42,536 nt of DNA from Nitrospiraceae bacterium (lineage in GTDB: Bacteria > Nitrospirota > Thermodesulfovibrionia > Thermodesulfovibrionales > Dissulfurispiraceae): the NCBI GenBank assembly GCA_021371915.1, contig JAJFVG010000019.1, positions 1 to 42,536 of the forward strand. The letters are read 5' to 3'. Positions within the stretch are counted from its first letter, which is position 1. The number at the start of each line of letters is the position of its first letter. Shown here one piece after another: positions 1-42,536 of the stretch. The position numbers and the translations under genes were made by a program. The notes below the pieces were generated by a model. That model was not told the origin of the DNA. It did no database searches and was given only the letters and a program-made list of their open reading frames with translations.

Positions 1-2432
1 GCGAGATTGTTGAGAGCAGGCGTAAAGTTCTCCGCCTTCTCAAGAACACTCTGATATTTCTTTACAGCATCAGCCTTCTTGTCTGTAGCCTCGTATATGT
101 TGCCCTCAAGAAAAGCTGCCTGAATATTCTTCGGGTCCTGTTTTTGGATATCCCTGTATATTGTCAGTGCATGTCCAAAATCCTTCTTTTTGATATGCAG
201 GCTTGCAAGATTCATCTGGATTGAGCTGTTCTTCGGTTCTATCTGAATGCCGGTTTTCAGTGTTTCTATAGCCTTGTCAGGATTGCCCTGGCTGTCATAT
301 ACAGCGGCCAGAACTGAATACCCGATTGCAGAGCGCGGTGTCTCCCTGATAAGGCCCTGCGCAGACTCCTGGGCCCTGGGCCAGTCTTTCATCAATGAAT
401 AGAGCCTGGCTTTTTCAGCAAGCAGCATGTAGCTCTTGGGGTTTTTGTCGAGATATTTGTCAACTGTCTTGAGCGCTGCCTTATAGTCCTGTGCAGCAAC
501 ATATGCGCTGACTACAAGGGCAAGAGACTTTTCAGGATTTTTTGCCTCTATCTTCTGAAAGGCAGACACTGCATCAGAATATTTTTTATCAGCAATATAC
601 AGCCTGCCCTTCATCTCATAGGCATCGATAAATTCAGGTTTTGCCTTTATCAGCTCATCTATTACGCCGATAGCTTTCTTGTTCTCCTTTTTCCTGACAT
701 AGTAGTTTGCAAATCCTGTGTACCCTGCAATTTCGCCGGTACCTTTTGCCTTGTTCATATAGGAGAGAGCCTCATCCTTCCTGCCCATAATATCGTATGT
801 AAGCGCTGTATTAATATATGCAGCAACATTCTTCGGATCTGCCTTAAGTACCTCGGCATATTCAGCAAGCGCCTTGTTATGCTCGCCGCGGACTATGTAA
901 TAGATCGCAAGATTGAAATAAGGCTGGAAATATCCAGGATTGGAAGTTTTAGCTTTTGCAAGATAATTAAGAGCCTCGGCCTGTTTACCCTCCCGCGCAG
1001 AGATGGATGCAAGAGAGTCATAAATCATCGCATCGGTCTTGCTGCCATTGAGTCCCTGCTTGAGCACCTCAATCGCTTTAGCCGCATTCTTCTGATTTAA
1101 ATAATACGAGACAAGCAACATTCTCGTGTTGAGTGCATCAGGGGCAACGTTAAGAGCCGCCCTGAATTCAGATTCAGCTGATCGCGCATCTCCAAGATTA
1201 AGGCTAAGCATGCCCTTTTTAAGATGGGCCTGAGGCATTTTAGGATTCGCCTCAACAGCAGAATTAAGAGCCTTCATCGCTTTATCATACTTTCCTGCTG
1301 ACATATATGCATTGGACAGCAAGGTGTATGCAGCGCTGTTCTTCGGGTCTTGTTCTATCACCTTGTTTATTTCTTCTATAGCAGTATCAGACCTCTTCTG
1401 CTTTATGTGTATTGCTGCTGCTGCCAGTCTTGCCTGATGAAATTTTGGGTTGTATTCAAGCACCCTTTTGAACTGCGAGAGGGCAACCTCATTTTCATTG
1501 AGCGCGTAATGGCTTAAGCCAAGATAATAGTAAGCCGGTATATTTGGCCTCACTGATATGCTCTTTTGGAGACTGGCTATTGCCTCACGATAGTTCTTCT
1601 TGTTGAAGAGCATTATGCCCTGCATTATATATCCGTAGGGCATTTTGGGGAATTTCTTGAGCAAGAGCTCATCAGTTTTTTCTGCATTTGCAAGATCATT
1701 CTTGTTGATATAGATAATTCCGGCACGATAATACGCCTCAGGATCATATGGAGCCACTTCAGTGATTTTTTTGTATAACTCGAGCGTCTTGTCTGTATTT
1801 CCGGTAGAAGACTCTATAGCTGCAAGCATGTAAAAGGCCTTAGTATGCTTAGGATTTTTAGCTATAATCCCGTTGAGTATAGCTCTGGCAGCATCATTTT
1901 TACCTATATTGATATATACAGCAGCCAAGCCTGTGCCGGCTGTAATCCGGTCAGGATTTTTTTTCAGAGCCTGCATGAAATAGTCCTCAGATTCAGACCA
2001 TTTGCCGAGCTGACCGTATGCGCTGCCGAGCAATTCAAGAGCGTCTACAGAGTCAGGGTTTGATGCTATATATTTCCTGTCCTCTTCTATGGCCTTTTCA
2101 CTCTTGCCGCCTTCAACATATATCCTTATCTGCTCAAGCTGCAGATCCTGTCTTGATGGATTCATTCTTATTGTCTTTTCTATCTCGCGTTCAGCCTGCT
2201 CATACTTGGCAGAAAGCCTGTAAGCCTTGGCGAGCTGGTATCTGGCGTCGAGAAAGTTCGGGTCTTTCTCAAGCGAACTCTTAAACAGCACGACCGCTCC
2301 TGATGTATTGCCTTCTTCAAGCTTTTTTATTCCGTCTTTGAGCAGATCTTCCTTTGTCTTGGCCTGGCAGCCAAATATCAATGCGAATATAAGACATAAA
2401 CAGATTTTTTGGAAAATATAGCTTTTTTTCAT
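1..2432 (-). CDS. prsT: PrsT-like TPR lipoprotein of the PEP-CTERM/exosortase system (3' end outside window)
   Basis: The minus-strand frame stays open from an ATG at 2432 to the window edge, giving at least 810 residues of a larger protein. The N-terminus is a lipoprotein signal peptide: basic MKKS, a hydrophobic stretch and an IFGC lipobox with Cys near residue 22. The rest is a long array of about 34-residue tetratricopeptide repeats, with recurring patterns such as Ala-x-x-Tyr-x-x-Leu and NP-D. A very long TPR lipoprotein is the PrsT component found in exosortase/PEP-CTERM loci, where it is thought to act in exopolysaccharide or surface-protein assembly at the outer membrane. Its strong Shine-Dalgarno (AAGGAGAAGG) sits just before the ATG. 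The PEP-CTERM genes at 11306 and 12504 support the assignment. Another large TPR scaffold protein cannot be excluded because the C-terminus is missing. Confidence 0.8.
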   Translation of the reverse strand, partial: MKKSYIFQKICLCLIFALIFGCQAKTKEDLLKDGIKKLEEGNTSGAVVLFKSSLEKDPNFLDARYQLAKAYRLSAKYEQAEREIEKTIRMNPSRQDLQLEQIRIYVEGGKSEKAIEEDRKYIASNPDSVDALELLGSAYGQLGKWSESEDYFMQALKKNPDRITAGTGLAAVYINIGKNDAARAILNGIIAKNPKHTKAFYMLAAIESSTGNTDKTLELYKKITEVAPYDPEAYYRAGIIYINKNDLANAEKTDELLLKKFPKMPYGYIMQGIMLFNKKNYREAIASLQKSISVRPNIPAYYYLGLSHYALNENEVALSQFKRVLEYNPKFHQARLAAAAIHIKQKRSDTAIEEINKVIEQDPKNSAAYTLLSNAYMSAGKYDKAMKALNSAVEANPKMPQAHLKKGMLSLNLGDARSAESEFRAALNVAPDALNTRMLLVSYYLNQKNAAKAIEVLKQGLNGSKTDAMIYDSLASISAREGKQAEALNYLAKAKTSNPGYFQPYFNLAIYYIVRGEHNKALAEYAEVLKADPKNVAAYINTALTYDIMGRKDEALSYMNKAKGTGEIAGYTGFANYYVRKKENKKAIGVIDELIKAKPEFIDAYEMKGRLYIADKKYSDAVSAFQKIEAKNPEKSLALVVSAYVAAQDYKAALKTVDKYLDKNPKSYMLLAEKARLYSLMKDWPRAQESAQGLIRETPRSAIGYSVLAAVYDSQGNPDKAIETLKTGIQIEPKNSSIQMNLASLHIKKKDFGHALTIYRDIQKQDPKNIQAAFLEGNIYEATDKKADAVKKYQSVLEKAENFTPALNNL

Positions 2433-2727
2433 ACCTTCTCCTTGGAGAACATGGGGATTTGTACAATATGGTGCTTTTAAGTGTTTTTTTAATGCTCCGC
2501 CCTCTCAGTTACAGGAAGAGCACTGAGGAACAATAACAAACAATATCGTATTGAAACCATAAGCCTATACTTATCTAAAACAATAATCGGGACAATATGT
2601 GATATCGGAATAATAAGTCCAAACTTGAGCAAACAAGCAGTATTGTTAGACTTCTTCATAGTAATTTAAACATATCTGCTAATAGAGATCAGGCACTTTA
2701 TATTTTATTACATTTCAGCCTGTCTTG

Positions 2728-2764
2728 TGTCGATTTTTCTGACAACCTGTCGGCAAACTTGACA
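2728..2764. promoter_or_regulatory. Composite palindromic operator (site 1), putative enhancer-binding-protein UAS
   Basis: Four pentamers are arranged symmetrically about 2746: TGTCG at 2728-2732, TGACA at 2740-2744, TGTCG at 2748-2752 and TGACA at 2760-2764, with spacers of 7, 3 and 7 bp. The same geometry recurs upstream of both PEP-CTERM genes (12321-12357 and 13401-13437). Its centre lies about 126 bp upstream of the -24 element of the PilZ promoter, roughly 52 bp (five helical turns) more than at the other two sites. A role as binding site for a PrsR-type sigma-54 activator is inference. Confidence 0.6.
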
Positions 2765-2869
2765 TCATAATTACTTGACGCACAAAATTAATGACAGATT
2801 ACAAACCAAGCAGTCAGGTAACCTGCTGTAACTCAACGATTTAGTCAAAAAATATACTATTTACGCAAC

Positions 2870-2887
2870 TTGGAACATTTTTTGCAG
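2870..2887 (+). promoter_or_regulatory. Sigma-54 (-24/-12) promoter for the PilZ gene
   Basis: The sequence TTGGAACATTTTTTGCAG has the invariant GG (2872-2873) and GC (2884-2885) separated by exactly 10 bp. It matches the RpoN consensus TGGCAC-N5-TTGC at most positions. Predicted transcription would start near 2897, about 60 nt before the PilZ start codon. Confidence 0.7.
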
Positions 2888-2958
2888 ATTAATGGTTTAT
2901 TAATGGTTAGTTAACGGGAAAAAATCACACATCACATCATCCAGGGAGAGGGATTATT

Positions 2959-3306
2959 TTGGGAACCATATCTGACAGCCGCGGAGCAGAACGCAGATCA
3001 CACCAGAGAATCAAGGCAAATGGCCATGTTATTTTCAAGGCCTATTACAGCTTGCACGACAGATCGCCCGAAGACAATCTGCACTCTATTCAGAAATTTT
3101 ATGACAAGCTTTATGGAACCGCCGAGATAGTTGACGAATGCGGCAAGGGCATGAGAATAAAGACAAATATGCCGCTTAATCAGGGGTATCTTCTCGAGAT
3201 AGACAATCAGGATCATCCTCTCGCCATGGTAAGATGGGGATCAAAATCTTCAGATGAAGACAACTATCTGGCCGGCATTATGTATATAGATACAACACTC
3301 GATTAG
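2959..3306 (+). CDS. PilZ-domain protein (c-di-GMP receptor candidate)
   Basis: This 115-residue protein is essentially a single PilZ domain. The N-terminal R-SHQ-R (RxxxR) motif and the DECGKG segment (family consensus D/NxSxxG) are the c-di-GMP contacts. The Ser of the second motif is replaced by Cys, a variation worth noting but not clearly disabling. No start ATG exists; translation likely begins at TTG 2959, preceded by a purine-rich Shine-Dalgarno at 2942-2953. The gene is read from a sigma-54 promoter shared in type with the PEP-CTERM genes, linking it to control of the extracellular matrix, a common PilZ role. It overlaps the convergent HDOD gene by 4 bp. It is cytosolic, with no signal peptide or membrane segment. 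Confidence 0.8.
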   Translation: MGTISDSRGAERRSHQRIKANGHVIFKAYYSLHDRSPEDNLHSIQKFYDKLYGTAEIVDECGKGMRIKTNMPLNQGYLLEIDNQDHPLAMVRWGSKSSDEDNYLAGIMYIDTTLD

Positions 3307-4142
3307 TCAAAAAATCGTTCACGCTGCTGAATAAACTTCTCAGGCAGCTCTTCAATAATCTTTTCACATATTTCATCTGTAAAACCGAGGCGATCCATAG
3401 CCTGTCTCTCCACAGGCACTGCCTTGTAAAATCCGAGTCCTCTATTGAGGCATATGCTGTCAGCTATTCGCACGATGTCGCATAGCACCTTGTCATGAGG
3501 GCTGATACTTTTATCATATGTCTCCTTATGATGGTTTTCCATTACGGTCTGGAGCGACTTGGGGAGATTCCATGCCCTGGCAACCACTCCACCTGCATCA
3601 GTGTGATCGTAACCTATCACTTTTGATTCAACCTCAACATAAGTGCAGCCCGTGCGTTCAGCCATCTCGATGACTTCTGCATAGATCTTTTCAAGATTAT
3701 AGCTAAGCACTGCCTTACCGGTATCATGCATCAGGCCGGCAACAAGAGCTTCATCCGGTTTTGCAGCCCTCGTTCTCTCGCTGACAAGAGAGGCTGCCAG
3801 AGACACTGCCATGCTGTGCTCCCACAACCTGTTCTCAAACTTATTGGTCTTTCTATATATATCCCTTGACGCAGCACCTACAACAAGAGATACCATAGCC
3901 TTAAACCCTATCATATTTATCGCACTTGGGATATCGGCGATCTCATGCCTTCCATAAAACGGAGAATTGGCTATCTTGAGCACACGCGAAGAAAAAGACA
4001 TGTCCCTGGATATTATGTCATTAAGCTCATCCAGGGAAGTTGTCTCCTTTTCAGCAAGATTAAGAACCATGACAGCAACAGGAGGGAGGCTGGGGATATC
4101 TATGTTGTCGAGTGTAAGTTGCTGCATATCTTTTTTCTCCAC
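3303..4142 (-). CDS. HDOD-domain signalling protein
   Basis: About 279 residues form a single HDOD domain, an HD-GYP relative used in bacterial signalling with no demonstrated universal catalytic activity. Visible family hallmarks are the N-terminal DIPSLPPVAV segment, LKIANSPFYG, INMIGFKAM, then HSMAVS, GLMHDTGK and the late ENHH segment. The HD pair (LMHD) is kept. Three in-frame starts compete: TTG 4145, GTG 4142 and ATG 4127. An AGGAGG at 4148-4153 lies 5 nt before the GTG and only 2 nt before the TTG, so GTG is preferred. There is no sensor or output domain, so it may work as a partner of another regulator. Its convergence with the PilZ gene hints at a shared second-messenger theme. Confidence 0.85.
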   Translation of the reverse strand: MEKKDMQQLTLDNIDIPSLPPVAVMVLNLAEKETTSLDELNDIISRDMSFSSRVLKIANSPFYGRHEIADIPSAINMIGFKAMVSLVVGAASRDIYRKTNKFENRLWEHSMAVSLAASLVSERTRAAKPDEALVAGLMHDTGKAVLSYNLEKIYAEVIEMAERTGCTYVEVESKVIGYDHTDAGGVVARAWNLPKSLQTVMENHHKETYDKSISPHDKVLCDIVRIADSICLNRGLGFYKAVPVERQAMDRLGFTDEICEKIIEELPEKFIQQRERFFD

Positions 4143-4243
4143 CAAACCCTCCTGACTGCTCTAATACAAGCTCATAAAATAATTATACCCCATTTATTCA
4201 GGACCATCCCTCAATTCAAATCAACATCAGTCTCTTTTTTGTG

Positions 4244-4252
4244 TGCTATACT
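4244..4252 (+). promoter_or_regulatory. Candidate extended -10 promoter of the nitroreductase-exporter operon
   Basis: TGCTATACT at 4244-4252 fits an extended -10 element (TGnTATAAT, one mismatch). The -35 region is poor. It lies 36 bp upstream of ATG 4289, in the only gap that could hold the operon promoter. Confidence 0.4.
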
Positions 4253-4288
4253 TTTGAATAAAAACATATTTCAAAAGGCTTGTATTAA

Positions 4289-5353
4289 ATGCTCCATCCA
4301 AAAATATCAGATATCCTGAGATCAGCAGTCACAGCTCCATCCGGCTGTAACTGCCAACCCTGGCGTTTCGAAGTAAAAGAAAACACTATACGGATATTCA
4401 ACATCCCTGACAGAGACACTTCTCTGTACAACCATCTGCAGAAAGCATCCCTTGCTGCTCACGGTGCGCTTATAGAAAACGCCATGCTCGCTTCCAGGGC
4501 ATCTGGATTTGATCCTGACCTCAGGCTTCTGCCTGAAAAGAAATATCCTGATCTGATAGCAGAGATAGAGCTGCGTGAAGGCAGCCCAAAAGTTGATCCT
4601 CTTTTTGAATTTATTCCGAAAAGAACCTCAAACAGAAAGAAATACAATGCATCAACCCTCTCTACAAAAGAAAAAAACAACCTGCTGAACCAGGCCTTCT
4701 GGTTTCCTCACCTCAGGCTTGAGATTGCCGACACTGATGAGCAGAAAGAGGTCATATCAAAAGCCATTGGCCTTAACGATTGCATAACATTTGAAAATTC
4801 GCATCTGCACAGATTTTTATTCGAACATATAAGATGGACAAAAAAAGATGCTGAACATGCCAGAGACGGCCTGGGCCTTAAAGCCCTGGCGCCCGATCCA
4901 GTGCAGCAGGTGTTATTCCCGGCACTAAAAAATTGGGGAGCAGTAAACTTTATGAACATGTTTGGATTATCCAGGATTATGGCGATTCATGCAGCAAATC
5001 TATGCATGTCCTCCTCAGCAGTCTGCATGATATCAGCTCCGGATGATTCTGCCATAAACCTTATTGAAAGCGGCAGATTGATGCAGCGCCTCGGGCTTGA
5101 GGCATCCAGACTTGGCCTGAGCACACACATCATGACAGGCATAACATTCCTGATTCAGAGAGTTCTTTCAGGAGAATTCGACGGCCTTTCAAAAAATCAT
5201 ATTGACACTCTTCTGGAACACAACGATCTTTTAAAGGCAGCATTCGGGCTTTCTGAAGAGATACTGATGATATGTTTCAGAATCGGAAGGGCGGCACAGC
5301 CGGCCGCTCTATCGCTGCGCATACCTGCGAATGATATAACCACAACATTGTAA
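4289..5353 (+). CDS. Nitroreductase-like FMN oxidoreductase (Acg/Rv1355c-type)
   Basis: This 354-residue protein belongs to the nitroreductase-fold superfamily. The N-terminal segment AVTAPSGCNCQPWRFE corresponds to the FMN-binding 'SxHNxQPWRF' region (Asn-x-Gln-Pro-Trp). The length of about 350 residues and the internally degenerate second half fit the Acg-like/large nitroreductase subfamily rather than the 200-residue NfsB type. It heads an operon with an ABC exporter and, at the far end, a ThiF/E1-like protein (9622). Nitroreductase and ThiF domains are fused in some proteins such as mycobacterial Rv1355c, so the two products may act on the same substrate. The Shine-Dalgarno is weak. The natural substrate cannot be told from sequence; nitro-compound reduction should not be assumed. 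Confidence 0.75.
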   Translation: MLHPKISDILRSAVTAPSGCNCQPWRFEVKENTIRIFNIPDRDTSLYNHLQKASLAAHGALIENAMLASRASGFDPDLRLLPEKKYPDLIAEIELREGSPKVDPLFEFIPKRTSNRKKYNASTLSTKEKNNLLNQAFWFPHLRLEIADTDEQKEVISKAIGLNDCITFENSHLHRFLFEHIRWTKKDAEHARDGLGLKALAPDPVQQVLFPALKNWGAVNFMNMFGLSRIMAIHAANLCMSSSAVCMISAPDDSAINLIESGRLMQRLGLEASRLGLSTHIMTGITFLIQRVLSGEFDGLSKNHIDTLLEHNDLLKAAFGLSEEILMICFRIGRAAQPAALSLRIPANDITTTL

Positions 5354-5381
5354 CCCACCCTGTTTTCTGATATTATTGGAC

Positions 5382-6509
5382 ATGTTCCTGGTAGCATTAA
5401 AGATACTGTTATACGACAAGGTGCGTTCTTTAATCACGCTTCTGGGCGTGATTTTTGCTGTCTGCCTCATATTCGCGCAAGTGGGCATATACATGGGGCT
5501 GATGGAAGCCTCTTCAATACTCATAGACAACACCGAGGGTGACATATGGGTCATCTCAAAAAACTCGCGTAATTTTGATTTTGCGCAGCCCTTTCCTGAA
5601 TATTTCTATGAGCAGGCACTGTCTGTTGAAGGAGTCAAGAGCGCTGAAAAACTTATAGTTGCCTGGCATCTTATAAAGAACAAAGAGGGCGGCACAGAAC
5701 AAATAGAGATAGTCGGATTCAATCCTGACACAGGCATCGGCGGCCCGTGGAAGATGGTAACAGGCATGCCCTATGACGTTAAAAACGGCAACTTCTTTAT
5801 TGTCGATGAATCATCCATGAAGAGGCTCGGAAATATCAAGGTCGGCGATTATCGCGAAGTAGGAAGAAAGAGGCTTAAGCTTGTGGGCATCTCGGAAGGA
5901 GTAAGATCTTTTACAACCGCGCCCATGGTTTTCATGTCGTATAATCTTGCGCAGCGGCTTGTTGAATACGTCGGACCTGACTGCACGGTCTTCATTGTTA
6001 TTAAAACTGAGAAGGGCTACAACCCTTCCACGGTTGTGGAGAAGCTAAAGTCAAAGCTCAAGGCTGTCGACATATATACCAAAGATGCTTTCAGCATGAA
6101 AACAAGGCTCTACTGGTCCATTGAAACAGGGATCGGATTCTCTTTTTTGTTAACCATACTGATAAGTTTTCTCATAGGAATTTTAATTGTGGGGCAGACA
6201 ATATACAACTCAACAGTAGAACACATCAAAGAGTTCGGCACGCTCAAGGCCCTTGGCGCCTACAATCTTGACATATATAAAATTATTTTCTCGCAGGCTG
6301 TTTTAAATGCGCTCATAGGATACACAATCAGTCTTGCGATATCTCTCATCTCGGTAAAAATCTACAAGGCAAGCGGCATGGTTATGATCATGACAGCTCC
6401 TGTGAATATTGCGGTTCTTGTCATGACTCTATTGATGTGCCTGGCCGCAGCCTTTGTCTCAATCCGAAAGATACGCAAAATAGACCCTGCCATACTCTTC
6501 AGGGGATAA
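5382..6509 (+). CDS. ABC exporter permease, DevC-like (FtsX/MacB fold)
   Basis: About 375 residues have the topology of the FtsX/MacB superfamily: one N-terminal membrane helix (residues about 15-38), a periplasmic domain of around 200 residues, then three C-terminal helices starting with GIGFSFLL, FSQAVLNAL and NIAVLVMTLL. The N-terminal pattern, with DKVRS before the helix and IDNTEGDIWV after it, resembles DevC, the permease of the DevBCA glycolipid exporter of heterocyst-forming cyanobacteria. TTG 5376 is an alternative start; ATG 5382 is preferred although neither has a good Shine-Dalgarno. The ATPase, membrane-fusion protein and TolC genes follow immediately, making a complete four-part exporter. 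Substrate class (glycolipid, lipid or small molecule) is inferred from family only. Confidence 0.85.
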   Translation: MFLVALKILLYDKVRSLITLLGVIFAVCLIFAQVGIYMGLMEASSILIDNTEGDIWVISKNSRNFDFAQPFPEYFYEQALSVEGVKSAEKLIVAWHLIKNKEGGTEQIEIVGFNPDTGIGGPWKMVTGMPYDVKNGNFFIVDESSMKRLGNIKVGDYREVGRKRLKLVGISEGVRSFTTAPMVFMSYNLAQRLVEYVGPDCTVFIVIKTEKGYNPSTVVEKLKSKLKAVDIYTKDAFSMKTRLYWSIETGIGFSFLLTILISFLIGILIVGQTIYNSTVEHIKEFGTLKALGAYNLDIYKIIFSQAVLNALIGYTISLAISLISVKIYKASGMVMIMTAPVNIAVLVMTLLMCLAAAFVSIRKIRKIDPAILFRG

Positions 6510-6515
6510 CCAGCA

Positions 6516-7208
6516 ATGAAAACCGCAATAGCTACGAACAATCTAACGAAAATTTACACTGAAGGGAAAAACGAGGTTACAGCCGTATCGGGTGTCTCCC
6601 TTGCTCTTAAGGAAGGCGAGGTCGTGGGTCTGCTCGGCCCATCAGGAAGCGGCAAGACAACGCTTCTTTCAATGCTAGGATGCATACTCAGACCGACCAG
6701 CGGCACACTGAGCGTTTACGACAACCGTGTGGAACACCTTGATGAACAGGATCTGCCTGTGATAAGAAAAAAATATCTGTCATTTATATTTCAGGGATTC
6801 AACCTCTTCCCTGCGCTCACTGCTTATGAAAATGTGATGCTTGCTCTCAGCCTCAAGGGTTTTTCAGAAAATGACGCATCCGTGCGCGCAACCAACCTGC
6901 TCACAGAGGTGGGGCTATCAGAGAGGATGCACTTTCTACCCAGGGACTTGAGCGGCGGTCAGAAGCAGCGCGTTGCTGTTGCCAGGGCTCTGGCATCAGG
7001 CTCGCAAGTGATCCTTGCTGATGAGCCAACAGGCAATCTTGACCACATTAACGGCAGAAAGGTTATGGAGCTGCTCAAAAAGCTCTCTGTTGAACAGAGC
7101 AAATGTGTTATAGTTGCAACGCATGACAACAGGATAAACGATCTGTTTGACCGTATACTTTATATGCAGGATGGTACGATAATCAAAGAAGACAGGAGAC
7201 AAGAATAA
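6516..7208 (+). CDS. ABC exporter ATPase, DevA/MacB-like
   Basis: This 230-residue nucleotide-binding domain has every expected motif: Walker A GPSGSGKTT (residues 41-49), a Q-loop in FQGFNLFP, the signature LSGGQKQR, Walker B VILADEPTGNLD and a switch His in ATHD. The DEPTGNLD sequence is typical of the MacB/LolD/DevA group that drives FtsX-fold permeases by mechanotransmission rather than substrate passage. It starts 6 bp after the permease and its stop overlaps the start of the next gene (TAATG). It therefore energises the permease at 5382. Confidence 0.93.
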   Translation: MKTAIATNNLTKIYTEGKNEVTAVSGVSLALKEGEVVGLLGPSGSGKTTLLSMLGCILRPTSGTLSVYDNRVEHLDEQDLPVIRKKYLSFIFQGFNLFPALTAYENVMLALSLKGFSENDASVRATNLLTEVGLSERMHFLPRDLSGGQKQRVAVARALASGSQVILADEPTGNLDHINGRKVMELLKKLSVEQSKCVIVATHDNRINDLFDRILYMQDGTIIKEDRRQE

Positions 7209-8230
7209 TGAAAACCAAACGCGCGAGCTTTGTCATAATAGTCATACTTGTTTTAGTGGCAGCAGGGCTTGCCCTGCTAGGGCCGTCTCTTGTGCAGAAA
7301 GAGACAGGCAATCTTGTCAACAAACAGCTAAAGCCGCCACATATAACTGCCAGAGGAATTGTTGAGACAGAAAATGATGTAGAGATAAGCAGCAGGGTAA
7401 GCGGATTGATCACCAAAGTAAAACCAAAAAAAGGCGATGTGGTTGCCAAAGGCGACACACTTGTTGAGTTCGATAAATCCAAGATACTGTCAAGGCTCTC
7501 TATGGCAAAGGCCTCGCTCGCCGAAGCACAGGCGCAACTAAAAGAACTTGAGGCAGGCTCAAGAAGCGAAGACATACAGATAGCCAAAAACAAAATGGAC
7601 AGGGCTCAGTCTATCCTTGACAGGGCAAAGACCGATTATGAACGGCAAAAGAGACTTTTCGACAGCAAGGCCACCACATTTGTCGATCTTGAAAGAGCTG
7701 AAGAAAAGCTGAGGGTTGCATCAGAAGAACACAATGAAAGCAAGGCAGCGTATGAAAAATCAAAGAAGGGGCCGCGCCCTGAAGAGATAGAGCGCGCACG
7801 AGCTGTCGTGCATAGGGCATCTGCTGAAATCGCCAACAACGAAGCACAACTCAGGGACTATACAATTAAATCTCCGATAGATGGGTTTATTGTCGAAAAA
7901 TTTAAGGATAGCAATGAAAGCGTTGAAGCAGGGACTCCGATAATGATACTGATCGATACCGCTCATCTCAGGGTAACAGCAGAGCTTGAAGAGACAAATG
8001 TCGGCAGCTCGTTTGTGGGGCAGCCAGTTGAAGTGACAACAGATACATACAAGGGTAAAATTTATAGAGGAAAGGTCACCAAGGTTTTCGCTGCTGTAAA
8101 GAGGAAATCCCAGAGATTGTTTGATCCAGCCTCAACATTCGATATAAATACTCAGGAGATACACATAAGCCTCGACGATTACTCAGGACTCAAAAGAGGC
8201 ATGACTGTTACAGTAAAGTTTTTAAAATGA
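7208..8230 (+). CDS. Periplasmic adaptor (membrane-fusion protein), DevB/HlyD-like
   Basis: This 340-residue protein has an N-terminal membrane anchor (residues about 8-28). A split biotinyl-lipoyl domain follows: a first half around GLITKVKPKKGDVVAKGD and a second half around YTIKSPIDGFIVE. Between them is a long alpha-helical hairpin rich in Ala, Glu, Lys and Arg (about residues 95-215) with two 'GSRSEDI/GPRPEEI' turns, as in YbhG/DevB-like adaptors. A beta-barrel domain ends the protein. It joins the inner-membrane ABC transporter to the TolC-type channel. The start shares the stop of the ATPase gene and its own stop overlaps the TolC gene (ATGA), so the four exporter genes are translationally coupled. 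Confidence 0.9.
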   Translation: MKTKRASFVIIVILVLVAAGLALLGPSLVQKETGNLVNKQLKPPHITARGIVETENDVEISSRVSGLITKVKPKKGDVVAKGDTLVEFDKSKILSRLSMAKASLAEAQAQLKELEAGSRSEDIQIAKNKMDRAQSILDRAKTDYERQKRLFDSKATTFVDLERAEEKLRVASEEHNESKAAYEKSKKGPRPEEIERARAVVHRASAEIANNEAQLRDYTIKSPIDGFIVEKFKDSNESVEAGTPIMILIDTAHLRVTAELEETNVGSSFVGQPVEVTTDTYKGKIYRGKVTKVFAAVKRKSQRLFDPASTFDINTQEIHISLDDYSGLKRGMTVTVKFLK

Positions 8231-9621
8231 GAATAACCGCACTTGCAATATGCGCTGCGCTTTTTGCAGCATCTACAGTCTTCGGAGCTGATCTTTCGCT
8301 CGAAGACTGCGTTGCCATGGCACTCAAAAACAACAGCGGACTCAAAGCAACCGGCACAGGCATAACAGTGGCTGAGGCTGATAAGGACATAGCCAGGGCA
8401 AAGATGCTGCCGTCACTCAGGATATCCGGCGCGTATTCAGCCCTCGACAAGTCTGACAGGACAATAATAATGAAAGATGCCTTTGCGCCAGGAGTGCCGG
8501 TAATCAGCGGCCCGCTCTCAATGGACAACAAGGAGACCTACGGTGCAAGCCTCATACTGGAACAGCAGGTATTCAGGGGCGGAGAACTGCTGCACAATGT
8601 TTATAAACACGACATATTCGCTGATATCAGCAGAAAGAATACAGAGCGCCATAAAACCCTGCTGATATCCGAGGTCAAAAGGGCCTACCATGAATCCGTG
8701 CGTGAGCAGCGCATCAGGAAAAGCCTTCAAAAGATAATCGAATCAAAGAAAGAAAGATTGAGGGTAATATCCCTGCTGCTGAAGGAGGGTTACACTAAAG
8801 TAGAGGACTTTCTTACAGCAGAGACGGACCTTTCGTCATCAGAGCTCGAACTCGGCAGGGCGATAAACAGGGAGGAACTGGCGCTCAGCAGGTTGAGCAG
8901 ACTTATATATCTGGAAGGCGAGGCACGGCCTGTTTTATCTGACAAACCTGTATACAATACCCTTGCAGTAACCCTTGAGCAGGCAAAGACAACAGCCCTT
9001 GTCAACCGTCAGGATATAAAAATATCAGAGGCAAGAATAAAGGCAGCTGACGAGGAAATATCAATCGCACAGAGCGACTTTTACCCAAAGGCTTCTATTG
9101 ACGGCAGATATACAAGACAGAAAGAGACTGATTCCATCAGACCTGAGGTCTGGTCCTTCAATGCAAGGCTCGACTGGTATCTTTTTGAGTGGGGCAGGAC
9201 AAAGAGTGAAGTTGCAAAAGCAAAGGCACTTAAACAACGGGCTCAGTATGATCTTGATGAAACAAAACAGGCTGCAGCGCTCGAAGCTGAGACAGCATGG
9301 AGATTGATAAAAGACAGGGAACATGAGGTTGAACATGCGGCAAGGAGGCTCGCTGCATCAGAGTTCTCTCTCAAGCGCAGTCTCGACAGATATGCCGAAC
9401 GCGTGATAATGCTTGCTGATCTGATAGAAATGGAAAGCGATATGTTGAAGGAGTATCAGGATTACCTGGCTGCAATAGACAATCTTTTGATAGCGCATGC
9501 CCAGCTCGAAGCAGCATTGTCATACACTGACAGCGGATGGTTCATACAAAAAGAAATATATAATCCTGATTTTGAAGCTATCACAAAATCAATGGCTGAT
9601 CTCACATCAGAAAGGAAGTAG
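8227..9621 (+). CDS. TolC-family outer-membrane efflux protein
   Basis: This 464-residue protein has a cleavable signal peptide (MRITALAICAALFAASTVFG, cleavage likely before ADLS) and the two-fold repeat of the outer-membrane efflux protein family. The repeat halves begin at LSLEDCVAMALKNN and at VTLEQAKTTALVNR and are mostly long amphipathic helices. The insertion RQKETDSIRPEVWSFN leading to LDWYLFEWG is the usual second strand pair region. It forms the outer-membrane duct of the DevC/A/B-like exporter encoded just upstream. The next gene begins directly after its stop codon. Confidence 0.9.
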   Translation: MRITALAICAALFAASTVFGADLSLEDCVAMALKNNSGLKATGTGITVAEADKDIARAKMLPSLRISGAYSALDKSDRTIIMKDAFAPGVPVISGPLSMDNKETYGASLILEQQVFRGGELLHNVYKHDIFADISRKNTERHKTLLISEVKRAYHESVREQRIRKSLQKIIESKKERLRVISLLLKEGYTKVEDFLTAETDLSSSELELGRAINREELALSRLSRLIYLEGEARPVLSDKPVYNTLAVTLEQAKTTALVNRQDIKISEARIKAADEEISIAQSDFYPKASIDGRYTRQKETDSIRPEVWSFNARLDWYLFEWGRTKSEVAKAKALKQRAQYDLDETKQAAALEAETAWRLIKDREHEVEHAARRLAASEFSLKRSLDRYAERVIMLADLIEMESDMLKEYQDYLAAIDNLLIAHAQLEAALSYTDSGWFIQKEIYNPDFEAITKSMADLTSERK

Positions 9622-10494
9622 ATGGTGGATATAAACAGTCTGCTTACGCATGAATTCAAGCGCAACATAGGCCTGCTCAACGAAGAAGAACAGAAACAGC
9701 TTCTGCGTTCAAGGGCAGCAGTTGCCGGCGCAGGCGGGGTAGGCGGTCTGCACCTGCTGACGCTTGCAAGATTGGGGATAGGCAATTTTACAATTGCTGA
9801 TCCTGATGTATTTGAGGATGTAAACATCAACAGGCAATACGGCGCATTCCGCAGCACATTCGGCAGAAACAAGGCAGAGGCGCTTGCTAATATGGTGAAG
9901 GACATAAACCCATCGGCTGACATAAAATTATTTACAGAAGGAATAAGCAGTGCAAACATAGATGCATTTTTGCAGGATGCTGACATTTTTATTGACGGCA
10001 TAGATTTTTTTGAGATAGAAGCAAGAAGACTTCTTTTCAGAAAAGCGAGAGAAAAAAACATATACGCAATAACAGCAGCTCCACTCGGTTTTGGTGCAAC
10101 GCTCCAGACATTTGCTCCTGACGGCATGACATTTGACGACTATTTCGGCATTAACGACAACATGCCACAGGTTGAAAAACTGGCTGCATTTGCAGCAGGC
10201 CTCGCGCCGCACCCGTATCACATTAAATACATGGATCTCTCCAAGGTGAGCCTTACTGCAAAAACAGGACCCGCGCTTGCCTTGTCATGCACGCTCTGTG
10301 CGTCCCTTGCTGCAACAGAAGCAATAAGAGTGCTCACAGGTAAAGACAAGGTAAAACCAGTGCCGCATTACACACAGATTGATCTACTGCGCAACAAGTA
10401 CAAGCATGGCTACATTTGGGGTGGGGGAAAAAATCCGGCACAAAAACTAAAGAAGTGGATAATACTTAAAAAGGCAGGCTCATCTGCTGCTTGA
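9622..10494 (+). CDS. E1/ThiF-like adenylyltransferase
   Basis: This 290-residue Rossmann-fold protein of the ThiF/MoeB/E1 family activates carboxyl groups by adenylation in known members. Visible are the nucleotide loop GAGGVGG (36-42), the acidic residue ending strand 2 (IAD60), the ATP-contacting NINRQ (68-72), Lys84 and the DGIDFF segment (125-130). A single CxxC (CTLC, about 226-229) is present, not the two CxxC pairs of zinc-binding ThiF/MoeB, and no canonical catalytic Cys loop is obvious. It is therefore closer to E1-like proteins of specialised metabolism or the ThiF half of Rv1355c. It is the last gene of the nitroreductase-exporter operon, with zero spacing after TolC, and overlaps the convergent acyltransferase gene by 15 bp. 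No ThiS-like carrier protein gene is seen nearby. Confidence 0.82.
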   Translation: MVDINSLLTHEFKRNIGLLNEEEQKQLLRSRAAVAGAGGVGGLHLLTLARLGIGNFTIADPDVFEDVNINRQYGAFRSTFGRNKAEALANMVKDINPSADIKLFTEGISSANIDAFLQDADIFIDGIDFFEIEARRLLFRKAREKNIYAITAAPLGFGATLQTFAPDGMTFDDYFGINDNMPQVEKLAAFAAGLAPHPYHIKYMDLSKVSLTAKTGPALALSCTLCASLAATEAIRVLTGKDKVKPVPHYTQIDLLRNKYKHGYIWGGGKNPAQKLKKWIILKKAGSSAA

Positions 10495-11196
10495 TATCTG
10501 CTCCTCTCTTGCTGCCTCGACAAATTCCCTGTAAAGCATAGGATTGATACGCTCCATTATCCTTTCAGCTTCTTCAATGCACAGAAGATAAGGAGTCCTG
10601 CGACCGTGATAGTCAACCTCCGGCCCGATAGGTTTAAAGATGATGCCCATCCTTGTAAGCAGTATATGAAGCGCCTTTGCCATAACAGCGCACCAGTGGG
10701 TAAGCCCTATAAGTTTGCTCTCAGCATACATGGCCTTAAAGAGACCTATAACTATCTCCTGCCTGCGCCTCTTTGAGCTGTGCTCATCAATAACAGGAAA
10801 AGGCAATTCAACCTGCGCGTTTGAGTTATACATAAGCTGGTCTTCATGTCTTCTCCTGTAGTCTTTACTGACAGCCAGCCTGGATATCTCAGCGATTTTG
10901 CCGTGATCAATATAGTTTAGGTCATGGTCAAGAGTGCAATGTTTCTGGATGGGAAGGCCTTTTTGAGAACTGAGTATCATCCTTATAGTGCCTATCAACT
11001 GGCCATGCCTGAGTGCCATAAAATGCAGAGCGCTGTCATCATAGTCATCCACTTCAACGCCTTTTATATGCTCTTCAGCCTTTTCAAATCCCCACTCTTC
11101 AACATATACCTTGTACCTAAGCTTGAATATCTCATTAAGCTCAGCGCTGGTATGCACCCTCTTGAACTCAAAACCCGAAACTGTCTGGATAGTCAT
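10480..11196 (-). CDS. PEP-CTERM/exosortase-associated N-acyltransferase (autoinducer-synthase-like)
   Basis: These 238 residues have the acyl-CoA/ACP N-acyltransferase fold shared by LuxI-type synthases and FeeM-like N-acyl amino acid synthases. The N-terminal segment FKLRYKVYVEEWGFE matches the conserved 'R-x-VY-x-E-GW' substrate region. ALHFMALRHGQLIGTIRMI and the central EISRLAVSK are the acyl-donor binding core (E-x-SRLAV). This subfamily is recurrent in genomes with exosortase systems, which agrees with the PEP-CTERM genes next door. It probably acylates an amino acid or amine with a fatty acyl group; the product is unknown. It is convergent with the ThiF-like gene. The Shine-Dalgarno is weak (GGGG region); a TATAAT lies at 11234-11239. 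Confidence 0.82.
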   Translation of the reverse strand: MTIQTVSGFEFKRVHTSAELNEIFKLRYKVYVEEWGFEKAEEHIKGVEVDDYDDSALHFMALRHGQLIGTIRMILSSQKGLPIQKHCTLDHDLNYIDHGKIAEISRLAVSKDYRRRHEDQLMYNSNAQVELPFPVIDEHSSKRRRQEIVIGLFKAMYAESKLIGLTHWCAVMAKALHILLTRMGIIFKPIGPEVDYHGRRTPYLLCIEEAERIMERINPMLYREFVEAAREEQISSSR

Positions 11197-11233
11197 AATC
11201 GCCCCGGCATGTTTATTTCACGATTGTGATTAC

Positions 11234-11239
11234 ATTATA
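11234..11239 (-). promoter_or_regulatory. Candidate -10 element for the acyltransferase gene
   Basis: A perfect TATAAT reads on the minus strand at 11239-11234, 38 bp upstream of the ATG. The -35 is unconvincing because it falls in the T-run of the preceding terminator. A TCAC-N4-GTGA palindrome at 11218-11229 lies just downstream of the -10, near the expected start point, and could be an operator. Confidence 0.4.
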
Positions 11240-11255
11240 CAACCAATCAGGACAA

Positions 11256-11282
11256 AGAAAAAGGCGGAGATTACTCTCCGCC
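11256..11282 (-). terminator. Rho-independent terminator of the first PEP-CTERM gene
   Basis: GGCGGAGA (11263-11270) pairs perfectly with TCTCCGCC (11275-11282) around a 4-nt loop. On the minus strand the hairpin is followed by TTTTTCTTT. It lies 23 bp beyond the stop of the 11306 gene and insulates the acyltransferase gene. Confidence 0.85.
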
Positions 11283-11305
11283 TCTGAAATTAGAAACTTT
11301 AATTT

Positions 11306-12157
11306 TTAGCTCATTCTCTTGCGAGCATAAAGCCCGAGGCCAAAGAGGCCAGCGCCAAGAAGGAGTATTGTTGATGGTTCTGGAACACCGTAATTAGCAT
11401 CGCCTGTATTACGGGTCAAAATCTGGGAACCATTTGGTCCTGTTATAATGGTAACGTTTGCAGCGATTATGGTGTTGACATCAACGTAACCGTACGCTTC
11501 AAGCAGCGCTTCCATGTCGTTGCCAAGAGCGTCAAACCATACGCCAGTCGGCACGTCAACTATTCTCCAAGTGGTAAATGTTGAACCAGTATCCCTTATT
11601 GCAGGATTTGCAAAGTTCACAAGTGAGCCATTACCTGAAAACAACTTTATATCGGCAAGCTTAATGCCGTCTGTGAAGGTTGATGCTACGTCATCACCAG
11701 CGCCTATTCCAAGACCGAAATTGGCATTCTTCGTGCCATTTGAAGCCAGACCTGCATACAGACTTGCTGTACCGCTGGTGTACTTTATTGTCAAGGCATT
11801 AAAAGCATTGCCATTGACATCAATACCAGCAGATGCACCTGAGATATAACCCTTCAGGTTGTCCCAACGACCAGTCATTTCCCATGCAGTGTTCAGCCCT
11901 GCTGTGCTGCCAATAGTTGTACCATGAAGCGTGAACGCACCGATCTGTAGATCTCCCACATCGTTAAAAGTGGAAAGAGGAACAATACCGTTTGCATAGG
12001 TGGATGTTGCGTCAACTGTTGACAATACCTGCCTGTCAAATATGCCTGTAGTGCCGGTTGGCAGTGTGTAATACATTTGTATGCCATCAGCAAATGCTAC
12101 TGAACTTGCTGCCAGCATAACCATGCCCATCACAACTGCTACTAAAATCTTCTTCAT
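11306..12157 (-). CDS. PEP-CTERM surface/extracellular protein 1
   Basis: This 283-residue exported protein has a signal peptide (MKKILVAVVMGMVMLAASS, cleavage near AFA-DG) and a C-terminal PEP-CTERM sorting signal. That signal is VPEPSTILLLGAGLFGLGL followed by the basic tail YARKRMS. Exosortase is expected to cleave at this signal, releasing or anchoring the mature protein in the envelope or matrix. The body is Gly, Ala, Thr, Asn rich with no recognised enzymatic domain. GTG 12166 is in frame but falls inside the Shine-Dalgarno AAGGAGGTG; the ATG at 12157, 7 nt after it, is the start. The gene has a textbook sigma-54 promoter and an upstream composite operator. The exosortase gene itself is not in this window. 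Confidence 0.9.
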   Translation of the reverse strand: MKKILVAVVMGMVMLAASSVAFADGIQMYYTLPTGTTGIFDRQVLSTVDATSTYANGIVPLSTFNDVGDLQIGAFTLHGTTIGSTAGLNTAWEMTGRWDNLKGYISGASAGIDVNGNAFNALTIKYTSGTASLYAGLASNGTKNANFGLGIGAGDDVASTFTDGIKLADIKLFSGNGSLVNFANPAIRDTGSTFTTWRIVDVPTGVWFDALGNDMEALLEAYGYVDVNTIIAANVTIITGPNGSQILTRNTGDANYGVPEPSTILLLGAGLFGLGLYARKRMS

Positions 12158-12250
12158 ACTTTTCACCTCCTTATTATTGGGGTTTGAACAAAGTCCAAAC
12201 TTGTTTCCTAAGAAATACGCAGTAGATAAGTTCCCTGCCCCTTTTAAGTT

Positions 12251-12266
12251 AGCAATCCCTGTGCCA
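12251..12266 (-). promoter_or_regulatory. Sigma-54 promoter of PEP-CTERM gene 1
   Basis: On the minus strand the sequence reads TGGCACAGGGATTGCT, a full match to the RpoN consensus TGGCAC-N5-TTGCW, with GG and GC exactly 10 bp apart (12265-12264 and 12253-12252). Predicted transcription starts about 12 bp further on, giving a leader of roughly 80 nt. Confidence 0.88.
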
Positions 12267-12320
12267 AACAGACAACTCCTTGTTTTTATTGCAAGGTAGT
12301 TTTTTAAAAGACCCTAAAAT

Positions 12321-12357
12321 TGTAAGGTTTCTCGACAAAACGTCGAGTTGCTTTACA
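12321..12357. promoter_or_regulatory. Composite palindromic operator (site 2), putative UAS of PEP-CTERM gene 1
   Basis: TGTAA (12321-12325), CGACA (12333-12337), CGTCG (12341-12345) and TTACA (12353-12357) are symmetric about 12339, with spacers of 7, 3 and 7 bp. The inner part with its flanks forms the inverted repeat CTCGAC-AAAAC-GTCGAG. Its centre lies about 74 bp upstream of the sigma-54 -24 element. The arrangement matches site 3 almost exactly, including TGTAAG and CTTTACA flanks. Confidence 0.72.
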
Positions 12358-12444
12358 AAACACCCTGGCTGACTATATAGCAATATATTGAGCAGGCAAT
12401 TTGTTAAAAATCTGCTTATTTATCGCATGATATAAAAACCAGCT

Positions 12445-12484
12445 ATTAAAAGGAGCGGAAGGTTGTACAACCCTCCGCTCCTTT
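12445..12484 (-). terminator. Hairpin terminator of PEP-CTERM gene 2
   Basis: AAAGGAGCGGA (12449-12459) pairs with TCCGCTCCTTT (12474-12484). The intervening bases can extend the stem through the GGTTGTACAACC palindrome. On the minus strand it is followed by a short TTTTAAT tract, so it is a moderate terminator. It lies 19 bp past the stop codon. Confidence 0.7.
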
Positions 12485-12503
12485 GTTTAAAAACTCTATT
12501 TTA

Positions 12504-13283
12504 TTAACCGTTAAATCTTCTTCTTGCACAGAAACCCAGGCCGACAAGTCCAGCGCCAAAAAGAATAATTGTCGAAGGCTCTGGAGTGAGTATGCCCCTT
12601 CCCATCATCATATCATTGCCGCACTCAATCGTAGTGTGAACAAGAAACTGCTGATCATGAGGAAGAAACCCGAGATCAACCTCAAACCCATAATGGCTGC
12701 CTTCACCATCATTAGCTAAAATAAGTTTAACCAGCGGCATGTCATCCTTTATCAGTTGTGTGCTGCCGCTAGCATATCTCCATGGGCTGGATTTCAAATT
12801 CTCATTGTAATACGGAATGCTAAGTATGGAATTCGAATTGATTCCATAGACATCATACGTCATGGTCCTGAAATTAGGAACAATAACATAATCCCAGCCA
12901 AAGGTATTTCTTATTGTGGAACTGCTAACATATGAAAGAGCGCCTATATTGCTTCCATATTTGGCATTATTATGGATATCAATAAAAATATCTCCGGCCT
13001 TTATAATGCGTCCATTATTCGGATCTGTTACCCCAGTAAAAAAATTGAAGCCGCCAATAACCTGGAGCTTTGTGTTGTTCTGAACAAACCTTTCCAGATC
13101 CCACTTCTGTCCTGTTGCATCAGGGGGCTCGACCTCATTATTTTCATTTTTGGTGTTATACCATGAGTTTGATGAGCCTGAATTGTACCAGCCATCAAAA
13201 ATGGTGATATCTTTAGCGAACACCGGCGATGCTATCAGCATAACCAGCACTATCCCCAGAAATAAATTAATTTTGCTTTTCAA
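12504..13283 (-). CDS. PEP-CTERM surface/extracellular protein 2
   Basis: This 259-residue exported protein has a signal peptide (MKSKINLFLGIVLVMLIASP, cleavage near VFA-KD) and a C-terminal sorting signal TPEPSTIILFGAGLVGLGF followed by CARRRFNG. The mature part is rich in Asn, Tyr, Trp and Gly with no domain I recognise. Exosortase processing at the PEP motif is the expected fate. Translation seems to start at TTG 13283, 6 nt after AAGGAG; no in-frame ATG is suitably placed. A sigma-54 promoter lies about 50 bp upstream and a composite operator lies beyond it. It is not similar enough to PEP-CTERM protein 1 to be an evident duplicate, outside the sorting signal. Confidence 0.88.
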   Translation of the reverse strand: MKSKINLFLGIVLVMLIASPVFAKDITIFDGWYNSGSSNSWYNTKNENNEVEPPDATGQKWDLERFVQNNTKLQVIGGFNFFTGVTDPNNGRIIKAGDIFIDIHNNAKYGSNIGALSYVSSSTIRNTFGWDYVIVPNFRTMTYDVYGINSNSILSIPYYNENLKSSPWRYASGSTQLIKDDMPLVKLILANDGEGSHYGFEVDLGFLPHDQQFLVHTTIECGNDMMMGRGILTPEPSTIILFGAGLVGLGFCARRRFNG

Positions 13284-13331
13284 TGTTTTCTCCTTTTTGC
13301 ATATTCCTGCTTAATTATTCCGATAGATTAT

Positions 13332-13347
13332 AGCAAATTAAATGCCA
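13332..13347 (-). promoter_or_regulatory. Sigma-54 promoter of PEP-CTERM gene 2
   Basis: The minus strand reads TGGCATTTAATTTGCT, matching TGGCAC-N5-TTGCW with one mismatch. GG (13346-13345) and GC (13334-13333) are separated by 10 bp. The predicted leader is about 38 nt. Confidence 0.85.
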
Positions 13348-13400
13348 TTATTTTACTTATTGATGTTTAAGCATTTTATTTATGCAAAGCTTGCCTTGTT

Positions 13401-13437
13401 TGTAAGAATAATCGACATTTTGTCGGATTACTTTACA
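13401..13437. promoter_or_regulatory. Composite palindromic operator (site 3), putative UAS of PEP-CTERM gene 2
   Basis: TGTAA (13401-13405), CGACA (13413-13417), TGTCG (13421-13425) and TTACA (13433-13437) are symmetric about 13419 with spacers of 7, 3 and 7 bp. The centre is about 74 bp upstream of the -24 element, the same as at site 2. The site also lies upstream of the divergent acyl-CoA ligase gene (start 13504) and could affect it. Confidence 0.72.
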
Positions 13438-13503
13438 CTAAATTGCTATACTAACCGTCTATGATTAGGTCATAAACCAGCTATAATTATCTTGAGGAGA
13501 CGA

Positions 13504-15009
13504 ATGGAAAAAGAAATTCAGACACTTAATGAACTTTTAAAGAAACGGGCAGAAAAAAATCCGAAAAAGGACTTCATTCGCTTCGAAGGCAAAAAATATA
13601 CTTTAAGCATAATGGACAGTTGGGCTGATGCTTTCGCAGAAATGCTATTGTCTAGCGGATTCGAGCCAGGCAGCAAAGCCGCGATACTTGCCCGCAACTG
13701 CCCAGCCTATATTGCAGCCTATTTCGGAATTCTCAGGGCCGCAGGTACAGTTGTACCTCTTAATATAATGCTCGTGCCTGATGAGATACGATATATCCTT
13801 AAAGACTCTGACTCTACTGTCTGCTTTTATGGAGAAGAGTCATCTGATACAGCAAAAAAACTGGGTGATATGGGCGGGATTGAATTCATCGATATTAACA
13901 GCATATCCCATGAAAACAAACAAAACACTGTTTCATCTATTGAAAGCAGCGCCAAACCTGAAGACATCTCAACCATACTCTACACGTCAGGCACTACAGG
14001 CTATCCGAAAGGAGCAATGCTCACGCACAGCAATCTTCTTTCAAATGCAGTAGCAGCAACAAAAGCGCTCGATGTATTTGAGAAGGACAGATTTGTGGTC
14101 TTCCTGCCACTTTCACACGCATTCACATTCACTGTCTGCGTGCTGCTTCCTCTTTATGTAGGCTCATCTATAACGCTTATAGCTTCCGTCAGCCCGTTTA
14201 CGAAAGTCATTAAGCGCATGATACTTGACAGAGTGAACATCTTTATTGCTGTGCCTGCCGTATATGACATACTCGCCAGAAAAAAACTGCCGTTTTATAT
14301 AAAACTGCTGTTGCGATTCAGGCTCTGCATCTCCGGCGCCTCTGCGCTCTCTACGGAAACCCTTGCGCTTTTTGAAAAAAGGTTCAGGGCTCCACTGCTG
14401 CAGGGCTACGGACTCACAGAAGCATCGCCGATTGTCTGCGTAAATACTTTTGCTAAAAATGGCAACAAGCCAGGCACAGTAGGAAGACCGCTTTTTGGAA
14501 TAGAAGCAAAGGTTGTTGACGACAATGACAATGATCTGCCCCCAAATACACCTGGAGAGCTTGTTGTCAAAGGCCCGAGTGTCATGAAGGGCTACTATAA
14601 AAGAGAGGCTGATACAGCACAAACAATAAAAAATGGGTGGCTATACACAGGCGATATTGCTGTTATTGACAGCGAAGGTTTCATTAAAATTGTGGACAGA
14701 AAAAAAGATTTAATCATTGTTGACGGACTGAACATATATCCAAGTGAGGTTGAAAACGCTGCGCACCGGCATCCGGCAGTAGCTTCATGCGCGATGATCG
14801 GGATCGAAACTGAAGGCCGGGAACTGCCGGTCATGTTCGTTGTCTCTGGAAAGGAGCACGGCCTGAGCGAGCTGGAACTAAAAAAATTCCTGCGCGGCAA
14901 AATAGCTTCATTCAAGATGCCGAAGAAATTTGTGTTTGTTGATGAGCTGCCAAAAACATCCACAGGCAAGGTACTAAAGCGTGAGCTGAAAAAATGGAAG
15001 GTGCTGTAA
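13504..15009 (+). CDS. AMP-dependent acyl-CoA synthetase/ligase
   Basis: This 501-residue ANL-superfamily enzyme activates a carboxylic acid, probably a fatty acid, via an acyl-adenylate. Motifs in order are the P-loop-like TILYTSGTTGYPKGA (about residue 158), QGYGLTEASP (A5), YTGDIA (A7), the hinge DRKKDLIIVDGLNIYPSEVE (A8) and the C-terminal PKTSTGKVLKRE (A10) with the catalytic Lys. ATG 13504 follows GAGGAG at 13494-13499; an upstream in-frame TTG at 13492 is less likely because it abuts that Shine-Dalgarno. The gene is divergent from PEP-CTERM gene 2 and overlaps the patatin gene (TAATG), so acyl activation and lipid hydrolysis or transfer are coupled. Together with the acyltransferase at 10480 it suggests lipid metabolism linked to the surface system. 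The exact substrate is unknown. Confidence 0.88.
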   Translation: MEKEIQTLNELLKKRAEKNPKKDFIRFEGKKYTLSIMDSWADAFAEMLLSSGFEPGSKAAILARNCPAYIAAYFGILRAAGTVVPLNIMLVPDEIRYILKDSDSTVCFYGEESSDTAKKLGDMGGIEFIDINSISHENKQNTVSSIESSAKPEDISTILYTSGTTGYPKGAMLTHSNLLSNAVAATKALDVFEKDRFVVFLPLSHAFTFTVCVLLPLYVGSSITLIASVSPFTKVIKRMILDRVNIFIAVPAVYDILARKKLPFYIKLLLRFRLCISGASALSTETLALFEKRFRAPLLQGYGLTEASPIVCVNTFAKNGNKPGTVGRPLFGIEAKVVDDNDNDLPPNTPGELVVKGPSVMKGYYKREADTAQTIKNGWLYTGDIAVIDSEGFIKIVDRKKDLIIVDGLNIYPSEVENAAHRHPAVASCAMIGIETEGRELPVMFVVSGKEHGLSELELKKFLRGKIASFKMPKKFVFVDELPKTSTGKVLKRELKKWKVL

Positions 15010-15845
15010 TGAACAGACCGGATGAAAACAAACCGGTAACACTCATGCTGCTCGGCAGCGGGGTGCGATTCACAGCCTATATTGGCGGCCTCCTTGCAAT
15101 AGAGGAAAAAGGCCTTAAAATCGGCAAGATCATCGGCGCATCAGCAGGCAGCATAGTAGGCTCCTTATACGCATCCGGCCGGTCTCCGCTCGAGATGAAA
15201 AAAATCGCCATGGATGTTGACCTGTCTCTTTTCCGGGACAGAAGCATATTCAGCCTGATAAGGGGCAAAGGCATTTACAAGGGCGAATATGTGAGAAGGT
15301 GGATGGATAAGATGCTGGAGGGCAGGACTTTCGGAGACAACTTCAGACTTCCTCTTTTTGTTGTGGCAACAGACATACAGAATAACACTCCTTTCATCTT
15401 CTCAAGGCATGTTACTCCTGATGTCAAGGTTGCCGAAGCTGTAAGATACTCGATCGGCATACCATGGGTTTTTGAATACAAGCACTTCAACTACAACAAC
15501 CAGCGCCATATATTCGTTGACGGCAACATGCTCGTAAAGCGCGTTGAAGACATGTTCGCAAAGGACGGCAGACCCCTGATACTCAGATCATTCTCAAAGG
15601 AAAATCCGGCTGAAAAGGAAAAGACCCTGACCTTCAGACGCTACTTCTGGAAGACATTCAGAATGATGATGAGCGCATTTGACAACGAGAGGGTGAGCGC
15701 TGAAAAGTGGACCAACACAATTTTGATATCCTGCGGGAACATACACATGACAAACTTCAATCTGTCAGCCTACGAAAAACAGTTTTTATTCGAACAGGGC
15801 TATGAGCAGGTGAGAAAATATCTTGAATACAAATGGAAGGTGTGA
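15009..15845 (+). CDS. Patatin-like phospholipase/acyl hydrolase
   Basis: This 278-residue protein carries the patatin Ser-Asp dyad: the nucleophile elbow GASAGS (about residue 43) and the Asp motif VDGNM (about residue 172, DGN in place of the common DGG/DGA). The oxyanion segment is LGSGVRF rather than the usual GGGxRG. ATG 15009 overlaps the ligase stop and follows GGAAGGTG; an ATG at 14994 inside the ligase gene is less likely. There is no signal peptide, so it probably acts on inner-leaflet phospholipids or acyl-thioesters in the cytosol. Coupling to an acyl-CoA ligase points to fatty-acid release and re-activation. Only 8 bp separate it from the convergent NusG-like gene, with no terminator between them. 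Confidence 0.85.
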   Translation: MNRPDENKPVTLMLLGSGVRFTAYIGGLLAIEEKGLKIGKIIGASAGSIVGSLYASGRSPLEMKKIAMDVDLSLFRDRSIFSLIRGKGIYKGEYVRRWMDKMLEGRTFGDNFRLPLFVVATDIQNNTPFIFSRHVTPDVKVAEAVRYSIGIPWVFEYKHFNYNNQRHIFVDGNMLVKRVEDMFAKDGRPLILRSFSKENPAEKEKTLTFRRYFWKTFRMMMSAFDNERVSAEKWTNTILISCGNIHMTNFNLSAYEKQFLFEQGYEQVRKYLEYKWKV

Positions 15846-15853
15846 GTTGAGGC

Positions 15854-16387
15854 TCAGACCTTCTCTATCTCATCAGCCAGTATCTTGACCCCGACACTTC
15901 TGCTGAGTATCTCGACATTAACCACAAAAATATGATTTGATTCCTTGCTCAGGAGCACGCCCTCTGCTCCCTTGAGTACGCCTTTTGATACCCTTATGCG
16001 GTCGCCTTCGTGCAGGTGCGGATATATGTCGAGCTGTTGTCCGCTCTCTATAACCAGCTTCAAAGCGGATATCTCGTCATCTGAAACAACCGCTGGTTCG
16101 CCTCCTGCGGCTGATATCAGATTGACTGCTCCCCTTGTTTTCAGCACTCTTACACGGGATTCCGGATCAGAAGGCGCGTGCACAAAAACGTACCCTGTAA
16201 AGAGCGGGAACTCGACCAGCTTTTTCCTGTCCTTCCATTGCCTCAGCTTTGTTACTGTCGGCAGAAAGGTCGAGATTCCTTTTTTCTGAAGTTCGGCATT
16301 TGTTATGAACTCATGCCTCGATTTTACGCGCAGGGCAAGCCAGACAGCCTGCCCATGCCAGTGGGATGAATCATGTCTTTGCTGCAT
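15854..16387 (-). CDS. NusG-like (UpxY/RfaH-type) transcription antiterminator
   Basis: This 177-residue specialised NusG paralogue has an N-terminal NGN domain (WLALRVKSRHEFITNAEL through FPLFTGYVFVHA) and a C-terminal KOW domain starting at LHEGDRIRVSKGVLKGAEGV. Such paralogues (RfaH, UpxY, LoaP) suppress polarity in long polysaccharide or surface operons. An extra basic stretch, KLRQWKDRKK, is typical of the UpxY-like group. Its ATG directly follows the TAA of the beta-barrel gene (TAAATG), with no Shine-Dalgarno, so it depends on translational coupling. It is unusual that it lies at the 3' end of its transcription unit rather than at the head of a polysaccharide operon, so its target operon must be elsewhere. 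Confidence 0.85.
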   Translation of the reverse strand: MQQRHDSSHWHGQAVWLALRVKSRHEFITNAELQKKGISTFLPTVTKLRQWKDRKKLVEFPLFTGYVFVHAPSDPESRVRVLKTRGAVNLISAAGGEPAVVSDDEISALKLVIESGQQLDIYPHLHEGDRIRVSKGVLKGAEGVLLSKESNHIFVVNVEILSRSVGVKILADEIEKV

Positions 16388-17545
16388 TTAGTACTCTAGT
16401 TTTTTGCCATAGGTATATCTGATGGCGAGCATTGCAATATGGTTCCGGTAATCCTGTAGATTCGAAATTCTGTCATCATGATTTATGTAGTTGTAAGACA
16501 GAACAAGCGAAAGGTCCTTTGACAGCATATAAGAAAAATTCGCTCCAGCGCCTGTCTCCCTGGTATCAGTGGATGAACCTATCGCTGACTTATTGATTGA
16601 ATAAAATGCATTGAGCCCTGCTGTAAGCAGCTCTGACATGCGCCGGTTGTATTTCAGGCTGAATATCTGGGTGGTTGTTGTATCGTTATTATCGATATTG
16701 GGAGCAACACCTCTGTTATACGCCAGGGCAATGTCAGACCTTTCAAACCTCTTTGTAATGGTTGCGCCGCCAGTGAACCCTGTTGATGTCCTGCCGGAGT
16801 CTTCTATCTTTGTGCGTGATACGCCGCCGTTTGCAGTCAGCGTCATCGTATCGGAAAGCTTGTAAGTTATCCCAGCCGTATAATCATCAGAAGTAGCGTC
16901 GCTGCTGTTTTTATAATCAAAAATATTATGCTTGTAATTCAGATTCAGCGAGGTTCTTTCTGTTAGGGTGTATGCAAACATAATGCCGCCGTAATATGAC
17001 TTAACATCACCTACGGATGAGCCGCTGCCGCTTGTTGTTGTATCGCTGTATGAACCTGTCAGCGTTGATGTCAGCCTCTGGCTTATTTTATATGCAACAT
17101 CTCCGGACAGTACATTTATCTCTCTCTTGATATTCTGGCTGAGAGAGCCGAGGTACACTGTTCTAATATCCCTGTTCTCTTCTGATTTTACAAAATTGTC
17201 CTTCAAAGAAACAGTAAGCCTCTCGGAAAGCCTGAAGATCGCGCCTGCATTAAGGGCCTGGGACACATTGTTGCGGTCACTGTGCGATGCGTAATAATTA
17301 AATCCCGGATGGTAACCGAGCACTATTTCCGTATTAAGCGATTTAAGGGAAAGATCAATACCTGGAGTTATGCTTGTCACAAAGTCGCCCTTTCTGTCGC
17401 TATGGGTCAGATATATATTGTCATTATATGATTCTCCAAGCCCTATAGAGAGCGTTGGCATTAGTTCATAACCATATCCTGTTGCTGGAAGCAATAAGAC
17501 CAGCGCTGCAAATAATGCCGCAATCCTGGTGTTTCCGATTTTCAT
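16388..17545 (-). CDS. Outer-membrane beta-barrel protein of the exopolysaccharide/PEP-CTERM type
   Basis: This 385-residue protein has a signal peptide (MKIGNTRIAALFAALVLLLP, cleavage after TGYG/YE) followed by alternating amphipathic beta-strands. The SYNDNIYLT motif near the mature N-terminus is characteristic of outer-membrane beta-barrels encoded beside exosortase and polysaccharide export genes. The pattern of Tyr-rich strands with Asp/Ser/Asn loops and a C-terminal aromatic strand (IRYTYGKKLEY) supports about 16-18 strands. A role as a secretion or anchoring porin for polysaccharide is inferred from family context. The gene is directly coupled to the NusG-like gene and diverges from galE. 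Confidence 0.78.
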   Translation of the reverse strand: MKIGNTRIAALFAALVLLLPATGYGYELMPTLSIGLGESYNDNIYLTHSDRKGDFVTSITPGIDLSLKSLNTEIVLGYHPGFNYYASHSDRNNVSQALNAGAIFRLSERLTVSLKDNFVKSEENRDIRTVYLGSLSQNIKREINVLSGDVAYKISQRLTSTLTGSYSDTTTSGSGSSVGDVKSYYGGIMFAYTLTERTSLNLNYKHNIFDYKNSSDATSDDYTAGITYKLSDTMTLTANGGVSRTKIEDSGRTSTGFTGGATITKRFERSDIALAYNRGVAPNIDNNDTTTTQIFSLKYNRRMSELLTAGLNAFYSINKSAIGSSTDTRETGAGANFSYMLSKDLSLVLSYNYINHDDRISNLQDYRNHIAMLAIRYTYGKKLEY

Positions 17546-17668
17546 CCTGCCCCCTCTGATTCGTCATTATTTTAGCCATCTAAAGTTATACAGATGTTGA
17601 CCGAAATAATTATATCACGCACTGCTTCATTAATACAGTCTTTTTAGGTTATATTACATCCAAATTAA

Positions 17669-18661
<993 letters not shown>

Positions 18662-18680
18662 TATTTCTGTATTGTCAGTG

Positions 18681-19466
18681 TCAGCAGATGCGCTCAGGAG
18701 CTGAGTAGACATTAAACCTGTCCGCGCGTATAAAACCCACAACAGTCACCCCGCTCTTTTCAGCAATCTCAACAGCAAGACTTGTAGGAGATGTCCTGCT
18801 CGCAACAACAGGTATCTTCCACTTTGCACATTTGGATACGATCTCTGAAGAAAGCCTGCCGCTGGCGAGCATTATCTTGCCTGCAAAAGGCAGATTCTCA
18901 AGCAGCGCGTAGCCGATGATCTTGTCAACAGCATTATGCCTGCCGATGTCCTCTGCAATGCATATTATTTCCTGTCCGTCGCTAAGGCCTGCGCTGTGAA
19001 CGCAGCCTGTCTGTTTGTAAAGCTCAGACGCATTCTGGAACTTTCTGAAGAGGTTCTTCATATCAGCAGCAGATATTTTGAACGGATCATCGAATTTCTC
19101 AAGAGCAAGCCTCTTTGGAAATGTTATACCGCCTATGCAGCCGGAGGTGATTACCGCTCCGTCAGATATAACCTCTCCTTCTGCCGGAATATCGACCATA
19201 ACATCATCTCCGTACTCTATGGTCATGCGTTCAGCGCACCAGCCGCCGTTTATTATCCCTTCGGTCATGAACATGCCTACCACCAGTTCTCTTACCATCA
19301 ACGGGGTGCAATAGAGGCTGAGCAGTTCCTTGCCGTTTACAGAAACCCTAAGCCTCCTTTCTATGGCTATAAGGTCTTCCTGATCAGACAACACAGCACA
19401 TGAACCGTTATTGTCATCAGCATGACCATTGTTTTTCTTTATCAGTTTTTTGATGAATCCGTGCAT
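18681..19466 (-). CDS. fdhD: Formate dehydrogenase accessory sulfurtransferase FdhD
   Basis: About 261 residues match FdhD, which delivers sulfur to the molybdenum cofactor of formate dehydrogenases. Recognisable blocks are PLMVRELVVGMFMTEGII, SGCIGG, GCVHSAGL, EDIGRHNAVDKIIG and MLASGRLSSEIVSKC. The catalytic segment keeps the first Cys (Cys110) but has Gly where the second Cys of the E. coli CxxC motif would be. In-frame GTG 19478 and TTG 19475 also exist, but they overlap the Shine-Dalgarno GAGG; ATG 19466 is chosen with moderate certainty. The gene lies just after the terminator of the redox operon. That points to a formate dehydrogenase-like client, although the catalytic-like subunit at 19581 lacks the active-site Cys/Sec. 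Confidence 0.9.
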   Translation of the reverse strand: MHGFIKKLIKKNNGHADDNNGSCAVLSDQEDLIAIERRLRVSVNGKELLSLYCTPLMVRELVVGMFMTEGIINGGWCAERMTIEYGDDVMVDIPAEGEVISDGAVITSGCIGGITFPKRLALEKFDDPFKISAADMKNLFRKFQNASELYKQTGCVHSAGLSDGQEIICIAEDIGRHNAVDKIIGYALLENLPFAGKIMLASGRLSSEIVSKCAKWKIPVVASRTSPTSLAVEIAEKSGVTVVGFIRADRFNVYSAPERIC

Positions 19467-19492
19467 TTTGTCCAACACCTCAATTTTGTCTT

Positions 19493-19533
19493 GATCAAAA
19501 AAAACAGGCCGGCTTCTTAGGCCGGCTTGTTTT
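19493..19533 (-). terminator. Rho-independent terminator of the NuoEFG-like redox operon
   Basis: AAAACAGGCCGGC (19501-19513) pairs with GCCGGCTTGTTTT (19521-19533), with one G-U pair and a 7-nt loop. On the minus strand it ends in a run of eight T. It lies about 50 bp beyond the stop of the 19581 gene and before fdhD. Confidence 0.88.
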
Positions 19534-19580
19534 TTGTTCTTTATTATAACATCAGCGAACCTTTGGAGCGGTTATCAGGA

Positions 19581-22082
19581 TCAGCCTGCCTGCACCTTCT
19601 GCACGCTTGCAGCAGCAACAGGAACTCCTCCATTTACAGACGGGTATGTGAGAGCATTTATCCTTGCCCACGAAAAATGCACAGGCGCAAACAGGGAGCC
19701 CTGCGGCACCTCATCAGACACAACGCTCTTTGCCAGTATACTGCCCCTTCTTGAAGAGACTTCAACAAAACTGCCGTTTTCAATGCCCAGCCTTTCAGCA
19801 TCAGCAGTGTTGATCTGCAGGTAGGGTTCTGCTGATATGTCATCAAGATTGCGCGAGAGCACTGAAAATGCGCCGGAGTGCTGAAGTATGTTTGATGTGA
19901 TCAGCCTGAACGGATATTGTGCATCAGGCTCTTCCAGCAGCTTATAAGTGACAGGATTGAATGCCCTGTAATTTTTTGCAAGCGCTGCTGCGCCCTCTTT
20001 TGCAAATTGGTCAGCCTCGGCAAGCGCAGCATTCCTTACTGCATCAAAGTTGTTTATGCCCATATCCTTGCCCATTTTTTTTGCGAGTTCAATGAATATC
20101 TCCCAGTCGGGTTTTGCTTCTCCTGGCGCTATGCAGATTTTGTCTGATTTCTGTATATTGCCGGTTGCTGACATGAAGTGACCGTCTTTTTCTGACCATG
20201 CAGCAGCAGGAAGCACAACATCAGCCATTTTTGCTGTCTCTGTCATGAATATGTCCTGCACAATGAGCAGATCGAGCTCTGAAAACGACTGGGCTATTTT
20301 CGAGGTATCAGGAAGCATGACGAGCGGGTCTTCTCCTGTTATATAAAGAGCCTTGACCGTGCCAGCCTTGTAGAGCATGTCATATGCGTTTTTGCCGTTC
20401 GCTCTTGGTCTTACGCCGGCTGCTATCATGCCGAGGGTGTTTGCGTGTTCAGCAGGAACCTGTAGCGTTTCAGGTCCATCTCCCATAAGCACAGCCAGGT
20501 TTGCAGCAGCAAGTATGACATTAAGGTTTTTTGTATTCTCAGCTGAACCTGCTGTCAGGGAAATCAGCCTTTTGCCTGAAGCTGCATACTCTCTTGCAAG
20601 CCTAGACACCTCATCAGCAGCCACTCCGGTCATCTTCTCCACTGCCTGCGGCGTAAATTCCGCTATGCAGCTTCGCAGGGCATCAAAGAGCGGCAGTTTT
20701 TCAGCTGCCTTGTCATACAGCCCTTCGTTGAGTATTACTCCGATCATGCCGTTTATCAACGCTGTACCGCTGCCTGGATTTATCCTGAGCCATCTGCTGC
20801 TGTTGCGGGAGAATTTTGTCTTTTTATGGTCAGCGACAACAAGCTGTGCGCCATTTCTTTTTGCCTCCAGAAAGTTAAGGCCCCACACAGGCATAAGAGA
20901 TGTTATGTCAGACTCAACCACAAGCAGAAAGTCTGCGTTGAGCGGTGCATCCCATGATATCGGATTAAAGCCTGAGCCGAATGCCCACTCAAATGCCTTC
21001 TGTGCTTTTTCGTAACCGAATATTGCTGCCGAGTCGATGCTGTCTGTGCCGACAACCTGCCTCATAAACTTCTGGAGCATATAATTGTCTTCTATTGTGC
21101 AGCGCTGCGACCCGATAGCGCCTGTCTTGTCAGCTCCATATTGCGATCCAATGGCAGACAATCTCTCTGCAATATAGCCAAATGCCTCATCCCACGAGAC
21201 CTCTTTAAACTCGCTGCTTGAGCGGGCTTTTCTTATGAGCGGCTTTGTCAGTCTTTCTGAAGAGTTTACATAGTCAAAACCGAATCTTCCTCTGCTACAG
21301 AGATTACCCTGATTCTGGCCCTTTCCTTCCACACCTTTTGCGCGGATTATCTTTCCTTCCTGCACGCTCAGTGTGGTTATGCACCCGCAGCCGCAGTATG
21401 GACACGGCATATCATGCTCATCCATGTACCACGTCCTTGATGCATGCCTGTAGTATTTGCTGTTAAGCGCTCCAACAGGACAGATATCAATGCACTGGCC
21501 GCAGAATTCGCAGTTAAGCGTCTCTTCAAAGGCCGGGCTTGTGATTGTCTTGAATCCCCTGCCTATAAAGTTTATCGCTCCAACGCCCTGGTGCTCTGTG
21601 CATATCTTTACGCATTTGCCGCATAGTATGCATCTGTTTGTGTTTCTTTCAACAACCGGCGCATCGAGCCTTTCCGGCTCCTTTTTCCTCTTTGCCTGGA
21701 ATCTGCCCTCTGCTGCTCCGTACTTGAAGGCGAGATCCTGAAGATCACACTCGCCTGCCTTATCGCAAATTCCGCAATCAAGGGGATGATGAACAAGCAG
21801 AAGCTCCAGAAGAGTCTTTCTCGCTGAGATGACCTTCGGTGTCTCTGTATAAACCTCCATGCCGTTTTTAGCTGGAGTGGAGCATGATGTGGACATCTTG
21901 CGCGCGCCTTTTATCTCTACTATGCAGAGCCTGCATCCGCCGTATGCCTTTAACCGTTTGTCATAACAGAAATGCGGAATATAAATGCCATTGTCCAGCG
22001 CAGCCCTCAGTATGCTTGTGCCCTCTTTTGCTTTTATGGGCCTGTCATTTATTGTGAACTCTATAATCCTAGGTTCTTTCAT
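19581..22082 (-). CDS. Formate dehydrogenase/NuoG-like Fe-S molybdopterin-fold subunit lacking the Sec/Cys active site
   Basis: This 833-residue subunit has the layout of cytosolic NAD-linked formate dehydrogenase alpha chains. It has a 2Fe-2S domain (Cys39, 50, 53, 67), a His-Cys cluster (His98/99, Cys103, 106, 112), two ferredoxin clusters (Cys151/154/157/161 and 191/194/197/201) and a further 4Fe-4S site (Cys227/230/234 and 262). A molybdopterin-oxidoreductase fold with a C-terminal dinucleotide-binding domain follows. Aligning the RCT-E-NY--QKF block with E. coli FdhF places Gly356-Tyr357 where Sec140-His141 should be. Formate oxidation at a normal Mo/W centre is therefore doubtful, and the protein may be an electron-transfer NuoG-like subunit. 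ATG 22082 lies 13 bp after the NuoF-like stop; TTG 22109 is an alternative. It is the last gene of the operon. Confidence 0.82.
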   Translation of the reverse strand: MKEPRIIEFTINDRPIKAKEGTSILRAALDNGIYIPHFCYDKRLKAYGGCRLCIVEIKGARKMSTSCSTPAKNGMEVYTETPKVISARKTLLELLLVHHPLDCGICDKAGECDLQDLAFKYGAAEGRFQAKRKKEPERLDAPVVERNTNRCILCGKCVKICTEHQGVGAINFIGRGFKTITSPAFEETLNCEFCGQCIDICPVGALNSKYYRHASRTWYMDEHDMPCPYCGCGCITTLSVQEGKIIRAKGVEGKGQNQGNLCSRGRFGFDYVNSSERLTKPLIRKARSSSEFKEVSWDEAFGYIAERLSAIGSQYGADKTGAIGSQRCTIEDNYMLQKFMRQVVGTDSIDSAAIFGYEKAQKAFEWAFGSGFNPISWDAPLNADFLLVVESDITSLMPVWGLNFLEAKRNGAQLVVADHKKTKFSRNSSRWLRINPGSGTALINGMIGVILNEGLYDKAAEKLPLFDALRSCIAEFTPQAVEKMTGVAADEVSRLAREYAASGKRLISLTAGSAENTKNLNVILAAANLAVLMGDGPETLQVPAEHANTLGMIAAGVRPRANGKNAYDMLYKAGTVKALYITGEDPLVMLPDTSKIAQSFSELDLLIVQDIFMTETAKMADVVLPAAAWSEKDGHFMSATGNIQKSDKICIAPGEAKPDWEIFIELAKKMGKDMGINNFDAVRNAALAEADQFAKEGAAALAKNYRAFNPVTYKLLEEPDAQYPFRLITSNILQHSGAFSVLSRNLDDISAEPYLQINTADAERLGIENGSFVEVSSRRGSILAKSVVSDEVPQGSLFAPVHFSWARINALTYPSVNGGVPVAAASVQKVQAG

Positions 22083-22095
22083 CTTCTTTATGGAA

Positions 22096-23970
22096 TCAGA
22101 CAGTCTCAACAGTCTGAGGCTCTTCAGAAGCCAGCTCCTTTTCCTCCTCCATCATAAGCTCTTCTCTCATGCTTCTGGGCCCTATCTTCACAGAATCGAA
22201 CTTGCATGTCTCATAGCAGGCCCTGCACTGTATGCAGAGCTTCTGGTCAAGCTTGTGCGGCTTTTTCTTCTCTCCTGTAATGGCCTTCTGCGGACAAGCC
22301 CTTGCGCATGCTCCACAGCCTATGCATTTCTGCTCGTCGATGTAGAATGTGCAAAGGTCTCTGCAAACGCCGGTCTTGCACCACTTCTCATTTATGTGCG
22401 ATTCATACTCATCCCTGAAGTATTGGATGGTGGTTAAAACCGGATTTGGCGCTGACTGCCCGAGTCCGCAGAGCGAAGTATTGATGATATCGTACGAGAG
22501 CGATTGTATAAGCTCTATGTCCCCGGGCTTGCCCCTGCCTTCTGTGATGTCAATCAGCTTGTCGAGCATAACTGTAGTGCCCACTCTGCATGGAGTGCAT
22601 TTGCCGCATGACTCATCAGCGGTGAACTCGAGAAAGAATTTGGCAACACTCACCATACAGTTGAGGTCATTCATAACAACCAATCCGCCTGAGCCGACAA
22701 TTGCACCGGTCTTTTCTATATCCTCAAATGTTACTGGTGTGTCGAGCAGCGCTTCTGGTATGCAGCCGCCTGAAGGGCCTCCTAGCTGTACTGCCTTGAA
22801 CTTCCTGCCCTTTGGCACGCCGCCGCCTATGTCATAAATTATCTGCCTTAATGGAATGCCCATGGGCACTTCTATAAGGCCTATGTTGTTTATTGCGCCG
22901 CTCAGTGCAAAGACTTTTGTGCCTGTGGATTTTTCCGTGCCGAGATTTCTGAACCAGTCAGGCCCGTTCAAAATTATGAGAGGCACATTCGCGTATGTCT
23001 CAACATTGTTCAGGACAGTCGGCTTCTGCCACAGCCCCTTGTGGGCTGATTGCGGCGGTCTTGTCCTTGGCATGCCGCGTTTGCCTTCAATTGATGTCAT
23101 GAGCGCGGTTGACTCTCCGCATACGAATGCACCAGCGCCCTGGTAAATCTCTATGTCAAAACAAAAGTCAGTTCCGAATATATTGTTGCCGAGGAGTCCG
23201 CGCTCACGCGCCTGATTGATCGCAACCTGGAGCCTGTGGACAGCAAGCGGGTACTCTGCCCTTACATAAATGTACCCCTTGGTTGCGCCTATGGCTTTTG
23301 CGCCTATTATCATGCCCTCGAGCACAACATGCGGATCTCCCTCCATTATGCTCCTGTCCATGAATGCGCCAGGGTCGCCTTCGTCTCCGTTGCAGAGTAT
23401 GTACTTCTGGTCATCCTGCACCCTGTAGCTCTCTTCCCATTTTCTTCCAGTGGGAAAGCCTGCACCGCCTCTGCCCCTGAGGCCTGATTTTGTCATCACA
23501 TCTATTATTTCTTCGGGCGTCATACGGGTTATGGCCTTTGCAGCTGCCTGGTAGCCGTCCCTTGCTATGTACTCTTCTATTTTTTCCGCATCTATCATGC
23601 CCTTGTTTCTGAGCGCACGCAGCACCTGAAGACTGAAGAATGGTATCTCGCGCATAAGGGGTATTGTCTGTTTTTTTGCAGGCTCCTTGTAAAACAGCTT
23701 TTCAACAGGCCTGCCCTTCATAAAGTGCTCTTCAACTATAAGAGGGATGTCGCTGACAGCAACTTTCTGATAAAAGATATCTTCAGGATATATCGTCATA
23801 ACAGGGCCTTGTGCGCAGAAACCGTTGCAGCCTGTAAGCACAACGCTCACCTCATCCTGAAGGCCCCTCTTGTTAATTTCCTCAACCATTGCGTCGCGCA
23901 GCTTCATGCTTCCGCTGGCAATGCAGCCTGTGCCTCCGCACAGCATAACGCTTATTCTATGTGTCTTCAT
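22096..23970 (-). CDS. NuoF/HndC-like NAD(P)H-binding flavoprotein subunit
   Basis: This 624-residue subunit begins with a thioredoxin-like 2Fe-2S domain (CGGTGCIASG, then TGCNGFCAQGP). The NuoF core follows: GLRGRGGAGFPTGRKWE (FMN/NADH), CNGDEGDPGAFMDRS and GAGAFVCGESTAL. Then come the N3-type 4Fe-4S ligands SCGKCTPCRVG with a later Cys, and two C-terminal ferredoxin motifs, CIGCGACARAC and CIQCRACYETC. This is the HydB/HndC arrangement of multimeric NAD(P)-linked hydrogenases and formate dehydrogenases, some of them electron-bifurcating. ATG 23970 has GGAG 7 nt upstream; longer starts into the previous gene are rejected. It should accept electrons from or donate them to NAD(P) in complex with its operon partners. 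Confidence 0.9.
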   Translation of the reverse strand: MKTHRISVMLCGGTGCIASGSMKLRDAMVEEINKRGLQDEVSVVLTGCNGFCAQGPVMTIYPEDIFYQKVAVSDIPLIVEEHFMKGRPVEKLFYKEPAKKQTIPLMREIPFFSLQVLRALRNKGMIDAEKIEEYIARDGYQAAAKAITRMTPEEIIDVMTKSGLRGRGGAGFPTGRKWEESYRVQDDQKYILCNGDEGDPGAFMDRSIMEGDPHVVLEGMIIGAKAIGATKGYIYVRAEYPLAVHRLQVAINQARERGLLGNNIFGTDFCFDIEIYQGAGAFVCGESTALMTSIEGKRGMPRTRPPQSAHKGLWQKPTVLNNVETYANVPLIILNGPDWFRNLGTEKSTGTKVFALSGAINNIGLIEVPMGIPLRQIIYDIGGGVPKGRKFKAVQLGGPSGGCIPEALLDTPVTFEDIEKTGAIVGSGGLVVMNDLNCMVSVAKFFLEFTADESCGKCTPCRVGTTVMLDKLIDITEGRGKPGDIELIQSLSYDIINTSLCGLGQSAPNPVLTTIQYFRDEYESHINEKWCKTGVCRDLCTFYIDEQKCIGCGACARACPQKAITGEKKKPHKLDQKLCIQCRACYETCKFDSVKIGPRSMREELMMEEEKELASEEPQTVETV

Positions 23971-23983
23971 CTTCGGTCTCCGG

Positions 23984-24367
23984 TTAGTATGATGATTCGC
24001 ATCCGGCAGCCAATGCATACTCCTGCACAGGCGAACCATTCAGAACATGTTCTTTGAATATTTTTTTGATCTTTTCTGCATCCAGCTGCCCGTATTTTAC
24101 GGGCGCTTCTCCCACGATCTCGACTGTTGCCATCGGCTCTTTGCTGCACAGGCCTGCGCAGCCTGAAGCGGATGCTATAACATCGCTGGCACCCTGCTTG
24201 TGAATCTCGTCAATCAGGGCCTCCATAACTGTTCTGGCTCCGGCAGCGATGCCGCATGTGCCCATGTGCACAGTTATTTTTGCCCTATAGCCGCCTTCTC
24301 TTAATGTAAACACAGCCTTGTATGACTCTTTTATCTTTATTAAATCCTCAACATTAAGTTTCGGCAT
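23984..24367 (-). CDS. HndB-like thioredoxin-fold 2Fe-2S protein
   Basis: This 127-residue protein has a single thioredoxin-like 2Fe-2S domain with four Cys ligands in the patterns GTCGIAAGA (one Cys) and SGCAGLCSKEP. A further Cys lies near the C-terminus. It corresponds to HndB of Hnd-type NADP-reducing hydrogenases, which sits between the NuoE-like and NuoF-like genes exactly as here. It likely relays electrons inside the complex. It starts 26 bp after the NuoE fusion and ends 13 bp before the NuoF-like gene. Confidence 0.85.
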   Translation of the reverse strand: MPKLNVEDLIKIKESYKAVFTLREGGYRAKITVHMGTCGIAAGARTVMEALIDEIHKQGASDVIASASGCAGLCSKEPMATVEIVGEAPVKYGQLDAEKIKKIFKEHVLNGSPVQEYALAAGCESSY

Positions 24368-24393
24368 CCTTACCCTCCTTGCAGCTCTGTACG

Positions 24394-25248
24394 CTAATCA
24401 TATTTTTTGAGCAGTTCCATAATACTGTTGGCGTGCACATCACCGAGCGTGTCCTTGCCCACAACCACTACCGGCGCAAGACCGCAGGCTCCAACGCACC
24501 TGACTGTCTCAAGAGAGAACTTCCTGTCCTCACTCATGCCGCCAATCTCGAGCTTGAGCTCTTCTGATATTTTTTTGACGATTTCTTCAGCGCCTTTCAC
24601 ATAGCATGCTGTACCAAGGCAGACCCTTACATTGTTTTTGCCTTTTGGCTTCATGGTAAAGAATGAGTAGAATGAGACAACTCCATGCACTTCGCTCTCA
24701 GTGATATTAAGTCCTGCTGCTATGCGCTTTTGTATCTCAACCGGCAGATAACCGATAAGCTCCTGCGTCTCCTGCAGCACCGGTATCAGGCAGCCCGGCC
24801 TTGTCCTGTTGCGTTCAACTATCTCGTCCAGCCTTGATATCATCTCAGGAGTTATGTCGCTGCATTTGCACTCGTTAGCGTGACCGTTGCCGTTGGAGCT
24901 GAGCGCCTTTTTAATCTCAACTTCAATCTGGCTCGCTGACACAGGACTCTTCAGATAATTTTTTGCTCCAGCCATAACAGCAGCCCTGAGCGACTCCTGG
25001 GATGGAGAGTCAGATGCAGCAATTATGTTCATGCCCCTTGCAGCTGCATTGCGAATAAAATGAACCGCATCTGCATAATCCTCAGGCATATGCACAAGGA
25101 GCAGCCTGTAGTTTTTTTGTTCAAGCATTTCCTCTGCTTTGTTGTATGAAGCAGCGCAATCAGCGCTGTGCCCTGCTGAAGCAAGCATATCGGCGGAATC
25201 CGCCAATGATGATTCCTGACTGCATATTATAAGAATGTTCGCGTCCAT
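24394..25248 (-). CDS. Degenerate receiver domain fused to a NuoE/HndA-like 2Fe-2S subunit
   Basis: This 284-residue protein has two parts. Residues 1 to about 118 have the size and secondary-structure pattern of a response-regulator receiver, including a KSP near the end as in the conserved Lys-Pro. However, the acidic pair is Cys-Ser (ILIICSQ) and the phospho-acceptor position is His53 (LLLVHMP), so ordinary phosphorylation is unlikely. Residues from about 130 on are a NuoE/HndA subunit: the helical ISRLDEIVERN region, EVHGVVSFYSFF, and 2Fe-2S ligands CLGTAC and CVGACG. NuoE normally starts without such a domain. It heads the operon after a good GGAGG (CGGAGGAATAG) and contributes the N-terminal 2Fe-2S module of the NuoEF diaphorase. 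Confidence 0.85.
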   Translation of the reverse strand: MDANILIICSQESSLADSADMLASAGHSADCAASYNKAEEMLEQKNYRLLLVHMPEDYADAVHFIRNAAARGMNIIAASDSPSQESLRAAVMAGAKNYLKSPVSASQIEVEIKKALSSNGNGHANECKCSDITPEMISRLDEIVERNRTRPGCLIPVLQETQELIGYLPVEIQKRIAAGLNITESEVHGVVSFYSFFTMKPKGKNNVRVCLGTACYVKGAEEIVKKISEELKLEIGGMSEDRKFSLETVRCVGACGLAPVVVVGKDTLGDVHANSIMELLKKYD

Positions 25249-25491
25249 CTATTCCTCCGTATTGTCTTATACAAATAACATATTAACCCTGACGATATAA
25301 ATCCTTTAATATGACCATAAAAAAAACAAATGGCCTTATAAGCCGCTGTGATAAAAGCCTGCCTGGATTTGTAAGCAGTTATTGTTTTTGCACTCATACC
25401 TAATCTTTGCGCTTCAGCATCACCGGCATTTAGAACGGACAGAATCGCTCTCCGCAAAACAAGCGGCGCAGCGTGATTTTTCATGCAAGCC

Positions 25492-25521
25492 TTGACAGCA
25501 ACTCCTGTCGAATGTTATATT
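25492..25521 (+). promoter_or_regulatory. Sigma-70 promoter of the Rrf2 gene
   Basis: TTGACA (25492-25497) is followed after about 17-18 bp by TTATATT (25515-25521). It lies 38 bp upstream of the ATG. Confidence 0.7.
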
Positions 25522-25538
25522 CCTATTAAAATAGTAGG
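25522..25538. promoter_or_regulatory. Near-perfect palindrome at the Rrf2 promoter start point (candidate operator)
   Basis: CCTATTAAAATAGTAGG is a 17-bp inverted repeat about 25530 with one mismatched pair. It covers the predicted transcription start, where autorepression by the Rrf2 product would act. This is inference from position and symmetry. Confidence 0.5.
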
Positions 25539-25559
25539 GATTTAGGCGGTCTGAAAAGA

Positions 25560-26000
25560 ATGTTAAAACTATCGACAAAAGGACGCTACGGGGTGAGGCT
25601 TATGCTGGAACTGGCACAGAACCATGGCGGCGCTCCTGTGCCTCTCTCCGACATTGCTGTAAGGCAGGAGATATCGGAAAAATATCTCGAACACCTGATT
25701 GCGCCTTTGAAAAAGGCAAAATTGATACACTCTGTTCGGGGGATGAAAGGCGGATACACGCTGGCGAACCCTCCAGGCAGGATAACGCTCAGAGATATAG
25801 TGACTGCTGTTGAAGGATCGATAAGCGTTGTGGACTGCACCGGCAATCCATCAAAATGCAGACGTTCCAAAAACTGCCTGACGCGCGGAGTATGGGCCGA
25901 GCTGTCAGCAAAGATATCAGGCCACCTGTCTTCAATAACGCTACAAAAATTAATCGATAAAAACACAAAAACAAAGGAAAAGCACGCAGATGTTAATTAA
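25560..26000 (+). CDS. Rrf2-family (IscR/CymR-like) transcription regulator
   Basis: This 146-residue protein has the Rrf2 winged-helix N-terminus (LSTKGRYGVRLMLELA) with SEKYLEHLIAPLKKAKL and the wing VRGMKGGYTLA. The C-terminal part carries three Cys in DCTGNPSKCRRSKNC (C-x6-C-x5-C), a spacing similar to the Fe-S-binding IscR/NsrR group. It could sense Fe-S status or, given the metY-metX-metW-cysM genes downstream, sulfur status like CymR, although CymR lacks the Cys cluster. No isc/suf genes are in the window. The nearby redox operon rich in Fe-S proteins, transcribed divergently, is another possible target. Confidence 0.88.
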   Translation: MLKLSTKGRYGVRLMLELAQNHGGAPVPLSDIAVRQEISEKYLEHLIAPLKKAKLIHSVRGMKGGYTLANPPGRITLRDIVTAVEGSISVVDCTGNPSKCRRSKNCLTRGVWAELSAKISGHLSSITLQKLIDKNTKTKEKHADVN

Positions 26001-26082
26001 GTGCCTGTTAAAATGCAGCTCCAGTATGCTTCGAATGCCGCTGATGCAACCACCCGGCAGAGGAGGACATCTGTTATTTCGC

Positions 26083-26095
26083 TGACCTAAGGTCA
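26083..26095. promoter_or_regulatory. Perfect 13-bp palindrome TGACC-TAA-GGTCA upstream of metY
   Basis: TGACC and GGTCA are exact inverted repeats around TAA. It may be a repressor operator for the met operon or a small hairpin; the position before the terminator-like stem favours a regulatory role. Confidence 0.4.
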
Positions 26096-26110
26096 ACTTC
26101 ACAATATCAG

Positions 26111-26156
26111 AAAGCCGCTGTGGGATATGCAAACCAGCAGCGGCTTTTTATTTTTC
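26111..26156 (+). terminator. Rho-independent terminator or attenuator between the Rrf2 gene and metY
   Basis: AAAGCCGCTG (26111-26120) pairs fully with CAGCGGCTTT (26138-26147) across a 17-nt loop, followed by TTTATTTTT. It may simply end the Rrf2 transcript, or act as an attenuator in the met leader. Confidence 0.8.
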
Positions 26157-26231
26157 TAAAATAAATCATGGAATCTGCGGGTGCAGAATATCAACGTATT
26201 AACATTCAGACAACTAATGGAGGACAGAAGA

Positions 26232-27524
26232 ATGAGCCAAATCAACACAGGCCTTAAACACGAAAGCATACTTCTTCATGGGGGGCAGGAGCCTGACCCC
26301 ACAACAGGTTCACGGGCTGTGCCTATTTACCAGACAACATCCTACCAGTTCAAAAGCACTGAGCATGCTGCCAATCTTTTCGGCCTGCGCGAGTTCGGGA
26401 ATATCTACACAAGACTTATGAACCCTACAACAGATGTATTTGAAAAGCGCATGGCAGCTCTCGATGGCGGTGTCGGGGCTCTGGCCGTGGCAAGCGGACA
26501 GTCTGCAATAACCCTGGCCATTCTGAATATAGCACAGGCCGGCGATGAGATCGTATCAGCGGACAATCTTTATGGCGGCACATACAATCTGTTCCGTCAC
26601 ACGCTCTCAAGATTCGGCATACGGGTTAACTTTGTGAAATCCAATGACCTGAACGAATTTCAGAAAGCTATAACTCCCAAAACCAAAGCCCTCTATGCAG
26701 AGTCCATAGGCAACCCCAAGCTAGATGTGGCTGACCTTCAGGGCATCTCCAGAGTGGCGCATGAAAACGGCCTGCCGTTCATTCTGGACAACACGGTCTC
26801 GCCATATCTGCTCAGGCCGATAGAGCATGGAGTTGATGTGGTTGTATACTCGGCAACAAAATTTATCGGCGGACACGGCACGAGCATCGGAGGAGTGATA
26901 GTCGACTCAGGAAGGTTCGACTGGTCTGGCGGGAAATTCCCTCTCATATCCGGCCCTGATCCGAGTTACCACGGGATCGATTTTATCGAGGCGCTCAGGC
27001 CCTTGGGCAATATCGCTTACATTACCAAAGCACGGGTCAACCTTTTGAGAGATCTCGGTCCTGCTGTCTCTCCATTTAACTCTTTCCTATTCCTGCAGGG
27101 GCTCGAGACCCTTCATTTGAGGATGCCGCGCCACTCAGAAAACGCCCTTGCTGCAGCAACCCATCTGAAGAAACATCCACGGGTCGAATGGGTCAACTAC
27201 CCTGGACTGGATGAGAGTCCTGAAAAACATAGGGCAGACAAATATCTGCCAAAGGGTGCGGGAGCAATAGTTGGATTCGGCATCAAAGGCGGTCTTGAGG
27301 CAGGCAGGAAGTTTATCGATTCTCTCCGCCTCTTCTCGCATCTCGCCAATATTGGCGATGCAAAGAGCCTGGCAATACATCCGGCAACAACAACGCACCA
27401 GCAGCTTTCGCCGCAGGAGCAGGCAGCCACAGGAGTCACTCCTGATTTTATCAGGCTCTCAATAGGCATTGAGCATATTGATGACATTATTGACGACATT
27501 GATCAGTCACTGGCAAAAACATAG
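26232..27524 (+). CDS. metY: O-acetylhomoserine sulfhydrylase (Cys/Met metabolism PLP enzyme)
   Basis: This protein of about 430 residues is a PLP-fold type I enzyme of the Cys/Met metabolism family. It has the segment [33 protein letters not shown], the cofactor-stacking [11 protein letters not shown] and the Schiff-base Lys in [11 protein letters not shown]. The long [19 protein letters not shown] insertion is typical of MetY rather than cystathionine gamma-synthase. It converts O-acetylhomoserine and sulfide to homocysteine. ATG 26232 follows TGGAGGACAGAAGA; a longer GTG start at 26181 has no Shine-Dalgarno. metX, which makes its substrate, begins 11 bp downstream. Confidence 0.92.
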
Positions 27525-27535
27525 GGAAATAACAA

Positions 27536-28663
27536 ATGACACCAAAAATAAAGGATACGGAAAAAACAACCGTGGGTATTGTCCGGACACATTACCACAC
27601 ATTTGACAGCATCGCGCTCGAATGCGGCGAGACGCTGGGGCCTGTAACAGTCGCATATGAAACTTACGGAGAGCTGAACGAACAGAAGTCAAACGCTCTG
27701 CTTGTGCTGCATGCGCTCACAGGAGATGCCAATGCAGCTGGAACTCATGAAGGTCTGAACAACGCCGGATGGTGGGATTCGATGATAGGGCCTGGCAAGG
27801 CGCTCGACACGAGAAGATATTTTGTGATCTGCTCCAATGTGCTCGGCGGCTGCAGAGGCACAACCGGCCCCTCGAGCATAAATCCCGAAACAGGAAAGCC
27901 TTTTGGGCTCGACTTCCCTGCTATCTCCATAAATGACATGGTTGATCTGCAAAAGATGCTTATCGAAAGCCTCGGCATAGATAAGCTGCTCTCTGTAGTC
28001 GGCGGATCAATGGGTGGAATGCAGGCGCTGTCATGGCTTGCGAGATATCCTGAAAAGATCAGGAGCGCCATAACGATAGCAACGGCGCTGCGCCACTCCC
28101 CGCAGCAGATTGCATTCAACGAAGCAGGCAGGCAGGCTGTTATGGCGGATCCGAACTGGAACAGCGGCTGCTACTACAACGGTCCTGCTCCTGACAGAGG
28201 ACTGGCTGTTGCAAGAATGATAGGCCATATAACTTATATGAGCAGCGCCTCCATGGCAGAGAAGTTCGGGCGGCTGAAAAAAGAGAAGGCTCGGCCGACA
28301 AAATTTGCTGCTGATTTTGAGGTGGAGGGATACCTACATTACCGCAGCGACCAGTTTGTGAAGCGCTTTGACGCAAACTCATATCTCTACATAACAAAGG
28401 CTGTGGACAACTTTGATGTAACTGAAGGCAAACCTCTTCACGATATGCTGCATGGCGTGAAAGCCAGTGCATTGATCATCGCATTCAGGTCAGACTGGCT
28501 TTACCCTGCAAGCCAGTCGAAAGAGATACTGAAGGCATGCAGGCTTGCAGGTGTGGAAGCGACATACTGCGAGGTGGACTCTGACTATGGGCATGATGCG
28601 TTTCTTCTTGAGGTCGATGAAGAGACGCATCTTATTTCGCATTTTCTGAAAAAAATTTCCTGA
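27536..28663 (+). CDS. metX: Homoserine O-acetyltransferase
   Basis: This 375-residue alpha/beta-hydrolase-fold enzyme acetylates homoserine with acetyl-CoA. The nucleophile elbow is GGSMGGMQAL and the acid and base of the triad are in FRSDWLYP and YGHDAFLLE. LVLHALTGDANAAG and WWDSMIGPGKALDT are MetX hallmarks. Its product feeds MetY encoded directly upstream, and metW follows 18 bp later, the common metX-metW pairing. Whether it uses acetyl- or succinyl-CoA cannot be settled by eye, but pairing with a MetY-type enzyme favours acetyl. Confidence 0.93.
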   Translation: MTPKIKDTEKTTVGIVRTHYHTFDSIALECGETLGPVTVAYETYGELNEQKSNALLVLHALTGDANAAGTHEGLNNAGWWDSMIGPGKALDTRRYFVICSNVLGGCRGTTGPSSINPETGKPFGLDFPAISINDMVDLQKMLIESLGIDKLLSVVGGSMGGMQALSWLARYPEKIRSAITIATALRHSPQQIAFNEAGRQAVMADPNWNSGCYYNGPAPDRGLAVARMIGHITYMSSASMAEKFGRLKKEKARPTKFAADFEVEGYLHYRSDQFVKRFDANSYLYITKAVDNFDVTEGKPLHDMLHGVKASALIIAFRSDWLYPASQSKEILKACRLAGVEATYCEVDSDYGHDAFLLEVDEETHLISHFLKKIS

Positions 28664-28681
28664 AAAAAGTAGGAGCTCATA

Positions 28682-29302
28682 ATGAAAAATAACCTTGACA
28701 GCATTCGTGCAGACCACAGGATAATACTCGAAATGATAGAGACGGGTTCATCTGTGCTTGACCTGGGCTGCGGCAATGGAGAGCTTCTCAGCCTGCTGAT
28801 CAGAGAAAAGGCTGCCACCGGCCACGGCATAGAAATAGATGAGAAAGCGATATATCAATGCGTGGCCAGGGGTGTGGCTGTCTCGCATGGAGACATCGAT
28901 ACCGGGTTGTCTGACTACAGGAGCAGGTCATTCGATTACGTGATTCTGAACCAGAGCCTTCAGCAGGTTATACATGTGGACTCAGTGTTGCAAGATGCGC
29001 TGAGGGTGGGCAGGTCGGTTATAGTGGGGTTTCCGAACTTCGCTTACTACAAGTCGAGACTCCAGATATTTTTCTGCGGCAGGACTCCAGTAACAGGAGC
29101 AATGCCCTTCCAGTGGTTCGAGACTCCGAATCTGCACTTCCTGAGCATAACTGACTTTGTGCAATACTGTGCCGGAAGAGGAATAAACATCAGCAAGGCT
29201 GTTTATCTTGGCGAAAAAAGAGGCCTGAAATTTTTTCCTAACCTCTTTGCCCAGACAGCAATCTTTGTTTTAAGCAGAAAGGATTATCCTGACCCAGGCT
29301 GA
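28682..29302 (+). CDS. metW: MetW, methyltransferase-like partner of MetX
   Basis: This 206-residue protein has a class I methyltransferase fold with VLDLGCGNGELL (SAM-binding motif I), GIEIDE, and the MetW-typical FDYVILNQSLQQ and VGFPNFAYYKSR. MetW is found next to metX in many bacteria and is needed for full homoserine acyltransferase function in some; its own reaction is not established. An AGTAGGAGCTCATA Shine-Dalgarno region precedes the ATG. Confidence 0.92.
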   Translation: MKNNLDSIRADHRIILEMIETGSSVLDLGCGNGELLSLLIREKAATGHGIEIDEKAIYQCVARGVAVSHGDIDTGLSDYRSRSFDYVILNQSLQQVIHVDSVLQDALRVGRSVIVGFPNFAYYKSRLQIFFCGRTPVTGAMPFQWFETPNLHFLSITDFVQYCAGRGINISKAVYLGEKRGLKFFPNLFAQTAIFVLSRKDYPDPG

Positions 29303-29319
29303 TGCATGACTTAAGCTCC

Positions 29320-29348
29320 TTGACCCAGAAAGACGCAGCCTCTATAAT
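29320..29348 (+). promoter_or_regulatory. Strong sigma-70 promoter of cysM
   Basis: TTGACC (29320-29325) and a perfect TATAAT (29343-29348) are 17 bp apart. Transcription would start about 6-8 bp after the -10, that is at 29354-29356, immediately before the cysM ATG at 29357. Confidence 0.75.
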
Positions 29349-29356
29349 GAACAGTT

Positions 29357-30265
29357 ATGGGAATACTAAAGTGCATCGGCAACACACCTATTGCAAGCAT
29401 TTCGAACATCAACCCCAATCCGAATGTGATTATTCTGGCAAAGCTCGAGGGCGCCAATCCCGGAGGCTCTGTAAAAGACAGGACAGCGCTCTACATGGTT
29501 GAACATGCTGAAAAGCATGGCATGCTTTCCAAAGACAGAATAATCCTCGAGGCAACATCCGGAAACACAGGCATCGGCCTAGCGATGGTGGCAGCTGCAA
29601 AAGGCTACAGGGTAAAGCTCACAATGCCTGCGTGTGTGAGCATTGAGAGGCGCAGAATACTTGAAGCTTTTGGAGCTGAAATCCTGCTAAGTCCTTCTGA
29701 CGAGGGCACTGACGGCGCAATAAGGCTCGCTCACAGCATACTTGATTCAGAGCCGCAGAGGTACTTCATGCCTAACCAGTTTGATAACCCTGTAAACATA
29801 CTGGCTCACTACGAAACCACAGGCCCGGAGATCATAGAACAGACCGGAGGCCGAATAACCCACTTTGTAGCCGGCCTGGGTACATCCGGCACACTTATGG
29901 GCGTTGGAAAGAGGTTGAAGGAGTACAACAGCAGCATTCAGATCATAGGCGCTGAACCGACCATAAAGCACAGGATTCAGGGCCTGAAAAATATGTCCGA
30001 AAGCATAGTGCCTCGCATATTCAACCCTGACATGCTGGATGAACGGCTGATAGTAAACGATGATGAGGCATTCAACACAACAAGGATGCTCGCTGTAAAG
30101 GAAGGCCTCTTTCTAGGCATATCAAGCGGAGCTGCAATGCACCTTGCACTCCGCAAATCGAGTGAGCTGAAAGAAGGCGTGATAGTGGTTCTCTGTCCTG
30201 ACAGGGGCGACCGTTATCTTTCAACATCGCTTTTCGCTTCAGTATGCGGCAAGTGCCCTCCATAA
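29357..30265 (+). CDS. cysM: Cysteine synthase B-type (O-acetylserine sulfhydrylase)
   Basis: This 302-residue fold-type II PLP enzyme has the N-terminal IGNTPIASI, the Schiff-base Lys in NPGGSVKDRTAL, the substrate loop EATSGNTGIGLA and the phosphate-binding GTSGTLMGV. It makes cysteine from O-acetylserine and sulfide (or thiosulfate in some CysM). The C-terminal CPDRGDRYLST fits the CysM/CysK family. There is no Shine-Dalgarno before ATG 29357 and the predicted transcript begins at or 1-3 nt before the ATG, so it is probably translated from a leaderless mRNA. It is separated from metW by 54 bp and has its own promoter. Confidence 0.92.
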   Translation: MGILKCIGNTPIASISNINPNPNVIILAKLEGANPGGSVKDRTALYMVEHAEKHGMLSKDRIILEATSGNTGIGLAMVAAAKGYRVKLTMPACVSIERRRILEAFGAEILLSPSDEGTDGAIRLAHSILDSEPQRYFMPNQFDNPVNILAHYETTGPEIIEQTGGRITHFVAGLGTSGTLMGVGKRLKEYNSSIQIIGAEPTIKHRIQGLKNMSESIVPRIFNPDMLDERLIVNDDEAFNTTRMLAVKEGLFLGISSGAAMHLALRKSSELKEGVIVVLCPDRGDRYLSTSLFASVCGKCPP

Positions 30266-30320
30266 AGAGGGCTAATTATTTTCATCTTTTGGCTGCTCCT
30301 GACAACAACGGAGGGACTTG

Positions 30321-31178
30321 ATGGCTGAAAAGAGGTTGAAGCCGGCAGCAGCTGTAAAAAATTTCCTCAGCATAACTGCAAAAAGCATAAGGGATTTTTT
30401 CAGGGACAATGGCCCGATGCTTGCTGGGTCTGTCTCTTACTTTTCAATCATGGCGCTCATACCATTTTGCCTCTTCATGATTACACTCTTTGGATACCTG
30501 CTCGGGAATGACGCTGACCTTCTAAAGTACTTTTCCGCAAAGCTGACAAGTTTTTTCCCGCGCGCAGCGTCAGAAGCAACCAATGAACTCGGCAAGATAA
30601 TCTCTTATAAAAACCTCGGACATGTGAGCATAGCCATCTATGCGTTACTCTCGTTTCAGCTCCTTTCTTCACTCGAAAACGCGATCAATGCGATATTCAA
30701 GACGCAAAAAAAACGCCACTTCGCCCTCTCACTGATATTGCAACTGCTGGTTCTCACTTTAATAATGCTCTTTATCATCATGTCGTTTGGAGCCACCTCT
30801 GCTATTTCTTTGCTAACTGACCTGAAGGACTACTTCCCGCAGATCAAGATAGGTAAATTTACCGGTTTTCTCATCAAGTATCTTGTCCCATTCGTGCTGA
30901 TATCGTTATCTGTGGCCGTTATGTATCTGCTGCTGCCGGTCAAGAGGGTCAAAATAAGCCACGCGCTCACAGGAGCGCTCATGACAGCACTATTGCTGGA
31001 AGTAGCAAAAAATATATTCACATTTTATGCTGTCAAGGTGATAAAGCTAGGAACCATATACGGCCCTTTGACAGCCTTTATCATATTTCTGCTCTGGGTA
31101 TTTTATTCAGCCTCGATATTTCTGATCGGCGCGGAACTGGTGCATAATCTGGAAGACAGGAAGAACCGGTCTAATTAA
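30321..31178 (+). CDS. YihY/BrkB-family inner-membrane protein
   Basis: These 285 residues form a polytopic membrane protein with about six helices. Family hallmarks are the N-terminal FFRDNGPMLAGSVSYFSIMALIPF, LLSSLENAINAIF, the LLPVKRVKISHALTGALMTA segment and the late YGPLTAFIIFLLWVFYSASI followed by GAEL. Function of the family is unsettled (once mis-annotated as RNase BN). GGAGGG ends 5 nt before ATG 30321; the in-frame TTG 30318 is not needed. It converges with the small Cys-rich gene only 4 bp away. Confidence 0.9.
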   Translation: MAEKRLKPAAAVKNFLSITAKSIRDFFRDNGPMLAGSVSYFSIMALIPFCLFMITLFGYLLGNDADLLKYFSAKLTSFFPRAASEATNELGKIISYKNLGHVSIAIYALLSFQLLSSLENAINAIFKTQKKRHFALSLILQLLVLTLIMLFIIMSFGATSAISLLTDLKDYFPQIKIGKFTGFLIKYLVPFVLISLSVAVMYLLLPVKRVKISHALTGALMTALLLEVAKNIFTFYAVKVIKLGTIYGPLTAFIIFLLWVFYSASIFLIGAELVHNLEDRKNRSN

Positions 31179-31182
31179 GTGG

Positions 31183-31386
31183 TCAGTTGCTGCGCTTACG
31201 CTCTTTGCCTGAGGCCTCGAACTTGAGACATTCAACCCCGGATATGCTTAAAACCTCATCAGAAGGTTTTGTCTTTGATTTGAATCCCATGCCCCTGCAC
31301 CCGTAGGGGAACCTTTCGTCCCAGGTTACATAAAAATAACGGCATTTAAAACAGTTTATCCCGCTCTTTTTCTGCTCTCTACTCAT
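31183..31386 (-). CDS. Small conserved Cys-containing protein (putative metal-binding)
   Basis: About 67 residues from ATG 31386, which overlaps the 3' end of the HATPase gene by 8 bp. It has CFKCRYFYVTWDERFPYGC and a later ECLKF: four Cys in a pattern suggesting a zinc ribbon or Fe-S knuckle. Short proteins with this sequence character recur in Desulfobacterota/Nitrospirota-type genomes as unnamed proteins, sometimes mislabelled as uracil-DNA glycosylase. It is the last gene of the signalling cassette and is translationally coupled. No function is assigned. Confidence 0.7.
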   Translation of the reverse strand: MSREQKKSGINCFKCRYFYVTWDERFPYGCRGMGFKSKTKPSDEVLSISGVECLKFEASGKERKRSN

Positions 31387-31918
31387 TTGATCCCAACACT
31401 GCACTGTTGATGGTTTCTTTTATGTGCTTTAGTGCAGCCGGAAAATTCAGCGGCACCCCATCCAGTTCTTTTCTCAGTTCATCCGTATCAAAGGTGAAAG
31501 AATAGCCGTTGCGCGCATACTCAAGCATAAATCTCGTGTCAGGACAGCTTGCAACAAGCGTCATCATGGTAGAGCCGATATCTCCAAGAGGCCGCATATC
31601 AATATGCCCAGGCTTCATTGTCACTTCTATGACCGTGCCGTTGGATTCATTTGAGTTTATGCTGATACTGCCGCCTGTTTCTGAAGCGGACTGGGCCAGA
31701 AATGGGATGCCGAGTCCGAATTTTTTGCTCTTTGTGGTATAGAACGGGTCCGCTGCTTTCTGGAGCGCGGACATGCTCATGCCCCTGCCATTGTCAGCTA
31801 TTACAAGCCTGAAAAAGTCGCTGGCAGTCTCCTCCTGAATGCTTATGCGCACCTCTGTTGCGCCTGCGTCAATGGAATTCTGAATTATATCGAGTATGTG
31901 AAGTGAGATGTCCTGCAT
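31379..31918 (-). CDS. HATPase-domain protein (GHKL ATP-binding, cassette member)
   Basis: This 179-residue protein consists of a GHKL ATPase domain with N box DIIQNSIDAGA, G1 IADNGRGM, F box DPFYTT, G2 KFGLGIPFL, and a short C-terminal extension. It lacks a dimerisation/His phosphorylation domain, so it is not a classical histidine kinase. Similar stand-alone ATPases accompany PHP and DRTGG proteins next to Hnd/Hyd-type hydrogenase operons in anaerobes; their role there is presumed regulatory. It is 8 bp downstream of the PHP gene. Confidence 0.82.
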   Translation of the reverse strand: MQDISLHILDIIQNSIDAGATEVRISIQEETASDFFRLVIADNGRGMSMSALQKAADPFYTTKSKKFGLGIPFLAQSASETGGSISINSNESNGTVIEVTMKPGHIDMRPLGDIGSTMMTLVASCPDTRFMLEYARNGYSFTFDTDELRKELDGVPLNFPAALKHIKETINSAVLGSNE

Positions 31919-31926
31919 CAGGCGGG

Positions 31927-32667
31927 TTATCCGATCAGATCCAGTTTTCGTTCCCTGAGCACACTGGCGATCTCTTCAAATACAGGGGTCTTGATCTTAA
32001 AGACAGTGGACTGTCTTCCTATATCCTCAAGCTGGTGCGCATCCGAAGAACGCACCCAGGGTATTGATGAATATTTTGAGTATCTGCGCGATGCGATCTG
32101 ACTCGGTGTTGCTGATGATATCTCCAGTGCCTCAAAAAACAGATAATCAGGTATGGAGCCAAGTTGGGATAATACGCTCATGAAATCCCTGTCTATATGA
32201 CTCGCTATGGCTATACCGCCGATCGAGTGGGTAATCTCGACAGCCTCTCTGAGTCCAAGGCCTGACCACATAAGATCGTATGCTGATTTTTTCAGCGATC
32301 CGAATGATTTATTGCACTCAAGCAGGCTCAGAAAATTGTCCCTGCCCTGCCTGTCTGATTCACGTTTTTTATGGCGCATATGAATGATCGTCTCAAGCGA
32401 TCTGGCCTTCTGCGGGGTATCGAATATTGCAAGCACATGCGCCTCTTCTGTTGTTGTCACCTCGATCGAAGGCAGCACTGTTATGCCGGCTCTCTGGCCC
32501 TCAAGAAAAACCTCTTCCACATTTTCGGCAGTATTGTGATCCGATACGGCAATAATGTCTATGCCGCGCGATGCAGCCATATCGACTATAAGGCCGGGCT
32601 GCATATCCGGCATTGCACACGGCGAAGCTGAGGTATGTATATGCAGATCAGCCCTGAACTGCTGCAT
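31927..32667 (-). CDS. PHP-domain phosphoesterase-like protein
   Basis: About 246 residues with the PHP metal-binding motifs ADLHIHTS (start), AVSDHN, SIEVTTTEEAHVLAIF, ASHID and SSDAH. PHP proteins hydrolyse phosphoesters or nucleotide derivatives using a trinuclear metal site. ATG 32667 (MQQFRADLHIH) lies just after a GAGG, and the longer in-frame start at 32718 inside the DRTGG gene is unlikely. It overlaps the DRTGG gene by 20 bp, indicating one operon. A signalling-nucleotide or kinase-phosphate function is a guess. Confidence 0.85.
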   Translation of the reverse strand: MQQFRADLHIHTSASPCAMPDMQPGLIVDMAASRGIDIIAVSDHNTAENVEEVFLEGQRAGITVLPSIEVTTTEEAHVLAIFDTPQKARSLETIIHMRHKKRESDRQGRDNFLSLLECNKSFGSLKKSAYDLMWSGLGLREAVEITHSIGGIAIASHIDRDFMSVLSQLGSIPDYLFFEALEISSATPSQIASRRYSKYSSIPWVRSSDAHQLEDIGRQSTVFKIKTPVFEEIASVLRERKLDLIG

Positions 32668-33049
32668 CTGCCTCAGCCCTGCTGTTAAGTATGTTGTACA
32701 GCAGTCCGGCTGCCTCAAATGTTGAGTGCGGAGTAGTCATTATAAGCACGCCCTCTGCCCTGGCCTTGCTCAGGGTCTCGGGCTGCGGCTGCCTGCTGCC
32801 TGTCAAGATGATGCAGGCAAGCCCTTTAACCAGGGCTACTGCCACTATGTTGGGATGCGTCTGCATCGTAATCCAGATATCTCCCTCTGAAGCATTGGCC
32901 ATGACATCAGAAAGCATATCGCTGATGTAGCAGCCGCTGAACCCGACAGATGCTGCGTCTCCTGAAACAGCCTCTGCGCACAGCGCCTGCGCAGCGCTGC
33001 CTGAAAGCATAAACCTGTGATGCCCCTTGCCCATACAAGCCTTCTTCAC
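32648..33049 (-). CDS. DRTGG-domain protein with atypical N-terminus
   Basis: About 133 residues. The core YISDMLSDVMANA, GDIWITMQTHPNIVAVALVKGLACIIL and the end FEAAGLLYNIL match the DRTGG proteins found with hydrogenase/NuoEF-like clusters. The usual N-terminal strand ending in DRxxTG is replaced by a divergent Cys-containing stretch (MKKACMGKGHHRF). It appears to start at GTG 33049, overlapping the RsbW-like gene stop (GTGA). ATG 33034 is an alternative. It probably binds a ligand or nucleotide; function is unknown. Confidence 0.78.
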   Translation of the reverse strand: MKKACMGKGHHRFMLSGSAAQALCAEAVSGDAASVGFSGCYISDMLSDVMANASEGDIWITMQTHPNIVAVALVKGLACIILTGSRQPQPETLSKARAEGVLIMTTPHSTFEAAGLLYNILNSRAEADAAVQG

Positions 33050-33477
33050 AAATATATTTTCATCTCCACTGTTGTGCCTTCACCCACAACAGTGTCTATC
33101 CTCATTCTGTCGCTGCACTTCTTCATGTTGGACAGACCCATGCCGGCGCCCCAGCCCATGTCCCTTACCCAGTCAGGCGCTGTAGAGTAGCCCTCCTGCA
33201 TAGCCAGTTCGATATTCTCTATGCCCGGGCCCATATCATTTGCGAGTATGTTTATCTCGCCGACATTTATTTCGTACTCAAGCATACCTGCTGCTGCATG
33301 TATTATCACATTCATCTCAGCCTCGAATGCTGCTACAGCCGCCCTCTCTGCGCCGGAGCGCGAAACACCCAGGCTCAGAAGCAGTGACTTTAGTTCGCTG
33401 GATGCCCTGCCGGCATTTGCGAAGTCACCGCCAACCAGCCTGTATGAACCATGGATCGGATGGGTTATCTTCATCAT
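33046..33477 (-). CDS. RsbW-like anti-sigma-type ATPase
   Basis: This 143-residue protein is a GHKL ATPase of the serine-kinase/anti-sigma type, with N box AAFEAEMNVIIHA, G1 NDMGPGIENIELAM and G2 GWGAGMGLSNMKKC. In Firmicutes such domains phosphorylate or sequester partner proteins; here it belongs to the kinase cassette that usually travels with NuoEF-like redox operons. It starts at ATG 33477 (a second ATG follows directly) and overlaps the DRTGG gene by 4 bp. Confidence 0.85.
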   Translation of the reverse strand: MMKITHPIHGSYRLVGGDFANAGRASSELKSLLLSLGVSRSGAERAAVAAFEAEMNVIIHAAAGMLEYEINVGEINILANDMGPGIENIELAMQEGYSTAPDWVRDMGWGAGMGLSNMKKCSDRMRIDTVVGEGTTVEMKIYL

Positions 33478-33501
33478 AACAGCTAACTCATACCCTGGCT
33501 T

Positions 33502-34269
33502 TTATTTTGCACCCTCTGCTGCGCCTGAGTCCAGGGGAAGCCTTACATAAAAGCTCGCGCCCTCATTGGGCACACTGCTTACAGTTATGTCTCCTCTGTA
33601 TTTTTTTACAATTCCATAACTGACCGAAAGACCAAGGCCTGTTCCCTTGCCATGCTTGGTTGTGAAGAACGGCTCGAATATTTTGTTTATATCATCTTGC
33701 GGAATTCCAGTGCCTGAATCAGAAAATTCGATCTCAGCAAATGCCCTGCCTTCTGATTCAACAGCCCTTGTAACAATCTTCATGGCCCCGTGCTTGTCCA
33801 TCGCATCTGAGGCATTCATAAGAAGACTGATTATCACCTGCCTCAGGTGAGACGGATCCATTCGAACAGCAGGGAGAGCCTCATCAACCTGCACATCGAA
33901 AATAATGCTGAAAAACCGCGGCTGGTTTTTTATCAGGTTAACCGTATCCATTACAACTTCATTTATGCTCAAAAATATACTGCCGGATGTCTTTTTTGCT
34001 GAAAAATCCTGAAGCCCCCTTATTGATGCCAGACATTTCTCTGCTTCATTCATTATCAGAGACAAACTTTCAGAATGTTCAGCATTATTTTCAGAAAGTT
34101 GCTGGTACAGTTTTCTGGCAGTGTTCAGCACCATGTTTAACGGACCTTCAAGCTCATGGGCTATGCCTGAAGCCATCCTGCCCAGAGAAGCGAGTTTTTC
34201 CGCATTAATGAGCTGGTCGCTGGAATGGATGTATCTGCCATCATGATTAGAATACATGTCATCTTGCAT
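33502..34269 (-). CDS. Soluble sensor histidine kinase without sensory domain
   Basis: These 255 residues comprise a HisKA dimerisation domain with phospho-acceptor His38 in ASGIAHELEGPL and a full HATPase domain: N box LLMNASDAMD, G1 DSGTGIP, F EPFFTT, G2 GTGLGLS. There is no membrane segment and only about 25 residues before the HisKA, so it takes its signal from a partner protein. No response-regulator gene accompanies it in this window; the only receiver-like domain is the degenerate one fused to NuoE at 24394. It heads the minus-strand cassette ending at 31183, behind a strong terminator at 34313. Confidence 0.88.
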   Translation of the reverse strand: MQDDMYSNHDGRYIHSSDQLINAEKLASLGRMASGIAHELEGPLNMVLNTARKLYQQLSENNAEHSESLSLIMNEAEKCLASIRGLQDFSAKKTSGSIFLSINEVVMDTVNLIKNQPRFFSIIFDVQVDEALPAVRMDPSHLRQVIISLLMNASDAMDKHGAMKIVTRAVESEGRAFAEIEFSDSGTGIPQDDINKIFEPFFTTKHGKGTGLGLSVSYGIVKKYRGDITVSSVPNEGASFYVRLPLDSGAAEGAK

Positions 34270-34304
34270 AAAGCCGCCGTTATCGTTTTTGTTTTTTTGT
34301 TTTG

Positions 34305-34335
34305 AAAAAAAACGGCGGGTCGAAATGACCCGCCG
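34305..34335 (-). terminator. Strong bidirectional terminator between the transporter operon and the kinase cassette
   Basis: CGGCGGGTC (34313-34321) pairs perfectly with GACCCGCCG (34327-34335), loop GAAAT. On the minus strand eight T follow; on the plus strand CTGTTTTTT follows. It ends transcription of the YeiH-like and small membrane protein genes. Confidence 0.9.
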
Positions 34336-34352
34336 CTGTTTTTTCTGAAATT

Positions 34353-34511
34353 CTACTGCGCAGGAAAGAATGTGTAGCTGACCCAGATAAGCAGGCCCAG
34401 AAGCGCAATACCCAGGCCTATGCTCCAGCCGACCAGCTTTTTTTCAATCGGCAGCAGAGGCTCATATTCCATCTTTTTCAGTTCATCTGACAGCTTGACC
34501 TCTTCAGGCAT
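34353..34511 (-). CDS. 52-residue single-pass membrane protein linked to the YeiH-like transporter
   Basis: This short frame starts at ATG 34511 after a perfect AGGAGG (AAAAGGAGGATTC) and ends at TAG 34353-34355. The protein has a charged N-terminus (MPEEVKLSDELKKMEYEP) and one hydrophobic helix (about residues 26-48, WSIGLGIALLGLLIWVSYTF). It lies 36 bp after the transporter gene and directly before a terminator, so it is the second gene of that operon. It may be a small accessory subunit. I do not recognise a named family. Confidence 0.8.
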   Translation of the reverse strand: MPEEVKLSDELKKMEYEPLLPIEKKLVGWSIGLGIALLGLLIWVSYTFFPAQ

Positions 34512-34547
34512 GAATCCTCCTTTTGAGTCGCATTTTTATCCCAAAGC

Positions 34548-36290
34548 TCACAGCACAGGCGGCTTCATTCCGTGGAAGAATAGCCACGATATGAACAAGC
34601 CCACCCATATGATAAAGCCGAACAGGCAGAGCAGGTATACTGCCGCAAGCTTGCCTATGCCTTCTTCCCAAAGCTTCTTGAAGTTGGAGACTATGCCGAT
34701 GGCAAAGAATGTGAGCACAAAGAAGAGCTGTCTGAAGACATTGCTTTCTGTTGTGGCAAGATTCGCATTGTCCAGAGTCTTCTTTGGTACTGCCATCTGT
34801 GTTTCAATAGCCTTTATCTTGTCCTTTGAAGCCTTGAGTCTTTCATTAAGCGCTGCTTGCTGTACAACAGAAGTTTCAGAAGCAAGCTGTTTTTCCACAG
34901 AGGCGATTTCTTTCTTTACGCCCTTTATCTCTGCCTTGAAAGGCTCAACAATTTTTGATGGGCCGAGGCAGATGAACAAGAAGACCAGGAAGGTAGCAGC
35001 ATAACCAAGCACGAATTTCGGAAACCTGTGCCATATCTCAGCGCCCCTGACCTTCTGTCCGGGTTTGCACTCGATCTTGGCGCACCAGACCAGCGCCAGC
35101 ACAAATGCCCATATGCCGATGAAGATGTCGATGAATATCTTGACCGTTGTGGTGGTCATAGTTATCCAGCCCTCTTCATATTTGACGCCTTCTACTGCCA
35201 AAGCCTTTGCCCTGATAAGGGAATCAGCAACCGCTCCGCTGGCCACTGCAGCTCCGTCTGTCTTTACAGCAAGCCCCATCCATCCTCCAGCCACAAGGGG
35301 CTCACTGGAAAGGAATATCTGCGCAAAGAACGGCAGCACTATCAGCTCTACAACTGAAAATACAACAACCAGGGATGAGACCATTATCGGCACAACAGGC
35401 CTGGCTCTTATCGCTCCGCCGGTTGCTATGGCCGCTGAAACACCGCATATGGATATGCCGGATGCAAGAGGCGCTGACCACTCCCTGCTGAACTTGAAAT
35501 ATCTTCTTGCAACATAATATACGACCGCCCAGTATATCAGGTAGGCCTCTATGATCGCGCAGAGACCCCTGAACATAACGGCTGAGGCGAGCATAAGCGC
35601 GCCGGCTGCCTTTACGCCGAGGGCAGCGCCCATTATTACTATCGCGGTCTTGATATACAGCTCCGGCCTTGTTGCTTCCTTAAGGTTGGCAGCTGTTTTA
35701 GGGAAAAAGTTGCCTATAGCCAGTCCGGCAATCAGCGCAACAATATAGCCTGCCTCTCCTGTCAGGTTCATTGACCACGGTATGTTGAATTTTGCGAGCT
35801 GGTCTTTTGTTGCAGCAATATAGGCATAATGCCCGAGAGTCCAGCATATAAAGGCAAGCGCAAAAATTACAGTGAAGCCCAAAGCAAACTTTCCGACATT
35901 TGCTCCAAGCAGCTTGGCTCCTATGCCCATCAGCACAAGCATGAACAGATACGTAACGATCAAGGAGGTAAGACCTGATATGCCCTGCTTCACATATGAG
36001 TCTCCAACCTTTAATGCGGACGCATCCTGAACCGTTATGGTTTCGTCCTTTCCATCTGCCTTTTTCAGGGTGACTTTGTTGCCGTCTATCTTCGTAATTT
36101 CACCCTTGACAGTGGTATACATCTTTGAAACAGGCGCTGTTGATTTTGAGATGTCGGTCCATACGCTTGTTTTTACACCCCAGCCCATAAGGTCATTGCC
36201 GGCGAATGTAAATAGAGAAATAACAAAAATCACAAGGCCAAGCCACAGGGACAGCCAGTCCTCACTGATGCCCTGTTTTTTTACTTCCAT
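34548..36290 (-). CDS. YeiH/UPF0324-family putative sulfate or anion exporter, enlarged form
   Basis: This 580-residue polytopic membrane protein has a core with the YeiH-family features ATRPELYIKTAIVIMGAALG, SGISICGVSAAIATGGAI and KTDGAAVASGAVADS. Typical YeiH proteins are about 340 residues. The extra length comes from an N-terminal helix followed by a soluble beta-rich insert with GEITKIDGNKVTLKKADGK (about residues 62-80), and from a charged coiled coil near residues 455-520 (heptad-like E/K/A-rich segments) before the last two helices. It starts at ATG 36290 after GGAGGTGG. Substrate (sulfate, sulfite or another anion) is only inferred from family naming; nearby sulfur-assimilation genes make a sulfur oxyanion plausible. 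Confidence 0.78.
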   Translation of the reverse strand: MEVKKQGISEDWLSLWLGLVIFVISLFTFAGNDLMGWGVKTSVWTDISKSTAPVSKMYTTVKGEITKIDGNKVTLKKADGKDETITVQDASALKVGDSYVKQGISGLTSLIVTYLFMLVLMGIGAKLLGANVGKFALGFTVIFALAFICWTLGHYAYIAATKDQLAKFNIPWSMNLTGEAGYIVALIAGLAIGNFFPKTAANLKEATRPELYIKTAIVIMGAALGVKAAGALMLASAVMFRGLCAIIEAYLIYWAVVYYVARRYFKFSREWSAPLASGISICGVSAAIATGGAIRARPVVPIMVSSLVVVFSVVELIVLPFFAQIFLSSEPLVAGGWMGLAVKTDGAAVASGAVADSLIRAKALAVEGVKYEEGWITMTTTTVKIFIDIFIGIWAFVLALVWCAKIECKPGQKVRGAEIWHRFPKFVLGYAATFLVFLFICLGPSKIVEPFKAEIKGVKKEIASVEKQLASETSVVQQAALNERLKASKDKIKAIETQMAVPKKTLDNANLATTESNVFRQLFFVLTFFAIGIVSNFKKLWEEGIGKLAAVYLLCLFGFIIWVGLFISWLFFHGMKPPVL

Positions 36291-36467
36291 AATCCACCTC
36301 CACAGGATTTGATTGGACTACAGAAAAAACACGATTCGCAAGAACCCCTTAGTCCTCCTTGCAATTCAAAATATGCCTCTGATCCGGCTAACCCGGCCAC
36401 TCCCCTCTTTTAATAACAACAGTATTACAGATTATGCCGATTGTCAAGCATAATATATGTATAGTGT

Positions 36468-36496
36468 TTGAAATTACGGCTTTTTAATGGTAGTAT
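36468..36496 (+). promoter_or_regulatory. Candidate sigma-70 promoter of the DUF1015-gap-pgk genes
   Basis: TTGAAA (36468-36473) and TAGTAT (36491-36496) are 17 bp apart, 76 bp upstream of the DUF1015 start. The rest of the 282-bp gap (36291-36572) is AT-rich with no gene. Confidence 0.5.
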
Positions 36497-36572
36497 ACAA
36501 ATGTATTTTTTCCGGCTAACTTAATTAAGTGCACATTTTCTGCACTCACAATTAAAAACAAAGAGAAGGTAA

Positions 36573-38868
<2,296 letters not shown>

Positions 38869-38871
38869 CAG

Positions 38872-40101
38872 ATGGCCAGAAAAAACGGCGTTGATCTGGA
38901 CATAAAAGGAGTGCTCACAAAACTGACGATTGAAGACCTGCCGATAAAAGGCAAAAAGGTTTTTATAAGGACAGACTTCAATGTGCCGCTTGATGACAAC
39001 CTGAAGATCACTGATGACCGTAGAATACGATCGAGCCTTCCGACAATAAACTACGCTATAGATGAAGGCGCAAAGGTTATACTTGCCTCGCATCTGGGCA
39101 GGCCTAAAGGCAAGGTTGATCCAAGATTCAGCATGGCTCCTGTTGTAAAAAGGCTCCAGCGCCTGCTGAATAAAGAGGTGCTATTCGCTCCTGACTGCAT
39201 CGGTTCCCAGGTGGAAAATCTGGTCAGCAGGATGAAAGACGGAGATGTGCTTCTGCTGGAGAACCTGAGATTCCATGCTGAAGAAGAAAAGAATGACGAG
39301 GCATTTTCCAAAGCCCTATCCAAACTTGCTGACTACTACATTAACGACGCTTTTGGCGCAGCACACAGGGCTCACTCTTCAATTGTCGGCATAACAAAAT
39401 TTCTGCCATCCGCAGCAGGTTTTCTGCTTAAAAAAGAGATCGAGTACCTCAAGGGAGTAGTTGAAAATCCTATAAGGCCTCTTGTAGCCATTCTGGGCGG
39501 AGCAAAGGTATCCGGTAAGATCGGCGTGCTCGAAAACCTGGCTAATAAGGTTGACAAGGTTATAGTTGGCGGAGGCATGGCCTACACCTTTCTCAAAGCA
39601 ATGGGATACGAAATCGGCGACTCAATGGTAGAGACCGACATGCTCGACATGGCCGGCAACATAATCGACAGCCTGAAGAAGAACAATGTGAAGTTCTATC
39701 TGCCGGTTGACTGCGTAATAGCCCAGAGCATTGAGCCAGGGGCAGAGACCAAGATAGTCACTTCCCAGGAGATACCAAAAGGCTGGCGCGGCCTGGATAT
39801 AGGCCCTGCCTCTGTAAAGCTCTTTTCTGAAGCGCTCCAGAATGCCAAATCAATAATCTGGAACGGACCGATGGGAGTTTTCGAGGTAGACGCCTTCTCA
39901 AGAGGCACACTTGCCATAGCACACTCGGTTGCTGACGCATTTGCTCTTACAATAGTCGGGGGCGGAGACACTGACTACGCAATCCACAGAGCCGGGGTCA
40001 GCGATGCCATAACATTTATATCAACAGGCGGCGGAGCCTCGCTCCAGTTGCTCGAAGGCAAAGACCTGCCTGGCATATCTGCACTGTCTGACAAGAAATA
40101 A
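38872..40101 (+). CDS. pgk: Phosphoglycerate kinase
   Basis: This 409-residue enzyme transfers phosphate between 1,3-bisphosphoglycerate and ADP. Seen are RTDFNVPLDD (substrate loop), ASHLGRPKGK, LLLENLRFHAEEEKND, AHRAHSSIVG, ILGGAKVSGKIGVLENL and the nucleotide-binding WNGPMGVFE and VGGGDTDYA. The N-terminus is about 14 residues longer than usual (MARKNGVDLDIKG before LTKLTIEDL). ATG 38872 follows a GAGGGGG and sits 3 bp after gap, so the extension is probably real. It is the last gene before a bidirectional terminator. Confidence 0.96.
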   Translation: MARKNGVDLDIKGVLTKLTIEDLPIKGKKVFIRTDFNVPLDDNLKITDDRRIRSSLPTINYAIDEGAKVILASHLGRPKGKVDPRFSMAPVVKRLQRLLNKEVLFAPDCIGSQVENLVSRMKDGDVLLLENLRFHAEEEKNDEAFSKALSKLADYYINDAFGAAHRAHSSIVGITKFLPSAAGFLLKKEIEYLKGVVENPIRPLVAILGGAKVSGKIGVLENLANKVDKVIVGGGMAYTFLKAMGYEIGDSMVETDMLDMAGNIIDSLKKNNVKFYLPVDCVIAQSIEPGAETKIVTSQEIPKGWRGLDIGPASVKLFSEALQNAKSIIWNGPMGVFEVDAFSRGTLAIAHSVADAFALTIVGGGDTDYAIHRAGVSDAITFISTGGGASLQLLEGKDLPGISALSDKK

Positions 40102-40104
40102 AAA

Positions 40105-40136
40105 AAAGGCCCTGCTGCAAAGCAGGGCCTTTGAAT
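40105..40136. terminator. Bidirectional terminator between pgk and speD
   Basis: AAAGGCCCTGCT (40105-40116) and AGCAGGGCCTTT (40121-40132) form a perfect 12-bp stem with a GCAA loop. T-rich tails occur on both strands. It serves the convergent pgk and speD genes. Confidence 0.92.
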
Positions 40137-40154
40137 TTTCCGTTTTAAAACCTG

Positions 40155-40562
40155 CTAGCCCACCATCTCCAGTTCAGATTCACAAATCTTGTGAGGAAGC
40201 CTCTCGTTTGAGCACGATAGAAGCCCTCTTTTCATCTCCACTATGGATGGATTTTTACTGTCAAATACACCAATAAGATAGTTAGCAGCCACTTCAGGCT
40301 TGATCAGGTCTCCACAAGTGAAAATATCAACAGCCGCAAAACCGTACTCAGGCCATGTGTGTATAGACAGATGCGACTCTGCTATTACAACCATGCCGCT
40401 GATGCCGAACGGGCTGAACTCATGGAATGAAACATCAATGATTGTGGCTTTGGCTTCCTTTGCTGCAGACACGAGCGCTTCTTTTACTTTGGTGAGATCC
40501 TTCAAAATATCGGGATTGCAGTCCCTCAATTCCACCAAAAGATGGGTACCTAAAGCATACAA
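40155..40562 (-). CDS. speD: S-adenosylmethionine decarboxylase proenzyme (prokaryotic class)
   Basis: This 135-residue pyruvoyl-dependent enzyme makes decarboxylated SAM for spermidine synthesis. Hallmarks are GTHLLVELRDC at the start, the self-processing site ESHLSIHTWPE (cleavage before Ser to form the pyruvoyl group), and VDIFTCGD with the catalytic Cys. Translation begins at TTG 40562, preceded by GAGGGGGG; no in-frame ATG suits. No spermidine synthase gene (speE) follows in this window. Confidence 0.93.
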   Translation of the reverse strand: MYALGTHLLVELRDCNPDILKDLTKVKEALVSAAKEAKATIIDVSFHEFSPFGISGMVVIAESHLSIHTWPEYGFAAVDIFTCGDLIKPEVAANYLIGVFDSKNPSIVEMKRGLLSCSNERLPHKICESELEMVG

Positions 40563-40841
40563 TTCTCTACCCCCCTCAGTTTAGAATCGAAGAAGCCGTC
40601 AGCTCCTTACAAGGTGTTAATGGTACAGCAAGAGGTTTGGCTTTGTCAATGCCTTTTTAAGCCTGCCGCCCCTTGCAGCCACAACGCTTGTCTGAAAGAA
40701 TTATAACAGAACAGCCCCCTGGAATCTATAAGATTTTTGCATATATATGCAGTCGGCAAAAACCTGCCGCCTCACCAAATCGCCCCATTCACCGCAATCT
40801 GATATAATAAAACCTCCAATAATATTGATTAAATAATTTAA

Positions 40842-42026
40842 ATGATTAAATTTAACCCAGATACTGACATTCAAAGATTAGACCACAGGCTAATTTATTA
40901 CTGTCTTTTAGCCCTATTCTTCTTTTTACCCTTAGCTACATCACCTGCGGTTATCGCATCCTCTCTCGCAATCGGCATATGGCTGCTTTCAGGAAGTTTT
41001 GTCAGAGACAGACACAGGTGGCTGCACCAAAACTGGACAATCCCTTTAGCCGCATTTATGATTCTGACAATTATAGGGTTGCTGTGGACTAACAATATGA
41101 CAGATGGACTTGAAATAGTATCCAAATCTCGCTACTGGCTGTTGGCATTTGTTGTAGCTTCATCTACTATAAACGAAAAAATATTCAGACAATATGCAAC
41201 AGCATTTGTCGCGGGTCTTTTAATACTATCTGCCTTTTCTATTTTGACTTACTCGGGAGTTGTTTCAACTGCCATTAAACTGCCTACAATATTTTCAGGT
41301 AAATCAATAACAGCATCTCTCTTTCTGGTTCTCGGCATTCTTTTTCTTTCCTTTGAATACAAGCTGCGCAGCCAGCTAAAACACCGCCTTATTATAATCA
41401 GCCTCATCCTTATCCTGTTTTTTACATTATCTATCTGTGGAGGAAGAATAGGTCATGTGGCTTTTATACTATTGTCTCCGTGGCTCATATTTAACATGTT
41501 AAAAGATCCAGGTATTTTGAAGATAGCGCTCTTGTCCATTATTTCTGTGGCACTACTCATGGCTTCACCAACTGTACAGGACAGAGCAAGCATGGCTGTA
41601 AAGAATGTTCAGGATAACGACATTAACTCATCAATAGGAATAAGACTGCATATGTGGGAAGGAGGTAGTAAAATTTTTATCAGGAATCCATTGTTTGGAG
41701 TTGGAACCGGTGGGTATCCAGCCGCAATGGAACATTATAAAAAGCCAGGGCTCACAAAAGAAAATATAACTCCAAAACATCCTCACAACAGCTACATTTA
41801 TATAGCAGCAAGCTATGGCATAACTGGATTGATGATTTTTTTGTGGCTGATTTATACAATAATAAAAAATGGATGGAACAGACGAACTTCAATTGTTGGA
41901 CAATCAATTCTTGGTTATAGCCTTATATTTTGTATAGGCAGTTTAACGGATACATTAATATTGTCTGTATCTCATGCTCCACTATTAGCCCTTTTAACAG
42001 GGATTGGAACAAAAGAAAATGAATAA
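40842..42026 (+). CDS. O-antigen ligase/polymerase-like membrane protein (WaaL family)
   Basis: This 394-residue polytopic protein has about eleven hydrophobic helices and a large periplasmic loop near the C-terminus. The loop contains RLHMWEGGSKIFIRNPLFGVGTGGYP and the family signature HPHNSYIYIAASYGITG, whose His is important in WaaL ligases. It would attach O-antigen or another glycan to lipid A-core. The gene is notably AT-rich compared with gap/pgk. It overlaps the next glycosyltransferase gene by 8 bp. Polymerase (Wzy) function cannot be excluded by sequence alone. A TATAAT at 40803-40808 may be its -10. Confidence 0.85.
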   Translation: MIKFNPDTDIQRLDHRLIYYCLLALFFFLPLATSPAVIASSLAIGIWLLSGSFVRDRHRWLHQNWTIPLAAFMILTIIGLLWTNNMTDGLEIVSKSRYWLLAFVVASSTINEKIFRQYATAFVAGLLILSAFSILTYSGVVSTAIKLPTIFSGKSITASLFLVLGILFLSFEYKLRSQLKHRLIIISLILILFFTLSICGGRIGHVAFILLSPWLIFNMLKDPGILKIALLSIISVALLMASPTVQDRASMAVKNVQDNDINSSIGIRLHMWEGGSKIFIRNPLFGVGTGGYPAAMEHYKKPGLTKENITPKHPHNSYIYIAASYGITGLMIFLWLIYTIIKNGWNRRTSIVGQSILGYSLIFCIGSLTDTLILSVSHAPLLALLTGIGTKENE

Positions 42027-42536
42027 TAAAATCGATATTTCAGTAGCAATTATCACAAAAAATGAAGAGAAAAGATTGCCTCACTGTCTTCAATCAGTTC
42101 AGTTTGCAGACGACATAGTGGTTGTTGATTCAGGAAGCACAGACAACACGGTTAAAATCGCAAAATCATTTGGATGTCATGTTTATACAGAAAGCTGGAA
42201 AGGCTACGGCCCACAAAAAAACAGCGCAATTCAAAAATGCAAAAACGAGTGGGTATTAGTCCTTGATGCTGATGAAAACATCCCCATTGAAACACAAGAA
42301 AAGATTATTGCTGTACTGAAAAATCCAAAGGCTGATGCTTACAGCTTTTCGAGAAAAACTTTTTTTCATGACAAATGGATCAAGCATTGCGGATGGTGGC
42401 CTGACAAGGTTGTGAGGCTTTTCAGAAAAAGCAAGGGATCATTTCAGCGCCAAATTCATGAGTCGTGGATAACAGAAGGGGCAGTAGCTCATATTGATGC
42501 CTTTATTAACCATAATAGCTTTGAAAACTATTCAAG
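42019..42536 (+). CDS. Family 2 glycosyltransferase, WaaE/KdtX-like (3' end outside window)
   Basis: The frame from ATG 42019 remains open to the window end, giving about 172 residues. It begins with a GT-A fold: ISVAIITKNEEKRLPHCL, VVVDSGSTDNTV and the metal-binding LVLDADE, followed by YSFSRKTFF and GWWPDKVVRLFRK. This combination is typical of WaaE/KdtX-like LPS core beta-glucosyltransferases. It is coupled to the O-antigen ligase gene, placing it in an LPS core locus continuing to the right. Confidence 0.88.
   Translation, partial: MNNKIDISVAIITKNEEKRLPHCLQSVQFADDIVVVDSGSTDNTVKIAKSFGCHVYTESWKGYGPQKNSAIQKCKNEWVLVLDADENIPIETQEKIIAVLKNPKADAYSFSRKTFFHDKWIKHCGWWPDKVVRLFRKSKGSFQRQIHESWITEGAVAHIDAFINHNSFENYS

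Follow-up and report, generated by a model that had tools for sequence, protein, structure and literature searches.

A seven-gene cluster of an uncultured Nitrospirota bacterium, predicted to make and export an N-acyl amino acid derivative in an exosortase A setting

Introduction

The reactions that lead to acyl-oxazolones have been established for the tyrazolone pathway of M. tuberculosis, carried out by TyzABC (PMC10404671), and for the tryptazolone pathway, carried out by TrzAS (PMC12856293). Both systems release acyl-oxazolones (PMC10404671, PMC12856293), OxzAB likewise makes compounds of this class, and both TyzC and TrzS require O2 (PMC10404671, PMC12856293). Clusters of the NasY-ThiF-nitroreductase type track 2,3-dehydrotyrosine products and have been assigned to N-acyl dehydrotyrosines (PMC12479983), and exosortase-linked N-acyl amino acid synthases are also known (Craig et al. 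2011, as cited in PMC7293339). In Methylomonas, disruption of one such exosortase-linked synthase abolished a polysaccharide band (PMC11072679). The physiological role and the fate of acyl-oxazolones and N-acyl dehydrotyrosines have been put forward as questions by those who described them (PMC12856293, PMC10404671).

Here we examine a seven-gene cluster in a window (the whole stretch of DNA analysed, 42,536 nt) of contig JAJFVG010000019.1 from an uncultured Nitrospirota bacterium (Nitrospiraceae bacterium, GCA_021371915.1). The original prediction took the cluster for a candidate undescribed system, which must be withdrawn for its enzymes, as the trio has been published as TyzABC, OxzAB and TrzAS (PMC10404671, PMC12856293) and as NasY-ThiF-nitroreductase (PMC12479983). 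What is new relative to the known trio is a dedicated exporter, recruited more than once, and a repeated exosortase A setting; we also count as new that the hosts of these clusters look anaerobic, though the known enzymes need O2. On balance, we think it likely that the product of the cluster, made and then exported by the encoded proteins, is an N-acyl amino acid derivative belonging to the acyl-oxazolone / N-acyl-dehydroamino-acid class.

Results

Six close-set genes occupy the plus strand from 4289 to 10494 and converge upon the acyltransferase gene (Table 1). The flavoenzyme and DevC-like genes are separated by 22 nt and the DevC-like and DevA-like genes by 6 nt, the DevA-like and DevB-like genes overlap by 1 nt and the DevB-like and TolC genes by 4 nt, the TolC and ThiF-like genes abut with a gap of 0, and the convergent ThiF-like and acyltransferase genes overlap by 15 bp, so that the packing, order and coordinates first proposed were exact. 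The genes for all three enzymes (acyltransferase, ThiF and flavoenzyme) thus lie inside 7 kb. An Rfam search of the window returned 0 matches.

Table 1. The seven clustered genes and their immediate context in the window.
Feature	Position	Strand	Basis
Nitroreductase-superfamily flavin-dependent oxidase/desaturase, TyzC / TrzS C-half type	4289..5353	+	Profile matches, FMN-site motif
DevC-like ABC exporter permease (MacB_PCD + FtsX)	5376..6509	+	TIGR01185, Pfam MacB_PCD, FtsX
DevA-like ABC ATPase	6516..7208	+	TIGR02982 is the best match
DevB/HlyD-type periplasmic adaptor	7208..8230	+	HlyD families, TIGR02971
TolC-family outer-membrane channel	8227..9621	+	Pfam OEP, TIGR01844
ThiF/E1-like adenylating cyclase, PRK08223 family	9622..10494	+	PRK08223, motifs, tree
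Exosortase-associated N-acyl amino acid synthase (GNAT/FeeM/autoinducer-synthase type)	10480..11196	-	TIGR03694, PF21926, PF00765
PEP-CTERM protein adjoining cluster, exosortase substrate (context)	11306..12166	-	TIGR02595/PF07589 above cut-off
XrtA/PEP-CTERM TPR lipoprotein PrsT, truncated by contig end (context)	3..2432	-	TIGR02917, 542 bits (cut-off 312)
HDIG/HDOD-type protein beside operon (context)	3303..4145	-	TIGR00277

The enzyme identities originally assigned were borne out, the acyltransferase and ThiF-like proteins scoring over their family cut-offs and the flavoenzyme aligning full-length with the nitroreductase portion of two ThiF-nitroreductase fusions, PRK14851 and Rv1355c. The acyltransferase passes the exosort_acyl profile TIGR03694 (190.9 bits, cut-off 111.95) as well as the cut-offs for FeeM (PF21926, E 3.4e-15) and Autoind_synth (PF00765, E 4e-9), and its family suggests that it is an N-acyl amino acid synthase. 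For the flavoenzyme, the profile matches are to NCBIfam PRK14851 (E 1.9e-55), the Rv1355c family (E 8.4e-47, residues 6-351) and the Acg family (E 3.3e-42); the corresponding profile scores are 188, 160 and 145 bits (the last for Acg/FDO-B), the first two being the higher, and on such profile scores membership of the FDO-A subgroup is possible. The FMN-site motif APSGCNCQPW spans residues 16-25, and R182 aligns with an Arg of an Rv1355c-family protein. Of the residues mutated in TrzS (D217, R540 and Q651), the window proteins keep the Asp and the Arg and have His280 in place of the Gln, as aligned via an Rv1355c-family plasmid protein rather than TrzS itself; in flavoenzyme homologues from another Nitrospirota class, the residue like Arg540 of TrzS is Glu. 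AlphaFold models of the flavoenzyme (mean pLDDT 36.7) and the acyltransferase (mean pLDDT 33.5) were each built from a two-row alignment and were uninformative.

The ThiF-like protein scores 388 bits against PRK08223 (cut-off 266) and carries GAGGVGG at residues 36-42, NINRQ at 68-72 and the adenylation Asp, D128, which is kept in every cluster ThiF homologue aligned. In a tree of cluster ThiFs, other ThiF-fold proteins and TrzS, the window protein and its counterparts in other clusters group together with 100/100 support, separately from the housekeeping and other ThiF-fold proteins of the same genomes, which speaks against a housekeeping ThiF/MoeB/TcdA identity; TrzS sits on a long branch with no reliable placement. 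The E1-like fold and a weak match to a cap2/3-type defence protein might be taken to place this protein in a ubiquitin-like conjugation or anti-phage system. The match to PRK08223/PRK14851 is, however, far stronger, and as neither the cluster nor any of the related loci inspected contains a gene for an E2, a JAB peptidase or a ubiquitin-like protein, we rejected this highly improbable reading for want of its partner genes.

Conservation of the cluster was evident in its relatives, as the original prediction had called for. The identical seven-gene order is found in two other Nitrospirota genomes (G001, locus L036, and G007, locus L037), which is more than expected by chance; in G007, where the proteins have diverged to 34-68% identity, the cluster stands at a different chromosomal site with its acyltransferase included. 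Among the 31 genomes of the family, searches with each half of the fusion profile PRK14851 locate the ThiF and the flavoenzyme in 3, and these are the same genomes for both. In another Nitrospirota class (L072), FeeM, ThiF and flavoenzyme genes follow one another with 4-bp overlaps; a PEP-CTERM gene and then DevC-DevA-DevB come next, and a PrsT-like TPR protein is encoded alongside. On a plasmid of Nitratidesulfovibrio vulgaris (L075) the three enzymes are a single 989-aa protein, DVUL_RS15680, in the order FeeM (E 5e-44), ThiF (3e-49) and nitroreductase, within an XrtA/PEP-CTERM locus and with DevBCA-like genes ~8 kb away. One genome (G076) has FeeM and ThiF with no flavoenzyme detected. Relatives outside Nitrospirota came from plasmid records only, such that spread across phyla is under-sampled here.

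The co-distribution that was expected is strict for the ThiF and flavoenzyme but not for their neighbors. In G002 (L114) the acyltransferase occupies the same PrsT-PilZ-HDOD locus, directly adjoined by an HDIG/HDOD-type gene, with the operon absent, and it is therefore not exclusive to the pathway. The window acyltransferase also belongs, with TIGR03694, to another branch than the FeeM-type domains of L072 and L075, with which it has no full-length pairwise match. One could argue from the G002 locus, and from the acyltransferase lying on the opposite strand, that this gene is an exosortase resident adjacent by chance, and that ThiF, flavoenzyme and exporter are a self-contained pathway for another substrate, such as a small peptide adenylated in the manner of MccB or PaaA, which are structurally characterised ThiF-fold relatives. 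We hold this to be unlikely, however, given that the acyltransferase goes with the operon at the different site in G007, that N. vulgaris has FeeM, ThiF and flavoenzyme in one fused protein, that the FeeM and ThiF genes of L072 overlap, that no precursor peptide gene was seen, and that the substrates of the published trio are N-acyl amino acids. The conserved order, the co-occurrence of ThiF and flavoenzyme and the fusion of FeeM, ThiF and nitroreductase speak instead for the shared pathway to an acylated small molecule that was first proposed, with acyltransferase and exporter included, and the outcomes named in advance as refuting the original prediction did not occur.

DevBCA-TolC is a cyanobacterial glycolipid exporter, and pumps of the DevC/MacB type also export drugs and lipoproteins. 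The exporter of the window is DevC/A/B-like and accompanied by a TolC, as predicted, but its subunits fall short of the strict families: the permease scores 163.9 bits against TIGR01185 (cut-off 290.35), the ATPase 227.8 bits against TIGR02982, its best match (cut-off 295.8), and the adaptor 79.9 bits against TIGR02971 (cut-off 129). As all three lie below the NCBIfam cut-offs, we name it Dev-like rather than DevBCA. The TolC protein exceeds the cut-off for Pfam OEP (164 bits) and scores 101.8 bits against TIGR01844. DevC relatives of 43-45% identity occur in four relatives without the enzymes, so that DevC, too, is not exclusive to the pathway. In the DevC tree the cluster-linked proteins are not one clade, which rules out a single inherited lineage, and the Gloeothece DevC is placed apart; by this tree, DevBCA-type exporters were recruited to related clusters more than once. 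The breadth of such pumps, the good scores of the ATPase against MacB and LolD, and the DevBCA relatives found alone would each suit a stress-resistance operon in which a general efflux pump is paired with a nitroreductase for detoxification. This we consider improbable: biosynthesis is indicated by the fact that ThiF and flavoenzyme strictly go together and that both are fused with FeeM in one protein, a Methylosinus plasmid carries related DevCAB genes within a polyketide cluster, and we know of no detoxification role for ThiF.

The setting of the cluster is likewise a recurring one. The G001 contig has PrsT, an EpsB-type glycosyltransferase, chain-length and export proteins, exosortase A and PrsK beside the cluster, while the window terminates in PrsT and its genome's own exosortase is on a separate contig. 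A PEP-CTERM gene adjoins the clusters of G001, G007, L071-L073 and L075; a common PEP-CTERM partner was not found, the mature parts being unrelated across lineages, apart from those of G007 and N. vulgaris, which are weakly linked through THxN. Exosortase is present in all three cluster genomes and in 22 of 60 relatives, a count uncorrected for ancestry and hence weak evidence. Neither a haem-copper (COX1) nor a bd oxidase was detected in the window genome, which makes O2 doubtful as the electron acceptor here.

Discussion

What the sequences show is the gene content, its conserved order and co-distribution, the fusion of the enzymes in a different phylum and the adenylation motif. Each reaction of the preferred pathway is inferred from characterised relatives, and the amino acid, the export and the function are likewise inferences. 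Weighing against this pathway are the separate branch of the window acyltransferase and its presence in G002 without the operon, the DevC relatives that lack the enzymes, the O2 requirement of TyzC and TrzS set beside a genome with no terminal oxidase of either type detected, the His and Glu at positions aligned to TrzS residues, the lack of a detected flavoenzyme in G076, and the unreliable placement of TrzS. The acyltransferase would attach a fatty acyl group to what is probably an aromatic amino acid, giving an N-acyl amino acid. The ThiF-like enzyme would then adenylate the free carboxylate, allowing the amide oxygen to close a five-membered oxazolone (azlactone) ring, and the flavoenzyme would take two hydrogens off the alpha-beta bond, a step that could precede or follow the closing of the ring. 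If the ring were hydrolysed, an N-acyl-dehydroamino acid would be left. The DevC/A/B exporter, coupled to its own TolC, would carry the product out through the envelope to the cell surface or biofilm matrix, where it might serve as a surfactant, signal or antimicrobial. The surface or matrix is the most likely site of action because the cluster is part of, or adjacent to, an exosortase A / exopolysaccharide locus.

A variant within this explanation, and overlapping it, is that the N-acyl-dehydroamino acid is itself the product, with ThiF merely activating the substrate for desaturation and the oxazolone never released. The same genes are found in producers of stieleriacine, thalassotalic acid and kyonggic acid, where an oxazolone has gone unseen (PMC12479983), and oxazolones are hydrolysed by acid and alcohol (PMC12856293); to be weighed along with this is that desaturation by TrzS must come after cyclisation. 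As TyzABC and TrzAS do release oxazolones (PMC10404671, PMC12856293), we regard the variant as a credible possibility, albeit not the favored one. It is a distinctly speculative idea, and one to which we give little credence, that the acyl-oxazolone is an activated, electrophilic acyl donor which its own exporter brings to the exosortase A compartment, covalently acylating or anchoring PEP-CTERM proteins or matrix polysaccharide, with a flavin step that is O2-free in these anaerobes.

Returning to the preferred pathway, a trans-envelope exporter of its own and the repeated recruitment of DevBCA-type exporters predict secretion of these lipids, and the exosortase A setting ties lipids of the acyl-oxazolone class to exopolysaccharide and PEP-CTERM biology. 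The triple fusion on the N. vulgaris plasmid belongs to a cultivable anaerobe and offers a way into the question of how a step whose known examples all depend on O2 could proceed in its absence.

Among described systems, cyanobacterial DevBCA-TolC shares the DevC-DevA-DevB-TolC architecture and has in DevA the family best matched by the window ATPase, but differs in the strict Dev cut-offs that the window subunits do not reach and in the separate placement of the Gloeothece DevC. The clusters for stieleriacine, thalassotalic acid and kyonggic acid (PMC12479983, PMC7293339), compared by their descriptions, likewise combine an N-acyl amino acid synthase, ThiF and nitroreductase, and that of Stieleria maiorica includes a PEP-CTERM gene; unlike the window, in which no methyltransferase was seen, they have methyltransferase tailoring genes, and no exporter is assigned to them. 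TrzAS and the P. rubra OxzAB (per PMC12856293) also place ThiF, flavin oxidase and N-acyltransferase in one pathway and share the adenylation Asp motif, whereas their ThiF and oxidase are fused, no exporter is reported, and the ThiF domain of TrzS is too diverged from the window ThiF for joint placement in a tree. TyzABC resembles the window in having a separate AHL-synthase/FeeM-like N-acyltransferase, ThiF-like cyclase and nitroreductase-superfamily flavin oxidase, with the acyltransferase gene on the strand opposite to the other two. It differs in being without a trans-envelope ABC exporter (a nearby MmpL9 is merely suggested), in having no reported exosortase locus, in its O2 dependence and aerobic host, and in diverged order and sequences. 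Last, the exosortase-linked synthases of TIGR03694 include the window acyltransferase, which exceeds their cut-off and stands in an XrtA locus; members of this family also occur with neither ThiF nor flavin oxidase, G002 being an example, whereas the window has both.

Gene content and conservation of the cluster

The window is contig C105 of a 1.8-Mb assembly that is 96% complete, and the open reading frames, gene order and family labels originally proposed for its cluster were all backed by our ORF check and profile searches. The six operon genes are joined, in order, by gaps of 22 and 6 nt, overlaps of 1 and 4 nt and a seamless TolC/ThiF joint, and the ThiF-like gene converges on the acyltransferase gene with a 15-bp overlap. 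In the profile searches the ThiF protein was assigned to PRK08223, the nitroreductase-like protein aligned along its full length with the nitroreductase portion of ThiF-nitroreductase fusion families, and the three exporter subunits are Dev-like, with scores under the strict Dev cut-offs.

Genes of the cluster and their positions in the window
Feature	Position	Strand	Basis
Nitroreductase-like gene	4289-5353	+	ORF + profile search
DevC-like gene	5376-6509	+	ORF + profile search
DevA-like gene	6516-7208	+	ORF + profile search
DevB-like gene	7208-8230	+	ORF + profile search
TolC gene	8227-9621	+	ORF + profile search
ThiF-like gene	9622-10494	+	ORF + profile search
Acyltransferase gene	10480-11196	-	ORF + profile search

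An extended -10-like sequence, TGCTATACT, lies at 4244-4252, 37 bp 5' of the first operon gene; it was spotted by eye, and a scan did not list it. Elsewhere in the window, overlapping acyl-CoA ligase and patatin-like hydrolase genes (13492-15845; 16 bp), kept in the same-genus genome G001, might provide acyl groups or serve lipid turnover beside the cluster, and an RfaH/UpxY-type antiterminator gene adjoins that of a TIGR03016-like PEP-CTERM-associated outer-membrane protein (15854-17545), the latter scoring 88.2 bits, slightly below the 90.85 cut-off.

The arrangement in G001 (L036, JAFGXL010000016.1) is identical, and the cluster is flanked there by genes for PilZ, HDOD, PEP-CTERM, acyl-CoA ligase and patatin proteins. 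A different genus (G007) also has all seven genes, ordered and oriented relative to one another as in the window but among other neighbours, at identities of 34% (TolC), 42% (flavoenzyme), 44% (DevB), 50% (acyltransferase), 62% (DevA), 67% (ThiF) and 68% (DevC); the persistence of the order despite such divergence, and at another site, speaks for selection on the seven-gene unit. As called mechanically, the G007 TolC-like ORF (L037:9816-11765; 649 aa) is some 190 residues longer than that of the window and overlaps the ThiF ORF by 50 nt. Among 31 family genomes, the PRK14851 fusion profile gave two separate matches, to ThiF and flavoenzyme, solely in these two genomes and that of the window, and two further searches agree.

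In the relative G002 the order is PrsT-PilZ-HDOD-acyltransferase (G002:C1:440000-459000, 8043-13488), HDOD adjoins the acyltransferase, and all six operon genes are missing from this locus. The six therefore form a cassette gained or lost between these two genes, and the acyltransferase has a role independent of it. A parallel is Massilia umbonata, in which ThiF and nitroreductase are absent and whose reported products are saturated N-acyl amino acids only (PMC12479983). Second TIGR03694 acyltransferases (G000:C48:4988-5560, in the window's genome; G001:C15:66380-66919; G002:C5:10428-11015) share about 30-33% identity with that of the window, and no ThiF or flavoenzyme gene lies near them.

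Exosortase setting and related loci

The window terminates in PrsT, and on the G001 contig PrsT, an EpsB-type glycosyltransferase, export and chain-length proteins, a tyrosine kinase, an ATPase, exosortase A and PrsK are encoded beside the cluster. Exosortase is present in all three cluster genomes as against 22 of 60 relatives overall, which is weak evidence. When an exosortase-linked N-acyl amino acid synthase was disrupted in Methylomonas, a polysaccharide band failed to appear (PMC11072679), which supports a matrix role.

Comparable associations occur elsewhere. In G141, a genome from a different Nitrospirota class, the genes for a FeeM-type synthase, ThiF and flavoenzyme have 4-bp overlaps and are followed by a PEP-CTERM gene and DevC-DevA-DevB, with a PrsT-like TPR protein alongside. 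The plasmid-borne N. vulgaris protein DVUL_RS15680, a FeeM-ThiF-nitroreductase fusion, lies within an annotated XrtA/PEP-CTERM locus and is followed by THxN PEP-CTERM proteins; some 8 kb separate it from a DevC-DevA-DevB set, and this distance makes it the weakest case of exporter association. A Bdellovibrio plasmid carries ThiF, FeeM-type synthase, ABC transporter and flavoenzyme (weak match) genes. The ThiFs of all these clusters group in one clade (100/100), apart from the remaining ThiF-fold proteins in the relatives that were analysed. Cluster-linked DevC proteins do not fall into a single clade: DevBCA-type exporters joined the enzymes more than once.

Three further loci were observed. 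Two neighbouring ThiF-fold paralogues in G014 (G014:C33:53670-56866), beside but outside the cluster clade, possibly belong to a different ThiF-dependent pathway. In G076 (G076:C1:2320500-2340400, 8964-10620) a FeeM-type synthase gene adjoins ThiF and then a PEP-CTERM gene; no flavoenzyme was found in this single-contig genome, and the locus may be a variant that cyclises without desaturating. On Methylosinus plasmid pMSC49a (L125, 5995-10316) related DevC-DevA-DevB-TolC genes lie within a type I polyketide synthase cluster, a further secondary-metabolite association of this exporter type.

Proposed pathway and the role of oxygen

We propose that an N-acyl amino acid would be made first, its carboxylate then adenylated and the ring closed to an oxazolone, after which the flavoenzyme would desaturate the alpha-beta bond and DevBCA-TolC would export the product. 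The ThiF carries the adenylation motif (GAGGVGG, NINRQ, D128) and the flavoenzyme the flavin-site motif APSxxNxQPW. R182 of the latter aligns with an arginine of an Rv1355c-family protein; by alignment to that reference, rather than to the tested TrzS, R182 and H280 may be candidate counterparts of TrzS R540 and Q651.

Characterised relatives of the flavoenzyme are reported to use O2 (PMC10404671, PMC12856293). Neither haem-copper oxidase nor cytochrome bd subunits were detected in the window's genome, control searches being positive. N. vulgaris is an anaerobe. Either the flavin step uses an acceptor other than O2, or the product is formed only upon oxygen exposure. NuoE/F/G-like and molybdopterin oxidoreductase subunits with FdhD (19581-25248) resemble an NAD-linked formate dehydrogenase, which looks to fit an anaerobic host.

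Comparison with known pathways

The original prediction took the enzyme system to be undescribed; its functional reading was largely right, but the trio has already been published as Tyz, Oxz, Trz and Nas. In M. tuberculosis, TyzA, TyzB and TyzC are reported to yield acyl-oxazolones from tyrosine by N-acylation, ATP-dependent cyclisation and desaturation with O2 (PMC10404671). TrzA and TrzS perform the same chemistry on tryptophan, desaturation following cyclisation, and OxzAB of Pseudoalteromonas rubra is described as an earlier-reported pathway of this kind (PMC12856293). NasY, ThiF and nitroreductase clusters of Stieleria, Thalassotalea and Massilia are assigned to N-acyl dehydrotyrosines (PMC12479983), and that of Stieleria maiorica includes a PEP-CTERM gene (PMC7293339). 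The physiological role of acyl-oxazolones is called a major unresolved question (PMC10404671, PMC12856293). The new element here is an exosortase-linked, putatively exported form of acyl-oxazolone or dehydro-N-acyl amino acid biosynthesis: in the passages of the published descriptions on which this comparison draws, the Tyz, Trz and Nas clusters are assigned no dedicated exporter, the adjoining MmpL9 of M. tuberculosis being only suggested as one (PMC10404671), whereas the window cluster encodes DevBCA-TolC.
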